Positions 1 through 64,000 of a DNA stretch of 64,000 bases are shown here, one piece after another. The stretch is taken from contig NZ_CALUYG010000006.1 of NCBI RefSeq assembly GCF_944324935.1, positions 1 through 64,000 of the forward strand. The letters are read 5' to 3'. Source of the DNA: an uncultured Desulfovibrio sp. (GTDB lineage: Bacteria; Desulfobacterota; Desulfovibrionia; Desulfovibrionales; Desulfovibrionaceae). Position 1 is the stretch's first letter. Every line of letters starts with the position of its first letter. The position numbers were made by a program, and so were the translations under genes. The notes beneath the pieces are model-generated. The model was not told where the DNA came from and did not search any database. It was given only the letters and a program-made list of their open reading frames with translations.

Positions 1-75
1 GGAGCCGTACCCACGCAGGAACAATCCCCTCAGATCGGGGACTCGTCCGCCAAGCAGCGCGAACAGTTCCGGGTA
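1..75 (-). CDS. Tail-fibre tip cassette, cut by the window edge (partial)
   Basis: This is the 5' end of a silent phage tail-collar tip cassette, read leftwards and leaving the window at base 1. It encodes the conserved start YPELFALLGG followed by VPDLRGLFLRGYG, as in the three complete cassettes to its right. All 75 bases are identical to bases 763-837. It has no start codon or promoter of its own, so it would be made only after being joined to a fixed N-terminal gene outside the window. Confidence 0.7.
58..75. repeat. Cassette boundary site 1
   Basis: An 18-bp sequence, CGCRAACAGTTCCGGGTA, is shared by all four cassettes exactly where similarity with the fourth copy (2275-2292) stops. It lies in the codons for YPELFA. 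It is the best candidate for the recombination crossover site, but part of its conservation could simply be protein-level. Confidence 0.5.
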
Positions 76-108
76 GGTTCGCGACGGGCCGGGAACGCCC
101 GATTTTCC

Positions 109-137
109 TTGAAAATCAAGGCAAAAACGGGTATACA
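109..137 (+). promoter_or_regulatory. Sigma70-type promoter of peptide gene 1
   Basis: TTGAAA (109-114) and TATACA (132-137) are separated by exactly 17 bp. The element sits about 65 bp upstream of the 23-codon gene at 204. The same spacing recurs at two equivalent places in the array. Confidence 0.6.
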
Positions 138-203
138 AAATTTGTACGGCTACCCTCTGGCCTGAGCGTCGGCACGGCGCAAACGGAGAAAGGAGGGCTT
201 GCC

Positions 204-275
204 ATGCGGAAGATCGTTTTCGCTCTATTCGTCGCAATGGCCCTTGTCCTGCTGCTGGCGGCTGACGTCAGATAG
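204..275 (+). CDS. 23-aa hydrophobic peptide, copy 1
   Basis: A tiny gene with a strong Shine-Dalgarno (AAAGGAGGG, 7-8 nt before ATG). It starts MRKIVFALFVAM and ends LLLAADVR, so it is one hydrophobic helix with basic residues at the N-terminus and Asp-Val-Arg at the end. It has its own promoter upstream and a hairpin immediately downstream, and runs opposite to the tail-tip cassettes. The length, charge pattern and structured transcript resemble type I toxin peptides (Ldr, Ibs, Fst type), but no antisense RNA is demonstrated. A small phage membrane peptide is the alternative. Confidence 0.55.
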   Translation: MRKIVFALFVAMALVLLLAADVR

Positions 276-280
276 CAGTT

Positions 281-312
281 GACCCCGGCCCATTCGCGGT
301 GGGTCGGGGTCG
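281..312 (+). other. Stem-loop after peptide gene 1
   Basis: GACCCCG and CGGGGTC arms with further GCC/GGT pairing form a hairpin five bases after the peptide stop codon. No T-run follows, so it may be an RNA stability or masking element rather than a terminator. Confidence 0.5.
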
Positions 313-369
313 TAAAATGTGAATCGCGTTTGGTAGCCGTACACGGGGGCGCAAACCGCGCCGTGCCAG

Positions 370-411
370 CCTCGGTTTCTGTTACCAGCAGGAACCGGGG
401 CTCCCTTTTTA
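370..411 (+). terminator. Rho-independent terminator, unit 1
   Basis: A stem CCTCGGTT / AACCGGGG (one G-T pair) is followed by CTCCCTTTTTAT. It would end the peptide transcript before it reaches the 3' end of cassette A. Confidence 0.6.
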
Positions 412-444
412 TATAAGTCCCTTCGCTGACCTTGGCAAGTCCCG

Positions 445-837
445 TCAGGGTCGCGCTCGGACAAGGTAGCGCACGGCTTGGTTCACGGGGCGATTTTCTT
501 CCGCTGTGGGGACAACGCGGGATATGTTAAGATCCCATCCTCCGTTTCCCTTGTTCGGAGAATTTCCATTGGAGTTACCAGAATTGTAATCACGCGAAAC
601 GGGTTCAAACGCGCCCGATCCTCCGTTTGCAAGCCAAAGCCAGACTCCAATGTTTCCTTGAATATTCCTTGTCGCATCTCCCTGCACCTGTCCCAACGCT
701 CCACTGCTATGAGTAGTGGACGTATAGCCCACGGTGGAGCCGTTGTTCTGTGCATGGTTCTGGGAGCCGTACCCACGCAGGAACAATCCCCTCAGATCGG
801 GGACTCGTCCGCCAAGCAGCGCGAACAGTTCCGGGTA
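445..837 (-). CDS. Tail-fibre tip cassette A (silent C-terminal segment)
   Basis: An open frame without its own start encodes a phage tail-collar C-terminus. It runs YPELFALLGG, VPDLRGLFLRGYGSQ, a variable middle rich in Gly, Asn and Ser (about residues 25-105), and the conserved end ENRPVNQAVRYLVRARP. Only the middle differs strongly from cassettes B and C, as expected for alternative receptor-binding tips. No start codon or ribosome site precedes it, so it is most simply a shufflon segment waiting to be fused to a fixed gene. The upstream frame stays open into the inter-cassette DNA, but that sequence is not tail-like. Confidence 0.7.
   Translation of the reverse strand, partial: YPELFALLGGRVPDLRGLFLRGYGSQNHAQNNGSTVGYTSTTHSSGALGQVQGDATRNIQGNIGVWLWLANGGSGAFEPVSRDYNSGNSNGNSPNKGNGGWDLNISRVVPTAEENRPVNQAVRYLVRARP
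820..837. repeat. Cassette boundary site 2
   Basis: Second copy of the 18-bp boundary sequence (version CGCGAACAGTTCCGGGTA), 762 bp from the first. The surrounding 75 bp (763-837) are identical to 1-75. Confidence 0.5.
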
Positions 838-870
838 AGTTCGCGACGGGCCAAGAATGCCCGATTTGCC

Positions 871-899
871 TTGAAAATCAAGGGAAATCAGGATATATA
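871..899 (+). promoter_or_regulatory. Sigma70-type promoter of peptide gene 2
   Basis: TTGAAA (871-876), a 17-bp spacer and TATATA (894-899). The -35 box is identical to the other two copies while the spacer has drifted, which suggests the promoter itself is selected. Confidence 0.6.
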
Positions 900-971
900 G
901 TTTTTGCACGGCTACCCTCCGAGCGTCGGCACGGCGCATGACTCCCGCAAGGGTAAAGGAGGGTATCAGCC

Positions 972-1043
972 ATGTCGCGTCTGTTTTTGATCGCGCTCTT
1001 CGCGCTGGTACTCGTCCTGCTTCTGGCGTCTGACGCCATATAG
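972..1043 (+). CDS. 23-aa hydrophobic peptide, copy 2
   Basis: The diverged copy of the tiny peptide gene. It begins MSRLFLIALFALVLV and ends LLLASDAI, with a Shine-Dalgarno AAAGGAGGG at 955-963. Compared with copies 1 and 3 almost every N-terminal codon has changed, but length (23 aa), N-terminal basic residue, hydrophobic core and the Ala-(Ala/Ser)-Asp tail are kept. That pattern argues for selection on a short membrane peptide rather than chance. Confidence 0.55.
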   Translation: MSRLFLIALFALVLVLLLASDAI

Positions 1044-1048
1044 CGGTT

Positions 1049-1081
1049 GACCCCGTATCAGGTGCGATCTGATACGGGGTC
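1049..1081 (+). other. Perfect 13-bp stem-loop after peptide gene 2
   Basis: GACCCCGTATCAG pairs perfectly with CTGATACGGGGTC across a 7-base loop. The primary sequence differs from the hairpins at 281 and 1801, yet the stem is preserved by compensating changes, so the structure itself seems to matter. Confidence 0.6.
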
Positions 1082-1138
1082 GAAAACGGTTAAAGCTCTG
1101 GTAGCCGTGTGGAAGGGGGCGCAAACCGCACCGTGCCT

Positions 1139-1180
1139 GCCCCGGTTTCTGTTGGTCGCAGGAGCCGGGGTTTCCTTTTT
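1139..1180 (+). terminator. Rho-independent terminator, unit 2
   Basis: CCCCGGTTTC pairs with GGAGCCGGGG and is followed by TTTCCTTTTT. It is equivalent in position to the terminators near 370 and 1890. Confidence 0.6.
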
Positions 1181-1214
1181 ATATAAGCCCCTTCGCCGCC
1201 CTTGACAAGTCCCG

Positions 1215-1595
1215 TCAGGGACGCGCCCGTACGAGGTATCGCACCGCCCAGTTCACAGGACGATTTTCGTTCGCCGTGGGAACTTGCCGCGAAATATCGA
1301 ATTTAACATAATAGCCAGACGGATCATTCTCTGCTCCGCCCGTATGAGAAAACCCTCCTTTGAAGAACACTCCGCTAGAATGTGCGCTTGCCTGATCATC
1401 TGACCCAAACGTACCAGTGATATTTCTGATTGCATCCCCCTGCACCTGTCCCAGCGCCCCACTGGCGTGCGTTGTGCTGGTGACGCCGACGGTGCTGCCG
1501 TTGTTCTGCACATGGCTCTGGGAGCCGTATCCCCGCAAGAAAAGTCCCCGCAGATCCGGCACCTTTCCACCCATAAGCGCAAACAGTTCCGGGTA
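1215..1595 (-). CDS. Tail-fibre tip cassette B (silent C-terminal segment)
   Basis: A second complete tail-collar tip segment: YPELFALMGGK, VPDLRGLFLRGYGSQ, a variable middle containing GALGQVQGDAIRNITG and a Gly/Ser-rich loop, then SRQVPTANENRPVN and VRYLVRARP. The constant ends match cassettes A and C while the centre is different. The frame runs open to base 1985 because of low stop frequency, but the extension reads across the peptide gene on the other strand and has no tail-like sequence, so the meaningful part starts at the boundary site. Confidence 0.7.
   Translation of the reverse strand, partial: YPELFALMGGKVPDLRGLFLRGYGSQSHVQNNGSTVGVTSTTHASGALGQVQGDAIRNITGTFGSDDQASAHSSGVFFKGGFSHTGGAENDPSGYYVKFDISRQVPTANENRPVNWAVRYLVRARP
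1578..1595. repeat. Cassette boundary site 3
   Basis: Third copy of the 18-bp boundary sequence (version CGCAAACAGTTCCGGGTA), 758 bp after copy 2. Upstream coding sequence is diverged from copies 1 and 2, yet this stretch is kept. Confidence 0.5.
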
Positions 1596-1628
1596 GGTTC
1601 GCAACGGGCCGTGAATGCCCGATTTTCC

Positions 1629-1657
1629 TTGAAAATCAAGGCAAAAACGGATATACA
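1629..1657 (+). promoter_or_regulatory. Sigma70-type promoter of peptide gene 3
   Basis: TTGAAA (1629-1634), 17 bp, TATACA (1652-1657), almost identical to the promoter at 109-137. Confidence 0.6.
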
Positions 1658-1723
1658 AAACTTGTACGGCTACCCTCTGGCCTGAGCGTCGGCACGGCGC
1701 AAACGGAGAAAGGAGGGCTTGCC

Positions 1724-1795
1724 ATGCGGAAGATCGTTTTCGCTCTATTCGTCGCAATGGCCCTTGTCCTGCTGCTGGCGTCTGACGCCAGATAG
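1724..1795 (+). CDS. 23-aa hydrophobic peptide, copy 3
   Basis: Nearly identical to copy 1, starting MRKIVFALFVAM and ending LLLASDAR, with the same Shine-Dalgarno at 1710-1717. Its end codons form a small hairpin (CTGGCG/CGCCAG), and a stem-loop follows the stop. Together the three copies show a repeated unit of promoter, peptide, stem-loop and terminator sitting between alternative tail-tip cassettes. Confidence 0.55.
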   Translation: MRKIVFALFVAMALVLLLASDAR

Positions 1796-1800
1796 CAGTT

Positions 1801-1832
1801 GACCCCGGCCCATATGCGGTGGGTCGGGGTCG
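1801..1832 (+). other. Stem-loop after peptide gene 3
   Basis: GACCCCG/CGGGGTC arms with extra GCCC/GGGT pairing, equivalent to the hairpins at 281 and 1049. Confidence 0.5.
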
Positions 1833-1889
1833 TAAAAAGATAGTCCGTCGGTGGTAGCCGTGCACGGGGGCGCAAACCGCGCCGTGCCA

Positions 1890-1931
1890 GCCCCGGTTTC
1901 TGTTGGTCGCAGGAACCGGGGTTCCCTTTTT
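1890..1931 (+). terminator. Rho-independent terminator, unit 3
   Basis: CCCCGGTTTC pairs with GGAACCGGGG, followed by TTCCCTTTTTAT. It separates the peptide unit from the 3' end of cassette C. Confidence 0.6.
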
Positions 1932-1965
1932 ATATATGTCCGTTCGCTGGACTTGGCAAGCCCCG

Positions 1966-2292
1966 TCAGGGCCGCGCTCGGACAAGGTAGCGCACGGCCT
2001 GATTCACGGGGCGATTTTCTTCTGCTGTTGGCACTGCACGAGAAAGATCAAACATGGTCGTATGCTTGGTGTAACCTCCGCTTCCAATGCCAAAATATCC
2101 GTCAACATAAGACCAAAATGGCCCTGTCGTTCCACCATTTGCCATTCCCATTGAAAAAACTGTTCCCGTGACGTTCCTGATGGCATCCCCTTGCTGTTCT
2201 CCCAGGCCTGCGGAATTTCCACCATGCCCTCTCAGGAACAGCCCCCTCAGATCGGGGACTCGTCCACCCAGCACCGCAAACAGTTCCGGGTA
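1966..2292 (-). CDS. Tail-fibre tip cassette C (silent C-terminal segment)
   Basis: The cassette closest to the recombinase. It encodes YPELFAVLGG, VPDLRGLFLRGHGGN, a distinct middle (GMANGGTTGPFWSYVDGYFG) and the constant end SRAVPTAEENRPVNQ plus VRYLVRARP. To the right of its boundary site the sequence is unlike that at the other three sites and leads straight into the recombinase gene. With no start codon it cannot be expressed here, so the fixed N-terminal gene must lie elsewhere, presumably left of the window. Confidence 0.7.
   Translation of the reverse strand, partial: YPELFAVLGGRVPDLRGLFLRGHGGNSAGLGEQQGDAIRNVTGTVFSMGMANGGTTGPFWSYVDGYFGIGSGGYTKHTTMFDLSRAVPTAEENRPVNQAVRYLVRARP
2275..2292. 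repeat. Cassette boundary site 4 (array end)
   Basis: Fourth copy of the 18-bp sequence. Similarity with the other copies ends exactly at its last base, which marks the right end of the cassette array 47 bp before the recombinase start. Confidence 0.5.
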
Positions 2293-2339
2293 TCCTGATG
2301 CCTCCGTCTGCCGACAAGGTAGAGAGGAGGAAATCGGAT

Positions 2340-3617
2340 ATGGAGATTCGGCATCAACCGTACCGGAAAAAAGGGCAATGGGTCGTCTACTGGCGGAGCG
2401 CATGGACGGGAGCACGGCATCATCAGGGGTTCCCGTCGGAAGCCGCCGCACGGGAGTTTGTGGATTCCCTGAACACAGTCCTTGCCAGGGAAAAGGAACT
2501 CATGGCCAGGCGTCGCCGCAGGGAGCGGGCATCATGCCCGCGCATGACGGTGGAAGAGCTTTTTCAGCGATACCTTTCCGTAGCGTTGTCCAATCGGACA
2601 ACGGCAAAGCAGGCGGCATACCATGCCGCGCATATCCTCACGCTTTATGGCTCGCGCCAGGCAACGCGCCTCACCAGCGCGGACATGCTCCAGTTCATGG
2701 AAATCCAGAAAGCGCGGGGCCTTTGCCAGGCGACGATCAACCGGCGCATCTCCATCCTGCGATCCGCGCTCAATTGGGCGGTGAAAATGGGCATCCTGCC
2801 GCAAAATCCCCTGTCCGGCCTGCGCCTGCCGCAGGCCCGCCCCCAGCGCATGGCTCCACCGACGCCGGAAGAACTGCGCCGCATCTTCCATGCGGCGGAA
2901 CCTCACGTCAGGCGTGTGATAGTCCTGGGAGCCTACTGCGGGCCGCGCATAGGCCCAAGCGAGCTTTTCCGGCTCCGCTGGAAGGATGTCGATCTGGAGA
3001 ACGGCATCATCCGCATGCCCAACGCCGCGAAGGGCGCGAAAGAGAGCGCCCGTGAGCTGCCGATCCGGGAATCCCTCCTGCCCCTGTTACGGCAATGGAT
3101 CGACGAAGACATGAGGAACGGGGCCGAGCACGTCGTCCACTGGCGGGGCCGTCCGGTACGCACCATTCATCGGTCATGGCATACGGCCTTGCGCCACGCG
3201 GGGATCCACCGTCGGATCACGCCGTACTCGCTGCGCCATGCCTATGCGACCTATTCCGTACAGGGCGGCGCGAAGCTCAAGCCGTTGGCCAAACTCATGG
3301 GGCATCGGAATGAACTCATGATCCTGCGGACATACCAGCATGTGCTGGACAAGGATGAACGGGAAGCCGTGGAAGCCATGCCCGATGTTCTGCGGCTGGG
3401 ACGACCGGCCAAGGCAGGTGGACGAGAAAAAGCCGTCAGACACCGGAGTCCGACGACTTTCCCCATTCCCGCACATTTGCGCTCAACGATGAGCTTGTGG
3501 GTTTCATTCTGCCTATCTCAAGGAAAGGCCGAGAAGAGCGCATCCAGTGGCAATACCGCCCAACGCAACGAGCGAACGAAAAACCCAGGCTCTTTTCCAC
3601 CACTTTTCCCCCTCTGA
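2340..3617 (+). CDS. Tyrosine recombinase, probable shufflon recombinase (Rci-like)
   Basis: A phage-integrase-family recombinase of 425 aa. The ATG at 2340 is chosen because GAGAGGAGG lies 9 bases upstream; an ATG at 2298 has no such site. A SAM-like N-terminal domain (about residues 70-165) precedes the catalytic domain. Visible catalytic residues are Arg in PRIGPSELFRL (about 203), Lys in the NAAKGAKES hairpin, YSLRH (about 296-300, Tyr in place of the first His), GHRN (about 321) and Tyr in RTYQHV (about 333). Position next to tandem tail-tip cassettes suggests it shuffles them. A role as the element's own integrase is the alternative. The last 60-70 residues are low complexity and overlap the 3' end of the convergent gene by 105 bp, so the C-terminus was probably altered at a junction. 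Confidence 0.85.
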   Translation: MEIRHQPYRKKGQWVVYWRSAWTGARHHQGFPSEAAAREFVDSLNTVLAREKELMARRRRRERASCPRMTVEELFQRYLSVALSNRTTAKQAAYHAAHILTLYGSRQATRLTSADMLQFMEIQKARGLCQATINRRISILRSALNWAVKMGILPQNPLSGLRLPQARPQRMAPPTPEELRRIFHAAEPHVRRVIVLGAYCGPRIGPSELFRLRWKDVDLENGIIRMPNAAKGAKESARELPIRESLLPLLRQWIDEDMRNGAEHVVHWRGRPVRTIHRSWHTALRHAGIHRRITPYSLRHAYATYSVQGGAKLKPLAKLMGHRNELMILRTYQHVLDKDEREAVEAMPDVLRLGRPAKAGGREKAVRHRSPTTFPIPAHLRSTMSLWVSFCLSQGKAEKSASSGNTAQRNERTKNPGSFPPLFPL

Positions 3618-4079
3618 GGGAGGAACGGCAAACTCTCTGGCCGCCCAGAACATGGCCACAACCGATCCCACCAGGATCAGACAACCAGCAACTGGGCCGA
3701 CCGGAACCTGCAAGATGGTGGTGGATGGCGACAGTCTACCCGAAGCGATGAAAAAACCCGTCAGCATGGATAGGGAAGCTATTCCAAACGAAAGAACGAT
3801 TCCCAGAAGGACTGCGCCAAGGAATTTTTCCCTTTCCATGCCAGTTTTCACATAGCGGGCATATTCGTTCGCGAACGCCCTGGTTCTCGCTTCCATTTCC
3901 TTTGGCAGATCCTTGCAGAAGGTTCTATACCAGTTCAGAGTGGCAAAAATTCCCCAAATTTCGTCATTATCACCGATGTCCAACTTTTCCTTGAAGCGCA
4001 GAATGACTTGGCGCTCCTCAGCATCAATTTTTCTTCCGCAAAGACTTTCATACTTCTGGAGGAAACTTTCATCACTCAT
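3513..4079 (-). CDS. Membrane protein of the ParA operon
   Basis: A 188-aa protein whose start (MSDESFLQKYES) overlaps the ParA-like stop codon as ATGA, indicating translational coupling. The first half is soluble and helical (NDEIWGIFATLNWYRTFCKDLP). The second half has two strong membrane segments (EKFLGAVLLGIVLSFGI and GPVAGCLILVGSVVAMF). It is the last gene of a minus-strand operon starting near 5580. Similar small membrane proteins accompany ParA-like genes on mobilizable plasmids; the function is unknown to me. Confidence 0.6.
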   Translation of the reverse strand: MSDESFLQKYESLCGRKIDAEERQVILRFKEKLDIGDNDEIWGIFATLNWYRTFCKDLPKEMEARTRAFANEYARYVKTGMEREKFLGAVLLGIVLSFGIASLSMLTGFFIASGRLSPSTTILQVPVGPVAGCLILVGSVVAMFWAAREFAVPPSEGEKWWKRAWVFRSLVALGGIATGCALLGLSLR

Positions 4080-4785
4080 GCTGCTGCAACCCCGGAATAC
4101 CATCAAACACTTCAAAGCAGAGTTTTCTCCATCTCTTCAACTCACAACGTTCGCCGAGAGAAAGATTTTTTATCCCATTACCAATTGAAAGTCTTTCGTT
4201 GGAAATACTTTCAGCAACACGATCAGCCATTTCGGGAAAATCAAAAACTCTATTATCTTTTTTGTTATCCTCAAGTTCTTTCTTTTCAGAAGATGAGTTA
4301 AAAAATGAAAACTTTTCTTGATTCCCAAAATACAAATTTCTCACAGCAAAAATTTTTGCTGAAGAAAATATTCTTTTTAGATCACTGAATTTATTCAATG
4401 AATCTCGCTGCCTATTCAGGAGCCAGAAAAAAAACATCTCCCTTTTTAGTTCAGGAAGACCTTCAAGCAGTATCGGCCCGTATCTCAGCGTTCCATCAGT
4501 GTTGTTTGCCGCTGAATTGATGACAACATGATGATCTCCATGCTTTTCGATGAAACTCAAAATTCTCAGCCATTCAGACGAAGAATCCAAATCAACAGTC
4601 GTTGTGGCGATTGTTCCGCTATCATTCTCAAATGCCAAGAATAAATCCCTATTTTGCATATCAGCATCAAAAAGCAAAACTTTTTTGTTTTTTGAAAGCA
4701 AATACTCAACAAGGATGAGGGAGAAAAGACTTTTTCCAACGCCTCCCTTGCTTCCACCAACATAATAAATAGGAAGTCCCATCAC
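4072..4785 (-). CDS. ParA/MinD-like ATPase
   Basis: A 237-aa P-loop ATPase with the deviant Walker A KGGVGKSL near residue 13-20 and LLFDADMQNRD after it. It lacks a ParB-like fusion. The ATPase probably positions or partitions the plasmid, or acts with the mobilization complex as on RSF1010-like plasmids. It is AT-rich compared with the transfer region, as are its operon neighbours, which points to a separate origin. It overlaps the upstream gene by four bases (ATGA). This is one of two ParA systems in the window; the other is at 38.9 kb. Confidence 0.75.
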   Translation of the reverse strand: MMGLPIYYVGGSKGGVGKSLFSLILVEYLLSKNKKVLLFDADMQNRDLFLAFENDSGTIATTTVDLDSSSEWLRILSFIEKHGDHHVVINSAANNTDGTLRYGPILLEGLPELKREMFFFWLLNRQRDSLNKFSDLKRIFSSAKIFAVRNLYFGNQEKFSFFNSSSEKKELEDNKKDNRVFDFPEMADRVAESISNERLSIGNGIKNLSLGERCELKRWRKLCFEVFDGIPGLQQHE

Positions 4786-5120
4786 ATATTCTCCTCAATC
4801 TGTTTATTCTCATTTATGGTCAACAGCTCAGTCTGAGTTTCCGCTTCTTGCCTTTCAGGACGCTTTCGAGATTGTTTCTTTTTTCGCTTTGAAAGATTTG
4901 TCTTGAGAAAAAATACCGGCATATTCACGCCCTGCTCGGCAAGTGTTGCCGAAATTTCTTTTAAGTCATATCCCTTTTCGAGAGCTTCCTTAATTTCTTC
5001 TTCCATTTCAAGAAGAGCCATATCTCTCTTGATATAGGATACTTTTTGAGGAAGTTTTTTCAGCGCATTTTTTGCCGCAATAATCGCTTCTTCAGTAAAC
5101 TTTGTTTCACCACGTTTCAT
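4782..5120 (-). CDS. Small helix-turn-helix-like protein, paralogue 2
   Basis: A 112-aa basic protein. It shares with its upstream neighbour the motif GYDLKEISATLAEQGVNMPV, which looks like a short DNA-binding helix-turn-helix of the kind that follows GY(T/D)LKE in plasmid mobilization and partition proteins. The C-terminus is Lys/Arg- then Glu/Gln-rich. A Shine-Dalgarno AAGGA lies before ATG. It may bind the 54-bp repeats at 5601-5762 as the partner of the ParA-like ATPase; that is inference. Confidence 0.6.
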   Translation of the reverse strand: MKRGETKFTEEAIIAAKNALKKLPQKVSYIKRDMALLEMEEEIKEALEKGYDLKEISATLAEQGVNMPVFFLKTNLSKRKKKQSRKRPERQEAETQTELLTINENKQIEENM

Positions 5121-5134
5121 ATTATTTTCCTTTT

Positions 5135-5458
5135 TTAGAATTCATTCAAATTCGGCTTAACATATCCAGTTGTGGATATATCTTCTTTTTCAAAATTTTC
5201 ACGGCGTGTATCACCATTTAAGGTAGATTTTTTGCTTGCTTGAAACATTCTTGCTAATTTTCGATAAGGTATCGAAATACCACACTCCTGAAAGATAGAA
5301 GAAAGCTCTTTGAGAGTGTATCCTCTCTGGATTGCATTTTCAACTTGCTCCCGCAAAACTTCAATTGGCTCTCCTCTTGGAGGAAGTTCAGCAAGCTTTC
5401 TTCTGATGGCAGAAATTTTTTCAGTGTCATAAAGAGTTTTTTGCATTTCAGCACTCAC
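5135..5458 (-). CDS. Small helix-turn-helix-like protein, paralogue 1
   Basis: A 107-aa protein, start uncertain (GTG at 5458 or ATG at 5446), with the motif GYTLKELSSIFQECGISIPYRKLARMF. This aligns with the equivalent motif of the next gene, so the two arose by duplication. It sits in the AT-rich ParA operon, five bases after the preceding small gene. Likely a DNA-binding partner of the ParA-like protein. Confidence 0.55.
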   Translation of the reverse strand: MSAEMQKTLYDTEKISAIRRKLAELPPRGEPIEVLREQVENAIQRGYTLKELSSIFQECGISIPYRKLARMFQASKKSTLNGDTRRENFEKEDISTTGYVKPNLNEF

Positions 5459-5460
5459 TG

Positions 5461-5580
5461 CTAGCGATTAATTTTTTTAACAAGCTCTTCTTTTTTAACT
5501 AACTCTTTTGCTTCATCTTCCTCCTCATACTTTTCTGAATCAACCAAAAGAAATTGTGTCACTCTTTTCCTTGGAGACAT
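5461..5580 (-). CDS. 39-aa leader protein of the ParA operon
   Basis: A short gene starting MSPRKRVTQFLLVDSEKY with an acidic then Lys-rich tail. GAGAGGA lies just upstream of ATG. It is the first gene after the 54-bp repeats. The frame stays open further upstream only because it reads through the repeats. The charged, helical composition and position suggest a small regulator or partition accessory; no family is recognised. Confidence 0.45.
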   Translation of the reverse strand: MSPRKRVTQFLLVDSEKYEEEDEAKELVKKEELVKKINR

Positions 5581-5600
5581 AGAATCCTCTCTTTTTATTT

Positions 5601-5762
5601 GACACTCGGTGAGCATTTTGAACGCCAAAGGCGTGTCTCTGATTGACACTCGTTGACACTCGGTGAGCATTTTGAACGCCAAAGGCGTGTCTCTGATTGA
5701 CACTCGTTGACACTCGGTGGGCATTTTGAACGCCAAAGGCGTGTCTCTGATTGACACTCCTA
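5601..5762. repeat. Three tandem 54-bp repeats (iteron or centromere-like)
   Basis: Three copies start at 5601, 5655 and 5709 with a 54-bp period and only single-base differences. Each contains TTGACACTCG twice in direct orientation and a CGCCAAAGGCG inverted repeat. They lie directly upstream of the ParA operon, with no unique spacers, so this is not CRISPR. A partition site or a replication iteron array are the two likely roles; autoregulation of the operon would follow from either. Confidence 0.75.
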
Positions 5763-5821
5763 TAGCACGGAATTGACATTGGGTGCAAGATTCCAGTCCA
5801 TCATGTCCCATGATTCATCTG

Positions 5822-6010
5822 GCAGGATGGTAGCTGGCTGCCACGAGCAGCCAGCTACCATCCTGCTGGGGGCTGCGCCCCCAGACCCCCAAATGCTCGG
5901 AGCTCCGCTTCTCGCATTTTCAGAGCCGCCGTTTCACGGCTCCCGATTCGGAGCGTCGCCTTGCTCCTCCCCTCCTGGTGCGGGTTCCCGCGCTGGTCTA
6001 CTGTCTTCCT
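5822..6010 (+). other. Candidate oriT with nic site
   Basis: A perfect 19-bp inverted repeat (5822-5840 and 5848-5866, 7-bp loop) ends in CCATCCTGC, which matches the IncP/IncI nic consensus YATCCTGY with predicted cleavage between 5865 and 5866. The same octamer occurs on the other strand in the left arm. It is followed by GGGGGC-GCCCCC and AAATGC-GCATTT inverted repeats and lies just upstream of the MobC and relaxase genes, the usual place for oriT. No convincing coding sequence occurs between 5811 and 6040. Confidence 0.6.
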
Positions 6011-6040
6011 TTCCAGTATAATCAGGCGATGGAGGTGTTT

Positions 6041-6379
6041 ATGAAAAAAGTGCCAACGCCAAACCGGATCAGGCAATATCACAAGAGGCGTACCGTACGC
6101 CTGAGTATCGAAGACGAGGAGCAAATCAAGCTTCAGGCCGAATGCGCGGGACTGTCTGTTGCGGAGTTCATGCGCCGCCGTGCCTTGGGAAAGAAAATCG
6201 TGCCGCACACGGAGCTTGTGATAGTTTATGAGCTCAGACGCATGGGAGGACTACTTAAGCACAATTTTGAAACCCTGAGAGCGGCGGATGCCCCCTTGCG
6301 TGTAATTGCGTTGCAGGAAAGAGTGTTGTCAAAAATTAATCAGACAATCGAGGTCATCGCAAAAAATTATGATTATTAA
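6041..6379 (+). CDS. mobC: Relaxosome accessory protein (MobC/NikA-like)
   Basis: A 112-aa protein with a ribbon-helix-helix start (RRTVRLSIEDEEQIKLQAECAG, SVAEFMRRRAL) and the helical second half usual for MobC/NikA proteins. GGAGGTG lies five bases before ATG 6041, which is preferred over an upstream ATG at 6029. It should bind oriT and recruit or help the relaxase. It overlaps the relaxase start by 11 bases, a sign of translational coupling. Confidence 0.8.
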   Translation: MKKVPTPNRIRQYHKRRTVRLSIEDEEQIKLQAECAGLSVAEFMRRRALGKKIVPHTELVIVYELRRMGGLLKHNFETLRAADAPLRVIALQERVLSKINQTIEVIAKNYDY

Positions 6380-8921
6380 AAAGGTTGAGTATGATGAAGA
6401 ACAGAAGAAGATGCAAAAGGCGAAGAGCGCCCGCAAGCAAATCAGTCATCTTGTTGACTACATCTGTGCGCCGCACAAGGTGAATATGGAGGAAAAGCTT
6501 GAGTACGCGGGATGCCGGAATCTGGAAGGAGACACGCACGCTTCCCGAAAGATGGAAATGGTCTCACTGGCTGAAAAGTCCGTCCGCAGCAAAATGCCTG
6601 TCTCCCACTGGATCATGTCCTGGGAGGAAGATGAGCAGCCGACGCCTGAACAGATAGATCGATGCGTTGACATCTTTCTTGAGGAAATGGGATTGCAAGG
6701 CCATCAGGTCATCTTTGGTGTGCACAGGAATACCAGGAATATACATCTGCACATCGCGGTTAACAGGATGAATCCCAAGACGTTGAAAGTCATCCAGCCT
6801 CACAAGGGGTTTGACAAGAACGCCGGGCATCGCCTGATGACGAAAATCGAACATGAGCAGGGATGGAAGCAAACCGGCATTTCCCGGTATGTCATGCTGG
6901 AAAATGGCGAGATAGTCAGAAGAAAGCGTGAGCCTGAAATCAAGCCAAGGCAAAAGGCTCTGGATTTTGAGCAGGCAACGGGTGAAAAATCCGCACAGCG
7001 CATTGCTCAGGAAAAAGGGCATGAGATCATAGCCAATGCCAAGAGCTGGGAAAAACTTCATGCGGCACTTGAAGATGTCGGACTTCGCTTTGAGAAAAAG
7101 CACCGTGGGGCTGTTATCTGGGTTGGCGACGTCGCTGTGAAGGCTTCCAATGTTGACAGGCAATTCAGCATGTCGAAGCTCTGCAAGCGATTGGGAGAAT
7201 TCCAACCGGGCGATTACGGAGAAATCGCCAAGCCACCGCCGGAGCCCGTATCCACGGTGAATCAGGAAGAATGGCAAGAGTATCAGGAAGCGAAAAAAGC
7301 GAACAGAGAGAAGAAAAAAAAGGATGAGGTACAACGGAATGCACAAAAAGAACTTGATGTATATGATGAACCGTCACAAAAACTCAAGGGATGGGCCGTG
7401 AAGGAAGAAAATGTGCCGAAGCTTGCATCCTTCATGGAGATAGTGAAAAAAACGGAGAAGACATATGGAAAGCGAAAACCTTGTACCTCGACCAACGATC
7501 ATGGCCTACGGCCTCTCTCCCAACACCGTTTGCGTGCATTGTCAGAATGCCGTCTGGCATATCCTGAAGGAAAAAAACAGAAAAATAAGTCTGCGGGTGT
7601 TTTGCCAAGTCATGCATGCGCTGATCGACGGGAACATCAAAGCCTGCGACGGCCTGATGGTCTCGCAAGACGAAGAAAGCGAGGAAAACGAAGAGGCTTA
7701 GCGACAAGGGCTATCCCGTCATTCAAGGATTGGCTTCTGCTCAAGGGGCTGAGGAAGCAGGCCGATCTCTGGCGATACCGCGCCGTCCTCGAAAGGGACG
7801 ACGCCACAAAACAGGAGTCACTTGCAGCAACGGAGGAGACCGTTGCCATGTGCAAGCAAGCTGAACTTTTCAAGCGATACGTTTATGCCGTGCAGGCGGA
7901 AAGGGTTCGCGTCACCTGCATGAGAATGTCCGAAGACGGAGAAAAGCGAGCCTTCATCCTCGACAAGCGAAATGGCGAAACGAGGGGCTTTTCCCCCAGG
8001 GAAGCTCTGGCCAGAATGGATGAAATGCGCCGCATCCAGTCGCGCGGTGAAAACATTTACTACACACCTCTCTCACACGATCGTCATCATATCCTGATCG
8101 ATGACATGTCCGCGCAGTCCGTCAACAAGCTGCGTGCCGACGGATTCCAGCCGGCAGTCATTCTGCTGAGTTCTCCGGGAAACTTCCAGTGCATCCTCAC
8201 CATCCCCAAGCTGGGGACGGAATTTGACCGTCAGGTCGGGAACAGGATCACCGAGCTGCTGAACAGGCGGTACGGCGACAAGAAACTTTCCGGCTGCATC
8301 CATCCGCACCGCGCTCCGGGCTTTGAGAATCGCAAGCCCAAGCACAGGAGGGAGGATGGCGGCTATCCCGAAGTCAAACTGATCGCGGCCACTCGCGTGG
8401 AATGTCCAAAGGCGCTCGCTCTTTCTCAGCAGCTCAACAGCAATCTGGAAGAGGAAGACAAAAAGGCAAGGGAACGCGCCGCCCGTGTCAGAACGGCTAC
8501 TTCATTCGTGGGCACTCCGGGAAGCCCCATTGCCGCCTATCACGCCCATTTCAACGACATCAGTCGCCACATGGCCGTCGAGGACGCTTCCCGCGTTGAT
8601 GCCATGATTGCCATACGCATGCGGGCCACTGGCCATTCCCAGGCGGACATAGCAGCGGCCATTGAGCAATGCGCTCCGGCCATCAGGAATGGAGAAAAAC
8701 GCAGGAACTGGCATGATTACGCCGAACGGACGGCGAACTACGCCTTCGGCTTCGCCGGGGACAGGGAACTGATCCAGCGGGAACGTCTCGTCCCCTTCTG
8801 GAGGCGTGTTGAGGGCATCCAGCCTCCGGTCATGACGCCACAGGATCAACAAAGACGGGAGTCCGCACCGGGGGAACAAGCTAAACCGTCTCCCGCCTCA
8901 CCACGGCCACGGCTCCGCTGA
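6369..8921 (+). CDS. mobA: Relaxase fused to RepB-type primase (MobA-like)
   Basis: An 850-aa protein. The N-terminal MOBP-type relaxase (about 1-320) shows a candidate catalytic Tyr in SHLVDYICAP and the metal-binding motif GVHRNTRNIHLHIAVN (about residue 117-133). A charged linker (about 320-500) follows, then a RepB-like primase domain (IDDMS, SSPGNFQCILTIPKL, about 560-720) and a helical C-terminus. This order matches RSF1010 MobA-RepB. It nicks oriT, pilots the strand and probably primes the complementary strand in the recipient. The linker reads Arg/Ser-rich because a second gene (7465-7701) uses another frame there. Confidence 0.85.
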   Translation: MIIKKVEYDEEQKKMQKAKSARKQISHLVDYICAPHKVNMEEKLEYAGCRNLEGDTHASRKMEMVSLAEKSVRSKMPVSHWIMSWEEDEQPTPEQIDRCVDIFLEEMGLQGHQVIFGVHRNTRNIHLHIAVNRMNPKTLKVIQPHKGFDKNAGHRLMTKIEHEQGWKQTGISRYVMLENGEIVRRKREPEIKPRQKALDFEQATGEKSAQRIAQEKGHEIIANAKSWEKLHAALEDVGLRFEKKHRGAVIWVGDVAVKASNVDRQFSMSKLCKRLGEFQPGDYGEIAKPPPEPVSTVNQEEWQEYQEAKKANREKKKKDEVQRNAQKELDVYDEPSQKLKGWAVKEENVPKLASFMEIVKKTEKTYGKRKPCTSTNDHGLRPLSQHRLRALSECRLAYPEGKKQKNKSAGVLPSHACADRREHQSLRRPDGLARRRKRGKRRGLATRAIPSFKDWLLLKGLRKQADLWRYRAVLERDDATKQESLAATEETVAMCKQAELFKRYVYAVQAERVRVTCMRMSEDGEKRAFILDKRNGETRGFSPREALARMDEMRRIQSRGENIYYTPLSHDRHHILIDDMSAQSVNKLRADGFQPAVILLSSPGNFQCILTIPKLGTEFDRQVGNRITELLNRRYGDKKLSGCIHPHRAPGFENRKPKHRREDGGYPEVKLIAATRVECPKALALSQQLNSNLEEEDKKARERAARVRTATSFVGTPGSPIAAYHAHFNDISRHMAVEDASRVDAMIAIRMRATGHSQADIAAAIEQCAPAIRNGEKRRNWHDYAERTANYAFGFAGDRELIQRERLVPFWRRVEGIQPPVMTPQDQQRRESAPGEQAKPSPASPRPRLR
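7465..7701 (+). CDS. CxxC protein encoded inside the relaxase gene
   Basis: A 78-aa gene in a different frame within the relaxase linker. CGGAG lies 7-8 bases before ATG. The protein (VCVHCQNAVWHI, LRVFCQVMHALI, ACDG, acidic tail) has balanced composition and four Cys residues, while the relaxase frame over the same bases is Arg/Ser-rich and low complexity. This is what overprinting looks like. RSF1010 likewise carries mobB out of frame inside mobA, although this protein is not MobB-like. It may bind a metal ion; function unknown. Confidence 0.6.
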   Translation: MESENLVPRPTIMAYGLSPNTVCVHCQNAVWHILKEKNRKISLRVFCQVMHALIDGNIKACDGLMVSQDEESEENEEA

Positions 8922-9250
8922 CGCGTCACGGGGGGACACATGGCCCCCCGTACCCCCTCATCCATCAGGCCGCGCAATCTTTCGTCCTTCAGGGTGCGCA
9001 CCCGCGCATCAAGCGTGCCAAAGCCTCGGCTGCGCTCGTTTTGGCACGCTTGCAAACCCTTCGGACAAAAGCTGCGCGGAAATCCACATCATCCGGGGGA
9101 TGATGAAAATCCTGGCGGAAGGGCTTGCGCCACCATCCACCTTGTCTCCCTCCCGACTTACGCGGGGAGGAGCCGTCAAGGGCAAATCCTCCCCGCTGGT
9201 CGGGGAGGGAGACACACCCCCGCCCCCTTCGGGCGAAAATACAGGAGGAT
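8914..9250. repeat. 337-bp direct repeat, copy 1
   Basis: Nearly identical to 11752-12088 at an offset of 2838 bp. It contains several inverted repeats: GGGGGG/CCCCCC, GCGTGCCAAA/TTTTGGCACGC, CATCATCC/GGATGATG and CTCCCC/GGGGAG. It ends in the ribosome-binding sequence ACAGGAGGAT of the next gene, so it works as a structured 5' leader. No convincing coding sequence lies inside. It covers the gene-free stretch after the relaxase. Confidence 0.85.
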
Positions 9251-9253
9251 GCC

Positions 9254-9385
9254 ATGCAGCTCACAAACGCACAGGAACGCGCCTATGACCAGGCCATCGC
9301 CATGATTCATGACCGGGCCGAAAGCATAGCCCAGTCCCGCCATTTTGCCCAGGCTGTCAGGGAACGCGACTACGTTAAAATTTAG
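9254..9385 (+). CDS. 43-aa hypothetical protein after repeat copy 1
   Basis: Starts MQLTNAQERAYDQAIAMIHD five bases after AGGAGG supplied by the 337-bp repeat. It is helical and charged with no family I recognise, and ends ERDYVKI. The gene after the second repeat copy is different, so two unrelated genes share one leader. Confidence 0.5.
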   Translation: MQLTNAQERAYDQAIAMIHDRAESIAQSRHFAQAVRERDYVKI

Positions 9386-9388
9386 AAT

Positions 9389-9431
9389 CTTGATTTTTTG
9401 GATTGACAAAAAATCAAGTTTCAGGTAGATT
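9389..9431 (+). promoter_or_regulatory. Promoter with overlapping operator
   Basis: TTGACA (9403-9408) and TAGATT (9426-9431) are 17 bp apart. A perfect 11-bp inverted repeat (CTTGATTTTTT at 9389-9399, AAAAAATCAAG at 9408-9418) covers the -35 box, so a bound regulator would block transcription. A similar arrangement occurs at 12340-12379. Confidence 0.65.
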
Positions 9432-9475
9432 GCATTTAACGAAAGCGGGGGAATCTCAAAAAAGGAGAAAGAGCC

Positions 9476-9928
9476 ATGAAAGCGCCTGCCATTGATCGCA
9501 AGTACCTGGAAAGTGATATGGAAACAATTTCTTTTGTCCGCTATCCCGGATTTTCCATGATGCACAGGGAGTACAACGACAAGCGGATGGTGATGGCTTT
9601 TGCCCACCACATCCGCAGGCAGGCTGCCATGAAGTACGGATGTAAGCACACCGAGATCTTCTTTGGAGAGTGTCTGAGCATGGCGTGGCGTACGCACAAA
9701 TTACTAAAGGGGACGGACGGGACTTTTGGCTGGGTACGCTTTGCGAACAGGGACCTATCACGCCCAGGGGATCGGTATAGCTGGGCGAAGGTGTCCAGAC
9801 GCACCGTAACGGTTTCCATAGCCCCCCAGCCGATGACTACCGCATACGCTGAGGAGATGGCGGCCTTTTGCGCTCGCTTTGGCGCGGCAGTGCCCGCTCG
9901 CGGGCAACGTGTGATCATCAATTTTTAA
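9476..9928 (+). CDS. 150-aa hypothetical protein
   Basis: Starts MKAPAIDRKYLESDMETISF after AAAGGAG. It is a soluble mixed alpha/beta-like protein with no signal peptide or membrane segment (AFAHHIRRQAAMKYG, GECLSMAWRTHKLLKG). It is the first gene of a plus-strand accessory operon driven by the operator-covered promoter at 9389. Function unknown. Confidence 0.55.
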   Translation: MKAPAIDRKYLESDMETISFVRYPGFSMMHREYNDKRMVMAFAHHIRRQAAMKYGCKHTEIFFGECLSMAWRTHKLLKGTDGTFGWVRFANRDLSRPGDRYSWAKVSRRTVTVSIAPQPMTTAYAEEMAAFCARFGAAVPARGQRVIINF

Positions 9929-9944
9929 AATAGGAGAAAAGCTC

Positions 9945-10187
9945 ATGGAGTCCAAGGTTGCTGAGAAAATAGCAGGATGGGGAGGGGAAAGGGTCGGCGC
10001 TGGCCGCCCTAAGGGCGCGAAAAACAAACATCCCAACATAAAGAAAGAAAAGCGCCTGCTAACTATGCGGGCCGAAGTATGGGCGCTAGCCGATTCCCTG
10101 ATGGCGCGGAAAAGACTGACTCGACCACAGTTTTTTGAGCAGGCCGTGTATACGCTGGCGCAAGAGGAGACCGAGGATGCCGACTAA
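9945..10187 (+). CDS. Small basic protein, possible DNA-binding
   Basis: An 80-aa protein with the basic stretch GAGRPKGAKNKHPNIKKEKR and a C-terminal helix pair (TMRAEVWALADSLMARKRL, RPQFFEQAVYTLAQE) that could form a ribbon-helix-helix-like fold. TAGGAG precedes ATG. It might regulate the operator at 9389; this is inference. Confidence 0.5.
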   Translation: MESKVAEKIAGWGGERVGAGRPKGAKNKHPNIKKEKRLLTMRAEVWALADSLMARKRLTRPQFFEQAVYTLAQEETEDAD

Positions 10188-10252
10188 TCCGCTTCGCCCC
10201 TTGGTGGCGCTCATTGATTTTAACGAAACGAGGAAAACAAAAGGAGAAAGTC

Positions 10253-10795
10253 ATGGTAGATCGTGGAGTTGAGTTAAAAAAGATGGTTGACAGGCTTATA
10301 TCGAAAAATGGGGAAACTGCATTATACACAAATGGTAAGGATGTGATTTCTTTAGGTGAAATGCGCAGGCGCATTGATGAAAAAAGGATTTTTTATAACG
10401 ACGTCTATGGGCATTACCGGCATTATAGTGAACTTGAAAATTCCATATTTGAGGTTGTAGGAAGTTCTTGCGACTACAGATTTCCTCCCGCATGGAGGAA
10501 AGTGTATAAGAACGACATTGAACTTTGTCGTTTTTATATAATCAAAAGAGGTGAGGCAAACGAGTGCGGAGAAGTCATTATTTCGCCGCAGGCTACTGAT
10601 CTCGAAATACGCAAGGCACTTGAAGAGGCAGGAATTTCTCTTCCAGAAAAAATTTATATCGACAGGAACAGCTACAGCTATCAAGGATGGATCTCAATTT
10701 TTGACTATGACCCCTATTTCCCTTTTGACCCACATCATCCTGTTGAGCATCCACATAAATACGAAGAACCTATATACAATCTCGTGCAAGAGTGA
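10253..10795 (+). CDS. 180-aa hypothetical protein
   Basis: Starts MVDRGVELKKMVDRLISK after AAAGGAG (10240-10246). It is AT-rich compared with its neighbours, soluble, and Tyr/Pro/His-rich at the end (FDYDPYFPFDPHHPVEHPH). No family recognised. Third gene of the accessory operon. Confidence 0.55.
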   Translation: MVDRGVELKKMVDRLISKNGETALYTNGKDVISLGEMRRRIDEKRIFYNDVYGHYRHYSELENSIFEVVGSSCDYRFPPAWRKVYKNDIELCRFYIIKRGEANECGEVIISPQATDLEIRKALEEAGISLPEKIYIDRNSYSYQGWISIFDYDPYFPFDPHHPVEHPHKYEEPIYNLVQE

Positions 10796-10807
10796 AGGTG
10801 CGGCAAG

Positions 10808-10996
10808 ATGAAGAAAGCGTCTGTCCATGTCCAAAACATGTTAATTATGCCGATGCACTTCAGGCATATAAATGCCGCAACTGGTGGCGAAACGAACAGG
10901 GCCGCAAAAATGGGTCTGGCAGAGGCCCATTCTTTTGACGAGATTTGGCAACTCAGGGACGGGGAACTGCTCCCTTTGCAGGAAGATGAAGAATAA
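10808..10996 (+). CDS. 62-aa hypothetical protein
   Basis: A short acidic protein beginning MKKASVHVQNMLIMPMHF, with GAAGGTG upstream and FDEIWQLRDGELLPL near the end. It starts 13 bases after the preceding stop, so it is the last gene of the operon. Confidence 0.45.
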   Translation: MKKASVHVQNMLIMPMHFRHINAATGGETNRAAKMGLAEAHSFDEIWQLRDGELLPLQEDEE

Positions 10997-11000
10997 AAGA

Positions 11001-11023
11001 CCCCGCTTCTGACGAAAGCGGGG
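11001..11023. terminator. Hairpin terminator between accessory operon and pseudogene
   Basis: CCCCGCTT pairs with AAGCGGGG. On the minus strand the stem is followed by a T-rich stretch (TCTTTTATTC), on the plus strand it closes the operon ending at 10996. It could act in both directions. Confidence 0.5.
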
Positions 11024-11111
11024 CCGGTACAGGGCGGCAGACAGGGGATTTGATTCCCTTCAATGGGGCCGGGGCTGCCCAGCAGCCCCGGAAATGCCTC
11101 TCTGCACAAAA

Positions 11112-11751
11112 ATGGGACCCATTCCGACATATACGCTTTGTCGTCCTGCATGCGCTTCAGTTCACGCAAAACGGCATCATGGTCCCGACGCACGAGTTCC
11201 AGCTCATCCGCCTGCGGGAAGCCCTCCCCAATCTTGGCTTCCACTGTGACGCGTTCAGCAAGTTCTTGTGAGCGAGCGTTTGCGCTTCCAGACCTGATCC
11301 AGCCGTTTGTCTAGGTAGTTGTCCACGCGCTGGAAAAAGCCGGAAAGGCTGAACGCCTCGCCGAAGACATAGCGCAGATTGGCCGGGTAGCGCACCGCGC
11401 CCGCGCCCTTGAGCGTGAACAGAAACACATTGTCGTCGGATCGCTGCTTCAGGACTTCGATCTCGAAGCCGCAGTACGTCCCGACAGGGAAGCCCTTGCC
11501 CAGGATGCCCAGCGGAAGCTGGTTGATTTGCGTCTTGAAGCGTTCCTGGATCTTTTTCTTGTCGTCCTTCGCATCAAGCGGTCTGCCCTCAACGAAAAGT
11601 TCCTGATGGATCTTTTTCTCGCCCTTTTCCACGTCGTAGCGGGTATGTGTGTCCCGAAGCGCAAGCGCGTCCTCGTGCAGCTTGCGGGCGGCATCAAGGC
11701 GCTCTTCAGCGCCCTGACGATGCTTCAGACGATCCCGCAGCCGGTGCTGCG
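11112..11751 (-). pseudogene. Broken copy of the helicase 3' region
   Basis: About 640 bp are clearly homologous to 13846-14495, the C-terminal region of the large methylase/helicase (KIHQELFVEGRPLDAKDD, GRGFEIEVLK-type sequence). It carries scattered substitutions and small indels, for example four bases missing at the site matching QVWEEAQ, so the frame is broken. It ends within TCCGCTG, exactly where the second 337-bp repeat starts. It is a remnant of a duplication and not functional. Confidence 0.85.
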
Positions 11752-12088
11752 TCCGCTGACGCGACACGGGGGGACACATGGCCCCCCGTACCCCCTCATC
11801 CATCAGGCCGCGCAATCTTTCGTCCTTCAGGGTGCGCACCCGCGCATCAAGCGTGCCAAAGCCTCGGCTGCGCTCGTTTTGGCACGCTTGCAAACCCTTC
11901 GGACAAAAGCTGCGCGGAAATCCACATCATCCGGGGGATGATGAAAATCCTGGCGGAAGGGCTTGCGCCACCATCCACCTTGTCTCCCTCCCGACTTACG
12001 CGGGGAGGAGCCGTCAAGGGCAAATCCTCCCCGCTGGTCGGGGAGGGAGACACACCCCCGCCCCCTTCGGGCGAAAATACAGGAGGAT
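11752..12088. repeat. 337-bp direct repeat, copy 2
   Basis: Essentially identical to 8914-9250. Its left edge joins the helicase fragment and its right edge again provides ACAGGAGGAT for the next gene. The two copies bracket about 2.5 kb and could recombine to delete it. Confidence 0.85.
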
Positions 12089-12094
12089 AATATC

Positions 12095-12343
12095 ATGTCT
12101 CGTGAACTGTTCCTGTCTGATTGCAGGAACTGCCGACCTTGTGTTGGGGTTCTTGCCGACGGCTGTCCCCGGTATGCGTACTGGGGGGAACCGCAATCCT
12201 CGGCGGACAGCCCCCATTACACGGGGGTGACCACCGAGGAAGAGCTGCGGGCAAGGGCCGAGGAATACCCCGGCGGCAGAGCCGATACCGCTGTGAGAGC
12301 GGCCGACCGCTTTCATCGCCTTTTCCGGTCAGCTATTTTTTGA
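12095..12343 (+). CDS. Cys-rich 82-aa protein after repeat copy 2
   Basis: Starts MSRELFLSDCRNCRPCVGVL. Cys residues at 10, 13, 16 and 24 suggest a small metal site. The rest is acidic and helical (TTEEELRARAEEYPGG). The Shine-Dalgarno comes from the 337-bp repeat. No family recognised. Confidence 0.5.
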   Translation: MSRELFLSDCRNCRPCVGVLADGCPRYAYWGEPQSSADSPHYTGVTTEEELRARAEEYPGGRADTAVRAADRFHRLFRSAIF

Positions 12344-12379
12344 AAAATAGTTGATTTTTCAATGCGGGGCAGCTATATT
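12340..12379 (+). promoter_or_regulatory. Promoter with overlapping operator before the AcrVA2-like gene
   Basis: TTGATT (12351-12356), a 17-bp spacer and TATATT (12374-12379). A perfect 9-bp inverted repeat (TTGAAAAAT at 12340-12348, ATTTTTCAA at 12354-12362) overlaps the -35 box, as at 9389. Confidence 0.6.
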
Positions 12380-12403
12380 GTTTTTTCGGACGAAGGAGGA
12401 AAG

Positions 12404-13411
12404 ATGCCTAACCCACGCCCTGTGCAGGCCCTCCACGCCCTAACGAGGGATTACCCCTCGTCCTCGTTGGGGTATTGGGTCAACAATTTTTGGGCGGGAC
12501 GCGGTAAAGACGGTCTACCTGACTGGCCGCCCTATATACTCCTGCCGATGGCGGCTTGGTATGCCATCGCGAGTGAACGCCTAGCCGCCGGCGGCGAGCT
12601 GACAGTATCGCAGGCTGGCGAGATCTCGCGACTGGCGGCCATCGGGGCCTGGCGCTACAGCCAGGGGATATACCGTATCGCCCCAGAGTTAATGACCGCC
12701 CTGCTGGATAGTCCTCCAGAGGGGAAAATCCCCACGGATGTGCTGCATCGCCTACCGGAATGGTCTATTTATATTGAGACTCCCGGTATGCGCTGGCGAG
12801 AGATCCCCCAGCATGGCTTTTGGGCTCATCTGGAATGGGATCCAACTGATGAGCATGAGGAACTTCGTCTGCTTTTGGACACTGAAGGTGGACTACTTCC
12901 CTACCCTTTGCATCTTGGGGGCGATATGGACGCGGCGCTTGCTGGCTTTTTGGCCCAAGCCCAAAAATTTGGAGTGGTGGATCCCCACGAAGACGCTGCG
13001 ATTCGTGGCGAGGCCAAAGAACTGTCGCGTCTGCTCTCGCTTGTGCTTTATCTGTGCTCGGATGCTCCAGAGATAGACGGTGGCGCTCCCGGCAAATCGC
13101 CCCAACATCCCCGGCCCACACGCATCAAGGGAGGCAGGAAACTTTTCCCCGCTGCAGGCCCCACAATCTGGCATGTGGGGCGGGAAACAGCAGCGACATT
13201 GCGAAAATCCACGCCGCTGCCGCACAGCATGACGGAGCGCACACTGCGTGTTCACCTGCGCCGTGGGCACTGGCATGGCTACTGGACAGGCCCGAAAGCG
13301 AAAGCGGGCGAAACGCCGCAAAAATTTTCTTTGCGGTGGCTGTATCCGCTCATTGCTGGAGGGAAAAAGAGGAAGCGCGACGACGATAGCGGCACTGAAG
13401 GCGAAAAATGA
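12404..13411 (+). CDS. AcrVA2-like protein (anti-CRISPR family candidate)
   Basis: A 335-aa protein starting MPNPRPVQALHALTRDYP after AAGGAGGA. The C-terminus carries the pattern I associate with AcrVA2 and its many plasmid relatives: IWHVGRETAATLRK (about 260-273), then RTLRVHLRRGHWHGYWTGP (about 282-300), then LRWLYPLIAGG. AcrVA2 blocks Cas12a (type V-A CRISPR) by acting on Cas12a synthesis. Relatives on mobile elements are mostly untested, so inhibition here is inference. It sits among entry-region genes with its own operator-covered promoter, as expected for an early establishment gene. Confidence 0.65.
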   Translation: MPNPRPVQALHALTRDYPSSSLGYWVNNFWAGRGKDGLPDWPPYILLPMAAWYAIASERLAAGGELTVSQAGEISRLAAIGAWRYSQGIYRIAPELMTALLDSPPEGKIPTDVLHRLPEWSIYIETPGMRWREIPQHGFWAHLEWDPTDEHEELRLLLDTEGGLLPYPLHLGGDMDAALAGFLAQAQKFGVVDPHEDAAIRGEAKELSRLLSLVLYLCSDAPEIDGGAPGKSPQHPRPTRIKGGRKLFPAAGPTIWHVGRETAATLRKSTPLPHSMTERTLRVHLRRGHWHGYWTGPKAKAGETPQKFSLRWLYPLIAGGKKRKRDDDSGTEGEK

Positions 13412-13576
13412 GCGAAGGGCGACTTGCGCGAGACGGAGCTGAGGCTACAAGCGGAAATAGAAAAGGTAAAGGCTGAAATCCGGGCGACGGAGCTTCGCCT
13501 TCTCAAGTGGCAGATTGGAATTGGTCTTGCTCTTGTAGCCATCATGGCCAAGGGCTTCGGCTGGCTGGGCTTCTGA
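13412..13576 (+). pseudogene. Coiled-coil and membrane segment in frame after the AcrVA2-like stop
   Basis: Directly after the TGA at 13409-13411 the same frame stays open for 54 codons. It encodes a heptad-like helix (DLRETELRLQAEIEKVKAEI) and a membrane segment (IGIGLALVAIMAKGFGWLGF). It resembles the C-terminal end of small coiled-coil membrane proteins of the DUF1640 type. There is no ATG, though a TTG is available at codon 5. It may be a gene remnant, a TTG-started small protein or a readthrough tail. Confidence 0.4.
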
Positions 13577-13599
13577 CCCATCCCGGAATACAGCGAAAA

Positions 13600-13627
13600 G
13601 GGCGGCAAGTTGCCGCCCTTTCTCTTT
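13600..13627 (+). terminator. Rho-independent terminator
   Basis: GGGCGGCAA pairs with TTGCCGCCC across one base and is followed by TTTCTCTTT. It ends the plus-strand AcrVA2-like transcript before the convergent helicase gene. Confidence 0.8.
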
Positions 13628-13646
13628 GTCCTTCCACCTTCTCCGG

Positions 13647-16600
13647 CTACCCTGGTCGGAACGAGGAGCTGGAGAATGCCAGCCCGCGCGGGACGCTGGA
13701 CATGTCGGAAGCGGGTGGATCCCGCCGATCCCGATCATCCGTGGGCGCGGCGGAAGGCTCTGCTTCCGTATCCTCCCGTTCCCCGCCGGGAGTCGCCATG
13801 CCGGCGGATTCCCGCTCCGCCCGCAGATCTTCCAGCGTCATGGGAACCCATTCCGACACATACCCCTTGTCGTCCTGCATGCGTTTCAGTTCGCGTATCA
13901 CGGCATCGTGGTTCCGGCGCACGAGCTCCAGCTCATCCGCCTGCGCGAAGCCTTCCCCAATCTTGGCTTCCACTGTGGCGCGTTCGACAAGTTCCTGCTG
14001 GGCGAGCGTTTGCGCTTCCTCCCAGACCTGATCCAGCCGCTTGTCCAGGTAGTTGTCCACGCGCTGGAAAAAGCCGGACAGGCTGAACTCCCCGCCGAAG
14101 ACATAGCGCAGATTGGCCGGATAGCGCACCGCGCCCGCGCCCTTGAGCGTGAACAGAAAATCCTTGGTGTCGGATTGCTGCTTCAAGACCTCAATCTCGA
14201 AACCGCGATATGTCCCCACAGGGAAGCCCTTGCCCAGGATGCCCAGCAGAAGCTGGTTGATTTGCGTCTTGAAGCGTTCCTGAATTTTTTTCTTGTCGTC
14301 CTTCGCATCAAGCGGCCTGCCCTCAACGAAAAGCTCCTGATGGATCTTTTTCTCGCCCTTTTCCACGTCGTAGCGGGTATGCGCATCCCGGAGCGCAAGC
14401 GCTTCTTCATGCAGCTTGCGGGCGGCATCAAGGCGCTCTTCAGCGCCCTGAAGATGCTTCAGGCGATCCCGCAGCCGGTGCTGCGTCCGCTGGTGCTGGG
14501 TGTGCAGGGCTTCCAGCTTGCGCAAGTCGGCGGCAAGCTGCACCTGCATGAGGATCAGCGGATTGCCGGAGGCCGCGGCTTTCATTTCCGCCGCCGTGGC
14601 GGCTTCGCTCTGCACGTCGTCGATGACGCGCTGGAGCAGGTCGCCCTTGCGGAACTGCTCGATGGCGGCAGCCTTGTACTCGATGGTCTGCCACATCCGG
14701 GCGTCATAAGTCTGCTTTGTGGCGTAGTAATTGACCTCGACCTTGAAGTTTTCCCGGTCGGCCTCGTAGAGCTTGTTGCCCTGGCGGATGATACGCCCAT
14801 TGCGCTGCTCAAGGTCGGACGGCCGCCAGGGCGCGTCCAGATGATGCGCGGCCACAAGCCGTTCCTGAATGTTAGTTCCCGCGCCCATCTTGCTGGTGGA
14901 TCCGAGCAGGACACGCACCCGTCCGGCGTTCATGTCCGCGAAGAGCTTCGCCTTGCGCATGGCGGTATTCGCCTCATGGATGAAGGCGATCTCCTCGTCG
15001 GGGATGCCCTTTTCCACGAGCTTGCGCCGGATGTCGTCATAGACGGAGAAATCCGCCTGCCCGGCAAGCTGCTCGTCCATATCCGGCACATGGAGAACAT
15101 CATCATCATCCCCTTCAGGCACAAGCGTCCCGTCAATGTCCAAGCTCGCCTCCAGTTCAAACGACGGCTTGTCGTCCATCTTTTTGCGCTGTTTCGGCGT
15201 GGAGAGATCGCAGAAGACAAGCTGCGTCCCCCGCACGCCCGCCGTGTCCCGCCATATCTCATGGATGCGCTCCACGGCCAGGTTGACCTTGGAGCCCGCG
15301 AAGTCATCCGCACGCGAATCAACCAGCCGGAAATCCAGCCCGGCCTTGCGGGCGTCATTGGTGATCTTCAACGGGTTGTCGATGCGCGAGTCAGTCGGCA
15401 GATACTCCATACGTCTGATGATCGCCTCCATATACTTCGCCTGTTCCGGTGAGCGTTCGGCCACGACGTTCCGGGGCGCACCATCCTTGACCGGCGGCGT
15501 CAGCGGAGGCCCGCCGGCCTGCCGTTCCTGTTCGTCGAGGTCGTTTTTCGTCACCACGTCCGCGAAGCTTCTGTACATGGAAAGCAATTCCGGCACATTC
15601 TGGAACTTGGCGAAACGGCTTTTCAGCTTGTAGTTCACTCCTGTGGCGTCAAGCTCCCAGCCGTTGGTGATCTGGCCATATGTGGACGCCCAGGCGTCGA
15701 AATGACCAACCTCCTTTTTTTGCAGCTCGTCGTACTGGAGATAGCGCTGGAGCGTAAAAACCTCGGCAATGGAATTGCTGATGGGTGTTCCCGTGAGGAA
15801 ATACACTCCGCGCCCTTCATGCTTTCGTTGCAGATAGCGGCATTTGACGAACAGGTCGAACGCCTTTCCCGACCCCGTGATGTTGCCCAGACCGGAGACG
15901 TTCATGCCCGTCTGGAAAGCCAGATTCTTGAATTCCTGGGATTCGTCCACAAAGAGCGCGTCCACGCCGAGATCGGCGAAGTCCACGGCTCTGTCCTTTG
16001 CTCCCAGCCTGGACATGAGCTCATCGTAGCGCGTCTTGAGACGTTCCCGCTGCTTTTCAAGCTGCTTGATGGTCGCCCGCGAGCCGCCGTTTGCCTTCGC
16101 CTCGCTGATGGCTTCCATCGCCGCCTCGATCTGCTCCGTGAGGATTTGCCGTTGTTCTTCTTGCGGCATCTCGATCTTGCCGAAGGAGCTGTGCGCGACC
16201 ACCACGGCGTCCCAATCGCCCGTGGCCACACGGCTGAAGAAACGCTCCCGGTTCTTTTTCTCGAAGTCCGACTTGTCCGCGACCAGGATGTTGGCATCCG
16301 GGTACAGCTTGTAGAACTCGTCGCGCCACTGGTACGTCAGGTGATTCGGGACGACGATCATGGGCTTTTTGACAAAGCCCATGCGCTTGGACTCCATCGC
16401 CGTGGCGATGCAGGCCAGCGTCTTGCCCGCGCCCACCACATGGTCGAACAGCGCCGTTCCCTCCTGGATGCCGCGCCAGATGACGTTTTTCTGGTGCGAA
16501 CGCAGCTTCACGTCGGGATTGGCATGGATCAGATCCATGTGCGCGCCATCATACCTGGGCGGCACATGGGTATTGAACCGCTCATTGTAGAGCTTCACCA

Positions 16601-19600
16601 GTCGCTGGCGGCGTTCGTCGTCCTCCCATATCCAGTCCCGGAACGCCTGCCTGATCTCGTCCGCCTTCTGCATGGCGGCCGCCGTCGCTTCCTGATCCAG
16701 TTCGTAAACAGGATTTCCGTGTTCGTCACTTCCCGACTCTTTTTCCACCTTGATGGGCCGGTGCGTAAGCAGGGATTCAAGGATTTTTTCAGCGGAGTAC
16801 TCCGGCGTCCCCCAGACGCTTGTGTTCAGGGTGCGGTCAAAAATCCGCACCTTGGCGTCCCACTTCCCGACCAGCGGATGGTAGTCCACGCGAACGTCGC
16901 CGAAGTATTCCCGGCCCTGTCCGATGACTTCCACGATGAAGCGCCTCATGTCTTCCGGCGGAACCCATGTCGCGCCGAACTCGATGCCGATGTCCACGGC
17001 TTCCACGTCCGGCGGCAGGACAGCCTCCAGCGCCGAGACGTTCACGGCAAACCGGGAATCGTCCCGCGCGGCCTCCCGCGCCTGATGGAGCTTGCCGCGC
17101 ACGTTGCCGGAAAGGTAGCGTTCCCGGATCTCCCAATCCCCGGACACGGGATTGAGATAGACCAGGCCGTCCCGCTGGAGCTCCGTCTGGACATCCTCTT
17201 TCGTCTTGCCCACCAGCTCCGCGATGCGCGGGAAGGAGACCTTGCCCGTTTCACGCAGGCAGATCAGCATGGCGTCATGGACGGTATCCGCGCTGGTGGT
17301 CAGCCTGGCCGGTTCCAGCACCCGGCGGCTGAAAATGGCCGCCTTTTCCGCCGAGGGCTTGCGGGGCTCCCTGCCCGTCCGTCTGGCCATCTCCGGCGAC
17401 AGCCCCCTGTCGTACTTGAGTTCCAGGGACTGCACCAGCGCCGACTCCGGGTCTTCCCGGAACAGGGAGCGGTTCAGCGTGGAATTGAGCAGGCCGTATT
17501 TCCTGACAAAGGCGTCATAGCGGGAATTGAGCTCTTGCCGGAGATCATTCAGCAGGGTTTCGTCGGAATCGCCGTCCTTCTCGGCATTGAGCAGGCCGCG
17601 CAGGACGTCGCGGATGCTGATAATGCCCGCGAGCCTCTCCCGTTCCGAATCACGCTTCAGCGGGACGGCCTCGCAGGCCGGCGCTCCCATGTATCCCGCC
17701 GTCTTGCGCACGATCTTCCCGTCGCGCGGATCCACGCAGAGCGCATCCGGCTTGAGCGAGCGGAAGTACGCGGAATCAAGGAAGTCCCTGTTTTGGGGAG
17801 TTTCCTCAGACAGGGAAACGGCTTCCGCTTCCTGGCGCGGCGTGAAGACGTTCTCCGGCAGGACGGCAAGCCGTTGCCGGATCTCCTCGCCCAGGTCGAT
17901 GCCGTCACGGGCGACGCAGCTGATCGCCTTGGCGAACGCTCCGCCCGTGATACGCAGTTCGCCGATCATCTGTTCGGGATGCGCGAGGAAGTAGCTGTTG
18001 ACAGGCTGTTCCTCCCAGCACTCCTCCTTTTCATTCCAGACACGCGCCGCGTCTGTCTCCACCCACTGACGATCCCTGGGGCCGTCCGTTTTCTGGAAGA
18101 AGACGATGTCCGAGGTGACATCGGTCAGGGCGTTTTCCTTGAAGGCGGTATTGGGCAGACGGATCGCGCCCAGGAAGTTCGCCTGCGAGGCGATGCGCTC
18201 GCGGGCGCGGCTATCCCGCGCATCAAGGAAGAAGCGGCTGACCACAAAGGCCGCGATGCCGCCGTCGCGCAGCGAGTCGATGCTCTTGGCCAGGAAGTAG
18301 TTGTGGATGGAGAGATCCCGCAGATCCGGGCGCTGGGCGTCAAAGAGCCGCTGCGAGCCGAAGGGCGGATTGCCCACGGCAAGATCGAATGTGCCCTGGC
18401 GCAGGCCCACATGCTGGAAACCGTTCTCGACGATTTTTGCTTGAGGATAGAGGTATTGGGCGATTTGCGCGGAAATGGGATCCTGTTCGACGACGCGCCA
18501 TTTCACGTTCAGGGAGGACGGGCACAGGCCGATGAAATGCCCTATGCCGGCGGATGGTTCGAGTGCGTGCAGGGGGGATGTGTCTTTGCCTATGCCCAGC
18601 CGGGCAAGGCCATCATAGATGCCGCGAATGACGGTCTCGGACGTGTAGTGCGCGTCCTGCGTCGATCGCCTGGCCTGGGCGTACTCATCATCCGTGAGCA
18701 TGCCGCGCAGGGCCGCGTTCTGTTCGGCCCACGCGGCATGTTTGGGGTCAAAAACCTGCGGCAGCCCACCCCAGCCCACATAACGAACCAGGATGTCCTT
18801 TTCCGCCTCGCCGGCCACGGCGATGCCGTTGTCCACCAGCTTTTTGAGCTGTTCGATGGCCCGCAGGTTGTCGGCCAGCTTGGAGCTTGCGCCGCCTATG
18901 CCAATGGTGCCCAATTGGATGCGGAAGTTCTCACGCGGGTATCGATCCCCATCAGTTCGAGGATCTCCCACTGGCTGTAGCCCCGCGTCTGCATTTCCGC
19001 CGCCGTGGCCGAGGCCAGTGCGGCCCCTTCCAGCTCCTGCTGCTCGTACAGGCGATCCAGAACCAAGGTGGGATCCCAATACTCCAGCTCCTTCAGCTCG
19101 TCCGGCTGGTTGAGCGCCCAGCGATCCAGGATCAGGTAGCCCGTCCGGTCGATGTTCTTCTTGTCCGCGCGCACCATCCGAATGGTTTCCGGTTCCAGAA
19201 CCCGGCTCGCGATCTCCAGGGGGAGTGTTTGACGATCCAGCATGTTGTCCTCCGAAAAGGGGTAGTGATGTTAACGAGAAGGCGGCACGCTTTTTTTCAA
19301 GCTCTTTTTCACGCTCGCGTTCCCGGAACGCGGCAAGCTCTTCCCGTGTCAAAAATTCATATTTCCGCTTGCGGAAAAGAGCATCGGGCGAATCCTTGTC
19401 GCCGTCCGCCACGCGCCAGGTAAACGGCTTCTCGCTGTATACACGGGAGCCGTCGGGTTGCGCGTATACCTTAGCCCCCTTCAAGTTCACGCCAAGCGGC
19501 ACATCATCCTTGCGGGCTTCCTCCCGCAGTTCTTCCACCTGATCGGCCATCAGGTCGAAGAGCGTCATCTGCCGTGGATCCAAAGATGGTTTCTTTCGGG

Positions 19601-19604
19601 CCAT
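13647..19604 (-). CDS. Giant N6-adenine methylase / SNF2-like helicase
   Basis: An uninterrupted 1985-codon frame. Residues about 1-118 are a charged N-terminal region. Residues about 121-237 are Gly/Pro/Ala-rich and overlap a different gene (18896-19243). The conserved core starts near ENFRIQLGTIG. It has an N6-adenine methylase domain with EPSAGIGHF (about 351) and NPPF (about 411), then an SF2/SNF2 helicase with GAGKT (about 1055), a DESQ box (about 1220) and QRNGRIIRQGN (about 1606). Such proteins are common on large mobile elements and are thought to protect or remodel incoming DNA. The start ATG at 19604 lies inside the resolvase gene. A shorter product starting just before the core is possible. 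Confidence 0.8.
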   Translation of the reverse strand: MARKKPSLDPRQMTLFDLMADQVEELREEARKDDVPLGVNLKGAKVYAQPDGSRVYSEKPFTWRVADGDKDSPDALFRKRKYEFLTREELAAFREREREKELEKKRAAFSLTSLPLFGGQHAGSSNTPPGDREPGSGTGNHSDGARGQEEHRPDGLPDPGSLGAQPAGRAEGAGVLGSHLGSGSPVRAAGAGRGRTGLGHGGGNADAGLQPVGDPRTDGDRYPRENFRIQLGTIGIGGASSKLADNLRAIEQLKKLVDNGIAVAGEAEKDILVRYVGWGGLPQVFDPKHAAWAEQNAALRGMLTDDEYAQARRSTQDAHYTSETVIRGIYDGLARLGIGKDTSPLHALEPSAGIGHFIGLCPSSLNVKWRVVEQDPISAQIAQYLYPQAKIVENGFQHVGLRQGTFDLAVGNPPFGSQRLFDAQRPDLRDLSIHNYFLAKSIDSLRDGGIAAFVVSRFFLDARDSRARERIASQANFLGAIRLPNTAFKENALTDVTSDIVFFQKTDGPRDRQWVETDAARVWNEKEECWEEQPVNSYFLAHPEQMIGELRITGGAFAKAISCVARDGIDLGEEIRQRLAVLPENVFTPRQEAEAVSLSEETPQNRDFLDSAYFRSLKPDALCVDPRDGKIVRKTAGYMGAPACEAVPLKRDSERERLAGIISIRDVLRGLLNAEKDGDSDETLLNDLRQELNSRYDAFVRKYGLLNSTLNRSLFREDPESALVQSLELKYDRGLSPEMARRTGREPRKPSAEKAAIFSRRVLEPARLTTSADTVHDAMLICLRETGKVSFPRIAELVGKTKEDVQTELQRDGLVYLNPVSGDWEIRERYLSGNVRGKLHQAREAARDDSRFAVNVSALEAVLPPDVEAVDIGIEFGATWVPPEDMRRFIVEVIGQGREYFGDVRVDYHPLVGKWDAKVRIFDRTLNTSVWGTPEYSAEKILESLLTHRPIKVEKESGSDEHGNPVYELDQEATAAAMQKADEIRQAFRDWIWEDDERRQRLVKLYNERFNTHVPPRYDGAHMDLIHANPDVKLRSHQKNVIWRGIQEGTALFDHVVGAGKTLACIATAMESKRMGFVKKPMIVVPNHLTYQWRDEFYKLYPDANILVADKSDFEKKNRERFFSRVATGDWDAVVVAHSSFGKIEMPQEEQRQILTEQIEAAMEAISEAKANGGSRATIKQLEKQRERLKTRYDELMSRLGAKDRAVDFADLGVDALFVDESQEFKNLAFQTGMNVSGLGNITGSGKAFDLFVKCRYLQRKHEGRGVYFLTGTPISNSIAEVFTLQRYLQYDELQKKEVGHFDAWASTYGQITNGWELDATGVNYKLKSRFAKFQNVPELLSMYRSFADVVTKNDLDEQERQAGGPPLTPPVKDGAPRNVVAERSPEQAKYMEAIIRRMEYLPTDSRIDNPLKITNDARKAGLDFRLVDSRADDFAGSKVNLAVERIHEIWRDTAGVRGTQLVFCDLSTPKQRKKMDDKPSFELEASLDIDGTLVPEGDDDDVLHVPDMDEQLAGQADFSVYDDIRRKLVEKGIPDEEIAFIHEANTAMRKAKLFADMNAGRVRVLLGSTSKMGAGTNIQERLVAAHHLDAPWRPSDLEQRNGRIIRQGNKLYEADRENFKVEVNYYATKQTYDARMWQTIEYKAAAIEQFRKGDLLQRVIDDVQSEAATAAEMKAAASGNPLILMQVQLAADLRKLEALHTQHQRTQHRLRDRLKHLQGAEERLDAARKLHEEALALRDAHTRYDVEKGEKKIHQELFVEGRPLDAKDDKKKIQERFKTQINQLLLGILGKGFPVGTYRGFEIEVLKQQSDTKDFLFTLKGAGAVRYPANLRYVFGGEFSLSGFFQRVDNYLDKRLDQVWEEAQTLAQQELVERATVEAKIGEGFAQADELELVRRNHDAVIRELKRMQDDKGYVSEWVPMTLEDLRAERESAGMATPGGEREDTEAEPSAAPTDDRDRRDPPASDMSSVPRGLAFSSSSFRPG
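18896..19243 (-). CDS. 115-aa protein encoded inside the helicase frame
   Basis: Starts MLDRQTLPLEIASRVLEPE with a strong GGAGG five bases before ATG. Balanced composition (NIDRTGYLILDRWALNQPDE, YSQWEILELMG) contrasts with the Gly/Pro/Ala-rich translation of the giant frame over the same bases. It ends where the conserved methylase core begins. I regard it as the real gene here, with the giant frame running through by lack of stops. No family recognised; presumably co-expressed with the helicase. Confidence 0.7.
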   Translation of the reverse strand: MLDRQTLPLEIASRVLEPETIRMVRADKKNIDRTGYLILDRWALNQPDELKELEYWDPTLVLDRLYEQQELEGAALASATAAEMQTRGYSQWEILELMGIDTRVRTSASNWAPLA

Positions 19605-20181
19605 CGCATTCCTCGCCGGTTTGTCCCGCCGCCAGGCGTTCGCAAAGCTTGGCTATGCAGGAAGGGCTCACTCCGTACTCGCCCGCGATGACCGCCAGGG
19701 TGTCGCCATTCCGCCGTCGTTGCAGAATGGTCATATGCGCATGAGGGGGAATCTTCGAGGGACGGCCGCAGTGGACACCCAATTCTCTGGCCTTGGCCTG
19801 TCCTTCGCGCCGCCGTTCCCGGATGAGGGAACGCTCGAATTCCACACATGCGCCCACGACCTGGAAGAGCAGGTTTTGCAGCGGGGAGTCGTCTCCATTG
19901 AAGATCAGGCGCTCGTTGTGAAAGTGTACTGTCACACCCTTGCGCGTCAGGCTGCGCACAAGGCGCAGCAGATCCGCAAGATTGCGGGCCAGACGGTCGA
20001 TGCTGTGGACGTGCAGCGTGTCACCTTCACGCAGATACTCAAGACAAGCCTTCAGGGCCGGGCGGTCGGCATCGCAACCGCTCGCGGCGTCGCTGAAAAC
20101 CTTGTCGAGCGGAACCTGATCAAGTTGCCGCGCGACATTCTGCTCAAGGGTGCTTACCCGGATGTAGCCGACGCTCGCCAT
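19504..20181 (-). CDS. Serine resolvase/invertase
   Basis: A 225-aa small serine recombinase. The catalytic Ser is in GYIRVSTLEQN, followed by SGCDADRPAL, SIDRLARNL and FERSLIRERRREG, and a C-terminal helix-turn-helix (DTLAVIAGEYGVSPSCIAKL). ATG 20181 (MASVGYIRVST) fits the family start; an ATG four codons earlier lies directly on the GGAGG. It overlaps the helicase start by 101 bases. It probably resolves plasmid multimers or cointegrates at the palindromes just upstream. Confidence 0.85.
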   Translation of the reverse strand: MASVGYIRVSTLEQNVARQLDQVPLDKVFSDAASGCDADRPALKACLEYLREGDTLHVHSIDRLARNLADLLRLVRSLTRKGVTVHFHNERLIFNGDDSPLQNLLFQVVGACVEFERSLIRERRREGQAKARELGVHCGRPSKIPPHAHMTILQRRRNGDTLAVIAGEYGVSPSCIAKLCERLAAGQTGEECDGPKETIFGSTADDALRPDGRSGGRTAGGSPQG

Positions 20182-20204
20182 GCGAGAAACCATCCTCCAT
20201 GTGT

Positions 20205-20330
20205 TGTTGAAAAAGCATTAAAAGCTTTTTCAAAAGTTGTCAAATGAATTTTTCCAAAACTTTTTCCAAACCGGGAAGCCGCATGTTTCCGTGCGGGCTT
20301 CCGTTTTGAAAAAGGTATACCTTTTTCAAA
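20205..20330. other. Candidate res site with palindromes
   Basis: The 183-bp gap between the resolvase and fic holds TGAAAAAGC/GCTTTTTCA (7-base loop), a GGAAGCC/GGCTTCC repeat, and a perfect 26-bp palindrome at 20305-20330 centred on GGTATACC. The recurring GAAAAAG half-sites upstream of a resolvase gene fit a recombination site that also regulates the gene. Confidence 0.55.
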
Positions 20331-20376
20331 TAGAACCATCGGCGGAAACTCCCTGAACAAGCAAGCCGACATCCAA

Positions 20377-21192
20377 CTACCCCATTCGCTGGAAGCGGCC
20401 GTCTCGTGGAGCTTTCCCGCTTTCCATCTCCACATCCTCATGTCGAGACGCATCCTTGACCAGACGCAGAAAATCCTTCTGGGTCTCGATTTCGCTTCGC
20501 GCCATGAGCTCAAGGAAACTTCCGTCATCTTCATGGGCTTTTTCCAGAGCGGCTACGTAATCATGCCGCAGAACAGGGGGGATGACGACAGGAAGATAGC
20601 CCCGCTGGATAAGCAGCACATTCATTGCCAGCCGGGCAATGCGCCCGTTTCCGTCGGAAAAGGGGTGGATGAACACAAAATCCTTGTGAAAGCGTGCCGC
20701 GGCAACCAAAGGATGCAACGTCTCCCTTTCTTCAGATGTACGAGCCAGCAGTCCGCGCATCCGGCTTTCAACTTCTTCCGGGCGCGACACAGGATAACGC
20801 GATCCTGAAATGAACACGGGAATCCGCCTGTACACTCCAGCTACCGCGTCATTTTCAAGGCTCCCTTTCAGCATACCATGCAGCGTCAACAAGTCTTGTT
20901 CAGTGATCCCGGAATGGCGCAGCAGGGAGAACATATGATCATAGGCTTGACCAAGTCCGACAACGGCGAACGCATCCCTGAGCGGCTTTCCCCCGGCGGT
21001 CAGACCATCCTCAAGAAGAATCTTGGTCTCGGAAAGGCTGTACGAATACCCCTCAAGGGCATTGGAAGAAAACACCGTGTCCACGCGGTAGAACTTCTGG
21101 ATCTCCCGCAACATGGCCTCATCCTCAAAGGGGCGGTAACGGTTGATTCGGCCTTGGTATTCGTCAATTCTTCGCAAAAGTTCGGAAAGCAT
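20377..21192 (-). CDS. Fic-family protein (self-inhibited class)
   Basis: A 271-aa protein with the Fic active site HPFSDGNGRIAR (about 176-188), a full match to HxFx(D/E)GNGRxxR. The N-terminal SNALEG (about 43-48) fits the inhibitory [S/T]xxxE[G/N] helix of Fic proteins that carry their own brake. It probably attaches AMP or another nucleotide to a target protein. AGGAG precedes the ATG. No separate FicA-type antitoxin is adjacent, consistent with internal inhibition. Confidence 0.85.
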   Translation of the reverse strand: MLSELLRRIDEYQGRINRYRPFEDEAMLREIQKFYRVDTVFSSNALEGYSYSLSETKILLEDGLTAGGKPLRDAFAVVGLGQAYDHMFSLLRHSGITEQDLLTLHGMLKGSLENDAVAGVYRRIPVFISGSRYPVSRPEEVESRMRGLLARTSEERETLHPLVAAARFHKDFVFIHPFSDGNGRIARLAMNVLLIQRGYLPVVIPPVLRHDYVAALEKAHEDDGSFLELMARSEIETQKDFLRLVKDASRHEDVEMESGKAPRDGRFQRMG

Positions 21193-21206
21193 TTCGACTC
21201 CTGTTC

Positions 21207-22133
21207 TTACTTGGCCAGTTCTTCCACGGCGCGGGCCACAAGAAAGCAGGTCTCCGCCTTGAGCAGCACATCCGCCTCCGGCGTCGCGTCCCTGTCCCGC
21301 CTGGGCAGCTTCAGGCCGGAAACGCCCAGCGCGGCATCCAGGGTGAAGGGATACGACGCATACGGTTCGCTTTCGTCCCCTTCGTGGAAATGCAGACAGA
21401 GCGCCATCTTCTGGATGGTCAGACCATTTTCCAGCGCCTTCTCCGCTGTCTCACGGTCGTTCTTGACGGACACAGCCGCCCGCGCCTCATCCTGTTCGGA
21501 ACCGGCCAGCGTCATGACATAGCCGTCGGGCTCGATCCGCGCCCGCACGCCGTCCACGTCCAGCTCATGCTCCTCATCGGTGAAGACCTGTGAGAAGAAC
21601 GCGGGCAGATCGCCTGTCGGAACGATGGGCTCCGGCGAAACGCCGAAGGTCTGGGAGAACATTTCCAGCGTGAGTTCGACCAGGGCCTCCGACGTGGTGG
21701 AAAGCAGCAGGCGTTCGGTGGACATGTCCCAGAGGCAGTCCACCAGGGTGGGCAGCCATTCCGTGCGAGAGGTCACGTCCGCCGTGACGGCTTCCTTGAG
21801 GTCTTTTTTTCGCTGCGCGGACACCTTCCCGTCCGGGCTTGCCTCCGCTTCTTCCCGCAGAAGTTCGGCCAGCCGGAGCCGGATAGCCGCGCCGGACGGC
21901 TTGCGGCTGTCCACGCGCAGGGAAAAGGCGAGGTACTGGCCGTGATCAATGCCCAGGGAAAAATTCACGTCCAGCGGATCGCCAAGGCCCACCCAGCCTG
22001 CGCGCCTGCCATCCTCACGCGGCACGGGAGGCGTGTCGCCGAAGGCGTTCATTTCCAGTTTGGTCTCCGGATCGGATGCCTGCGCGGCCTTGAAAATCCG
22101 CATGGCCGTTGTTGTCGTCATGAAGCCTGCCAT
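21207..22133 (-). CDS. RdgC-like recombination-associated protein
   Basis: A 308-aa protein starting MAGFMTTTTAMRIFKAAQ after GGAG. The central stretch (KVSAQRKKDLKEAVTADV, RTEWLPTLVDCLWDM, RLLLSTTSEALVELTLEMFS) follows the pattern of RdgC, a ring protein that coats duplex DNA and limits RecA. RdgC-like genes occur on other large mobile elements. The assignment rests on pattern rather than clear identity. It ends 14 bases before the start of fic. Confidence 0.55.
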   Translation of the reverse strand: MAGFMTTTTAMRIFKAAQASDPETKLEMNAFGDTPPVPREDGRRAGWVGLGDPLDVNFSLGIDHGQYLAFSLRVDSRKPSGAAIRLRLAELLREEAEASPDGKVSAQRKKDLKEAVTADVTSRTEWLPTLVDCLWDMSTERLLLSTTSEALVELTLEMFSQTFGVSPEPIVPTGDLPAFFSQVFTDEEHELDVDGVRARIEPDGYVMTLAGSEQDEARAAVSVKNDRETAEKALENGLTIQKMALCLHFHEGDESEPYASYPFTLDAALGVSGLKLPRRDRDATPEADVLLKAETCFLVARAVEELAK

Positions 22134-22166
22134 AATGATGCTCCTTTTTGTTGACGTATTGAGAAG

Positions 22167-22565
22167 TTAGCCTTTCTTCCGCTTCCTGGATTTGTCTTTC
22201 AGGCAGGAAGCGAGATCTCCCAGGTAGATAACCCCTCCGACTCTTTCAAGATTGCCGTCACCCCTCAACCGCTCCGCAAGCGTGGCAAGGTCGATGGGCT
22301 TTTTCGTGTCGTACATATCCCTCATGGTCTCGTACAATATTTTGTGCGCCAAGAAATGAAAATCATCAGGAGATACGGTTTTCAGCAAGTAAAACAGGGA
22401 GTCTGGATACCACACCACGAGCCCCAAGATTCGCTGTTCCCAATTGATGAGGGCATTTTCGAGAACATCTCCACGTGCGGCGCCCTCTTCATGCTGGGAT
22501 GAGGGCTTTTCAGCCGCGATTTCTTGAACCGCATCATTGGTGGTTTCACTTTTCTTGCGCCCCAT
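22167..22565 (-). CDS. DnaB N-terminal-domain protein
   Basis: A 132-aa protein. The C-terminal 85 residues (ENALINWEQRILGLVVWYPD, PDDFHFLAHKILYETMRDM, LATLAERLRGDGNLERVGG) match the N-terminal domain of the replicative helicase DnaB, which contacts primase; the ATPase domain is absent. ATG 22565 is preceded by AGGAAA and lies just inside the end of the PcfJ-like gene. A stand-alone domain like this could recruit or block host primase during replication of the element. It ends KSRKRKKG. Confidence 0.65.
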   Translation of the reverse strand: MGRKKSETTNDAVQEIAAEKPSSQHEEGAARGDVLENALINWEQRILGLVVWYPDSLFYLLKTVSPDDFHFLAHKILYETMRDMYDTKKPIDLATLAERLRGDGNLERVGGVIYLGDLASCLKDKSRKRKKG

Positions 22566-24189
22566 ATTTTTTTTCCTCATTTGATGATTGTTTGCCATTT
22601 TGCTCCGCAAGCGCCTGCCGGAAGACATTCAGCAGCTTGCGAGCGGCGGATGAGGCTTTGCGGGAGACTTGAGAGTTGGATGGGCCACGGTGCTGCTCAA
22701 GAGAAACGCCACCTCTGTTCCCAATCCGTATACCCAGGGTAGACCTTTTCCCATCGGGCTCTTTCAGAGCGAAGACTCGGTACGCGCCCTCATGACAAAG
22801 CTGAGCGTAGCCGCCGACACAGTGTGACATCTCATAGCCTTCTCTGGCCAGAGCCAGGCTATCCATGAGAGGGGTACAAACGATGCCGTCAATAACGGTT
22901 TCCGGGAGAGGGGAATCCCATTGAAGCAACCGTTCCTCCCGCTCCACCTGTTCAAGATGCATGAGCCCGATGCGTCTGTGCCAGTCTTCAGACCTGCGCA
23001 CCAGAGAAGGCCAGGAGGCGTTTTTGTCCGGCAGCCCCCGGCCAAAACCTTCCAAAAGGAGGTAGTTCGACATATCCAACAGTTCTGACTGCAAATCGTG
23101 CCTGATCCATTGCCGCACGGCGGAAAATCCCTTCTCTTTCCACATCTGGGCACAGAATTTCAGAAGGACACGATAGAGCTGAAGGACTGGCGGATAGCCT
23201 TTGGGAAACCTCGTATAGTTCGCGGATCGAATAATTGCCACATATGCGTAGACCGGCGCGTGGATGCCGCCGCAGTTGGCCAGGGCCAAGTCCTCAATGA
23301 CGGCATTGTTTCTTGCGGACACCCATTCACGGACAATCGGCAACGACGCCCTGGACAGCCAACGCCACGGAGCGGCTGACTCGAAGCTGTGTATACGGAA
23401 CAAGCCTTCAACTCGAATAGGGCGGCGATCAAGAGCTGTGCTTTTTCGCCCGTCCCTGACCCAAAGTTTGCGTGAGAAGAGGTCATCCCGCCCCCATTGA
23501 CTCGGATTGATCATCGTCAGAATCGGGAGCAGGTTACGGCGTTCGGCAGCCACCTTCAGCAGGGCCTGCCGATGTCTGGCATATTGCAGATATTCCGAGA
23601 TAGACCATGTGTACCGGCGAATACAGAGCAATGCGGAAAGCACCTCGCGATCAACAAAATGATCCCACCAGACGGCACGCAGCGTTCTGGCTCCAGAATT
23701 CATGGAAGCCGTTGAAATCAGCCCCTTATTTTCATCTTCACCAAAATATTTTTTAAAAATCGCATGGTATATCCATTTTGCTTCTCTCTCTGGGAAATCC
23801 TCAGCGCCGGAAGCGCGAATCGCTGCCCGGAGAGCGTCCTTGCACAGCCGCACCCCCCACCCAAGAGATTGGCTTCCACTCCCAATGGGGGCAAAGGGAA
23901 TGTCCGGCAAGTCGCTCAGTCCATCCGTTTGAAGCCACTCCGCATCGCGCAAATTGAACCTGAAGGTATGCAATGCGCCATCAGCTTCCAGCTCAATCCT
24001 CCAAAGATTGCAGATCGTCAGACGCTTCAGACCGTTTTCATCGGAAAAGGTGCACATGCGGAGCAGCTTGTGGCTGACGATGAAATCTTTCGCCTGTCGA
24101 AAGGTTTCCAGCAGATACTTCCGCCCGAAGAGGGTGGAACGCGTTTTTTTCCCTGCGCGCGACATGGGAGCTTCACCGTGCACCGTCAT
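22546..24189 (-). CDS. PcfJ-like protein
   Basis: About 547 aa. The C-terminus (EGYEMSHCVGGYAQLCHEG, YRVFALKEPDGKRSTLGIRI, LEQHRGPSNSQVS) matches the PcfJ domain found on conjugative plasmids and phages. The N-terminal 400 residues are helical with no family I recognise. Start choice among ATGs at 24219, 24189 and 24165 is uncertain. PcfJ function is not established. It follows trbB at a four-gene junction and may belong to the same transcript. Confidence 0.7.
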   Translation of the reverse strand: MTVHGEAPMSRAGKKTRSTLFGRKYLLETFRQAKDFIVSHKLLRMCTFSDENGLKRLTICNLWRIELEADGALHTFRFNLRDAEWLQTDGLSDLPDIPFAPIGSGSQSLGWGVRLCKDALRAAIRASGAEDFPEREAKWIYHAIFKKYFGEDENKGLISTASMNSGARTLRAVWWDHFVDREVLSALLCIRRYTWSISEYLQYARHRQALLKVAAERRNLLPILTMINPSQWGRDDLFSRKLWVRDGRKSTALDRRPIRVEGLFRIHSFESAAPWRWLSRASLPIVREWVSARNNAVIEDLALANCGGIHAPVYAYVAIIRSANYTRFPKGYPPVLQLYRVLLKFCAQMWKEKGFSAVRQWIRHDLQSELLDMSNYLLLEGFGRGLPDKNASWPSLVRRSEDWHRRIGLMHLEQVEREERLLQWDSPLPETVIDGIVCTPLMDSLALAREGYEMSHCVGGYAQLCHEGAYRVFALKEPDGKRSTLGIRIGNRGGVSLEQHRGPSNSQVSRKASSAARKLLNVFRQALAEQNGKQSSNEEKKYGAQEK

Positions 24190-24202
24190 GCCTTCATCCC
24201 CA

Positions 24203-24937
24203 TCACAGCATGGGCTCATTCATGCGCCCGCGCACGATGATCCCCACGATGGCTTCCCGCGCCGCGGCATCGCCCCGCCTGGCCTTCCGGGCCAGCTCCA
24301 TCGCCTTTTCAAGCTGGGCCGCCGTGAAATCGCAGGACGCGAACCGAATCCCCTCCAGCACCCAGGTGGGCGTGGAGCCGATGACGCCCGCGCCCGCCAG
24401 CATGTCGCCCATGACGGTTTGCACGGACTGCTTTTCCAGCACGGCGCTGTACTTTTCCTGTGGAATGGCGGCTTCGGACAGCGCCCGCAGCAGCGCGGCC
24501 TCAAAAGGACGGGGAATGGCCAGCTCCGTTCTGGGGAGGATCTCCTCCCAGAACATGACGGCGGCGGACGCGGAAAAATGCTTCAGCGCCTCGAAGGCCA
24601 GCGCCTTCTTCAGCCCTTCGCCCCCGGCGGGCATGTGGCGTACCACGATGCGCCATTCCGGGTGCGTCTGTTGCGCCTGAAACGCTTCGTGCAGACCGCA
24701 GAAACGGCATTCCGGGCTGACCCAGACCTCGACGGCATTTCCCGCGTCTCCGGCGGGCTTCCCGTCAAGGCAGACACGCGCCGCGTCTCCGGCTGTGGCC
24801 CACGGGGCCGCCATGTCCTTGTCCAGGGTCGCCCGGACATCCCGCTCGACCAGGGTTCGTTCAGGCGTGCCCGCCCAGGCGGATCCCGTCACAAGGCACA
24901 GGGCAAGCGCCCAGAGGAGGGAAAGTCTACGCGGCAT
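24203..24937 (-). CDS. trbB: Periplasmic thioredoxin-fold protein (TrbB-like)
   Basis: A 244-aa protein with a signal peptide (MPRRLSLLWALALCLVTGSAWAG) and a thioredoxin-fold active site SPECRFCGL (CRFC) in a DsbC/DsbA-like context (VEVWVSPEC, GVIGSTPTWVLEG, the cis-Pro region). AAGGAGG lies six bases before ATG 24937. It likely oxidises or isomerises disulfides in transfer proteins and is the counterpart of IncI TrbB. It overlaps the end of trbC by 11 bases, matching the trbA-trbB-trbC cluster of R64 with the order changed. Confidence 0.75.
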   Translation of the reverse strand: MPRRLSLLWALALCLVTGSAWAGTPERTLVERDVRATLDKDMAAPWATAGDAARVCLDGKPAGDAGNAVEVWVSPECRFCGLHEAFQAQQTHPEWRIVVRHMPAGGEGLKKALAFEALKHFSASAAVMFWEEILPRTELAIPRPFEAALLRALSEAAIPQEKYSAVLEKQSVQTVMGDMLAGAGVIGSTPTWVLEGIRFASCDFTAAQLEKAMELARKARRGDAAAREAIVGIIVRGRMNEPML

Positions 24938-26753
24938 GGCCAGCCTCCTTTTTCGTCCCATCGGCGGCATTCTTCGTTTCCTCCTTCGGTTCCCGCAGCA
25001 GTTGCAGGAACTGCGGCACGCGAAGCTGCGCGTTTTTCAGGCTGGGGCTGGCATAGAACATATCGCCGCGCACGACCTGCCCTGAAAAGACAAAGTGCGC
25101 CTCACCCTCGATCTGCTCCTGCAAGTCCCGCAGTGCCACGCGATCCTCATTGTCCACGGCGGTATCCTGCGTGTCCAGATAGCCGGATCCGCGATCCTCC
25201 CGCACCCTGTAGCCGGTGCTGCGGATAACCGTCGTCTGCCCCGCCTGCCCGCGAATCAAATCCCACGTCTTTTCGGCGTCCTGCATCTTCATAAAGACTT
25301 TGATGCTCGTGTTGGCCACCATCTGCTGCGCTCCCTTCTGGTCAGCCTCAAAGATGCCAGCATAATCCTGGCTGGCCACAATGGCCGCGATGCCCAGACC
25401 GCGCCCCTGCGTCAACACGACCTCGAAGCCCGGCGTTACGATGGCGGCGTACTCGTCCACGATGCAGAGATACGGCCCGATGCCGATGGCATCCGTGGGC
25501 AGCGATTCCAGCACATCGGCGGCCCCACCCTCGATGTTCGCGCCAAGGCCCACTGAGCAAGCGTTGCGGATGGCGGACAGACTGATCTTGCCGAGACTGG
25601 CCAGTTCCGCCTGGGACTTCTCCAGCGAGGGCAAAAGCACCACGAGGATACGGCGCTGCATGATGGCATCGGCGAAGTCAACTTCTCCGTCTTCCGCGCC
25701 GTAGATATGGGAGTAGGTATCCGTCAGACTGGACATCGGCTTGCCGAAATAGCTCTGCGCGTAGCCGAACTGCTCCGCGAAAGACTGCGGCTGCTTGTCG
25801 TCCGGTGATTCGGCCAGCCAGCCGCAGGTGTTCAGGGCCGCCCTGATGGATGCTCTGGCGGCCTCCCCAAGTCGCTCGTCCCTTGCCAGCTTGACACATG
25901 CTTCCAGCGCGAGGTGGTCACGGATGGTGCTGGTGGAAAGCTTGATCTCTCCCTTGTCCCGCAGGTCAACGAGAGCATACATGATCCCGGAGATGAGCGC
26001 CTGTGCCTTGTCGGCAAAAATGGAGTTGGCCCCATCCGAAGCGGGCATGAGGGAGACAAGGAGCTGGGTCAGCGCCTCGGCGCTGCCTGTGGTGAACGGG
26101 TTGTTGGTGTTGGAAAGACGGCGCGGCGACTTGCCTTGCGCCTTGCCGCTCGTCCCGTAATTGAGCGTGCGGAAGTCGTCTTCCCGACCAAGGAATCGGG
26201 CCATCTGCCAAATTTGGAAATCCAGTTTCGGGCTGGCCTTGGGGTCAATATAGAAGAGCCCGCTGCCCGTGGCCAGCGAATTGTAGGCCAGGGAGACGAG
26301 TGTTTCCGTCTTGCCCGCGCCCGTCGTGCCGAACAGCAGCGTATGTGTCAGCACGTCCTTGGCCTTCAGCCAGAGCTCCTTCCTGTCTGGAAACTGGTTG
26401 CCCAGAAAGAAGATGCCTTCCGGCCTGGCATAGCCGCGCCTGCCCGGCAGAGGATCCCCCCCGTCCTCTCCCGGTTCGCCGATGGGCATGCGGAACGGCA
26501 GCCGGCTGCGCCCGAATTTCAGCCGGTACGCCGTGGGCAGGAAAAAGAGCACGCCCAGCAGAAACAGCGGCAAAACCAGCGCCGGAAAAACAAGGAGACA
26601 CACCCCCGCCCCCCCCATGCCGATGAGCTGGGCATTTTGCCCCTTGAGGACATCCAGCGCCTTTTCCAGCGGCGTGCGCACGTCACGGAGCAGTCGCTTG
26701 CGATCATACGCCTCGGCATCTTCTATGCCACGAACCTTTCGTTGTATATCCAT
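24927..26753 (-). CDS. trbC: Type IV coupling protein (TrbC/DotL-like)
   Basis: A 608-aa inner-membrane ATPase. Two membrane segments (about 44-75) precede the ATPase domain with Walker A GTTGAGKTE (about 146) and Walker B LCIVDEYA (about 431). It links the relaxosome to the secretion channel. Family: TrbC of IncI plasmids and IcmO/DotL. It is flanked by the DotM-like trbA and by trbB, the R64 neighbourhood. Upstream lies an AT-rich promoter-like gap. Confidence 0.9.
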   Translation of the reverse strand: MDIQRKVRGIEDAEAYDRKRLLRDVRTPLEKALDVLKGQNAQLIGMGGAGVCLLVFPALVLPLFLLGVLFFLPTAYRLKFGRSRLPFRMPIGEPGEDGGDPLPGRRGYARPEGIFFLGNQFPDRKELWLKAKDVLTHTLLFGTTGAGKTETLVSLAYNSLATGSGLFYIDPKASPKLDFQIWQMARFLGREDDFRTLNYGTSGKAQGKSPRRLSNTNNPFTTGSAEALTQLLVSLMPASDGANSIFADKAQALISGIMYALVDLRDKGEIKLSTSTIRDHLALEACVKLARDERLGEAARASIRAALNTCGWLAESPDDKQPQSFAEQFGYAQSYFGKPMSSLTDTYSHIYGAEDGEVDFADAIMQRRILVVLLPSLEKSQAELASLGKISLSAIRNACSVGLGANIEGGAADVLESLPTDAIGIGPYLCIVDEYAAIVTPGFEVVLTQGRGLGIAAIVASQDYAGIFEADQKGAQQMVANTSIKVFMKMQDAEKTWDLIRGQAGQTTVIRSTGYRVREDRGSGYLDTQDTAVDNEDRVALRDLQEQIEGEAHFVFSGQVVRGDMFYASPSLKNAQLRVPQFLQLLREPKEETKNAADGTKKEAGHAA

Positions 26754-26822
26754 TTGACCTTCTGACTTTTTGTTTTTCTGTTTATAAACTCAAAATATAT
26801 TCATGATGTGAACTGAAAATAT
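26754..26822 (-). promoter_or_regulatory. AT-rich upstream region of trbC
   Basis: The only clear gap between trbA and trbC. It carries TGAAAATATTCAG (26813-26825) and AAAATATATTCAT, the same core seen near 28.7, 38.8, 44.2 and 61.1 kb. It may hold an operator or promoter of the minus-strand transcript. Confidence 0.4.
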
Positions 26823-28211
26823 TCAGCATGCGGCTAAGGCTTCTTCCCAAATTTGAAGCGTCCTGGTGGGGCTATCCCCAAGAAGACCGCTGTCGTCTTC
26901 AAAGAAAGGGCTTTCAACCCGCTCCCCACTGGAAGAATCCGCCTTTGCCGGGGAGACGGACGCGGCCTTTTCCTTGTCAGACTTGCCGTCCCCGTCGGGA
27001 CAGTACAGCCAGCCCAGCGCATCCAGCGCCGCTTCCAGACTGTAGGCCGCATCGGCCATATCCGGCTTCTCCAGCGCCTTGCCGTCCTTTTCCTTTTCCT
27101 CGGCCATGTAGTGTGCCCAGGGCGCGAAGGCTTCCACCCAGGCGGCCCGGCCCCCGCACTGATTGAGCGCATACCAGAGCGGACGATCTATGGGCCGCGT
27201 AAAGAGAAACTGCGGCCCGGCCAGCACGCCCTTTTTCCGGGCGCGGGTCAGCAGCGCCATGAACCACGGCAGGACATAGGCGCTGTGCCGCTTCAGGCAG
27301 GGTTCCTCAAGGATGCCCCTGTGCCGTGCGAGGGTATCCCCAATGCGCTCCCTGAAAGCCGGGTCTTCCAGAACGGTGCAGCGCGGTTCCGGATCTTTTT
27401 CCGCGCCTTCCGTTGGGGGCGTATCCGCTTCCGGCTCCTGGGTATAGGAGAGGGACATCTCGTCCAAGATGGCCACGGCTTCCTTCCGTTCCCCGGCGGC
27501 ATATGCTAGGAAGGCGGCGGCAAGCGCCTGCCGGAAGGGCGGCAGTTCCGCCACGCCCATGAATTTCGGGCCAAGCTGCTCGTGGAAGACGTTCATTGCC
27601 CTGACCCGGTCGAACCTTCCCTGTCCGTAGGCGGGCATGTCCGCCTCGCCAAGCCCGTTCCGCAGGGCTTGGTCCGGCGTGAACGCCTCATCCTTCTCAT
27701 CCTTCAGCAAGCCCTTCTCCAGAGCAAACTGGAGAGGGCTGCGGGCCATCCTCCACGGCCCCTCATCAAAGGACTTCGGATCAAGCAGGTACTTGCCTCG
27801 CCCCACCACAGGCGCAAGGCAGGGGAAGGATCGCACATTGTTTTCCAGCAGCGTCTCCATGTTGAACCGGCGCGTGAAGCTTTTCCCCCGGCCAGTCCAG
27901 GCCAGATAGAACAGCCCTCCCAGCATGGCGAAGAGTGGCCAGCGCAGCCATGAGCCCGCGTACTCCAGCGCGGCCACGACCTGCTTCCAGGTGAAGGCTT
28001 CCGGCGGCGTCTGAGTGAGATGCGTCAGAACCTTCTCGACATCCTCCGAAAGGATCCAGAACGGGCGCAATTCCCATTTCGCCACATCCAGCAGGAAGGC
28101 ATTGATGCTCCCGGCCTTTGCCGCATACAGCGCCGGAAGGCCCAGAAAAACGACCGCCAGCGCGATCAGCAAAAATACCGTGGAATCCGACGAGTTCTCC
28201 TGATTCACCAC
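26823..28211 (-). CDS. trbA: Coupling-complex protein (TrbA/DotM-like)
   Basis: A 462-aa membrane protein with an N-terminal segment (STVFLLIALAVVFLGLPAL), a second near residue 80-100 (WPLFAMLGGLFYLAW) and a large cytoplasmic domain (DEGPWRMARSPLQFALEKGLL, KRHSAYVLPWFMALLTRARKKG). These match the DotM/IcmP and TrbA family, which partners the DotL-type ATPase. The acidic C-terminus is Ser/Glu-rich. It overlaps the upstream transglycosylase by seven bases. Confidence 0.85.
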   Translation of the reverse strand: MVNQENSSDSTVFLLIALAVVFLGLPALYAAKAGSINAFLLDVAKWELRPFWILSEDVEKVLTHLTQTPPEAFTWKQVVAALEYAGSWLRWPLFAMLGGLFYLAWTGRGKSFTRRFNMETLLENNVRSFPCLAPVVGRGKYLLDPKSFDEGPWRMARSPLQFALEKGLLKDEKDEAFTPDQALRNGLGEADMPAYGQGRFDRVRAMNVFHEQLGPKFMGVAELPPFRQALAAAFLAYAAGERKEAVAILDEMSLSYTQEPEADTPPTEGAEKDPEPRCTVLEDPAFRERIGDTLARHRGILEEPCLKRHSAYVLPWFMALLTRARKKGVLAGPQFLFTRPIDRPLWYALNQCGGRAAWVEAFAPWAHYMAEEKEKDGKALEKPDMADAAYSLEAALDALGWLYCPDGDGKSDKEKAASVSPAKADSSSGERVESPFFEDDSGLLGDSPTRTLQIWEEALAAC

Positions 28212-28729
28212 GACCTCCTTTGCCCATTGGCGTACTCGATGAGCGCGGCCACGCGCCCCTGTTCCAGTTTCGTCAGATTGTCCCTCACCCGGCGCACATA
28301 GGCGCGATGCAGATGCCGTGTGCGGGAGTGGTACGCGCCGATGGCCTCCCAGAGGTCCCGCGTCCGATCCAGTTCCCGCGCCAGCAGCCAGGCTGCCGCG
28401 TCCGCATTGACGCAGGCGTCGGCGAGCACGTCGTGCGGACTGACGCCCCGCTCAAGCAAGGCGTTGACGTGGCAGGTGTTGAGCTGGAACGGCCCCATGT
28501 CCCACGTGCCATTCCGGTTGCTCAGCGCCTCGCCGGGCTTGCCTCCCTCGGTGGCCAGGATGCCCAGCAGTCCGGCCAGCGGCACATCATGCCGTTGGGC
28601 CGCTTCCCGGATGCACTCCAGCGAAAGATTGGCCCGCGCGGGCACGGATACCCGTTTCCGCGCCTGCGCCGGTTCCGCAATGACGAGGCAGAAAGTCAGA
28701 AAAGCAGAGAAACAGAAAAACAGTTTCAT
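28205..28729 (-). CDS. Lytic transglycosylase (SLT family)
   Basis: A 174-aa exported protein. A signal peptide (MKLFFCFSAFLTFCLVIAEPAQA) leads to a goose-lysozyme/SLT domain with a probable catalytic Glu in GILATEGG (about 60), GTWDMGPFQLNTCHV and AIGAYHSRT. It should open peptidoglycan for the transfer apparatus. It is the second such enzyme in the window; the other is at 50268. Its ATG lies in an AT-rich gap. Confidence 0.8.
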   Translation of the reverse strand: MKLFFCFSAFLTFCLVIAEPAQARKRVSVPARANLSLECIREAAQRHDVPLAGLLGILATEGGKPGEALSNRNGTWDMGPFQLNTCHVNALLERGVSPHDVLADACVNADAAAWLLARELDRTRDLWEAIGAYHSRTRHLHRAYVRRVRDNLTKLEQGRVAALIEYANGQRRSW

Positions 28730-28787
28730 GTGTGAATATATTTTTTTGTTTGAATATTTTTCCGTTCAAAGTGACCGCATATACGCC
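28730..28787 (-). promoter_or_regulatory. AT-rich gap with repeated operator-like motif
   Basis: Contains GTGAATATATTTTTTT and TTTGAATATTTTTCC, close to the motif in the other AT-rich gaps of the transfer region. A promoter or operator for the transglycosylase-trbA transcript is likely but not proven. Confidence 0.35.
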
Positions 28788-29003
28788 TCAGTTCAGGCGT
28801 TTCCCCGTATCCGGGTCAAAGCCCTTGCTCACCAGGCGGCGGGCGATCTCGTCCACACGCAGGTAAACTTCTTCGCCGCCGTTGCGCAGCACCTCTTCCA
28901 GGAGGATTTCCTGGAGCGCCAGCTCCATGTCGGCGTCCTCTCCCTCTTCCTTGCTGCACAGGACGATTGTGAAGCCATCCAGCGTGAATTTCCGTTCCGT
29001 CAT
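28788..29003 (-). CDS. 71-aa hypothetical protein
   Basis: Starts MTERKFTLDGFTIVLCSKEE and overlaps the preceding gene by four bases (ATGA). Acidic, soluble, helical (LALQEILLEEVLRNGGEEVY). Presumably a small cytoplasmic transfer-region protein. No family recognised. Confidence 0.6.
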   Translation of the reverse strand: MTERKFTLDGFTIVLCSKEEGEDADMELALQEILLEEVLRNGGEEVYLRVDEIARRLVSKGFDPDTGKRLN

Positions 29004-29428
29004 TTCAAGGCTCCCGTCAGCGGTCGGGAAATGTCCGACGCGCTCAAGCTGACCTGAAAAGGATTGTTGGTACCAAAGGTGTCCTGAATGCCGTTTTCCA
29101 CGGTGGTCATGCCCTGCTGGATTTTTTCGTTGATGCGGGAGTCCACCTCATTGCAGAGCTCTTCCAGTATCTGGGCGAGCGTCGGCAGGGAGACGCCCAT
29201 CGAAAAGGCGTCTCCCAGGCTGTTCAGCGAATCCAGGCAGGAAGCCAGCGCCGAGCGGCTTTCCTCCGGCGCGGGCAGCATGGCGTCCAGCACTTCCCGC
29301 ACCCGCGTGTTGCGCTCCCTGGCGGCTGCCGCGGCCGCGCTTTCCATGTCCTCGCAGGGAGCCGCGAGCGCGGTTCCCGGCAGGACAAGCGATGATGCCA
29401 GCAGGCAGGCGACAAGACCGATTTTCAT
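29000..29428 (-). CDS. Periplasmic 142-aa transfer-region protein
   Basis: A signal peptide (MKIGLVACLLASSLVLPGTALA) precedes a helical mature domain with three Cys residues. Ends ISRPLTGALK. It overlaps both neighbours by four bases, so it is tightly coupled to topoisomerase III. It may be a periplasmic component of the transfer channel. Family not recognised. Confidence 0.6.
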   Translation of the reverse strand: MKIGLVACLLASSLVLPGTALAAPCEDMESAAAAAARERNTRVREVLDAMLPAPEESRSALASCLDSLNSLGDAFSMGVSLPTLAQILEELCNEVDSRINEKIQQGMTTVENGIQDTFGTNNPFQVSLSASDISRPLTGALK

Positions 29429-31734
29429 CGTGTGCCCCCTTTGCCCTTTTTGGAGGAGGAAAAGTCAGGCTTGCCGGCCTTGTCATCGACATAGAAGCGT
29501 TTGCCGTTCTGGTGCAGATCCTCATTGCGGCAGACCCAGTAAAAGTCGGACTTGCTGTCTTTTTTGAGGTAACGCCGCAAGGGATAACCGCACTGCGGGC
29601 AGGGATGCCAGACCGGCTTGCCGTTCTTGTCGTCCATGACGACTTCACGACCGCCCAGCGCATGCGCCGCCTTGTCGAAACAGCCCCAGCGCATCTTGCC
29701 GTCCTGCGCCCGAAAATGCTTCATGGGCTTCTTGCAGAGTGGGCAGTCAAAGGATGCGCGGGGCACGGGCTTGCCGCCCTTGTCGTCCATGAAGACCGCT
29801 TCCCCGGAAGCGTGGCCTTCCTTGTTGAAGCAGGCCCAATATTCACCGGGCCGATCCTTGCTCTTGCAGCGCCGGAGCGGCTGCCCGCATTCCGGGCAGG
29901 GATAGGCTCCCGCCATGCCGGTAATGGTCAGCGACCTGATCAGCTCCACATGTCGCGGAACCATATCCCGGATACCAGCGAGAAAATCCTCAAGAGAAAG
30001 TTTACCGTCGGCGACTTCTTCCAGACGGCTTTCCCACTCCGCCGTGGTCAGCGGATCCTTCAGGGCGGGAGGGACGAGTTCCACAAGCTGGCGTCCCAGC
30101 TCCGTGGAAACGATCTTTTTCCCGTCCATCGCCAGCAGGCCCTGCTTCAGAAGACGTTCAAGGATGCCCGCCCGTGTGGCGTCCGTGCCGATGCCCTTGG
30201 TCTGCCGCAGCGTATCTTTGGCGGCGGCATCGGCCTCAACGTGTCGGTGTACGTTTTCCATCGCCTCCAACAGCGTGCCGTCCGTGAACCGCGCCGGAGG
30301 CGTAGTCTTCTTCTCGGCGATGGTCACGTCGGCGCAGGTGACGGCATCGCCCTGGCTGACGGCGGGCAGTGTTTCGCCGTCAGGATCCGTGCCGGAGGAG
30401 AATGCCGTCCAGCCGGGTTCCAGCACCCGGCGTCCGGTGGCTTTCCAGCGCGTCCCCGCGATCTCCACCTCAATGGTTCGCGCCTCGTAGCGCATGGGCG
30501 GATGGAACTGGAGCGCGTAGTTGGCGCAAATGAGGGCATAGACTTGTTCAGCGTCCTTGTTGAGCGTCCCTTCCGGCAGTTCCCCCGTGGGGATGATGCC
30601 GTGATGCGCCGTCTGCTTCGCGGAATTCCAGGCCGGGCTTTTCAGGGAGGGATCCGCCTTGGCCGCCATGTCAGCCACGGCGGAGAAGGCTCCCGACAAC
30701 GTGGCCAGCGCGGGCAGGATGCGGGCGGCGTCCGCCCGCTGATCTTCCGGCAGATACCGGCAGTTGGTGCGCGGGTAGGAGGTCAGCTTCGCCAGATACA
30801 GCGCCTGGGCGGCGTCCAGCACCCGCTTGGCCGTCATGCCGTAGCGGGCGGACGCCTCCTTGGACAGTTCGCCGAGCGAATAGGCCAGAGGCGGCTGTGT
30901 CTTTTTTTCCTCCACCGTGGCCAGCGTCACCACGCCGGTCTGTCCCATGACCGATTGCCGGAGGGCTTCGGCCCGCGCCCTGTCCACAAGGCGGCCTTCC
31001 TCATCCAGCCCCGGCGCGTTTTCTTCCGGCCGCCAGTTCGCCTGAAAGCGGCTTTCCCCATGCGTGACGGTCGCCGCCGGCGTGAAGAACGGATGCGGCT
31101 TGAACGCCTCAATGGTCTTGTCCCGTGCCGCCACAAGCGCCAGGGTGGGCGTTTGCACGCGGCCAACGGACAGGACGCCCCGCCTGCCGGCTTCCTGTCC
31201 CTTGAGGCTCATGGCCCGCGTGGCATTGATGCCCACCAGCCAGTCAGCGCGGGATCTGGCGCGGGCGGCGTCCGCCAGCGGCGCATATTCGCGGTTGTCC
31301 CGCATCTTGCCCAGTGCCTTGCGCACGGCCTGCGGCGTGAGTCCGTCATCCAGCCAGAGGCGTTCCACAGGGCCACGGTAGCCGAAGCGTTCCAGCACTT
31401 CGTCCACCAGCACCTGCCCCTCGCGATCCGGATCGCCGCAGTTGACCACAGAGCCGGCCTGCTTCAGCAAATCACGGATGATGCCAAGCTGATGCGCGGC
31501 CTTTTCCTTGGGCTTGGATTTCCAGACATCGGGCATGATGGGCAGATCCTCCATCCGCCATGCGCCCCATTTTTCATCGTAGTCCTCCGGCATGAATTCT
31601 TCGAGCAGATGCCCGGCGCACCACGTCACCACGTCCTCGCCGCAGTCGATACGGCCCGAACCGGGCCTGCCGTTGCCAAGACCGGCGGCAATGGCTTCCC
31701 CAAGCGATTTCTTTTCCGCAAGAAACAGACGCAT
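29425..31734 (-). CDS. topB: DNA topoisomerase III (TraE-like)
   Basis: A 769-aa type IA topoisomerase. It has the N-terminal TOPRIM (MRLFLAEKKSLGEAIA, NCGDPDREGQVLVDE) and the active-site Tyr in LTSYPRTNCRY (about 320). Three Cys-rich zinc-binding repeats lie at the C-terminus (CPECGQPLRRC, CPLCKKPMKHF, CPQCGYPLRRY). It relaxes and decatenates DNA during transfer or replication of the element, as TraE does in IncP plasmids. Confidence 0.95.
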   Translation of the reverse strand: MRLFLAEKKSLGEAIAAGLGNGRPGSGRIDCGEDVVTWCAGHLLEEFMPEDYDEKWGAWRMEDLPIMPDVWKSKPKEKAAHQLGIIRDLLKQAGSVVNCGDPDREGQVLVDEVLERFGYRGPVERLWLDDGLTPQAVRKALGKMRDNREYAPLADAARARSRADWLVGINATRAMSLKGQEAGRRGVLSVGRVQTPTLALVAARDKTIEAFKPHPFFTPAATVTHGESRFQANWRPEENAPGLDEEGRLVDRARAEALRQSVMGQTGVVTLATVEEKKTQPPLAYSLGELSKEASARYGMTAKRVLDAAQALYLAKLTSYPRTNCRYLPEDQRADAARILPALATLSGAFSAVADMAAKADPSLKSPAWNSAKQTAHHGIIPTGELPEGTLNKDAEQVYALICANYALQFHPPMRYEARTIEVEIAGTRWKATGRRVLEPGWTAFSSGTDPDGETLPAVSQGDAVTCADVTIAEKKTTPPARFTDGTLLEAMENVHRHVEADAAAKDTLRQTKGIGTDATRAGILERLLKQGLLAMDGKKIVSTELGRQLVELVPPALKDPLTTAEWESRLEEVADGKLSLEDFLAGIRDMVPRHVELIRSLTITGMAGAYPCPECGQPLRRCKSKDRPGEYWACFNKEGHASGEAVFMDDKGGKPVPRASFDCPLCKKPMKHFRAQDGKMRWGCFDKAAHALGGREVVMDDKNGKPVWHPCPQCGYPLRRYLKKDSKSDFYWVCRNEDLHQNGKRFYVDDKAGKPDFSSSKKGKGGTR

Positions 31735-31785
31735 ATATCCTCCATGAGGGGGGAGACACGCCTCCCCCCTTCTTTCAATCCGCGG

Positions 31786-34479
31786 CTACCGCATCCGGGG
31801 GGCCGGCGAGCTGGCCTGGGGAGCGGGCGTGTCGTGCTCCCGCTGTTTCATCTCCTCCAGCTCCGCGTGCAGCGCCGTGGACACGTTGTCGCACAGGGAA
31901 GCCAGATCGCGGGCGCATTCCGGGTCGTCCTTGAGCGCCGCCTTCAGGAAGTCGGGATCTCGCAGCAGCATCCGCACCCGCGTCACCGTATCATCCGACA
32001 TATTGTCGAATGCTTTCAACGCCTGTTCGCGAATCTCCGTTTTCGTGGGAGGCTCCGGCTGGGCGGCCGCGACCGGCGGGACGGGGGCCTCTTGCGGCGC
32101 TTCAGGCGCGGCTCCCTGTTCCCTTGTCTGCTGTTGCATCCTTCGCGCACCGTCCATCGTGGCGGCAACCTTCTCCCGTTCCCGCTCGAACATGCCTTCC
32201 GGGAGATATTTGGCGGCGCTTTCCGCCAGGCCGACGGTAACAAGGTGCGGCGCATTGGCCAGGACCGGCCAGGCTTCCTTCAGCTTGTCCCGCAACTCGT
32301 CCAGCGGGGCTTCGCGCTCCACCGCCCGCAGGATGCTTTCGCCGAGCTGGGGATGCGGGGCGGGGCTGTCGTTGCGTTGCATCCGCAGCTCCTCGCCCAC
32401 GAACTCCAGCATGGCTTTCACTTCCTTGTATTCCGTCGCCCGGAAGTTCTCCTCCCAGGTCTCCTTCGGCGGGAACCACTTCGCCCTGGGCGTCTCGCCT
32501 TCCGCGAACTGGTGCAGGAGCGTCAGCACTTTCCCGGCGTCCGTGACCGCCCGGAACAGGCTTCGCGTGTCCTTTTCCCCGAAGGCCCGATCCCAGAGCC
32601 CGACATGTTGCGCCATGCGTCCGGTGTCCCGCTCGATGCCGAGGTAACGCCCGGCCAGCATGCCGAGGACTTCCGCCCGCATTTCCTCAAGGCCGCGTTT
32701 CCTCAGCGTCTCGCCCGCGTACAGCGGGCTGTTTTCCCGCGATTCATGCCCAAAGGCCCGGAAGGTCTCCCGCAGCTTCTGGAGCAGGAAGTTCCCCATG
32801 CGCTGGAAAAGATGCGGCCCGGACATGGTGATCCGGTTTTCATTTTCATCAAAACGGCTGGGCGAGCGCTGCGCCGTATAGTCCAGATCGATGCCCGAGG
32901 CCGCGACAAAGCGATCCACAAGTTCGCGCCGCTCACGCGAGGACATGGCCGGACGCTCCTTTCCCCTTGCCGGGAAATTCTCGATCTGCTGGGCGTTGAA
33001 CACCGTGTACGGCGTATACAGCAGCGCCTTTTTCACTTCCGGCGCATCCAGGCCGTTGTTCTTCCGCTGCTCGCAGTCCAGCGTCTCTTCGGGCGTGAGC
33101 ACCCGTCGCTCCCCGTTTTCCTCCACATAGGAGACCCAGCGGGAGGTCAGGACGGTCGTCCCCTTTTCCCCCGCGCGGATATGAATATTTTCATCGGGAT
33201 ACTCCTCCCGGACTTTTTGCAGCTGCTCAAAGGTCAGCCAGCGGTCGTCCGTGTAGCCCATTTCCTCGGACTTGAGCATGAGCAGCGCCATGTTGGCCCC
33301 GCTGAACTCGTGCCCGGAGACCGCCGAATACGGCAGGCTCCGCGCCGCCATATCCCCGGACATGCCCCCCTGGGCGGCGATATTGCGCATGGTTTCCGCG
33401 AAGCGCGCCACAAAGGCCGCCTGCGCGTCCTGGCTGCGCTGGAAGCGATCCTTATTGCTGGAAGCGGCTTTCGGGGTTTCCGCCCGGAATCTTTTGTGAG
33501 CGGTCACGGCAGCTTCAAGGCGTTCGCCGAAGTGCTGATCAAGCTTGGCGATGTCGTCCTCCATGATAAGAGCCTGCGAATCGCTCAGTTCCGCGTCCGT
33601 GTCACGCAGCTTCGCCACCAGCTCGGCCCGCCGATCCAGCAAGCGGATTTCCTCGTCGGTCAGGCGGTACTGTTCATCGCTCGTGGCCTGGCTCACTGTT
33701 TGCCTCCCGTACTGTTCGCCTTCGAGCGCTTCTTCCCTTCGCAGTTCTTCCTCAAGCGAGACGATTGTACGCCCAAGCTTTTCGTACTCCTGGGCAAGAG
33801 ACCGCCGCTCTTCCTCCGACAGGTCGAGATTGTCGTCCAGCTCCATCATGATATCGTGATGGCGCTTCACATAGGCATCAAGCTTATCCTGCGTGCTCTG
33901 GTTCATCTTTTCCCCTTTCACCTCATTCTGATTGTGATTGTGAGAGAATAGTATTCTCTTTTGGGCGTCATACGCGGCGCGGGAGGATTGGTCATATTCC
34001 AACAACCGCAGCCTATCGTACTCTCTGTCAAGCAATGTGCGGAAGCTCTCTTCCAATGGTGCTTCTTCCCGAACCCTGTCGTGAGCGGTCAGGAGCGCAC
34101 CGATGCGTTCCCCAAAATAGAGGTTGACATCAACGATCCCGCCATCCACGACACCTCTCGGAAGTCCCTTCTCCTCCACATGAAGAAATGAACCCATTTC
34201 AATCAGCATGTCTCGCCATTCCAGCATGAATATTTCCTCGCCGGTCAGCATCGGAATACCTTCACGCTGTTGCTTTTCAAGAACGGCAAGCTCTCTCTCA
34301 AGACCTGACGCACGTGCCCTCCCAGGAGAGGGAACGCTGCTCAACTCCGCAATGATGTTGTCGATACGGTCTTCATAGGCTCTGGCGATATGTTCTTTCC
34401 AGAGCTGCCCATGTTTTTTGACTTCAGTTTCCGTCCAGGATCGTTTTGCTTCTTCAAAGTCTTCCGTATTCTGGCTCAT
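31786..34479 (-). CDS. ArdC-like antirestriction/ssDNA-binding protein with duplicated N-terminus
   Basis: An 897-aa protein. Residues about 1-190 and 200-370 share a repeated unit (FGERIGALLTAHDRVREEAP versus FGERLEAAVTAHKRFRAETP). The ArdC N-terminal ssDNA-binding domain follows (LPYSAVSGHEFSGANMALLM, KGTTVLTSRWVSY, YTVFNAQQIENFPA). The metallopeptidase-like half keeps LEEMRAEVLGMLAGRYLGI but I see no HExxH. An internal ATG (MNQSTQDKLDAYV, near 33905) has its own AAGGGG, so a shorter product may be made. ArdC proteins protect incoming DNA from restriction; here activity without the protease motif is uncertain. Confidence 0.7.
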   Translation of the reverse strand: MSQNTEDFEEAKRSWTETEVKKHGQLWKEHIARAYEDRIDNIIAELSSVPSPGRARASGLERELAVLEKQQREGIPMLTGEEIFMLEWRDMLIEMGSFLHVEEKGLPRGVVDGGIVDVNLYFGERIGALLTAHDRVREEAPLEESFRTLLDREYDRLRLLEYDQSSRAAYDAQKRILFSHNHNQNEVKGEKMNQSTQDKLDAYVKRHHDIMMELDDNLDLSEEERRSLAQEYEKLGRTIVSLEEELRREEALEGEQYGRQTVSQATSDEQYRLTDEEIRLLDRRAELVAKLRDTDAELSDSQALIMEDDIAKLDQHFGERLEAAVTAHKRFRAETPKAASSNKDRFQRSQDAQAAFVARFAETMRNIAAQGGMSGDMAARSLPYSAVSGHEFSGANMALLMLKSEEMGYTDDRWLTFEQLQKVREEYPDENIHIRAGEKGTTVLTSRWVSYVEENGERRVLTPEETLDCEQRKNNGLDAPEVKKALLYTPYTVFNAQQIENFPARGKERPAMSSRERRELVDRFVAASGIDLDYTAQRSPSRFDENENRITMSGPHLFQRMGNFLLQKLRETFRAFGHESRENSPLYAGETLRKRGLEEMRAEVLGMLAGRYLGIERDTGRMAQHVGLWDRAFGEKDTRSLFRAVTDAGKVLTLLHQFAEGETPRAKWFPPKETWEENFRATEYKEVKAMLEFVGEELRMQRNDSPAPHPQLGESILRAVEREAPLDELRDKLKEAWPVLANAPHLVTVGLAESAAKYLPEGMFEREREKVAATMDGARRMQQQTREQGAAPEAPQEAPVPPVAAAQPEPPTKTEIREQALKAFDNMSDDTVTRVRMLLRDPDFLKAALKDDPECARDLASLCDNVSTALHAELEEMKQREHDTPAPQASSPAPRMR

Positions 34480-34691
34480 CGCGCACCGCCAGTGCTGTCC
34501 GTGGTATCCTGCGCGTCATACGGGGACAGGAAACCCGCTTCCAGCGCTTCCGCTTCCGTCATGACGAACGCTCCGTTTTCCAGCTCCCTGTCCAGCTCTT
34601 CCCGGCTCAGGCTTTCCTGGCGCGGGGCGTCGGAGCGCACCGGCGCGTCGTACAGGCCGTGAGAGTTGAGGCCGTTGGTTTCTTTGTTCAT
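34476..34691 (-). CDS. 71-aa acidic protein
   Basis: Starts MNKETNGLNSHGLYDAPVRS after GGGAG; an ATG four codons upstream lies on that site. Acidic, soluble (REELDRELENGAFVMTEAEAL). Overlaps the ArdC-like start by four bases, so it is in one operon with it. Function unknown. Confidence 0.55.
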   Translation of the reverse strand: MNKETNGLNSHGLYDAPVRSDAPRQESLSREELDRELENGAFVMTEAEALEAGFLSPYDAQDTTDSTGGAR

Positions 34692-34726
34692 ATATTCTCC
34701 CATTGTATATATTTTTTGGTTTTTCG

Positions 34727-34760
34727 TGTCTGGATATATTCATGTTGATATATCCAGACA
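34727..34760. promoter_or_regulatory. 13-bp inverted repeat upstream of the ArdC-like operon
   Basis: TGTCTGGATATAT (34727-34739) and ATATATCCAGACA (34748-34760) are perfect inverted copies with an 8-base loop. It lies in an AT-rich gap just after traK and before the 71-aa gene. An operator is the likely role. Confidence 0.6.
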
Positions 34761-34770
34761 CCGGATATAT

Positions 34771-35043
34771 TCACCAGCGGCAGCGCTGACGCCAGTGCCG
34801 CTCGTTCTCCCGCGTTTCCCGGCGTTCGCCGATGAGCAGACGAAGCCGCAGATAGCGGGCGCAGGCGGCGGGCGTCATGCCCATGCGCTGCACCACGAAC
34901 AGCGCCCCGATGCCGGCCAGCGCGACGGCCGCCGTGGCCGTGCTCCAGTGGAGCAGCCAGACGCCCAGCGGAAAGATCGCGCGGGCGTCCAGAGGGCCGA
35001 CTTTCGGCGCAAGGCCGGTGTCCCGCCAGAGAACTTCCCGCAT
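34771..35043 (-). CDS. traK: TraK/IcmT-like small membrane protein
   Basis: A 90-aa protein beginning MREVLWRDTGLAPKVGPLDA, one membrane segment (TATAAVALAGIGALFVVQRM) and a basic tail. Length and the WRDT-x-DAR-FPL pattern match IcmT/TraK of type IVB systems. It lies directly after the 148-aa gene and traJ, preserving the traH-I-J-K order of R64. Confidence 0.75.
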   Translation of the reverse strand: MREVLWRDTGLAPKVGPLDARAIFPLGVWLLHWSTATAAVALAGIGALFVVQRMGMTPAACARYLRLRLLIGERRETRENERHWRQRCRW

Positions 35044-35489
35044 CAGAAGCTCCTCATGTCGGGACGCTGATAGGCCGTCACTTCGCCGGTATCCTCGTCA
35101 TAAGGGTATTCGTCACGCGCCGGAGGCGTGGCGTCCACATAGGGAGCGGGTCTGGAATAGCCCGAGCCCGCGCCGTGGCCGGAATAATCCGGCGGCGTGG
35201 TGTCCACCACGTCGTCATCCACCGGCTGGGCCGGACGCGGAGCGGGAGCGGGCGCGTTGCCGCCGGGAGCCTCCTCACGCGGTTCGTATTTCCGCATGTG
35301 CAGCTTGATCAGGCCGGTATCCTTGTCCGGCACGGGTGTGGCGAAAAGCTGGAGATTGAACGAACCGTCCCGGTTGGGCCAGGCCGAGCCCATGCGCGCC
35401 CACTGCGTCTTGATCTCCTGTCCCGACCGGTATTCCCGGATGCTCAGCACGTCGTAGCGTTCCTTCTGTCCACTGGTCTGTTCACTCAT
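35043..35489 (-). CDS. 148-aa hypothetical transfer protein
   Basis: Starts MSEQTSGQKERYDVLSIREY and overlaps the end of traJ by eight bases. The N-terminal half is a compact domain (YRSGQEIKTQWARMGSAWP, DGSFNLQLFATPVPDK). The C-terminal half is Pro/Tyr/Asp-rich and probably disordered. It sits between traJ and traK but I do not recognise it in R64. Confidence 0.65.
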   Translation of the reverse strand: MSEQTSGQKERYDVLSIREYRSGQEIKTQWARMGSAWPNRDGSFNLQLFATPVPDKDTGLIKLHMRKYEPREEAPGGNAPAPAPRPAQPVDDDVVDTTPPDYSGHGAGSGYSRPAPYVDATPPARDEYPYDEDTGEVTAYQRPDMRSF

Positions 35490-36624
35490 GGCATTCTCCC
35501 GTGAGGTGTTTGCGCTCCGCCAGGATGGCGGCAAGCGCGTTTCCGTCGATGAGACCCTTCCCGTGCAGGGAAAGGGCCGCTTCCTGCATCCGCTGGCCAT
35601 GCGCGGGCAAAAGCTCTTCGCAGGCCGGGACAAGCCGTTCCGTGGGCGTATCCAGGAGCGCCTCCCGGACTTCCGGCGTGAACGGCAGAAATTCGCGCAC
35701 GGCCACGCGCCCCTCGCCGTCCGCGCGGGGAAGGAGCCGCTGGGAGACGACGAGCCGCAGGCTCGCGAGCAGCGTGGCCGTGATTTGCAGGCGTTCCGCA
35801 TAGGGAAAGACGTTGATGATGCGGGTCAGCGTCTCCGGCACGGAGCGCGTATGCACCGTGGAGTAGGCCGTCACCCCGATCTCCGCGCTCTCGATCATGC
35901 CCCGCAGCGTCTCCGGGTCGCGGCTTTCGCCGATGAGCACCACATCCGGGGCCGTGCGTGTGGAGTTGCGCGTGGCCGCCAGAAAGGACTTCAGGTGCTC
36001 CGGCACGGAGCTTTGCGACACCGGCCCCCCGATGTGCGGAATGGCCCGCAGGTCGAATTCGATGGGCGCTTCATAGGTGGAAACGTGTTTGCCGCCCCGT
36101 TCGATGATCTCCCGCAAAATGGCCGCCAGCAACGTGGACTTGCCCGACCCCATGACGCCCGTCACCAGCACGAGGCCGTTGGACGGGAAGGCGTGTTCGA
36201 GCAGGTGCGGTTCCACGCCCAGCGCCGGGAGTTCCGGCGGCGCGGACGGGATGGTGCGGAACACCATCTTCACGCCCGTGGCGTAGCCGTCGGCCACCGG
36301 CATGGCGTTGCCGCGATAGCGGAAGCGCACGCCGCGCGTCTCCTCGATCTGGTACGAAAAGTCATAGTCGCTGCCGCTGGACTTGAGGGATGCCGACACG
36401 GAATTGTTCCGCGTCATCTTTTCCAACGCCGCGAAGAGTTCATCCGCCGTGATGGGGCGTTCGGACACGCGCCGCCAGTGGCCGTGCAGGCGCATCCATG
36501 CCGGATCGCCGGATTGCAGCAACATGTCCGACATGCCCGCGTGCGTCCCCCAGAGCAGCAGCTCGTCGATCTGGCCATGCTCCCAGCGCAGGGGAGGTTC
36601 ATGGGGAAAAAGCTCAGCGTCCAT
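35482..36624 (-). CDS. traJ: Transfer ATPase TraJ/DotB-like
   Basis: A 380-aa PilT/VirB11-type hexameric ATPase with Walker A GVMGSGKST (about 158), Asp-box TYEAPIEFDL, Walker B DVVLIGESRDPET and the His box STVHTRS. It energises the type IVB channel. It overlaps traI upstream by 11 bases. Confidence 0.9.
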   Translation of the reverse strand: MDAELFPHEPPLRWEHGQIDELLLWGTHAGMSDMLLQSGDPAWMRLHGHWRRVSERPITADELFAALEKMTRNNSVSASLKSSGSDYDFSYQIEETRGVRFRYRGNAMPVADGYATGVKMVFRTIPSAPPELPALGVEPHLLEHAFPSNGLVLVTGVMGSGKSTLLAAILREIIERGGKHVSTYEAPIEFDLRAIPHIGGPVSQSSVPEHLKSFLAATRNSTRTAPDVVLIGESRDPETLRGMIESAEIGVTAYSTVHTRSVPETLTRIINVFPYAERLQITATLLASLRLVVSQRLLPRADGEGRVAVREFLPFTPEVREALLDTPTERLVPACEELLPAHGQRMQEAALSLHGKGLIDGNALAAILAERKHLTGECHE

Positions 36625-38320
36625 GCTTGTTTCTCCTGTCCTTCACCTGCTCCGCGTGGGGCGTGACGAAAAAGGACGGCTCCGTGATGCGGTACACCTT
36701 CTGGCCGAGGTTCATGCGGTTGCCGTCACCCGTCACCCTGACGCCCAGATCGGCGTCCGCCGTGCGAACCCTGCTCAGCAGGTGCTGGGCCGTCAGCAGG
36801 TGATAGAGCAGCACTCCGCGATAATCCCGCACGAGCCGGGACACGTTGTCCGTGAAAAGGTTGTCCGCTTCCTCGACGCCCTGCGCCCATGCTTCGCGCA
36901 CGGCGGCCCGCCAGATGGCCCGTTCTCCGCTGTTTTGCGGCAGTACGGCGAGATTGGGCTGCTCCGGCTCCGGGAAGGAGTCCGCCATGAGGTAGGAGCG
37001 CCAGTGCGGGGCCACGGGCACATAGCGGGCCTTTTGCAGCATCTCGTAGGTCGTGCTGGCCGTGGTGGCCGTGCCGTCGTCATCGATGCGCATGGACGCG
37101 CCGGCGCGGGTCAGCACGGGCGGCATGATCAGGGCGTCGCCCTGCGTCATCATGAGCGGCGTGAAATTGAAGGCCGTCTCCATGATGGCCGCGTGCCTGT
37201 CCACGGCCTCAAGCAGCCTGCCGTACCGCCAGGCTATGGCGGTCTGGAACGTCGTCATCCGCGCCGCGTCCCGGATGGCCGAAGGCCGCAGCCGCGTCAC
37301 CGCCGTTTCCTTGCGGCTGGCTGACGCCTGCAAATCCAGCAGTTCCGCCAGTTCCGCCGGGTCGTCCGGGCGCGGCCCGGACGCCTTCGGCAGCGGCTCC
37401 TCCATGAGCAGCGTCGTGCCGGTCTGGTTCGCGGGCGCGGGATTCGCCGCTTCCGGGGTGGCCGCGCCGGTCTGGCCGGTCTGAGCGGTTCGTTGCGCCG
37501 TGTCCGGCGCTTCCTTCAGGGGCGGCATGGGTACGGTCGCGTCCGTCGGATTGGCCTTGCCCGCCGTGCAGCCGAAGCCGCTCGCGGCAAGAAAGAAGGC
37601 GAGACACAGCCCCCCGGCGCGGCGCATGGCGCGGGACGGCGCGGGCTTTCTGGCCGTCTGGCGCTGGACGGGCCGGGACGGGGCTCTTTCAGGGGAAGGC
37701 GGCACTGACGGCAGGCAGGTCATGCGGCGTCCGTTCAGCATCGGCAGGCAGAAGATCAGCTTGCCCAGCAGGTACAGCATGAGGGCCAGCCAAGTACCCA
37801 GAAAGGCGCACAGCATGATGTTTCGCGCCGTACCTTCCCGGAGGTCGGGGAAAAACGCCTGAAAGAAGCGCGATCCCTCGCGGTTTTCCTCCCGCGCCAC
37901 GCCTTTCTGCTCCCGTTCGGCCCCGGCGGCGATGCCCGCCTTGAAGCCGTCCCGGTAGCCCCGATTGTACGCGCAGCCGTTGAACGGCTCCGGCGACGGC
38001 GAGAGCGCGGGGAGCGTGGCGACGCTTTCCTCCACCGGCATGGGGGGGCGGCGCGTCATCAGTGGTCTGGCGTCCTCAAGCTGGGGTGGTTCGGGGCGTG
38101 GCGGTTCCGGCGGTGCGATGGCCGTTGTCGCCGTTTCCAGAGACAAGGCGGCCTTTTCGACACGCACCTTCGCATCCCTTTCTCCCAGAGCGGGCAAGGG
38201 AACCGGACGAGGGATATGCCGAACGTCAGGCTTTCCGCTCATCAGGATGAAAGCAAAGGCGGCCATGAGCACAGCCGCCAGCATGGCGGCAACCAGCAAC
38301 AGCTTTTTCTTCGGACTCAT
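36614..38320 (-). CDS. traI: TraI/DotC-like protein with extra N-terminal membrane domain
   Basis: 568 aa, much longer than the usual 270-300. The C-terminal part (about 320-540) is DotC-like (RDAARMTTFQTAIAWRYGRL, ETAFNFTPLMMTQGDALIM, PPVLTRAGASMRI, VPVAPHWRSYLM). Ahead of it is a lipoprotein-like signal (MRRAGGLCLAFFLAASGFGC, Met 232 to Cys 251). The first 230 residues form another unit with membrane segments at 7-27 and 168-192 and Pro-rich linkers. No good Shine-Dalgarno precedes Met 232, so either a fusion or two products are possible. DotC-type lipoproteins help build the outer-membrane core. Confidence 0.75.
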   Translation of the reverse strand: MSPKKKLLLVAAMLAAVLMAAFAFILMSGKPDVRHIPRPVPLPALGERDAKVRVEKAALSLETATTAIAPPEPPRPEPPQLEDARPLMTRRPPMPVEESVATLPALSPSPEPFNGCAYNRGYRDGFKAGIAAGAEREQKGVAREENREGSRFFQAFFPDLREGTARNIMLCAFLGTWLALMLYLLGKLIFCLPMLNGRRMTCLPSVPPSPERAPSRPVQRQTARKPAPSRAMRRAGGLCLAFFLAASGFGCTAGKANPTDATVPMPPLKEAPDTAQRTAQTGQTGAATPEAANPAPANQTGTTLLMEEPLPKASGPRPDDPAELAELLDLQASASRKETAVTRLRPSAIRDAARMTTFQTAIAWRYGRLLEAVDRHAAIMETAFNFTPLMMTQGDALIMPPVLTRAGASMRIDDDGTATTASTTYEMLQKARYVPVAPHWRSYLMADSFPEPEQPNLAVLPQNSGERAIWRAAVREAWAQGVEEADNLFTDNVSRLVRDYRGVLLYHLLTAQHLLSRVRTADADLGVRVTGDGNRMNLGQKVYRITEPSFFVTPHAEQVKDRRNKHGR

Positions 38321-38817
38321 CGTCCCGTCCTCCCCAGCGTCAGGATGCGGTTCACCACATCCACCCGCACCGACGCCTGCGGCTGTACCTGCCAGGCCAC
38401 GTCCTCAATGACGCTGTAGGCCGGGCGATCCGTTCCCTGCACAACTACCATGAGCGGCTGGGCGCTCGGTCTGCCCATCTCCTGATAGCGGTAGCCCACC
38501 TTGAGGCAGACCGCCTTGAGGATGCCGTCCGCCGGGCCTGTCCAGGCCACCGTCACCGGCACATTGAGCGACGGATCCGGCGGGGGCAGCAGCGGCTGCA
38601 CACCCTCACCGCGCAGTTTCGCCAGCATGGCCAGATCGCCGTGCGCCTTCTCGGCGGCCTGTCCCAGCGTCACGGCCACAAAGTCCGCCGGGCTTTGCGC
38701 GGGCGGCGTCTTCCGTTTCGCCGCCGTGCAGCCGCACAGCAGTGAAAGGCAGGCAAGCAGACACACCCCCCGGCCCATGCGGGACAAGCGGTCAGATTTT
38801 TGTCTGAATATTTTCAT
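38317..38817 (-). CDS. traH: TraH/DotD-like lipoprotein
   Basis: A 166-aa lipoprotein with lipobox LLCGC (Cys 30) followed by a DotD-like domain (VPVTVAWTGPADGILKAVCL, VGYRYQEMGRP, IEDVAWQVQPQASVRVDVVN). It overlaps traI by four bases. With TraI it should assist the DotH/TraN-type secretin. First gene of the minus-strand traH-I-J-K cluster. Confidence 0.85.
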   Translation of the reverse strand: MKIFRQKSDRLSRMGRGVCLLACLSLLCGCTAAKRKTPPAQSPADFVAVTLGQAAEKAHGDLAMLAKLRGEGVQPLLPPPDPSLNVPVTVAWTGPADGILKAVCLKVGYRYQEMGRPSAQPLMVVVQGTDRPAYSVIEDVAWQVQPQASVRVDVVNRILTLGRTGR

Positions 38818-38940
38818 TCGCTCACCTCAAAAATATTTTTCAAGAATAAGAATAAAAACAGCTTCACATTGATATATATTTATTGACAATATATGCAAAG
38901 TTTGGCAGTGTCATACACAGGAAAAACAAGGAGTTATGCC
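38818..38940. promoter_or_regulatory. Divergent AT-rich region between traH and parA
   Basis: Holds TCTGAATATTTTCATTCG at its left edge, AAAAATATTTTT near 38829 and a TTGACA at 38883, followed by AAGGAG before the parA GTG. It must carry the promoters for both the traH cluster and parA. I cannot place the -10 boxes with confidence. Confidence 0.45.
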
Positions 38941-39729
38941 GTGAATATCATCGTCATTGCCAACAAGAAGGGTGGCGTGGGCAAGACCACAACGACCCAG
39001 AATCTGGCCTCGGCTTTTGCCCGCGGCGGCAAGACCATCCTTGCGCTGGACATGGACGCGCAGGCCAATCTGTCCCGCGCCTGGGGCGTGACCGCGCCGG
39101 AGAAAAGCGTGCTGGACGTGCTGCGCGGCAAGGCTTCCTGGAAGGAAGCGAGCCTGCCCGTGGAGAAGCACGAAAACGGCTGCGTTCTGCTTGTCCCCGC
39201 CGTGCGGGAACTGGCGGCCCTGCCGGAGCTGTTCGCGCAGGAGCTGGGCAAGGAGTTTTTGCTGAAGGAGGCGCTGTCCTCCCTCACGCAGGCCGTGGAT
39301 GCGGTCATCATCGACAGCCCGCCCGCGCTGGACTTGCTGGCCGTCAACTGCTATGTGGCTGCCGACCGGCTGCTCGTTCCGGCGCAGTGCGAGTTCTTCA
39401 GCCTCGAAGGGCTGAAGCTCATGCGCGACGACATGCGCCGTGTACAGGCCCGTCTCAATCCCGGACTGGACATGCTGGCCGTGGTGCCCACCCTCGTGGA
39501 TCGCCGCAAGCGGCTCTGCCGCGACGTGCTGGACTGGCTGGGCAGGCTGGACGACGGCTGGAAGGTCACGCGCACGGTCATTCGCGACAACGTGGCCCTG
39601 GCCGAAGCCCCCAGCCACGGACAAAGCATCTTTGACTACGACGCCCGTTCCAACGGTGCTCAGGACTATGCCCTGCTCGCCGAAGAGCTGACGGCGCGTT
39701 TGGAAGGAGGCCATCATGGCAAGGAATAA
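38941..39729 (+). CDS. parA: ParA partition ATPase
   Basis: A 262-aa ParA with deviant Walker A KKGGVGKTTT (about 9-18), LALDMDAQANLSR and VIIDSPPALD. It starts with GTG at 38941, seven bases after AAGGAG. It drives partition of the element together with the small gene it overlaps by 14 bases. It is transcribed against the surrounding transfer genes and is unrelated in detail to the ParA-like gene at 4.1 kb. Confidence 0.9.
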   Translation: MNIIVIANKKGGVGKTTTTQNLASAFARGGKTILALDMDAQANLSRAWGVTAPEKSVLDVLRGKASWKEASLPVEKHENGCVLLVPAVRELAALPELFAQELGKEFLLKEALSSLTQAVDAVIIDSPPALDLLAVNCYVAADRLLVPAQCEFFSLEGLKLMRDDMRRVQARLNPGLDMLAVVPTLVDRRKRLCRDVLDWLGRLDDGWKVTRTVIRDNVALAEAPSHGQSIFDYDARSNGAQDYALLAEELTARLEGGHHGKE

Positions 39730-39979
39730 GAAGGGACTCGGCACGCTGGCCGATGCCGATGACGGCGATCTGCTCGGCAAGGTCTTCGGCGAAGACGAAG
39801 GCCACAAAGAGGCCGCCCGGCCCGCCAGGGCCGAAAAGGAAGAGCTTGTGCCCAAGTACTTCAAGCTCGACAAGGCGCTCGTCAAACGGCTCAAGATATA
39901 CTGCATAACAAGAGAGCGATCGGAAAAGGATGTCGTCACGGCGGCTCTGACCTCATTTCTTGAACAGGAAGGGGCATAG
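39716..39979 (+). CDS. Small ParA partner (centromere-binding candidate)
   Basis: An 87-aa protein starting MARNKKGLGTLADADDGDLL. The C-terminal half (PKYFKLDKALVKRLKIYCIT, SEKDVVTAALTSFLEQ) looks like a ribbon-helix-helix fold. GGAGG lies upstream of its ATG inside parA. This fits a ParB/ParG-type DNA-binding partner. Its 3' end overlaps the convergent traX-like gene by 27 bases. Confidence 0.7.
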   Translation: MARNKKGLGTLADADDGDLLGKVFGEDEGHKEAARPARAEKEELVPKYFKLDKALVKRLKIYCITRERSEKDVVTAALTSFLEQEGA

Positions 39980-40402
39980 CCAGCGGCTGAAGGGCACAAA
40001 ATGCCTGTCCACCAGCACGGACATGCGCCACACGGTGGTCAGGCAGCCCAGAAGCCCCACGACAAGGAAGGGCAGTCCGGCGAAAAGGAAGAGCGTATCG
40101 CCCGACTGGCTCCACCTGCTGAGGATCAGTCCCCCAAGGACGACGGGGATGCAGAAGATGGTCGTCCGCAGGCGCAGCATCCGCATCGCGGTCGGAATCT
40201 CCCGCTCGCCCGCGATGCCCCAGGCCGCCAGCACCCGTGAAAAGTCTTCCTCAAGTTCCCGTTGCAGTTCCGGCGAACGGCGGGCCTTCAGCCAGGAAAG
40301 CCGGTAACGAAGGTCGTCGTTCAGCCCGGAAAGGTGTTCCAGGCTCGGATGGAAGGCATTGTGGATGCCCGTTCGGATCCGGGCACGGGTTTTCTTAAAC
40401 AT
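39953..40402 (-). CDS. TraX/IcmV-like membrane protein (tentative)
   Basis: A 149-aa protein with a basic amphipathic N-terminus (MFKKTRARIRTGIHNAFHPS), a helical domain and two membrane segments (TTIFCIPVVLGGLILSRW and LFLFAGLPFLVVGLLGCL). Size, topology and place next to traY match TraX/IcmV, but sequence similarity is too low to be sure. GGAG lies nine bases before ATG 40402. Confidence 0.5.
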   Translation of the reverse strand: MFKKTRARIRTGIHNAFHPSLEHLSGLNDDLRYRLSWLKARRSPELQRELEEDFSRVLAAWGIAGEREIPTAMRMLRLRTTIFCIPVVLGGLILSRWSQSGDTLFLFAGLPFLVVGLLGCLTTVWRMSVLVDRHFVPFSRWLCPFLFKK

Positions 40403-40430
40403 GGTGTTCAACTCCAAAGGAGAGGATGAA

Positions 40431-40697
40431 ATGGCTGAAATCTATGTGAAGCATAAGAAGACCTACGTTCTCGTGAAATTCTGTGGTTTCTGGATTTATT
40501 TTTGGTTGTTTAGCCTTGGTGTCGTTTTTGTGCTGAGTCTTCTTTCAGAACTATCTGGATCAACTACTTCAATTTTTTCTGAGCCTTTTTCCTCCAGCAG
40601 AGGTCGCTCTTTTTGGATAGGATCTGCCTTTGCTCTCATATGTTTCGCAGGGTATAAGTTTGTCTGCAAAAAGCTTGAGCACCGCATTGACGGCTAG
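40431..40697 (+). CDS. 88-aa two-helix membrane protein
   Basis: Starts MAEIYVKHKKTYVLVKFCGF after AAAGGAGAGG. Two membrane segments (FWIYFWLFSLGVVFVLSLL and SFWIGSAFALICFAGYKF). AT-rich and on the plus strand against the transfer operon, diverging from the traX-like gene. The 3' end overlaps traY by four bases. It resembles the other AT-rich inserted membrane genes here; immunity or exclusion roles are possible. Confidence 0.55.
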   Translation: MAEIYVKHKKTYVLVKFCGFWIYFWLFSLGVVFVLSLLSELSGSTTSIFSEPFSSSRGRSFWIGSAFALICFAGYKFVCKKLEHRIDG

Positions 40698-42808
40698 CCT
40701 TGCAGATTATTTTCTGTTGCCGTGGGCGTACCCGCAGGGATGCTCGGATCGATTGATTCCGTCCCACGAGATCCAGATCTCGCCCCCCCTGCGTTGCCCT
40801 GTCCATCCTCATTTCCCCCATTGCCACCGCGCCCTTTCGCCTTGACCCGTTGGTGCGCTTCCCGGCTAGACTCGCTGATGGCATTGGTGGAACCGGCAAT
40901 GACTGTCTTGGTTCCGGCCTGGTCTTCCTTTTCTCCGAGTGAGTGCAACTGTTGGCCGATCCAGTTGGTCACGTGCTCCGGCAAATAATGGATGAGAGAA
41001 AAGAACTTGTTGGCAGCCATGATGATCACCGCGCCCAGGATGATGGACATGGAAACAGATCCCACCAGGCCCATCACTTTGGCTTGCGACATGCCGCTGA
41101 AAATCAGCTCAAAGCCCGTGCCGACAAGGCGTCCCAGCACATTGAGGAGCACCACGGCGCAGAAGAAGCCCGCCACCATGAGCGGCGGACGGATGAGGAT
41201 AGCCAGAAAGAGCATGTAGCCACGCCTGCCGTGCTGTCCGGCGGCTCCGTCGCCCTCCGGCAGGGCATGGGCGCATATCCAGAGCGGGGCCGCGATGAGC
41301 GACTCCACAATGAGGATGATCCAGCCGCAGAGGGCGGAGACCCAGCGAATGAAGGGAATGGCGGGCAAGTAGTAGGCCAGCACAATGCCGTAAAGCGCCA
41401 GTGGCAAGATGACGGTAAAGGCCAAGAAAACCGTAATACCCTCGCTGGCAATGAGTTTGGAAAGAACTGGTATCGCTGAAACGGCAAAAATAGCTCCAAA
41501 AAGAGCTTCTGCAATGCCTATAAAATAGTCGCCTATATTCGACAACGCCATGATAGGGTCATTATTCCCAAGATATTGAAGTGTAATTTCAATAATGTTT
41601 CCACCTATCATATTGTTAAATTCATTTTTGATCTTGCTAATCACAATTTCCGCCACGTTCTCCTCATCCGTCACGGACGGCGAGGCCGTGGTATCGGTGA
41701 TGCCGCGCCGGTTGGCGTAGGCCGTGGCGATGTAGTTCTCAAGACGCTGCTCCACGGCCCCGGCGTCATGCAGGCCATGTGTCATGGCGTCCCATTCGGA
41801 GTCCGTCCATTCCGGGGCGCTGTATGTGATGCCGGAGTACATGGCGGCGCGTGTCTCCTGGTTGATCCACGAGATCGACCAGTACGACGAACCGGCGATG
41901 AACCAACCATATTGCCCGGCCAGGTCCTGAAAGTCCTTGAGCTTGGCCTGAAGCTGTCCCTGCTTCGCGTAGCTCTGGAGGCCGGAAAGGATGTTGGCGT
42001 TGATGATGTTGGCCGCGTTGTAGAGCGCCGTGGGGTCGATGTCCGACGCGGGCACGTTGGGATCGGCGAGCCTGGCGGCCACGTCGTGCAGCGAGGCGAT
42101 GGCCGGATCCACGGCGCTGCGCTTGCCCGCGCAGAGCGCGTCCGACGGATTGATGCAGTCGATGGTGATCTTCCCCGCGTTGCCGTTGAAGAAGAAGGTG
42201 GATTCGCCCCCGCGCGTGATGAGGTTCTCGCTGTACTGCCACTGCCCCCCCGGCTGGACGTTCAGGCCGCGCCGGTCGCGCAGGTAATACTGGCGGGTCA
42301 GCGAGGTCAGCACGCCGTTGGCGATGGACGAGTACTTGGTGACGTTCTGATCCGGAGCCTGCACCGTGATTTGCCCGCCATGCTCCACAAAGTAGTCCAC
42401 GCCCAGCTCCCAGACATGGTTCCCCAGATTGATCGACCAGCCGATGCAGGCCAGCAGCGCGATCTGGAAGATGGAAAGCCCCTTGAATATGGGCGCGAGC
42501 GCCCCCATCGCCATGACGCAGCGCAGGGGCATCCAGAGCGAGGAAAACTTCTTGCCGAGGGGCACGCCCTCGTGCGCCGTGCCCGCCACGGCAATGGCCA
42601 TGATCCAGATGAAGAAGGCCGACAGCAGGGCCAGCGCCACCAGATTGAAGGCCGCGAAGATTTGCAGCATGAGCTCGGCGGCCTGCGAGCCGCCGAGGCT
42701 CTGCCCGAACGTCTCCCAGCCCTGCCCCAGCAGGGCGTCCAGAAACTGCTTGGAGGCGTCGGTCTTGAGCAGAATCTCATTGGTCGCGGGTATGTCTGTC
42801 GCGGGCAT
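40694..42808 (-). CDS. traY: TraY/DotA-like polytopic membrane protein
   Basis: A 704-aa protein starting MPATDIPATNEILLKTDASK with GGAG eight bases upstream. Membrane segments lie near residues 50-75 and 95-130 (FNLVALALLSAFFIWIMAIA). A periplasmic domain of about 280 residues follows, then a cluster of at least five segments (about 430-640), including GIVLAYYLPAIPFIRWVSALCGW, the DotA-type core. The tail is hydrophilic. DotA/TraY sits in the inner membrane and is essential for transfer in R64. Confidence 0.85.
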   Translation of the reverse strand: MPATDIPATNEILLKTDASKQFLDALLGQGWETFGQSLGGSQAAELMLQIFAAFNLVALALLSAFFIWIMAIAVAGTAHEGVPLGKKFSSLWMPLRCVMAMGALAPIFKGLSIFQIALLACIGWSINLGNHVWELGVDYFVEHGGQITVQAPDQNVTKYSSIANGVLTSLTRQYYLRDRRGLNVQPGGQWQYSENLITRGGESTFFFNGNAGKITIDCINPSDALCAGKRSAVDPAIASLHDVAARLADPNVPASDIDPTALYNAANIINANILSGLQSYAKQGQLQAKLKDFQDLAGQYGWFIAGSSYWSISWINQETRAAMYSGITYSAPEWTDSEWDAMTHGLHDAGAVEQRLENYIATAYANRRGITDTTASPSVTDEENVAEIVISKIKNEFNNMIGGNIIEITLQYLGNNDPIMALSNIGDYFIGIAEALFGAIFAVSAIPVLSKLIASEGITVFLAFTVILPLALYGIVLAYYLPAIPFIRWVSALCGWIILIVESLIAAPLWICAHALPEGDGAAGQHGRRGYMLFLAILIRPPLMVAGFFCAVVLLNVLGRLVGTGFELIFSGMSQAKVMGLVGSVSMSIILGAVIIMAANKFFSLIHYLPEHVTNWIGQQLHSLGEKEDQAGTKTVIAGSTNAISESSREAHQRVKAKGRGGNGGNEDGQGNAGGARSGSRGTESIDPSIPAGTPTATENNLQG

Positions 42809-42863
42809 GGCGGATACTCCCAAACTTGACTTGGTGTCCGATTGAGCTACAACTGTTCACAAC

Positions 42864-42890
42864 GGGCCGCCGCATGGAGTGAGGCGGCCC
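42864..42890 (-). terminator. GC-rich hairpin downstream of the 51-aa gene
   Basis: GGGCCGCC (42864-42871) pairs with GGCGGCCC (42883-42890). It lies between the small gene and traY without a T-run on the minus strand, so it may only attenuate transcription into traY. Confidence 0.45.
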
Positions 42891-42903
42891 ATATTTTCGT
42901 GTT

Positions 42904-43059
42904 CTATTCCATGTCCGGCGATTCCATGCCCGCCGCTTGCCTCAGCGCTCGCAGGGTCATTTCCGCCGATTCCTCGCCACCTGAGTACTCGACAAACTCC
43001 CGCCAGTTGTTTTCAACCAGCATGACAAGAGCCACTTCGTCCATGGTGTCCTTTTCCAT
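42904..43059 (-). CDS. 51-aa acidic protein between traW and traY
   Basis: Starts MEKDTMDEVALVMLVENNWR with GGAGG six bases upstream, and ends AAGMESPDME. It is acidic and helical. The strong ribosome site and position inside the operon, 21 bases after traW, support a real small gene. No family recognised. Confidence 0.6.
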   Translation of the reverse strand: MEKDTMDEVALVMLVENNWREFVEYSGGEESAEMTLRALRQAAGMESPDME

Positions 43060-43080
43060 GGAAAACCTCCTTGATTTTTC

Positions 43081-44199
43081 CTACTGTTGCGTTCCGATCA
43101 TCCGCCGGAAGAGAGCTTCCATTTCCTTGCCGGTGGTTCCCTCCATGCGCGTCAGATAGTCCAGAGAAGTGACCACGGAGAGCCTGTCCAGATACTCCAT
43201 GTTGCGGTGCTGGAGCTGGAGCTGCACGGACTGCATGAGCACGAGTTCACGCAACAGCCCGGCCTCGGTGGCGCTCGCGATCTGCGTGTACCAGTTGGGA
43301 TTCCCGGCGCGGGCCTGCACCAGCAGGTTCAGCAGGGCGGCTTCGGACATCTTTCCGTCCACCACGCCGGGCGGCGTCCCCTGCGCCCCGGCCTGCTTCC
43401 ATTGCTCCACGGCCCATTGGGCCACTTCCGGCGGCAGCGTGGGCGCATGGAAGGCCACATGATGGTCAAGGGCTTCCCGCGCCGTCTGGATGCGCCCCTG
43501 ATGCACGAGCCGTGCGGCGGCATAGGTCTGCCCGGCGGCGGTATTCTCCTTTTGGTCATCCGTGGGCATGGGCAGGGGACGAGGATCCGCCAGCGTCTTG
43601 ATCGCTTCGTGCGCCTGCGCGAGCTGCTCCGCCGTGAGCGTGCGATCCAGCGGGAACATGCCTTCCACCATCTGCTTCACGTCGGGATGGTCTTCCGCGA
43701 GCTGGCGCTCCAGATAGTCCAGCGGTCTGGCATCGGGGTTGCTGGAGTAGTCGATCTGTTTGCCGCGCATGTCCCGGCGCACATCCGTGGCCGCCTGCGC
43801 TCCCACCTGCACGCCCGCGCCCACGGCGCTGGAACCGCAGAGGGAACCGGGCTGGGCCGTCGCGCCGTACAGGTCGCCGGTCTCCACGGCTTCCTTCGCG
43901 GCGAGCAGTCCCTTGATGGCGGCCGCGTTGGACTCCTTGAGGTCGATGATGGCCCGCACGATGGACGCGGACGACACCTTGATGATGCCGATGATGTTCT
44001 GGGCGGCCAGCGTGATCTCCGTGCGTATGCCCGCCGCTTCGGCGCTGGTGTTGGCGTTGATGATGCCCTGCGAGCGGTTGATCATGCTCTGGATCGCGCC
44101 GCAGTCGCAGCCTCCGGCCCATGCGGCGGACGGAAGGAGACACAGCCCGCCCAGCAGCAGGCCCGTCGCGGCATGTTTGTATATTTTCATGGACTGCAT
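43081..44199 (-). CDS. Exported transfer protein in the TraW/IcmX position
   Basis: A 372-aa protein with a signal peptide (MKIYKHAATGLLLGGLCLLP, SAAWAGG) then CDCGAIQSMINRSQGIINAN and long helices (LKESNAAAIKGLLAAKEAVE). AAAGGAAG precedes the ATG at 44199. It lies between traU and traY, where R64 has traV-traW-traX. I do not recognise the family beyond its place, so TraW/IcmX is only a suggestion. Confidence 0.6.
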   Translation of the reverse strand: MQSMKIYKHAATGLLLGGLCLLPSAAWAGGCDCGAIQSMINRSQGIINANTSAEAAGIRTEITLAAQNIIGIIKVSSASIVRAIIDLKESNAAAIKGLLAAKEAVETGDLYGATAQPGSLCGSSAVGAGVQVGAQAATDVRRDMRGKQIDYSSNPDARPLDYLERQLAEDHPDVKQMVEGMFPLDRTLTAEQLAQAHEAIKTLADPRPLPMPTDDQKENTAAGQTYAAARLVHQGRIQTAREALDHHVAFHAPTLPPEVAQWAVEQWKQAGAQGTPPGVVDGKMSEAALLNLLVQARAGNPNWYTQIASATEAGLLRELVLMQSVQLQLQHRNMEYLDRLSVVTSLDYLTRMEGTTGKEMEALFRRMIGTQQ

Positions 44200-44232
44200 G
44201 ATGTTCTTCCTTTCTGTCTTTCTGCCTCGATT

Positions 44233-44248
44233 TGAAAAATATTTTTCA
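44233..44248. promoter_or_regulatory. 16-bp palindrome at the traU/traW junction
   Basis: TGAAAAATATTTTTCA is a perfect palindrome covering the last codon of traU. It belongs to the AT-rich motif group also seen near 26.8, 28.75, 38.8 and 61.15 kb and may be an operator for the downstream traW-traY transcript. Confidence 0.45.
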
Positions 44249-47245
44249 GTTCTTCTGACTTTCTGTTTTATCTTTCGGTATATTCAGAAGTTCCCCGGCG
44301 ATTTCATGGATCACGTTGGTGAGCTCCTCGCCGGACTGGTCGGCGACAAGCCGCCTGCGCCGCTCCACTTCGGACTTGGCCGAGCCGCCGGGAAAGCGCC
44401 TCGCCAGACGGCGCAGGGCTTCCGAGGGCGGCAGATGCCGGTACAGCGCATTGCGGATGGTCACATCTTCCGTGGTCGTGGAGAAGGCCCAGAGCGATTG
44501 CGGGCCGATGGTCAGGGTGAGCGGGAGCTGAGAATTGCCCTTGCCCGTGCGGAATTGCGCGATGAGGTTAGCCCCGGCCGGGCCGGGCTTGCCCAGCCGC
44601 GACAGGGCGTGACGGCAGGCCCCGTTGAAGCCGAAACGGGCGCAGATGGCGTCACAGGCGGCTTCCGTGCCCCCGCCGAGGATGAGCACGCTGGTGGCCT
44701 GCTCGCAGATGATCTCCGGCATGTCGTCGATGGACTGCGAGTAGAGACCGAGGGAGAGGTTCCACTTGCGGGACTCGCGGGACATGGTAGTCATGTCCGC
44801 GAGGAGCTGCCCGGCCACGGACATGTTCCTGGTCACGCGGTGCGCCTCGTCGTAGCACAGCCTTTTGGGATCCTCGCGGATGGCCTCGATGCGCTCCGCG
44901 TGATAACGCCGGTACAGCGGCGGCATGAGCTTCACGTCGTCCGGCATGAGAAAGAAGCGGGAGCCGAGCACATGCCGGGCCAGCATGTACATGACGGCGG
45001 ACTGGCGGTCGGCTGTGGCCGTGCCGCGCGGAGCCACTTCATCGAGATCGAGGCTCACGACCTGGGCGTCGCCCAGCTCGAAGCGCGTAGGCCCCTTGAG
45101 GATGACGTATGCCTCGATGGCGTCCACGATGGAGCGCCGCACGTTGTTCCGCGTGGTCGCGTCGTAGAGCGCCTCGATGCCGGGATTCTGCGAGATCTGG
45201 GCGGAGATGTCGGCCAGCAGGGGCACGGCATAGCGCTGGGCCAGCCATGCCTCATGGATATGGTCATGCTCAAAAAGGAAATCCACCACTTCCCACCAGG
45301 TCGTGCGGCTGTCCATGCCCATACCTTCCCGCACGAGCAGCTCGTGCAATTCCGGCAGCGTATTGGCCTGATAGGGGCGCGGGCGGCCCTGGCGTTCGTC
45401 CGCCAGCGTGTCATAGGCCAGATCGATGGCGCGGCCCAGCATCTCCGGCACGCCGTCGGCAGGCGCGTCCGCGTTGTGCGGCGTGGCCAGCAGGGAAAGG
45501 AAGTTGACCAGGAAGGTCTTGTGCGACGGCAGCGGCCTGCGCAGGCCAAGCGGAGTATCGAAGGGATTGATGGTATGGGCTTCGGTCATGCGCAGGCGGT
45601 GATAGGCCGCGAGATGCTTCTTTCTTTCGGGCAGGTTGGCCCGCAGCAGCGTGATCAGACCGGAGGACGACGGCCCCACGTCCACGATGGACACCCAGGG
45701 CAGGCGGGTAAGGCCAGCCTGCATCACAAATGCGAAATTCATGGCATTGAGGAAAACGGACTTGCCCGCGCCCATCGGCGCGACGCCCAGATCGATCCAG
45801 GCGGCCTGTTCCGACGAGTTGGGCGCGAAGGGAAAGACCTTGCCGTCCCGTGTACGCAGCAGCAGGCTGCCGTCCTTCCAGGGGGACGCGGGACGCAGGG
45901 GGAGCATACCAAGCGCGGCGGGCAACGGGGCCGCCGTCACCGGGGCCGGAGACGTGGGCATCATGGCCGGCACAGTGGCCGTGAAGCCCAGCAGGGGATC
46001 GCCAATGGCTTCCGAGACATCAGCGGTTCCCCAGCCTTGTACGGCCTTGGCCAGCTCGGCCATGCGCCGCCGGAGCAGTTCATGGGCCGAATCTTCCGGG
46101 CCGTCGGCCCAGGTGCAGAGGCAGATGGAAAAGCGGACACAGCACGTCCCTTCCAGATCCATCGCCCGCAAATCGTCCACGGCCCGGTTGAAACGCCTGT
46201 TGTCCGAGGACGTGAAGGCAAGGATGGAGGCCAGCAGGGGCTTGAGGCCGAGATGCAGGCCGCCGTCGGCCAGGAGGAAGGAGATACGGTACGGAAGCCG
46301 ACCGCCCTCTCGGTACGCGATGGTGCGGAAGACCTCCTGAAAGGGCTTGGGCGTCTGGGGCATGAGGGTCATGATCAACGGCCCGAAGACGCGATCCCCG
46401 ATGCGCAGGGCGCTGCGGGAAAGCATCTTGCCTTCACGCGGCCAGAGCTGGTGTCGGAAATCGGGATAGACCACCCGCTGGAGCCTGTCCCGCTCCGGCG
46501 CGTCAGGATCGGGAAAGCGGAGCGGCAGGGGATCGCCGGGGATGAGTGCCCGCCACTGACTGTCCGTGAAGGCGGGATCGATGCAGAGACGGATGTCCCG
46601 CAGCGCCTCATGGGGAGAAAGCTCATGCAGGAGGAGATCGGCCTGCCGGAAGGCGTCCAGTACGCCGGACAGAAAGCCGTTGTGCGCGTCGCGCAGCCCG
46701 GCCAGGGCGGCACAGACGTTCTGGCAGCCCGGAAGATTCGGCACGGACGACATGGCCAGCCGACGTTCGGCGACGGCTGTCTTGCGCAAGTTGTTCTCCA
46801 GCGCGTTGGGCCGCGTCCAGATGACGAGGAAGCACGACTCACTCGCGCAGTGGGTACGCAGGGCCTCGCTCCAGTCGTCAAGCAGAGCGTCGATGTGCAG
46901 GCCGAGACCGCGAGCGGTCAGCCGCGAGGGGCGCAGCAGCTCGTCGATGCGCCGTGCGCTCCCGTCGGGATCGTACTCGAACACGCACTGGATGACGTGC
47001 CCCGGACGGGAAAGGGAGGACTGGAGTTTTTCGGTCAGCACGCTGACGATGTGGTTGTATTCGGCCACGCCGACGTGCTTGAGCGAGCCTTCCAGACGCA
47101 GGACGCTGATCAGGCTGCCGTCGTCGGCCACAAGGGCGTTGCCGTCCACGGTTTCCAGACGGCAGTAGCCGCTGACGGGAGCGTGAAGGAGGTCGGAGAT
47201 GATTTGCATCCCCCGGTCTATGCCGGCGGCAAGACGATCAAGCAT
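44246..47245 (-). CDS. traU: TraU/DotO-like VirB4-type ATPase
   Basis: A 999-aa ATPase. Walker A is APMGAGKSVFLN (about 490) and Walker B LCYDEAHRVTR (about 798). The N-terminal 450 residues match the IcmB/DotO and TraU layout. It powers assembly or substrate transfer at the cytoplasmic face of the channel. It shares start/stop bases with traM upstream. Confidence 0.9.
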   Translation of the reverse strand: MLDRLAAGIDRGMQIISDLLHAPVSGYCRLETVDGNALVADDGSLISVLRLEGSLKHVGVAEYNHIVSVLTEKLQSSLSRPGHVIQCVFEYDPDGSARRIDELLRPSRLTARGLGLHIDALLDDWSEALRTHCASESCFLVIWTRPNALENNLRKTAVAERRLAMSSVPNLPGCQNVCAALAGLRDAHNGFLSGVLDAFRQADLLLHELSPHEALRDIRLCIDPAFTDSQWRALIPGDPLPLRFPDPDAPERDRLQRVVYPDFRHQLWPREGKMLSRSALRIGDRVFGPLIMTLMPQTPKPFQEVFRTIAYREGGRLPYRISFLLADGGLHLGLKPLLASILAFTSSDNRRFNRAVDDLRAMDLEGTCCVRFSICLCTWADGPEDSAHELLRRRMAELAKAVQGWGTADVSEAIGDPLLGFTATVPAMMPTSPAPVTAAPLPAALGMLPLRPASPWKDGSLLLRTRDGKVFPFAPNSSEQAAWIDLGVAPMGAGKSVFLNAMNFAFVMQAGLTRLPWVSIVDVGPSSSGLITLLRANLPERKKHLAAYHRLRMTEAHTINPFDTPLGLRRPLPSHKTFLVNFLSLLATPHNADAPADGVPEMLGRAIDLAYDTLADERQGRPRPYQANTLPELHELLVREGMGMDSRTTWWEVVDFLFEHDHIHEAWLAQRYAVPLLADISAQISQNPGIEALYDATTRNNVRRSIVDAIEAYVILKGPTRFELGDAQVVSLDLDEVAPRGTATADRQSAVMYMLARHVLGSRFFLMPDDVKLMPPLYRRYHAERIEAIREDPKRLCYDEAHRVTRNMSVAGQLLADMTTMSRESRKWNLSLGLYSQSIDDMPEIICEQATSVLILGGGTEAACDAICARFGFNGACRHALSRLGKPGPAGANLIAQFRTGKGNSQLPLTLTIGPQSLWAFSTTTEDVTIRNALYRHLPPSEALRRLARRFPGGSAKSEVERRRRLVADQSGEELTNVIHEIAGELLNIPKDKTESQKN

Positions 47246-47943
47246 CAGGCGTCCCTCTTGAGGATGATCTGTTCGATGACCACGCCGCGCGGCGTGGCAA
47301 CGGTGGATGCGCGACGCACGAGCACCGCGGCGAGGAGCTTCTGGGTATTTTCAACACCCTGGCTCGACTCATACGAGATGAGCAGCGGAAACTCGATCTT
47401 CCAGCTAGCCTTGCCGTCGATTTGACCGCTGGCCACGATGACCGGGGCCTGCGTCACCACGGCGGATGCCGAAAGACGTTTGTTACGGATCATGTCCAGG
47501 ATGCCGGAAGTGGCCAGCGCGTCCATAAAGCTTTTGAAAGACGCTTCGGAGAAGCTGGCGCGGGCGCGTGTCAGCTTTTCCCGCCATTGCAGGAAGTCCA
47601 GGGACATGGTTCCGCAGACGGTTTCCGTGACCCAGTTGGTGAGTCCCTGCTGGGTCAGGACGGGCTGGGAAAGCGGCACGAGCGGCGCGAGGCGCAAGTC
47701 CGGCGTGGCCGCGAAGTACTGGGGCGTGGGCCGGAACCAGAGCAGGCCGCCGATGACGACCAGGCAGAGACACAGCCCGGCCCCCTGCGCGAGGCAGAGC
47801 TTGAGGATGCGCCGGTACTGCGTCCGATACCAGTCCAATCCGTTGTAGACGGCGGAGCCGTCATACAGCGGGACATGCCCTTCCTCCGGGGTTTCCGGCG
47901 TGGGTTCCGATGGCTTCTTTCTGGCAAAGGGATTGAAAGACAT
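47245..47943 (-). CDS. traM: TraM/DotI-like inner membrane protein
   Basis: A 232-aa protein with a cytoplasmic N-terminus, one membrane segment (AGLCLCLVVIGGLLWF) and a periplasmic domain (PQYFAATPDLRLAPLVPLSQ, FSEASFKSFMDALATSG, WKIEFPLLISYES). This is the IcmL/DotI/TraM pattern. AGGAGAG precedes ATG. Part of the inner-membrane complex with traU next to it. Confidence 0.85.
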   Translation of the reverse strand: MSFNPFARKKPSEPTPETPEEGHVPLYDGSAVYNGLDWYRTQYRRILKLCLAQGAGLCLCLVVIGGLLWFRPTPQYFAATPDLRLAPLVPLSQPVLTQQGLTNWVTETVCGTMSLDFLQWREKLTRARASFSEASFKSFMDALATSGILDMIRNKRLSASAVVTQAPVIVASGQIDGKASWKIEFPLLISYESSQGVENTQKLLAAVLVRRASTVATPRGVVIEQIILKRDA

Positions 47944-47958
47944 GTCCCGCTCTCCTGT

Positions 47959-48342
47959 TTAGTTGATGCCCAGCTCGCCAAGCCCGGAGGTCTGATCCGA
48001 GCCGAAAATCGTGGCCGCGCCGGAGCCCACGATCTCGCCGAGGGCAAGGGCAAGGACGCCGACGAGAATCTTGACGATCCCGCCGCCGAAGGTCTTTTGC
48101 GGTTCGTGTTTGCTGGCCTGGTACATTTCGACGATGCCCAGGATGACGAAGATGACGCCCGCCAGGTAGCCGATCATGGTGATGCCCCTGGCCATGCCCG
48201 TGGCGTTGGAGGCCACGTTCTGGCCGATGTCGCCGAAGCTGACGGCGGCGTGCGTCAGTTCGGGCGTGAAAAGGGCGCAGGCCGAGAGGGCAAGCAGGCT
48301 CAGGGCGCAGCGTGTGGGTGTCGGTGTCGGGTTGTTGTACAT
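47959..48342 (-). CDS. traR: TraR/IcmD-like membrane protein
   Basis: A 127-aa protein. The start MYNNPTPTPTRC is set by AGGAGG four bases upstream. It has a signal-like segment (ALSLLALSACALFTPELTHA), two further segments (MARGITMIGYLAGVIFVILG and GGGIVKILVGVLALALGEIV) and the KTFGGGI motif of the IcmD/TraR family. It follows traQ and precedes traM, close to the R64 order. Confidence 0.75.
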   Translation of the reverse strand: MYNNPTPTPTRCALSLLALSACALFTPELTHAAVSFGDIGQNVASNATGMARGITMIGYLAGVIFVILGIVEMYQASKHEPQKTFGGGIVKILVGVLALALGEIVGSGAATIFGSDQTSGLGELGIN

Positions 48343-48350
48343 GGCTCCTC

Positions 48351-48857
48351 CTATCCGAGTATGGTTGAGATGTAGGACTGCACGTCGCCGCCGATGGTCG
48401 CGCCGATGCCGCGCAGAAAGGTGATCAAGTTGACGGCGATGATGCCGCCCACCATATGCACGATGCCGCGGCTGAAGTTGCCGGGCTGTCCGGCGCTGTC
48501 CCGCAGCAGGCAGACGCCGCGAATGATGCCGATGACGCCCACGGTCATGATGGCGTAGACAGCGAACTGGATGTAGACGCTCCCCGGTGATGACGGCGGG
48601 CTGTAGCTCAGGGTCTGCTCCGAGGATTGGTTGAAGATCGTCATGGACAGGGAGTCCATAAGCGAGGGCAGATTGAGCAGCAGCACGGCGGCAAGGAAGG
48701 TCAGCGCGGCCCCGCTCCGGCCATGCCGGTGGCGCGGATTGACCGCCTGCGTCAGCGACAGCACGGCAAAGGCCAGACCGATGAGGTAGGCCAGCAGGAT
48801 GATGGGCTTCCACCACTGTTGCAGGTGCGGCAGCACATTGGCGAGGTAGTTTTCCAT
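48351..48857 (-). CDS. traQ: TraQ/IcmC-like membrane protein
   Basis: A 168-aa protein beginning MENYLANVLPHLQQWWKPII, with AGGAG six bases upstream. Four membrane segments and GNFSRGIVHMVGGIIAVNLI resemble IcmC/DotE and TraQ. It overlaps the nuclease stop by one base. Confidence 0.75.
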   Translation of the reverse strand: MENYLANVLPHLQQWWKPIILLAYLIGLAFAVLSLTQAVNPRHRHGRSGAALTFLAAVLLLNLPSLMDSLSMTIFNQSSEQTLSYSPPSSPGSVYIQFAVYAIMTVGVIGIIRGVCLLRDSAGQPGNFSRGIVHMVGGIIAVNLITFLRGIGATIGGDVQSYISTILG

Positions 48858-49360
48858 CAGTTGCTCCTGTTTTTGCGCCAGACCCACGGCGGCACGGGCA
48901 CGGGATCGCTCCAGAGGCCGACCTTGCGCTTGCGGGCGGTGTTTTCCACCGTCTGCCAGCCGATGCAGACCGGACGGCGGCAGTAGCGATCATACAGCCA
49001 GGCGGCTCCGGCCTTGAGAAGTTCCTCCTGCAGGACGGATCCGTCATCCAGTCGGACGATGCCGACCACGCGCCCGTACTTGTCTTGATCCACCTTTTCC
49101 AGCTTCACCGTGCGGCCCAGCGCCAGACGTTTGGTGATGGCGGTGGCGTCCGCCCCGCGAGCCTGCCGCTTCTCAGGGCAGTCCACGCCATAGAGACGGA
49201 TACGCCTGCCGTCGGCGGCGCGGAGCGTGTCTCCGTCCGACACGGCGCTGATGAGCACGCTTTCCGTCCCCAGGCCCAGCCTCGGCAGAAAGTCGGACAG
49301 GCTGATGCCCCCCAGACAGACGAGGGAAAGCAGAAAGAGAAGCGGCTTGCGATGTTTCAT
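48857..49360 (-). CDS. Exported staphylococcal-nuclease-like protein
   Basis: A 167-aa protein with an N-terminal signal/anchor (MKHRKPLLFLLSLVCLGG) and an SNase fold: SAVSDGDTLRAADGRRIRLY, GVDCPEKRQ, KYGRVVGIVRLDDGSVLQEE, VGLWSDPVPVPPW. The Arg/Glu/Arg active-site pattern appears present. Such nucleases occur in several conjugation operons; the target is unknown. It is the head of the traQ-R-M-U-W-Y transcript. Confidence 0.8.
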   Translation of the reverse strand: MKHRKPLLFLLSLVCLGGISLSDFLPRLGLGTESVLISAVSDGDTLRAADGRRIRLYGVDCPEKRQARGADATAITKRLALGRTVKLEKVDQDKYGRVVGIVRLDDGSVLQEELLKAGAAWLYDRYCRRPVCIGWQTVENTARKRKVGLWSDPVPVPPWVWRKNRSN

Positions 49361-49450
49361 GGCCTTTCCGTTGGAGGTTGAAGAAAAAAGCTGTATGGTG
49401 CGCATCAGGCATCGTGCATATGAAAACTATTTGGCTTCACAGGAGGAAAC

Positions 49451-49972
49451 ATGAAAAGTTCACACAAGAAATGGATTGAAAAGCTAGACAAAATTTCCAG
49501 ATATGTTTCACTTTCTATTGTTGTGGAAAAGCTGGCAAAGTTTTCACGAAATGATACTTTCGATGAAAAAGGGTACGCAAAATGCAAGGCCATACTTTCG
49601 AAAAGTTCATCATATCTGCAAAATTTCTTGTGCATTCTCATTTCTACATTGACCACTGTTAATATTGCTGTTTTAGTATTTGTTATTTCTCAGAAAAATA
49701 ATTTTCCAAGCATAATAACTGGCATCTTTGTAGCATTCGCTTTCTTTATTTTTGCAGAATCAATATTTGCCATGTTGTATTCCATTTTTTCATTGTTAAT
49801 AACTCACAAGAGAATTTTAAAGCTATCAACTGAAAACAGTTCAGATAATTTAAAACTTGAGTTTGAAATGGAATATGAATTGCTTAAATTTTTAATTTCC
49901 ATGTTCATAGCATCCTCAATGTCCATGATTTCTTTTACCATTCTGGCATATATATTATCATCGCTAATATGA
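49451..49972 (+). CDS. AT-rich four-helix membrane protein
   Basis: A 173-aa protein starting MKSSHKKWIEKLDKISRYVS after a near-perfect AGGAGGAAAC. Four membrane segments (for example LQNFLCILISTLTTVNIAVL). Very AT-rich compared with the transfer genes and transcribed against them, so it looks like an inserted cargo gene. Entry exclusion or phage defence are possible; no family recognised. Confidence 0.6.
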   Translation: MKSSHKKWIEKLDKISRYVSLSIVVEKLAKFSRNDTFDEKGYAKCKAILSKSSSYLQNFLCILISTLTTVNIAVLVFVISQKNNFPSIITGIFVAFAFFIFAESIFAMLYSIFSLLITHKRILKLSTENSSDNLKLEFEMEYELLKFLISMFIASSMSMISFTILAYILSSLI

Positions 49973-50261
49973 GACAAATTGACGAAACAAGCATGAAAAA
50001 GAAGAATACCATGCAAAATGTTTCCTTTTTCGATCTCCAAAATAAAAAGTTGAAAAAATCTATATATATAATCAGAGAGACAAGAAGCGTATTCAAAAAA
50101 GCGGACAAAAGGCTTTCGTTGCCCAGAAAGAAAACAAGAAAAAACAAAAAGAACACGCCCGCAAAGAGCAGCGCGAGTAACTTGACCGCAACGGAGAACT
50201 CGGGAGACGTGTCGTCCTCTTTGGGGCGCAGCCACTTGGGAAGTTCGGAAAAATCGTTCAT
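49935..50261 (-). CDS. AT-rich three-helix membrane protein
   Basis: A 108-aa protein beginning MNDFSELPKWLRPKEDDTSP, followed by three hydrophobic segments (LLALLFAGVFFLFFLVFFLG, TLLVSLIIYIDFFNFLFW, MVFFFFMLVSSICLILAM). It overlaps the 3' end of the plus-strand gene by 38 bases. Same AT-rich cargo-like character; function unknown. Confidence 0.55.
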   Translation of the reverse strand: MNDFSELPKWLRPKEDDTSPEFSVAVKLLALLFAGVFFLFFLVFFLGNESLLSAFLNTLLVSLIIYIDFFNFLFWRSKKETFCMVFFFFMLVSSICLILAMIIYMPEW

Positions 50262-50267
50262 GATGAC

Positions 50268-50822
50268 TTACCTCTCAGCAAGGATATTCCGCACATGGCG
50301 GACGATGGATTGCGCGTAGGCCCGACCCCGTTCCGGGTTCCGATGCAGGGGTGTGTGGTAGTAGGCCACGGCCCGCCATGTCAGACCATGCCGCCGGATC
50401 TCCTGCGCCAGAATCCAGACGCCGATCTTCGCGTTGTTGCGCGGCTCAAGCACCTGCTCCACTTTCCAGCCGTACTTGCGCAGCCAGAAGCTGTTGATTT
50501 GCATGATGCCGATGTCCACGGATCGCCCCGCCCGCATGGCGGCGCGGGCGATGCTGACGGCCTCGTCTTTCGTGCGCGGGCGCACGTCCTTTCCAGCGAT
50601 ATTGAGGATGTACGGGTGACAGCCGCTTTCCTGCCGCGCGATGGCCAGCGCCAGCGTCTTGGGCACGTCGTACTTCGCGCACGGCGCGTCAAAAAGCGAC
50701 TCAATGGCAGCCTGCCGCTCCATGAGGGAAGCCGCATGGGCCGTATGGACGCAGCAGCACAGCGGCAAAAGCGCCAGAAGGATGAGCTTGCGAAACGGAA
50801 GCTGTTGCCTGTAATCTCTCAC
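50268..50822 (-). CDS. pilT: Lytic transglycosylase (PilT/VirB1-like)
   Basis: A 184-aa exported enzyme: signal peptide (LILLALLPLCCCVHTAHAAS), catalytic Glu in IARQESGCHP (about 65), SVDIGIMQINSFWLRKYGW and AVAYYHTPL. These are SLT-family motifs. In R64 the equivalent pil gene is pilT, and this one lies near the pil operon. It locally opens peptidoglycan for the pilus or channel. Confidence 0.8.
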   Translation of the reverse strand: MRDYRQQLPFRKLILLALLPLCCCVHTAHAASLMERQAAIESLFDAPCAKYDVPKTLALAIARQESGCHPYILNIAGKDVRPRTKDEAVSIARAAMRAGRSVDIGIMQINSFWLRKYGWKVEQVLEPRNNAKIGVWILAQEIRRHGLTWRAVAYYHTPLHRNPERGRAYAQSIVRHVRNILAER

Positions 50823-50846
50823 GCCAAATTCCTAATGGAGGTTTTT

Positions 50847-51392
50847 ATGGTTCGTCGTTCTCAAGGTTGCCGCCCCGCCAGACGCCGAGGGGCTTATAAA
50901 GTACACACACCATCGAAACCTGCTTCAACAAAATCTGAAGCTGATCATAGTAGTGAAAACATGAAAGAAGATTTGGAAATCGGTAAATCATTTTTTGATC
51001 GACTAAAGCACATTTCAATCATTGTATTTTCCGTAAATACCGCCATGATTGTTGCGCTTTTTCGGTATCCCCACAGTGAAGGCTATGTATCCATCATTGC
51101 TTTTGGCATTTTTATTTCTTCTCTTTTATTTTTGAAATGTATGCGAGAAACAATCAAAGCATATGATGCAGTAAATTTAAAAGATAAGGAAATGTACAAG
51201 AAGCAGATGAGAAAATCTTTTACCAGCCTTGAAATACTAACGTATACATCAGTTATTGCCTTTGAAGCTGTGAGCTTAGATTTTATTTGTAAATGTATAG
51301 TAACGAATGTTGATAACTTAAAGAATTACTTAAGTGGGCCTTGGAATGGAATACTGCTTATAATAGACTTAATAAAAGATTGGATTTCCTGA
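50847..51392 (+). CDS. AT-rich membrane protein
   Basis: A 181-aa protein starting MVRRSQGCRPARRRGAYKVH with GGAGG five bases upstream. The basic N-terminus is GC-rich, but from residue 35 it becomes AT-rich and carries three membrane segments (ISIIVFSVNTAMIVALF, YVSIIAFGIFISSLLFL, LEILTYTSVIAFEAVSL). It resembles the protein at 49451 in layout. Cargo-like; function unknown. Confidence 0.55.
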   Translation: MVRRSQGCRPARRRGAYKVHTPSKPASTKSEADHSSENMKEDLEIGKSFFDRLKHISIIVFSVNTAMIVALFRYPHSEGYVSIIAFGIFISSLLFLKCMRETIKAYDAVNLKDKEMYKKQMRKSFTSLEILTYTSVIAFEAVSLDFICKCIVTNVDNLKNYLSGPWNGILLIIDLIKDWIS

Positions 51393-51671
51393 AACAAGAG
51401 AAATAAAAATAGCCAGACCCCAAAGCAGGATGATGATCACGCCAAGCACAAATGTCGTTGCTCTCATGACAGGGAGAAGCGCTTCGAGCACACGATCCTC
51501 CGTCTCATCCAGCCATTCCGAAAATGTCTTCTTGCGGCACATTTCTTCAGATTCCCGCATGGCCCTGGCTTCCGCCTCCAGTCCTCTCCGCAGCACGACC
51601 CGCAACTGCTGTCTGTGCAGCGCGGGAGGCAGAATTCTGTGAGGGTGGCTTTTCTTTTGCTGTGGTCTCAT
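51369..51671 (-). CDS. 100-aa membrane-anchored protein after dcm
   Basis: Starts MRPQQKKSHPHRILPPALHR with ATGA overlapping the methylase stop. A basic helical region is followed by one C-terminal membrane segment (FVLGVIIILLWGLAIFISLV). Its end overlaps the plus-strand gene by 24 bases. Function unknown. Confidence 0.55.
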   Translation of the reverse strand: MRPQQKKSHPHRILPPALHRQQLRVVLRRGLEAEARAMRESEEMCRKKTFSEWLDETEDRVLEALLPVMRATTFVLGVIIILLWGLAIFISLVSGNPIFY

Positions 51672-52717
51672 GACGCTTTCTCCATGAATTGGAGTCCATC
51701 GGCTTCCGCCATGCGCTCGCCAAGCCAGCGCATGACGTTGACGCACATGGCATTGCCCAGCGCCCTGTACCGGAGACGATCCGGAGCGGGACGACCACAC
51801 CACCACGGGATGTCCGTCCAGCCGTCGGGGAAGCCTTGCAGGCGCTCCGCTTCCAGGGGCGTGATCCGTCTGACGCCATGTGACGGAATCAAGGTCTCCG
51901 TCTCAAAGTCGTAGCGTTCCGCACGGCTTGTGAGGCAGCGGGCAACGGAAATGAGGCGGCCTTCCTGCCAGGCGTTGTCCGCATAGGGAGTCGTCGTAAG
52001 CGGGGGCACGACAGGGATATAAAAACCGCCTTGCGCCCGGTTGTCGTCCGCGCCCCCACATCCGAAGCTGTGGGTAAGCGCCTGCGTCACGCGATCCGTG
52101 CCGCGACACGCTCCAGCGCCTCCTTCAGCGCCGGAGGCAGCCGCCGTCTCCGCCTTTCCGCCCGGCGCAGGATGCCCGCGCAGGCTTTCGGGCTCAAAAA
52201 GAACCGAGGCGGGATAGCGCCAGTCTCCAGAATGTCCGACAACGAAGAGGCGACGGCGGCGCTGGGGGACTCCGAAGTACTGAGCGTCAAGCACTCGCCA
52301 TGCGAGATGATACCCGCACCCGGCCAGCGCCCCGACGAATGTCCCGAAGTCCCGTCCGCCGTTTGTCGAAAAAGCTCCGGGGACATTTTCCCAGAGGAAC
52401 CAGCGCGGGCGGATCGCATCAACAAGTCGGACAAAGTGCATGGCCAGTCCGCTGCGTGCATCGTCCAGCCCCTGACGGCCTCCCGCGATGCTGAAGCCCT
52501 GACAGGGCGTTCCGGCGACAATGATCTCAACCGTTCCATGAAAATCTTCTCCCTCAAGTCGCGTCATGTCGCCGAAGTTCGGCACGGACGGATAACGATG
52601 CGCCAGTACGGCGGACGGGAACGCCTCGATCTCGGAGAATCCGACCGGCTGCCAGCCGAGCGGCTCCCACGCGACACTGGCGGCCTCGATGCCGGAACAC
52701 AGGGACAGATAGCGCAT
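51668..52717 (-). CDS. dcm: DNA cytosine-5 methyltransferase
   Basis: A 349-aa enzyme with the C5-methylase motifs in order: LSLCSGIEAASVAW (I), GTPCQGFSIAGGRQG with the catalytic Cys (IV, about 72), WENVPG (VI), PQRRRRLFVVG (VIII) and RALGNAMCVNVM (X). ATG 52717 follows GGAGG. No restriction endonuclease lies next to it, so it is probably an orphan that protects the element from restriction or regulates genes. A second gene is embedded at 52087-52539. Confidence 0.9.
   Translation of the reverse strand: MRYLSLCSGIEAASVAWEPLGWQPVGFSEIEAFPSAVLAHRYPSVPNFGDMTRLEGEDFHGTVEIIVAGTPCQGFSIAGGRQGLDDARSGLAMHFVRLVDAIRPRWFLWENVPGAFSTNGGRDFGTFVGALAGCGYHLAWRVLDAQYFGVPQRRRRLFVVGHSGDWRYPASVLFEPESLRGHPAPGGKAETAAASGAEGGAGACRGTDRVTQALTHSFGCGGADDNRAQGGFYIPVVPPLTTTPYADNAWQEGRLISVARCLTSRAERYDFETETLIPSHGVRRITPLEAERLQGFPDGWTDIPWWCGRPAPDRLRYRALGNAMCVNVMRWLGERMAEADGLQFMEKAS
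52087..52539 (-). CDS. Protein encoded inside the cytosine methylase gene
   Basis: A 150-aa frame within dcm on the same strand. It reads GIISHGECLTLSTSESPS, VASSLSDILETGAIPPRFFL and SPKACAGILRRAERRRRRLP. I recognise this pattern from small phage and mobile-element proteins encoded beside or across cytosine methylase genes (function unknown). AGGGAG lies nine bases before ATG 52539. The dcm frame keeps its catalytic motifs over the same bases, so both frames appear to be used. Confidence 0.6.
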   Translation of the reverse strand: MERLRSLSPERPVRASASREAVRGWTMHAADWPCTLSDLLMRSARAGSSGKMSPELFRQTADGTSGHSSGRWPGAGIISHGECLTLSTSESPSAAVASSLSDILETGAIPPRFFLSPKACAGILRRAERRRRRLPPALKEALERVAARIA

Positions 52718-52727
52718 CGATCTCCTC

Positions 52728-53852
52728 CTACGGCGTCTGCCGGGCGCAGGTGGTAAAAACGAGTATCCGGGCATAGTTTTCCGCCGGATATATCCAGCCG
52801 TCGGCGTCGCCGAGGGACGAATCTCCCGTCTGGACGCGCAGATAGACTTGCCATTCCGTATCCGAAGCGGACACGGCCCACGTCTGGAAGGCAGTCAACG
52901 GCGGCGCGTCAGGCCCGGCTTCCGCGAGGGACGGCGACGTGTAGATGGCGGGCACGGTTCCCGTGGACGGGGCGCAGGAGGGCTTGGCGATCCTCTCGCC
53001 GTTCTTGGCCACCACGGCGCTTTTCAGGGCCGTGGAGTTGCCGGAGTCGCCGATGATCTCAAGCGAATTGTTGCGGCAGATGTACAAGCCCTGGAGCCTG
53101 TCCAGAAAAACGCGCCCCTGATCTTCGGCGGCGGTACATGTTTCCGTCGTGATCTCCCGCTCAACGAATTGCACGGACTGCACGTTGTTGATGGCGTGAT
53201 CCGTCATGTCGAGCGCCACTTGCATGGCGTTGAGTTCGGGATTGCCGGGCACGGCTATGCGGTAGAGATAGTCCTGCCCCAGGGCCGAGGAATCATACGT
53301 TGAGAGTGCCCCCAGATGCCCCGCGCCCGGCGACGGGATGCCCAGCGAGGCCAGACTGACGGCCCAGCCGTTCCCGGCCCCTTGCAGCATGTCGTCGGAC
53401 TGGCCGGGCATGACGCCCGTGGGGATGTAGCCGCCCGCGCCGCCCACGAGGGACGCCGTGAACGGAATCGTCACATTGCCGAACTTGTCCGAGGCGTCCG
53501 TCACGCCTCGCCCGCCCGTGGTCAGCACGGCGGCCTGAAGCTGTCCCGTTTCCGGCTGACGCACGTAGATGCGGTACTCCTGAAGCCAGATATTGCGCTC
53601 GGAGAAGCCGTCATGCAGGAAGCCTTCAGTGACGAGCGTGGGGATCGTCACCGTGGGGCCGGAATTGGGGCCGGTCTGACCCAGCAGCGTATCCTGATGT
53701 CGGTTGACGTAGCTCCGGGCGGCTTGGACGACGAGCCGCAGATGATCGGCGGCCAGGCGTTGCTGCGTGGCCGTATTGCCCATGATCCAGAGGTCGGTCA
53801 GGCCGGGGATCATCAGCAGAAAAATGAGCAGCATGCCGATGGCTTGAATCAT
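52728..53852 (-). CDS. pilV: PilV minor pilin/adhesin, shufflon-type N-terminus
   Basis: A 374-aa protein. The start MIQAIGMLLIFLLMIPGLTD follows GGAGG. A hydrophobic prepilin-like helix leads into a PilV/shufflon N-terminal domain (AADHLRLVVQAARSYVNRHQ, TLVTEGFLHDGFSERNIWLQ). It ends WIYPAENYARILVFTTC, like a fixed tip. In R64 the PilV C-terminus is switched by a shufflon to change recipient specificity. Here no cassettes or recombinase adjoin it. It is the last pil gene, overlapping pilM by four bases (ATGA). Confidence 0.8.
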   Translation of the reverse strand: MIQAIGMLLIFLLMIPGLTDLWIMGNTATQQRLAADHLRLVVQAARSYVNRHQDTLLGQTGPNSGPTVTIPTLVTEGFLHDGFSERNIWLQEYRIYVRQPETGQLQAAVLTTGGRGVTDASDKFGNVTIPFTASLVGGAGGYIPTGVMPGQSDDMLQGAGNGWAVSLASLGIPSPGAGHLGALSTYDSSALGQDYLYRIAVPGNPELNAMQVALDMTDHAINNVQSVQFVEREITTETCTAAEDQGRVFLDRLQGLYICRNNSLEIIGDSGNSTALKSAVVAKNGERIAKPSCAPSTGTVPAIYTSPSLAEAGPDAPPLTAFQTWAVSASDTEWQVYLRVQTGDSSLGDADGWIYPAENYARILVFTTCARQTP

Positions 53853-54283
53853 GATGAAACCTCCATGACGCTGACGAGATTCCCCTCCGGAATGAAGGAC
53901 GGAATGGGGACGGGATGCGGAGCGAGCGCGGGAACAAGCCTCCCGCCGCTGGCAAGCCCCACGGCAAAGCTCCCCTGAAAAAATTTTCGCACGGCTTCCC
54001 CCTCTTCCGGTGTGGCTTCTCCGAAGACATAGCAGCACCCGTCATGGACACGGGCCTTCCATGTACGCAACATGCGCCAGCTTTCCGGGAGGGAGAGAGA
54101 CGAAAGCGGAATATCCCCGCTGAACCCCTTGTGCGCCTGGACATACAGGAAGACGGCGTTGCGGTAGATCGCGTAGTTCATCGCCAGCGCCTTGTGCGAG
54201 GTCTCCTGGATGTCGTTGTCCACAGGGGCCTTGAGCAGGGCCATGACCCCCAGCAGGACGGCAAGCACGGCAAGGATCTTCAT
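53849..54283 (-). CDS. pilM: PilM-like pilus protein
   Basis: A 144-aa protein starting MKILAVLAVLLGVMALLKAP (one membrane segment), then NYAIYRNAVFLYVQAHKGFS, LPESWRMLRTWKARVHDGCC and a Pro-rich end. Length and these motifs fit PilM of R64 (145 aa). In R64 pilM precedes pilN; here it lies between pilS and pilV, so the gene has moved. Confidence 0.7.
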   Translation of the reverse strand: MKILAVLAVLLGVMALLKAPVDNDIQETSHKALAMNYAIYRNAVFLYVQAHKGFSGDIPLSSLSLPESWRMLRTWKARVHDGCCYVFGEATPEEGEAVRKFFQGSFAVGLASGGRLVPALAPHPVPIPSFIPEGNLVSVMEVSS

Positions 54284-54287
54284 GGGG

Positions 54288-54761
54288 CTACCGCACTGTG
54301 TAGATGATGGAATTGGTTTCGCCGCAGGCATTGGCGATGGCGGCCACATCATCGGAATCAATGGGCGTGCCGTTCACGTCGATGCCTTCCCAGGCGTCGC
54401 CCTGGAACCGGGCCATCTGTGTGCATTCGCTTTGCGGGATATTGGTCAGTTCGATGGCAAACGTGCCGTTGGAGGCGTCACCGGACAGGGTGACATCTCC
54501 GCCCCAGGCATTCTTGAGGCCGTTGTCCGTCACGAAGGACTCCGGCACCAAACCGGCGTTGATCGCCACTTCGTTGGACAGGTCGCCATAACTCGTCCCG
54601 GAGAAGAACTGCTGTATCTGCATACGCAAAATGACCAGATTTTCCTGCGTCGTACTGATGTTCAGCTTGCTGATGCCATAGTTGATGCCCCCGGCGATTG
54701 CGCCGATGATCAGCAGACTGATGAGCAGTCGTCCAATTATGCCGCTGAGTTCCCCCATCAA
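54288..54761 (-). CDS. pilS: PilS type IVb pilin
   Basis: A 157-aa prepilin with a short leader and hydrophobic N-terminal helix (LLISLLIIGAIAGGINYGIS). The body (LKNAWGGDVTLSGDASNGTF, LTNIPQSECTQMARF, NACGETNSI) shows the PilS pattern with a C-terminal disulfide pair. It is the major pilin of the thin pilus. No dedicated prepilin peptidase (PilU) gene is seen in the window. Confidence 0.85.
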   Translation of the reverse strand: MMGELSGIIGRLLISLLIIGAIAGGINYGISKLNISTTQENLVILRMQIQQFFSGTSYGDLSNEVAINAGLVPESFVTDNGLKNAWGGDVTLSGDASNGTFAIELTNIPQSECTQMARFQGDAWEGIDVNGTPIDSDDVAAIANACGETNSIIYTVR

Positions 54762-55834
54762 ACACCTCCAAGATTGGTTTCAAAGCTTGCGCTCGCCAGT
54801 GTCACGAGCACGAGCTGCGCGATGACGAGCAGATCCGCCGCAGCCGCAATGCGTTGAGCGTACTTTTTGACAAGCTCAACGCCGTCCACGATCCAGGTAT
54901 CGGCCAGCTCCGCCATGCGTTCCTGGAATCCGGGCATCCTCGCATAGACTTGCAGTTCCTCGACGATCTCCTTCGAGGGGAACTGCGTCCCGGAGTTCCT
55001 CAGAGCCGTGCCGAAATCTTCCCCATGCCGCGAGTGGCGCAGGATCAGGCCGACGATCTCCCGCAGGTAAGGAGTCGTTTTGCTGGTGGTCATGCTTTCG
55101 AGTATCTGGGTGAGCTGATGCCCGGCCTGTGCTCGCGTGGCGATGGTGTAGAGCCAGACAGTGCCCACGGTCAGGCGGTAAATGCTCCAGGGCAGGCAGC
55201 GGTCGGCGATGCGCCGCGCCGATCCCGTCCAGCGAGGAAAGGACAGGACGACAAGGATGCCGACGGCCAGCAGCAGTATGCCTGCCATGACGCCTGCCGA
55301 CGACGCCAGGAAGGAAGAGATGACATGCAGCAGCCAGGCTGAGCCCGTGAGAGTCCTGGGGTCGAAAACCAGCATGAGCTGGGGCATGACGTACACGGCC
55401 ACAAAGACGAAAAGCCCGATGCAGGCGAGGAAAGCGATGAGCGGTCCCGCCAGCGCCGCGCGGACGCTCTTGCGGATGGTCATCTGGGCACTGAGTACCT
55501 TCATGGCCAGGCCGAGCCCTTCCGGCAGCTTGCCCGTGGCCAGGCCGGAGCCGATGAGCATGATCTCTTCCCGCGTGGCCAGACCGTCCAGCGCCACATC
55601 CAGCGTCCTGCCGTGCCCGAGGACGCTCAGGATATGTGCATATATCTCCGCCAGCGGCGACCGTGCCGTTTTGGCGTGCTGTTGGAGCTGGCGCAGCGAC
55701 TCCTCCAGACGCATGCCGTTGTGCATCTGCGTCTGGAGCTTTTTCCAGGTGCGTATCCGCACTGCCGGGCCAAAATACAGGCGGCCCAGCAGCCGGATCG
55801 CCCGCGAGGGGCCATCATGCGTGATCACAGCCAT
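54758..55834 (-). CDS. pilR: PilR pilus inner-membrane platform protein
   Basis: A 358-aa GspF/PilC-type protein with paired helical domains and three membrane segments (AGPLIAFLACIGLFVFVAVY, SAGVMAGILLLAVGILVVLS, LLVIAQLVLVTLASASF). It anchors the assembly ATPase PilQ, whose gene it overlaps by ten bases. It overlaps pilS by four bases. Confidence 0.9.
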   Translation of the reverse strand: MAVITHDGPSRAIRLLGRLYFGPAVRIRTWKKLQTQMHNGMRLEESLRQLQQHAKTARSPLAEIYAHILSVLGHGRTLDVALDGLATREEIMLIGSGLATGKLPEGLGLAMKVLSAQMTIRKSVRAALAGPLIAFLACIGLFVFVAVYVMPQLMLVFDPRTLTGSAWLLHVISSFLASSAGVMAGILLLAVGILVVLSFPRWTGSARRIADRCLPWSIYRLTVGTVWLYTIATRAQAGHQLTQILESMTTSKTTPYLREIVGLILRHSRHGEDFGTALRNSGTQFPSKEIVEELQVYARMPGFQERMAELADTWIVDGVELVKKYAQRIAAAADLLVIAQLVLVTLASASFETNLGGV

Positions 55835-57498
55835 CTTTCCGCTCCGCTCCTGGCTGGCGAGCGCTTTTGCGCCTGCCGGTCACGGTCAAGGTCATAGTCG
55901 ATGCTCATGGAAAGCTGGTCTTCCGTGGTGACGGGATCGAGGATGCCCTGGGTCAGGAGGAGTCGGGCGTGCTCAAAATACGTCATGCCGTGCAGCTCAT
56001 CCCGCCAGTGGACACGCGCCCCTTCCATGTCGCCCTCCCGCAGCATGGCCAGCATGGCCGGATCGATGGCCACGACCTCGGCCACCACGGTTTGCCGCAA
56101 AAGGCCCGGCTGACCGCTTGCGCGGCAGTGCTCGCAGCCCCGCTCATTGCGAAGGAACATGCCGTCATGACGGCTGTCGCCGTAGATGAGTTCCGGCGGC
56201 AGGCAGCGCTCCAGCCGTCCGCGCCGATCAGGGCGCAGGGCCTGCCGGTTTTCGCGCAGCGGCTTGCGGCAGTGCGGGCAGAGCCGGGCGATGAGCCTTT
56301 GATACTCGACGCCGGACAGGACGGTCGGATCGCAGACCGTCCGCAGCGGATCCGTCATGTGCCCGCGCAGCATGACCTCCAGACGAGTCAGGATGCCGAA
56401 GGCGTCACTGGCGTGGATCGTGGCCCAGACCGCATGGCCGGACTGGGCGACCTCGATGGCCGCCATAGCGGCATCCGCATACCGGATCTCGCCGATCATC
56501 ACCGTGTCCGGGTCGCACCGGTTCGTGCCCGCTATGGCCATCGTGTAGGCTGATGCGCCACCGGAGCGCTGCTGGTCGAGCTTGGAGTTGACGCGAATTT
56601 GGTGCATCCCCGGAATCGGTTTTTCCGGCGGATCCTCGACGCTGATGAAGTTGTCTCCGGGCCGCTCCTGGATGAGCGCCTCCATCGTGTGCGCCAGCGC
56701 CGTGGACTTGCCGGAACCGGTGCAGCCGGAGATGAGTACCATGCCGTTCCTGTCAGCAAGACGGCGGAAAATGTCTGTCTGCGCACAGGCCGTGCGCTGT
56801 CTGCCGCTCCTGTCCGTGATGGTCACGTCCGAAGAGGTGAAGCCCAGCTTGGCGAGCCGTTCTTCCAGCGTCCCGGATGCACCGGAGGTGTCATGGATCA
56901 AGCGCAGGGGCATGAACGTGCCGCAGCCGTTCTCCCCGTTGATACATTCGGTGGGTTCGGAATGGATACGCACGGAGTGGACGCCGTGCGGCAGGAAGTC
57001 CCGGTTGGCGATGCGACCGTCCAGAGCGGAAATCACGTCAAACGTCGGCGAGTCCTGCGACGAACCCAGGTGCTCGTAGATGGTGCGGATCAGCCGGCGG
57101 CCCGTGTCGCCGTCCAGCTCCATGTCATCCACCAGTATGCCGAGGATACGGAAGCGCGTTTTGCAGAACGTGCCATTGTCCTCAATATGAATGTCTGATG
57201 CACCCTGCGCGTGGGCGCGAGCGATGAGGTCGATGGCCATCTGCTGGATGTCCGTATCGCCGAGGCCGGTACGCGAGGCGTAGCGGGCGTATTCCGCATC
57301 AAAACGACCAGGCGAAACGAACCTGATGGTCAGAATGCCCAGCCGGGAGGTTCTGGTGGAAAGATTGATGATCTCAATCTTTCCCTTTTGCTCTTCGGAA
57401 ATGACGATCGACTCGTCCACCAGCGCCACGCGCCCGCGCAGATCGTCCGGCAGAGCACGGACGGTCTTCATGCAGCCTTCGAAGTTCATTGTCGCCAT
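55825..57498 (-). CDS. pilQ: PilQ pilus assembly ATPase
   Basis: A 557-aa GspE-family ATPase with Walker A GCTGSGKSTALA (about 258), an Asp box SVEDPPEKP, Walker B DTVMIGEIRYADA, the His box TIHASDAF, and a CPHCRK / CEHCRASG zinc-binding pair near the C-terminus. It provides energy for thin-pilus extension. Confidence 0.9.
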   Translation of the reverse strand: MATMNFEGCMKTVRALPDDLRGRVALVDESIVISEEQKGKIEIINLSTRTSRLGILTIRFVSPGRFDAEYARYASRTGLGDTDIQQMAIDLIARAHAQGASDIHIEDNGTFCKTRFRILGILVDDMELDGDTGRRLIRTIYEHLGSSQDSPTFDVISALDGRIANRDFLPHGVHSVRIHSEPTECINGENGCGTFMPLRLIHDTSGASGTLEERLAKLGFTSSDVTITDRSGRQRTACAQTDIFRRLADRNGMVLISGCTGSGKSTALAHTMEALIQERPGDNFISVEDPPEKPIPGMHQIRVNSKLDQQRSGGASAYTMAIAGTNRCDPDTVMIGEIRYADAAMAAIEVAQSGHAVWATIHASDAFGILTRLEVMLRGHMTDPLRTVCDPTVLSGVEYQRLIARLCPHCRKPLRENRQALRPDRRGRLERCLPPELIYGDSRHDGMFLRNERGCEHCRASGQPGLLRQTVVAEVVAIDPAMLAMLREGDMEGARVHWRDELHGMTYFEHARLLLTQGILDPVTTEDQLSMSIDYDLDRDRQAQKRSPARSGAERWL

Positions 57499-57501
57499 GT
57501 G

Positions 57502-58191
57502 TCACTCCATGAAGGGGATGGTTCGGCTCGTGGAGCCGGTACGCACCATGACGCTGCGCCGCGTCACGCTCAGGATGCCGTCGCCGAAGCGCTGGCCATG
57601 CCGCACGGTCACGGTCTCGCCGGAAGACGTGCGGATGGTGGCCGAGAGTTTGTTGCCCACGCCCTGCACGGAAACGACCACCGGCCCGGTGGACCGTTTC
57701 GGCTTGTCCTCCTTTTCTTCCGCCTTTTCCTTCTTCGGCGGATCCAGCGGCGGCAGGATGATCTCCTGCGGCTGGGGCACGACCGGAGCGGCAAGGATGG
57801 AATTGCGGGCTTTCTTCAGCTCCGCTTCCAGCTCCGCGATCTTGACCTGCTGCTGCAAAAGCTGCTTCTGGCCGCGCATGCGGGCCAGATCGCCCACTGT
57901 GGCGTCGGAATTGAGCCGCGCCTTCACCTGATCCCCCGGCTGGGATTTTTCCGTGGGCTGTCCCGCCCTCGGCTGCGTCCGCGCATCAACGCGGGAACCG
58001 ACAGTCTGCGCCGGTTGCCGCTTTTGCGCCGCCGTCTTGGCAGTTTTGGGAACAGGCGCAACGGCTGGCGAGGGCTTGAGCACGAAAAACCAGACGCCCG
58101 CCGCAACGGCGCAAATGACGGCGGTCAGAACCAGGGCTATCAGATTTTTTTGAGCGCCCGAAAGCGACTTCTTCTCGCTAGTGATTGGCAT
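57502..58191 (-). CDS. pilP: PilP pilus biogenesis protein
   Basis: A 229-aa protein starting MPITSEKKSLSGAQKNLIAL after GGGGGAAG. One membrane segment (LIALVLTAVICAVAAGVWFF), a Pro/Lys-rich linker, a short coiled coil (QQQVKIAELEAELKKARN) and a C-terminal beta domain (VSVQGVGNKLSATIRTSSGE). It overlaps pilO by 14 bases and probably links the inner platform to the secretin PilN. Confidence 0.8.
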   Translation of the reverse strand: MPITSEKKSLSGAQKNLIALVLTAVICAVAAGVWFFVLKPSPAVAPVPKTAKTAAQKRQPAQTVGSRVDARTQPRAGQPTEKSQPGDQVKARLNSDATVGDLARMRGQKQLLQQQVKIAELEAELKKARNSILAAPVVPQPQEIILPPLDPPKKEKAEEKEDKPKRSTGPVVVSVQGVGNKLSATIRTSSGETVTVRHGQRFGDGILSVTRRSVMVRTGSTSRTIPFME

Positions 58192-59554
58192 ATATCTTCC
58201 CCCTGACGGCCCAGCCGCCGTCATCTCCACCCACAAGGTCGATGCCGGTCACCGTCAGCCCCGGCACCTCGGCAAGCAGTTCAAAAAGACCGTCCCTGTC
58301 GCCCACGCCCATGAGCAGGTCGGGCACAGCGGAGAGCTTCCATGTCCCCACATGCCACGGCGACACCACCCCCACCTTGTCGATTGTCTTTCTCTCCTGA
58401 GCCGCGAATTTGAGATCGAGCCGGGTTCCCGTATCCTGCGCGATCTGAGAGAGCAGCCCCGTGGCCGTTTGCATGTCCACCAGCATCTCGTGATCCGTTC
58501 CCGGCCCGTCCGGGCGCGGCGTCAGTCTGTCCAGCGCGGGCACGGTGCGCGATGAGCGGGCTAGCTTGCTGTTCTTGGCGTCCAGTTGTCCGTTGTCCGG
58601 CAGGCTGATGAAGTCGCCGCCCTCCTCATGCCGCCATTCCAGCGCGATGCGCGGCCCGGAGCACTCGGCATTGGCCAGGCTCCAGCCCTGGCTGGACAGG
58701 GGCAGCTCCATCAGGGACGGCAGGCACTGCCGCGCCACATCCGTGGCCAGCGGCGCTTTCTGCCAATCCATCCCAAAAAACTTGTGCGGATTCTCTTTCA
58801 GGTCTTTCTGGCGCTGCGCACGAGCGATCTGCGCCTGCCGGGCGGCTTCGTATTCCGCTCGCTTGACGTGGTAGTGCGCGGCGAAGGCCCCGCCCGCGAG
58901 GATGGCAGCAAGGCCCAGCCCCACGGCAAGGCGCAGCGCCCCGGTGCGGGAAAGGCTGCGATTCAGATTGAGCAGGCGTCCCTTGTCCCGCGCCCAGACA
59001 TCCGCCGAAGACAGCCGGCAGCGATCCGCGAGCCAGTCCATGCTTTCCGAGACCGTTTCAGGGCGCATGCAATCTTCCGGCGCGATGCCGGTCAAGTTCT
59101 GAAAGAAGGTCAGCGCCTCTTCGGCCTCTTCGCGCGTGAAAAAGACCTGATCCCCCATCTCCGGGATGACGCCGTTCATGCGGCAGTGCAGCCACCAGGC
59201 GGGCCGGCCTTCGCCGTCCTTCGAGGCCGCAAGCTCCAGAGGGAAGAGACCGAGGAAAGACTGCGGCGCATCCAGGCAGGCCGCGAGGCTGCGTGCCGCC
59301 GCCCAGGGCCGCCAGTCGTCCGCGAAGTCACCGAAGCCTTCCTGGCCCGTGAAAGTCTGCCAGACGCGCCGCCTCACTTTGGGCAGCCTGTGTCTGGCCA
59401 TAGCCCGCATGTCCGGCGCATCTTCGCCGAAGCCCACACGCACGGCATCGGCGTGATCACGCAAGTTCTTCCTCGACGAGAGGAACTTCTTCACCGGCAT
59501 GGCCCAGACAAGGCCGATGGCAAAGGGCTTTCCGTTCAGCAGTACCCGCTCCAC
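58178..59554 (-). CDS. pilO: PilO pilus biogenesis protein
   Basis: A 458-aa protein with a cytoplasmic N-terminal domain, one central membrane segment (LRLAVGLGLAAILAGGAFAA, about 207-226) and a periplasmic half with Cys residues. It fits PilO of R64 in length and topology. Two bases separate its start from the pilN stop. Confidence 0.8.
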   Translation of the reverse strand: MERVLLNGKPFAIGLVWAMPVKKFLSSRKNLRDHADAVRVGFGEDAPDMRAMARHRLPKVRRRVWQTFTGQEGFGDFADDWRPWAAARSLAACLDAPQSFLGLFPLELAASKDGEGRPAWWLHCRMNGVIPEMGDQVFFTREEAEEALTFFQNLTGIAPEDCMRPETVSESMDWLADRCRLSSADVWARDKGRLLNLNRSLSRTGALRLAVGLGLAAILAGGAFAAHYHVKRAEYEAARQAQIARAQRQKDLKENPHKFFGMDWQKAPLATDVARQCLPSLMELPLSSQGWSLANAECSGPRIALEWRHEEGGDFISLPDNGQLDAKNSKLARSSRTVPALDRLTPRPDGPGTDHEMLVDMQTATGLLSQIAQDTGTRLDLKFAAQERKTIDKVGVVSPWHVGTWKLSAVPDLLMGVGDRDGLFELLAEVPGLTVTGIDLVGGDDGGWAVRGKIYANH

Positions 59555-59556
59555 GG

Positions 59557-61128
59557 CTAGTCCTCCGTGCCGCCACCGGCGGCCTCAAGCTCAATGGTGA
59601 TGACCAGCAAGGTCTTGGCGTACTGCCGCCCGCGCCCGAAGTTCAGCAGGCCCAACGCGTTCGAAAGCTGCTGCGTCTGATCCTGGAACCCCGCCAACAC
59701 CAGCGTCTGCCCCATCTGCATCTGTGACCGCTGGCTAAACGCGCGTGTGCTCGTCTTGGGGAGCTGCACGGTCAAATCCTGCGTCGAGAACTCCGTCAGC
59801 TCGTCCAGGCTGGACAGGTTGATGCTGTACTGGAGCAGCACACGCCTGCGATCCAGGATGTGCGGGATGATGGTCATGGCAAAGCCGGTCGTCACTTCGC
59901 CGGGCGTGATCTCCGAGGTCTGTCCGTACTCCGACTGCGTGGACGAGGAGCCCGCCAGATAGGCGATGCGCTTGATGGACTGGATGGGCACGGGCTGGTT
60001 GGACAGCACGAGACCGCCCCCGGACGTGACCTGCGTAGCGTTCCCCCACTCCTTGAGCGCCTTGAGCACGCCCGTGGAGTTTTTGAGATCCCCGGACACG
60101 ATGGTGGCCGAGGCAGTGGACGGCCCGCCCAGAGAAGACAGGCTGCCCGCGACGACGGACACGTCGCCGTTGGCGAAGATGGCTTGGAGATCTATGCCCG
60201 CCTCCGCATCGTCCGAGACTTCCAGCGCCCAGACGTTGACCGTCAGCGCGACCTGACGAGACAGGCGCTGATTGATGTCCGCGATGTATGCCGCGACCTG
60301 GCGGACGTTTTCGGCGCGATCCCGCACCGTGATGGTGCCTGTGGCCTGATTGCCGACGACTGACCCTTCCGGCGAGAGCAGCGCCTTGACGGCCTTCTCC
60401 GTGTCCACCCATACGTCGTATGAGTAGTGCGACTTGTTGGACTGCATCGTCTGCGACGATGTGTCCGCCGTGGACACGGTTTGGTTGACCCCGCCCCCAC
60501 CGATGGAGGTATTGGAGGTCTCCTTGGACTTGTTGGTGATCTGGCCCTGAAATTCCTGCTTGCCCGGCGCGGACAGCAGCGTGAAGGTCTTCACCGTCAG
60601 GCGCGTGAAGACGACCGTCTTTGCCCTGGCGTCATACTCCCAGCCGTAGCCGCTGGCCACGGACACATGGTCGAGCAGGCCGCGCAGCGTCCCCTCGTAG
60701 GAGATGGTGAGAACTGTCCCCAGGCCGCCGGACGGCACGTCCAGCAAGTCGGGCAGATCGGCGGGAGCGCCCGGCGTGGGCGTCTTGGCGGGCGTGAGCG
60801 GAGCCGGATCCGCGCCGACTTGCACCGTCAGCGGCGTCAGGTCGGAGATGCCCGCCGCGATGCGCGGCAGCGTCCCCCGCATACGCAGGGTGACGTGCGT
60901 TGCCAGCTCCGGGGCGCTTTGCGCGCCCGCGCGGATGGGTACGGCTCTGGCTCCGACATACGGTTCCGCGACCACTTCCACCGCCTTGGAACGGGAAAGG
61001 GTCGTGAACTCCTTGCCCTTCGCCTCAACATCCTCGTGCGTGGGCGCGCCCTTGTAGGCGCAGCCCACAAGAATGACGCCAAGCAGCAGGGTGGAAAGAA
61101 GGCGCATAATCCGGCTATTCGTGTTCAT
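59557..61128 (-). CDS. pilN: PilN secretin lipoprotein
   Basis: A 523-aa outer-membrane secretin with lipobox ILVGC (Cys 23). The N-terminal domain contains the SPEGSVVGNQATGTITVRDR / AENVRQVAAYIADINQ unit, and the C-terminal secretin domain has TGFAMTIIPHILDRRRVLLQ and MQMGQTLVLAGFQDQ. It forms the pilus pore. It overlaps the AT-rich gene upstream by 14 bases. Confidence 0.9.
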   Translation of the reverse strand: MNTNSRIMRLLSTLLLGVILVGCAYKGAPTHEDVEAKGKEFTTLSRSKAVEVVAEPYVGARAVPIRAGAQSAPELATHVTLRMRGTLPRIAAGISDLTPLTVQVGADPAPLTPAKTPTPGAPADLPDLLDVPSGGLGTVLTISYEGTLRGLLDHVSVASGYGWEYDARAKTVVFTRLTVKTFTLLSAPGKQEFQGQITNKSKETSNTSIGGGGVNQTVSTADTSSQTMQSNKSHYSYDVWVDTEKAVKALLSPEGSVVGNQATGTITVRDRAENVRQVAAYIADINQRLSRQVALTVNVWALEVSDDAEAGIDLQAIFANGDVSVVAGSLSSLGGPSTASATIVSGDLKNSTGVLKALKEWGNATQVTSGGGLVLSNQPVPIQSIKRIAYLAGSSSTQSEYGQTSEITPGEVTTGFAMTIIPHILDRRRVLLQYSINLSSLDELTEFSTQDLTVQLPKTSTRAFSQRSQMQMGQTLVLAGFQDQTQQLSNALGLLNFGRGRQYAKTLLVITIELEAAGGGTED

Positions 61129-61603
61129 TGGTCATTTTTCCTGATCTATCTTTTTCAGCGTTCTGAAAATATTCTAAGCTCCGCCTGCAAAAAGCATTTT
61201 CTCTTCTTATGACCCCAAATGTCTTTATATTATATTTTGTGCAAAGGTAATTGAGCTTTGATTCTGAATAGCCAATCGCAAAGGCAATCATTTTCCGCGA
61301 ATAGTATTTCTCGGATGCTAAAAAAAGTATCCTTCCAAGAACTATGTACTTCCCATTTTCCGCACTGAATTTGTCAAAATACTCTTTTTCGCAGCGCAGT
61401 TCTCGATTCTTGTCGCGGATCTTTTGAACCGCCAGACTGGAGAATCGTTCAAGACGGCGATTTCTCTTTTCAAGTTCCCGCACTTCCCGCATGATCCGTT
61501 CCACTCTTCTGCGTCCAAGCCAGATGAAGAGGAGGGAAGTGCTGAATGAGGAAACAAAAACCCAAAGCGGCGTGTGCAAAGCTTCCATCGTCAATCTCAG
61601 CAT
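61115..61603 (-). CDS. 162-aa membrane-anchored protein, possible HTH
   Basis: Starts MLRLTMEALHTPLWVFVSSF, one N-terminal membrane helix, an Arg-rich coiled coil (RVERIMREVRELEKRNRRLE) and a C-terminal helix-turn-helix-like stretch (KMIAFAIGYSESKLNYLCTK). More AT-rich than the pil genes around it. It takes the place of pilM upstream of pilN. It contains CTGAAAATATTC near its end. Function unknown. Confidence 0.55.
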   Translation of the reverse strand: MLRLTMEALHTPLWVFVSSFSTSLLFIWLGRRRVERIMREVRELEKRNRRLERFSSLAVQKIRDKNRELRCEKEYFDKFSAENGKYIVLGRILFLASEKYYSRKMIAFAIGYSESKLNYLCTKYNIKTFGVIRRENAFCRRSLEYFQNAEKDRSGKMTNEHE

Positions 61604-61908
61604 CAGTTCTTCGCATCCGGGCTTGCGGGGATGGCCCGCTTCAGTCGATCCTGCAAAACAAGATTCTTGCAAACGTAAAAACTCCGTGCATCGTCTTTGA
61701 AAATCTCTTCTTTCCCCTGGAGGTGCAGTCGTGCGCAATCCATGATTTCCCTGTCATTGCTGTTTCTCCTGATGTCAGAAAGCAATTCCTCCGTCTCGGA
61801 AAGGGACACTTTATCTGGAGTATACAGACAAAACAGAACAAAAGCTAAAAAGAATAGTCCAACGAATAACGCCACCATCTGCCGCACAAGACCCGTCCAA
61901 TCTTTCAT
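61603..61908 (-). CDS. 101-aa single-helix membrane protein
   Basis: Starts MKDWTGLVRQMVALFVGLFF, continuing into one membrane helix, followed by an acidic/basic periplasmic region (SETEELLSDIRRNSNDREIM). Stop overlaps the next start. The layout (membrane helix plus charged helix with Cys pair) is like the protein at 62079, suggesting related genes. Confidence 0.55.
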   Translation of the reverse strand: MKDWTGLVRQMVALFVGLFFLAFVLFCLYTPDKVSLSETEELLSDIRRNSNDREIMDCARLHLQGKEEIFKDDARSFYVCKNLVLQDRLKRAIPASPDAKN

Positions 61909-61915
61909 GCCCGCT

Positions 61916-62086
61916 TCACCCCATCGCTCTGCCGAACAGAAAGCCAAGGAGGAAGAAGAGCGAGGCCAGGGAAATGGCCGCCGGGATCAACATCGACATG
62001 AACATCCTGTCGAAGCGCTGGAGCAGTTCCAGCCGCAGCTCAAAGTCCCGTTGCGTCAGTGGCCGCCTGTTGCGTGTGTTATTCAT
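61916..62086 (-). CDS. 56-aa membrane protein
   Basis: Starts MNNTRNRRPLTQRDFELRLE with GGGAG upstream and ends in a single membrane segment (MLIPAAISLASLFFLLGFLF). It overlaps the upstream gene by eight bases and lies seven bases before the next. Function unknown. Confidence 0.5.
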   Translation of the reverse strand: MNNTRNRRPLTQRDFELRLELLQRFDRMFMSMLIPAAISLASLFFLLGFLFGRAMG

Positions 62087-62495
62087 CGCCTTGCTCCCGC
62101 TTCCAGATGCCCAGCGAGTCGAGTTCCCACTGTGCTTCCTCATCCTTTCTTCTTTTCTCGATTTCAGAAATGCAATTCTTGTATTCCCGAAAATCACCGT
62201 AGGTAATTTTGCCGTGGGTCTTCGCAAGCTTTTCCTCGCATGCTCGCAGTTCCGGGTCTGAACGATGGGAAGAGATCGCATCATAGAGTTCTTTCTTTTC
62301 CTCAAGGGAGATTTCAGAGCTCTTAGTGCACGAATAAATTCCAAATCCCATAAGAAACAACAGACCGAAAGCAACTAAGTGACTCCCACATTCGGTCTCT
62401 CCAAAGAAAAAGGAAATCCTTCCCCAAAGTGACTTCAGAAAACGAAGAGCCTTTTCGCCTCGCGTCTCCGTTTTGCGCTTTCCCCATTCCCGCAT
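62079..62495 (-). CDS. 138-aa membrane protein
   Basis: Starts MREWGKRKTETRGEKALRFL, one membrane segment (HLVAFGLLFLMGFGIYSC) and a charged C-terminal region with a Cys pair (ELRACEEKLAKTHGK, NCISEIEKRRK). It is the first of four small membrane genes inserted between pilL and pilN. Function unknown. Confidence 0.55.
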   Translation of the reverse strand: MREWGKRKTETRGEKALRFLKSLWGRISFFFGETECGSHLVAFGLLFLMGFGIYSCTKSSEISLEEKKELYDAISSHRSDPELRACEEKLAKTHGKITYGDFREYKNCISEIEKRRKDEEAQWELDSLGIWKREQGDE

Positions 62496-62504
62496 GGTGC
62501 GCCC

Positions 62505-63866
62505 CTAATGCTCCGACACTTCCATGACGTTGTTGCCCTCGAAGATGGTCACACGCAGGGCATGGCCATTGCTCTGGAGCGCCCCGAAGAACGCCTTCAC
62601 GGCATCCTTGAAGGGGCCGTTGAACGTGGAATTGCTTTGCATCTCGTAGTCATTGTGCGCCGACCAGATGAGGGTGTACCCGGCATCCGTCGCCCATCTT
62701 TCAAGTTGTGCTTTAAGCATTTCGCCCTTGACGATCTCCCAGGAGCGCACGCCCATGCCGACGGGATTACTGATTGGGACGATTTCCGCATCGGCGGACA
62801 GAGACGCCGGAACGGCGGCTGCTGTGCCTCCTGAAGGCGTGCTTGCGGGCGCAGGAGAAGACACGGGAGACACGCTCTCCCGGCTCTCGGCCACGGGCGC
62901 GAGCGGAGCCGGAGGCGTCACAGGCGCGGCGACCGGCGTATAGGAAATGGTTTCCGCCTTTTGGGGAGCCGCCGAGGGCAGACTCAACTTCGCGGATGTG
63001 TGCGCCGGCAGCGTCGTGGATGCGGGCACGGGCGCGGGAAGCGTGGCTTCCGGCGTCCCGGCGGCCACACCGACGGCCACACCGGCGGGCACGGGATTTT
63101 CGGCGGCCACAGGAATCGTCCCGGCGGGAGGCTCCGACAGGTAGACCTGATAGCCCTCGATGAGCATGGCCCCCGCCCCGACATTGTTCCAGCGGCAGAA
63201 GTCCCTGACGGGGACGCCATACCGCCGCGCGACGGCGGCCGCTGTGCCCGGTTTGGTCACAGTCACGGTCTTGGCGGAGTTTTCCGCCGCAGCAACGGCG
63301 ACCGGTTCCCTGGGCGCGTCTCTTTCTGCCTTTTCAGGCTCGACAGGCGTTCCACCGCCGACGATTGGGCTGCTGGACAGCCTGCCTGCTTCCGCCGTGG
63401 AAACCGCCGGATTGGGCAAGGGGCGCGATTCCAGCGAAGAGGATGGCCCGCCGTTGGAAGGGGCCGCCGTATAGCGCATCTCGCCCAGATTGCGCGTGAA
63501 GCAGAGCAGCTTGCCGTCGGAACTGGAAATCTCCGCATAGCCCAGCGGCTTGCCGTCCTGTTGCGTCACGTTCAGCTTGTAGCTCAGACGGACGCCACCC
63601 GAATCAACCAGCGTCATGCCGTTGTTGCGCAGCTCGCGCTCCAGCGCAGTGCCGAACGCGCCCGGAGCCGCATCAACCGAGATCGGCACGTAGGAGGTGT
63701 GACGGTCGCTGATCTCCCGCGCCGCCGACACGGCCAGCGCTTCGGCATCCGAAACGTACCGCTCGCTCAGCGCGTCAAAAGAGGCTGTTTCCTGCTTGGC
63801 CGCCATGCAGCCGGGCAGGAGAAGCCCCATGAGCGCTATGGTCAAAAAATGTTTCTGTTTCTTCAT
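62505..63866 (-). CDS. pilL: PilL lipoprotein with LysM-like and TcpQ domains
   Basis: A 453-aa lipoprotein (lipobox LLPGC, Cys 20). The N-terminal domain (AFGTALERELRNNGMTLVDS, LSYKLNVTQQDGKPLGYAEI) resembles TrbH-type transfer lipoproteins. A LysM-like motif follows (GTAAAVARRYGVPVRDFCRW, about 205-245), then a Pro/Ala-rich linker and a C-terminal TcpQ/PilL domain (LKAQLERWATDAGYTLIWSA). It probably joins the secretin to peptidoglycan. Its start overlaps the preceding stop (ATGA). Confidence 0.75.
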   Translation of the reverse strand: MKKQKHFLTIALMGLLLPGCMAAKQETASFDALSERYVSDAEALAVSAAREISDRHTSYVPISVDAAPGAFGTALERELRNNGMTLVDSGGVRLSYKLNVTQQDGKPLGYAEISSSDGKLLCFTRNLGEMRYTAAPSNGGPSSSLESRPLPNPAVSTAEAGRLSSSPIVGGGTPVEPEKAERDAPREPVAVAAAENSAKTVTVTKPGTAAAVARRYGVPVRDFCRWNNVGAGAMLIEGYQVYLSEPPAGTIPVAAENPVPAGVAVGVAAGTPEATLPAPVPASTTLPAHTSAKLSLPSAAPQKAETISYTPVAAPVTPPAPLAPVAESRESVSPVSSPAPASTPSGGTAAAVPASLSADAEIVPISNPVGMGVRSWEIVKGEMLKAQLERWATDAGYTLIWSAHNDYEMQSNSTFNGPFKDAVKAFFGALQSNGHALRVTIFEGNNVMEVSEH

Positions 63867-64000
63867 GATCTTTTCGTATGCTTCACGGTGAGATCGGGAA
63901 CGGGATAGAGGGAAAGCAGCCCTTCCAGCATGCGGGCAAACGGTTCATTCGGCAGCAAAGAGAGGACATGCATGAGTCTCAGGCCGACTTCATACGCGAC
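63863..64000 (-). CDS. Partial gene upstream of pilL
   Basis: The last 45 codons of a gene that enters from the right edge. It reads VAYEVGLRLMHVLSLLPNEP and ends VPDLTVKHTKRS, with its TGA overlapping the pilL ATG. Helical, soluble, probably the next gene of the same operon. Too little is visible to name it. Confidence 0.5.
   Translation of the reverse strand, partial: VAYEVGLRLMHVLSLLPNEPFARMLEGLLSLYPVPDLTVKHTKRS

Follow-up and report, generated by a model that had tools for sequence, protein, structure and literature searches.

Shufflons have been described in the I-complex conjugative plasmids R64 and TP114, where, in the passages of PMC9045228 and PMC11852207 that deal with them, the constant part of the pilV gene is combined with alternative C-terminal cassettes, the repeated sites are asymmetric, with one side conserved and the left side variable, and a tyrosine recombinase is encoded at the end of the array, all in an I-type conjugative setting. 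According to the relevant part of PMC9045228, this class of PilV adhesins sets recipient specificity in TP114. Similarly, the Rin shufflon of Bifidobacterium prophages combines a tyrosine recombinase with a constant N terminus and variable C termini behind a short asymmetric repeat; as outlined in PMC6109161, it is borne by prophages, with a phage tail protein as its target. The same source mentions the Gin/Cin systems of Mu and P1, in which inversion exchanges the C-terminal part of tail-fibre-type proteins. Among the papers listed from the open-licence literature, titles and abstract openings contained no shufflon acting on a collar-domain protein, nor any shufflon in Desulfovibrio.

The stretch of DNA analyzed here (the window) comprises positions 1 to 64,000 of contig NZ_CALUYG010000006.1 of an uncultured Desulfovibrio sp., and much of it is occupied by an I-type conjugation system. 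Its left end carries an array of cassettes next to a recombinase gene, which is very probably part of an R64-like shufflon that acts on a stand-alone collar adhesin resembling T4 gp12, with the choice of tip likely deciding the recipient. The array consists of the following features:

1..75, minus strand: cassette 1, first 25 codons only, with the site at 58-75; it runs on past the contig end
76..444, no strand: inter-cassette spacer 1; a hydrophobic open reading frame of 23 aa lies on the plus strand at 204-275
445..837, minus strand: cassette 2, encoding 130 aa from its site (820-837) onwards; PHROGs match to tail collar fibre, 6.4e-21
838..1214, no strand: inter-cassette spacer 2, with a 23-aa open reading frame on the plus strand at 972-1043
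1215..1595, minus strand: cassette 3, encoding 126 aa from its site (1578-1595) onwards
1596..1965, no strand: inter-cassette spacer 3, with a 23-aa open reading frame on the plus strand at 1724-1795
1966..2292, minus strand: cassette 4, encoding 108 aa from its site (2275-2292) onwards and adjoining the recombinase gene
2298..3617, plus strand: tyrosine recombinase, predicted shufflon invertase (PF00589, 3.1e-21); open reading frame, likely start 2340

A scan of the window for the 18-mer TACCCGGAACTGTTYGCG found only minus-strand copies, at 58-75, 820-837, 1578-1595, and 2275-2292, which differ in a single base, C in cassettes 1 and 2 and T in cassettes 3 and 4; the first-pass annotation had named an 18-bp boundary sequence at these four positions. 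The distances from site to site are 762, 758, and 697 bp, exactly the cassette spacing given there. A 17-base form of the site occurs four times in the window, whereas 100 shuffles gave 0.00 copies on average. Constant ends had also been ascribed to all four cassettes. There are indeed four repeat-led cassettes on the minus strand, and their start is common to all, albeit with slight variation (ALLGG, ALMGG, and AVLGG); the constant end ENRPVN...VRYLVRARP is seen in only three of them, because the edge of the window truncates cassette 1 after 25 codons. A search of the entire genome (2.71 Mb) that tolerated up to 2 mismatches found the 18-mer in five places, all of them exact matches: the four in the window and one on contig C49, in a fixed gene at its end (the reversed pattern, used as a control, gave 1 match). 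In the alignment of these five copies, the 14 bases counted from the first base of the site agree in all five, and leftward of it the agreement is mixed, from 2 to 5 of 5. The site is therefore asymmetric, with a variable left arm and a conserved core and right arm, and matches the description of the R64-type sites in the portion of PMC11852207 devoted to them.

Contig C49 belongs to the same genome assembly (G000) and ends in the fixed gene (C49:19126-19458), so that a constant gene part and several alternative C-terminal cassettes behind a common site are both present. The last 77 bp of C49 are the reverse complement of window positions 1-77; the stretch joining the two is absent from the assembly, and we infer that C49 and the window are connected through it. 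All sites in the window are on the minus strand; for the C49 site to oppose them, the contigs must be joined in the way indicated by the shared 77 bp. Thus, of the expected fixed gene lying left of the window and ending in an opposed site, the gene and its exact site have been found, and its placement and orientation hold if C49 joins the window. The only Pfam family recognized in the fixed gene is Phage Tail Collar (PF07484, 6.1e-13), with no match to PF04917. The gene is directly preceded by genes encoding DotH/IcmK-like (2.2e-54) and TrbI/DotG-like proteins, and its N terminus, judged by eye, resembles a signal peptide; the collar protein is accordingly predicted, from its sequence, to be exported, and it may be adhesive. 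An NCBIfam scan of the fixed gene, one cassette, and PilV returned no families. The element as a whole would be an integrative conjugative element. A search of the end stretches of contigs C49 and C6 found no tRNA genes, and the longest common word among candidate attachment repeats at the element ends was an unconvincing 14 bp.

The recombinase gene beside the array, as recognized in the first-pass annotation, is an open reading frame of the tyrosine type; its likely start is at 2340, rather than at the start of the frame at 2298, because a relative aligns from codon 15. Unlike this enzyme, the Gin and Cin proteins of Mu and P1 are serine recombinases that act on one segment, in phages. The window recombinase is 61% identical, over 353 aa, to its counterpart in the related array L038. 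In the comparison with the Rci family of R64-type shufflons, it is only 24% identical to the enzyme encoded beside pilV of an IncK2/Z plasmid, a classical PilV shufflon. An integrase-like recombinase on C49 gives 25%, i.e., the classical PilV-shufflon enzyme is no closer. We infer that the window recombinase acts on the sites described above. Downstream, a hairpin is found at about 5813-5874; in an Rfam scan of positions 1-6000 it was the target of the only matches, all to microRNA families and below the gathering scores.

Related arrays were found in other genomes. L038 and L040, each from a single-contig genome, combine a fixed gene with a tip, have cassettes in both orientations, and encode a recombinase that shares 55-61% identity with that of the window. 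Sites on both strands occur in 9 of the 11 array loci scanned, a hand-picked set that includes the window; L048, L049, L051, and L052 stand outside this count, and the repeats of L049 have one orientation throughout. L052 and L038 are collinear for 8,469 bp at 99.2% identity up to the site, followed by 1,154 bp that are inverted at 95% identity, and the ends of the inversion coincide with the fixed site (which in L052 deviates from the strict pattern) and a cassette site. Further inverted matches that end at sites were seen in the L039/L038 and L044/L045 pairs. The shufflon architecture proposed earlier is thus upheld by the cassettes, the recombinase, the fixed gene with the same site, and the inversions in relatives. 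Not all relatives are organized in this way: the third single-contig genome (G008) encodes two fixed genes (L042 and L043) with one tip each and no array, and decayed cassette repeats without sites also occur, such as L168 in G025. Among 20 fixed-gene stretches (L005, L038-L040, and L042-L057; L041, which has cassettes and no fixed gene, was omitted), 14 carry conjugation markers and 6 carry none, two of the latter being shorter than 6 kb; a recombinase similar to that of the window is found in only 5. Of 79 genomes in the genus, 24 encode a relative of the fixed protein (E ≤1e-6), as do 53 of 288 in the family (E ≤1e-10), the source genome being counted in both cases.

The tips are homologous to phage tail fibres, as had been suggested. 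The natural fused protein P0034 matches phrog_523 (1.1e-35), and a sequence profile of the tip matches the T4 short tail fibre structure 1ocy (3.5e-8). With a tip model of modest confidence (mean pLDDT 67), Foldseek gave nothing at or below 0.001, with 1ocy as the best match (E 7.1e-3), so that this likeness is better supported by the sequence profile. T4 gp12 similarly consists of a collar and a receptor-binding tip; unlike the protein discussed here, it is a phage structural protein and is not switched. All three complete cassettes of the window have relatives elsewhere that are fused to the collar gene: cassette 2 is 94% identical to P0034, cassette 3 is 98% identical to P0016, and cassette 4 falls into a cluster (at ≥85%) that contains five collar-fused proteins, among them P0005 from Desulfovibrio piger. 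In the clustering of tips, which left out the 67 of 207 protein files in which the motif was missing, 10 of the 18 multi-member clusters contain both fused and unfused members, which come from different assemblies; in two of these 10, the unfused form is represented solely by cassettes of the window. A single fixed N terminus (36 proteins) carries up to 17 tip clusters, an upper figure given that several fused "tips" sit on short metagenome contigs and are possibly frameshifted. Some of the relatives are annotated as "phage tail protein" in their sources.

The conjugation genes of the window include the following:

6306..8921, plus strand: relaxase with a RepB primase domain (PF03432, 3.6e-26; PF16793, 1.3e-54)
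24927..26753, minus strand: coupling-protein-like ATPase (PF12696, 1.7e-10)
26823..28211, minus strand: DotM-like protein (PF23127, 4.2e-40)
47245..47943, minus strand: DotI/IcmL-like protein (PF11393, 6.4e-43)
52728..54038, minus strand: PilV-like open reading frame with Shufflon_N (PF04917, 3.1e-24), without collar domain, site, or array
54288..63866, minus strand: type IV pilus operon, with domain matches to PilS, T2SSF, T2SSE, PilO-like, secretin, and TcpQ

In contrast to R64 and TP114, the gene predicted to be switched here encodes a separate, putatively exported collar protein next to DotH/DotG-like genes. PilV is present as well, and the site scan found no shufflon site near it, so that the classical shufflon target is fixed in this element; the recombinase, too, is distant from the classical one with which it was compared. 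The one classical PilV scanned contains Shufflon_N and no collar domain. A further comparison is provided by plasmid pDsulf-L2-2 of Nitratidesulfovibrio vulgaris (NZ_CP116247), which carries a near-identical site, TACCCGGAGCTGTCCGC, on both strands (4 and 1 copies), a collar-like repeat, similar tips, and a recombinase 44.5% identical to that of the window. There, PilV itself ends in the tip (PF04917, together with a collar match slightly below the Pfam cut-off), whereas the collar protein of the window stands alone.

These data can be combined into the following scheme. The window recombinase would invert the DNA between the site in the fixed gene and the site heading an oppositely facing, unfused cassette, thereby joining one of several phage-tail-fibre-like tips in frame to the putatively exported collar protein. 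The joined tip would likely set which recipient cell the conjugative element grips. T4 gp12 binds lipopolysaccharide (LPS), and by analogy the collar protein might adhere to LPS.

The first-pass annotation suggested a receptor-binding-protein switch of a phage or tailocin; the Mu/P1 and Rin systems would be of this type. The matches of collar and tip to phage tail fibres, the source annotations, and the 151 phage records that match the fixed protein, every one at less than 60% identity, are all in line with that suggestion. However, the signal-peptide-like start and the location after DotH/DotG-like genes speak against it, as does the viral-contig scan, in which only one of 30 stretches with the site had two copies, on a contig that also encodes a relaxase. 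Tips aside, the window proteins that were scanned, a subset of its open reading frames (with Pfam, and with PHROGs for 10 further open reading frames and the recombinase), showed no phage structural families. The phage or tailocin machinery had therefore to be given up: the genes around the array are those for a relaxase, a coupling-protein-like protein, DotM, DotI, and the PilV pilus operon, and this reading was rejected as highly improbable. Rin itself is set apart, by its description in PMC6109161, through its prophage setting.

It is also improbable, if somewhat less so, that the array is dead, a static leftover of cassettes with rare exchange by homologous recombination via the 75-bp coding repeat. 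Site-less repeats such as L168 and the shared orientation of the window sites could be taken that way; against this, the recombinase gene is open, elements that are 99.2% identical differ by inversions ending at sites, and the site is conserved up to a sharp left edge. A more serious, though still doubtful, alternative is a genuine shufflon whose collar protein serves a role other than recipient choice, e.g., gut-surface attachment, surface exclusion, or phage blocking. The evidence for the role comes from homology and gene context, six fixed-gene stretches have no conjugation marker, and G008 has kept its collar genes with a single tip. Still, conjugation genes are nearby in the majority of the stretches, and the same tips in the related plasmid terminate PilV, an adhesin of the class that determines recipient specificity in TP114, as far as it is covered in PMC9045228. 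Recipient choice by a shuffled collar adhesin is accordingly preferred here.

On a broader scale, the evidence leans towards the view that the shufflon in the conjugative elements of Desulfovibrio and Mailhella has left PilV and shuffles a stand-alone, Sec-exported adhesin similar to the T4-type short tail fibres. The module would be carried by at least two kinds of conjugation backbone, one Dot/Icm-like and one of the TrbI/coupling-protein type, so that conjugation would have borrowed phage host-recognition tips and would be diversifying them to choose recipients. Shufflons of conjugative plasmids have been known as PilV switches; here, the switch is predicted to act on a separate, putatively exported protein with a phage-tail-fibre tip, and a direct comparison of both arrangements is possible because a plasmid from a related genus has this module attached to PilV. 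If correct, this would provide a testable rule for partner choice in gene transfer by these sulfate reducers, and genes named "phage tail protein" in their genomes could turn out to encode conjugation adhesins.

The exact 18-base site that heads each C-terminal cassette occurs at five places in the organism's own genome (89 contigs, 2.71 Mb) in a search that allowed up to 2 mismatches. Four are in the window, which starts at base 1 of contig C6, and the fifth is on another contig, C49; the reversed-pattern control gave 1 match. The search reproduced the site positions of the first-pass annotation, with their intervals of 762, 758, and 697 bp, as well as their common orientation on the minus strand. 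The window has 4 copies of the site's 17-base form; shuffled sequences average 0.00.

58-75, 820-837, 1578-1595, and 2275-2292, minus strand: site copies in the window (18-mer search)
204-275, 972-1043, and 1724-1795, plus strand: hydrophobic 23-aa ORFs in the spacers, antisense to the cassettes
2298-3617: tyrosine recombinase ORF, likely start at 2340
C49:19384-19401, plus strand: fifth site copy (18-mer search)
C49:19126-19458, open at the contig end: fixed gene, the last gene of C49, with the Collar domain (PF07484) and the site
C49:15712-17112: second tyrosine recombinase, integrase-like, preceding the DotH/IcmK-like and TrbI/DotG-like genes

Four cassettes had been claimed; there are indeed four site-headed copies. 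The first breaks off after 25 codons, and the other three run full length, for 130, 126, and 108 aa counted from the site. The likely start of the recombinase was chosen because the alignment of a relative begins at codon 15 of the ORF. A further protein record, P0130, carries the cassette 3 tip (100% identity) behind a different upstream sequence (MEVSG) and may be cassette 3 at another array position.

Every inter-cassette spacer contains GGAGG, similar to a ribosome-binding site and antisense to the cassettes, and, by eye, a hairpin whose stem varies on both sides among the copies, as well as a terminator-like hairpin. The 23-aa ORF, present again in the related arrays L038 and L071, could encode a type I toxin-like product or act as a leader peptide. 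One window spacer matches 26 of the 79 genus genomes (own genome counted). Six spacer copies with remnants of cassette ends are found in locus L168 (G025:C56, 2934-5725); neither a strict site nor a collar gene or recombinase turned up in a search of this stretch, which looks like a decayed array.

The fixed tail-fibre gene predicted to lie left of the window was recovered in part: C49 encodes a collar-domain protein with the site on the plus strand, and its position left of the window is one that we infer, because the stretch expected to hold the expressed tip and the remainder of cassette 1 is absent from the assembly. The final 77 bases of C49 (19,458 bp) are the reverse complement of window positions 1-77, consistent with a short-read assembly halting at a repeat. 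By eye, the fixed gene starts with a signal-peptide-like sequence. Upstream of it are DotH/IcmK-like and TrbI/DotG-like genes, with NCBIfam DotG and TraO scores under the cut-offs.

Inversion can be followed in related loci. As far as the site, L052 and L038 align over 8,469 bp with 99.2% identity; the next 1,154 bp of L052 match the opposite strand of L038 at 95%, with ends that fall on the fixed site (8396, counted on the reverse complement of L038) and on a cassette site (9871). The tip that is fused in L052 shares 94% identity (340 nt, no gaps) with the silent L038 cassette at 9871 and 35-38% with the other three L038 cassettes. The L052 fixed site has TTTCC in place of the TACCC seen elsewhere, so the left end of the site pattern is not strict. 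Similar inverted matches were found between L039 and L038 and between L044 and L045; the latter two have a tip in common (98.7% nucleotide identity), which L044 carries fused and L045 unfused.

Three protein searches returned 894, 835, and 769 proteins, and the best 120 of each were taken. Among the matches listed, the motif was present in 140 of 207 protein files, fused to a collar N-terminus in 91 and unfused in 49. Single-linkage clustering at 85% identity gave 18 tip clusters with more than one member; 10 of them contain both states, and in 2 of these 10 the unfused members are solely the window's own cassettes. A single fixed N-terminus (36 proteins linked at 95%) is joined to up to 17 tip clusters. 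These states come from different strains and assemblies; what they document is exchange over time rather than switching in a single clone.

Relatives of the fixed protein are encoded in 24 of 79 genus and 53 of 288 family genomes (own genome included in both); among the 38 named loci, those that exceed 50% identity across the bulk of its length belong to Desulfovibrio, Desulfovibrionaceae, or Mailhella. Two single-contig genomes (L038 and L040) have the whole set side by side: a fixed gene with its tip, cassettes in both orientations, and a recombinase; a third, G008, has two fixed genes (L042 and L043), each bearing a single tip and lacking an array. In 9 of 11 array loci the strict site pattern matches on both strands; the other two are the window and L047, whose repeats are on both strands despite the absence of a strict match. 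In L049, outside that scan, all repeats share one orientation. Cassette-like repeats in both orientations extend across about 12 kb of L041 (G007:C1:1139000-1158500), a stretch with no fixed gene.

A window-like recombinase (48-60% identity) is encoded in 5 of 20 fixed-gene stretches, and 14 of the 20 also contain a relaxase, coupling-protein, TrbI/DotG/DotH, or PilV relative; no such marker was found in the stretches of L040, L042, L044, L050, L051, and L053. On the Mailhella contig L075, collar repeats occur with a window-like recombinase (45% identity) and coupling protein as well as with PilV. A catalogued viral contig (L096/L152, IMGVR_UViG_2562617147_000003) with a collar gene, cassettes, and a relaxase looks more like a conjugative element than a phage.

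The window itself encodes a relaxase with a primase domain, ParA-like and coupling-protein-like proteins, DotM, DotI, T4SS TraI-like, T2SSE, topoisomerase, and ArdC-like proteins, and a type IV pilus operon. Genes of C6 past about 66.9 kb (flagellin, trpGD-like) appear chromosomal, as does an FdhE-like gene on C49; the element is probably an integrative conjugative element of the I type. The long inverted repeat at 5813-5874, upstream of the relaxase, shows weak matches to Rfam microRNA models and could be part of an origin of transfer; just ahead of it, GACACTCGGTG is seen by eye in three near-identical repeats. A 1985-aa protein with Eco57I-like methylase and helicase domains (13647-19604, minus strand) and a C5 cytosine methylase directly after PilV (51668-52774, minus strand) are possible restriction or defence cargo.

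The tips match PHROGs tail collar fibre families, and a profile of 57 natural fused proteins matches the short tail fibre 9cuy (1.3e-28) and T4 gp12 (1ocy, 3.5e-8), in both cases spanning collar and tip. The predicted tip model is modest (mean pLDDT 67, pTM 0.47).

In TP114 and R64, according to PMC9045228 and PMC11852207, the switched gene is pilV, whose variants alter recipient affinity. The window's PilV-like ORF matches PF04917 and has no collar domain, and the site search of the window found no site nearby. PilV of an IncK2/Z plasmid contains PF04917 and no collar domain. PilV of plasmid pDsulf-L2-2 combines PF04917 with a collar match slightly below the cut-off. The sites of pDsulf-L2-2, split 4:1 between the strands, are nearly identical in sequence to those of the window, and the recombinases share 44.5% identity. 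Two Enterobacter plasmid PilVs match the fixed protein, and the one scanned contains PF04917 and Collar. The window recombinase resembles a classical shufflon recombinase no more than it does an integrase. Active inversion in this genome, linkage of the two contigs, and export and adhesion of the collar protein are predicted; by these comparisons the window system would work like the R64 shufflon but on a target other than PilV.
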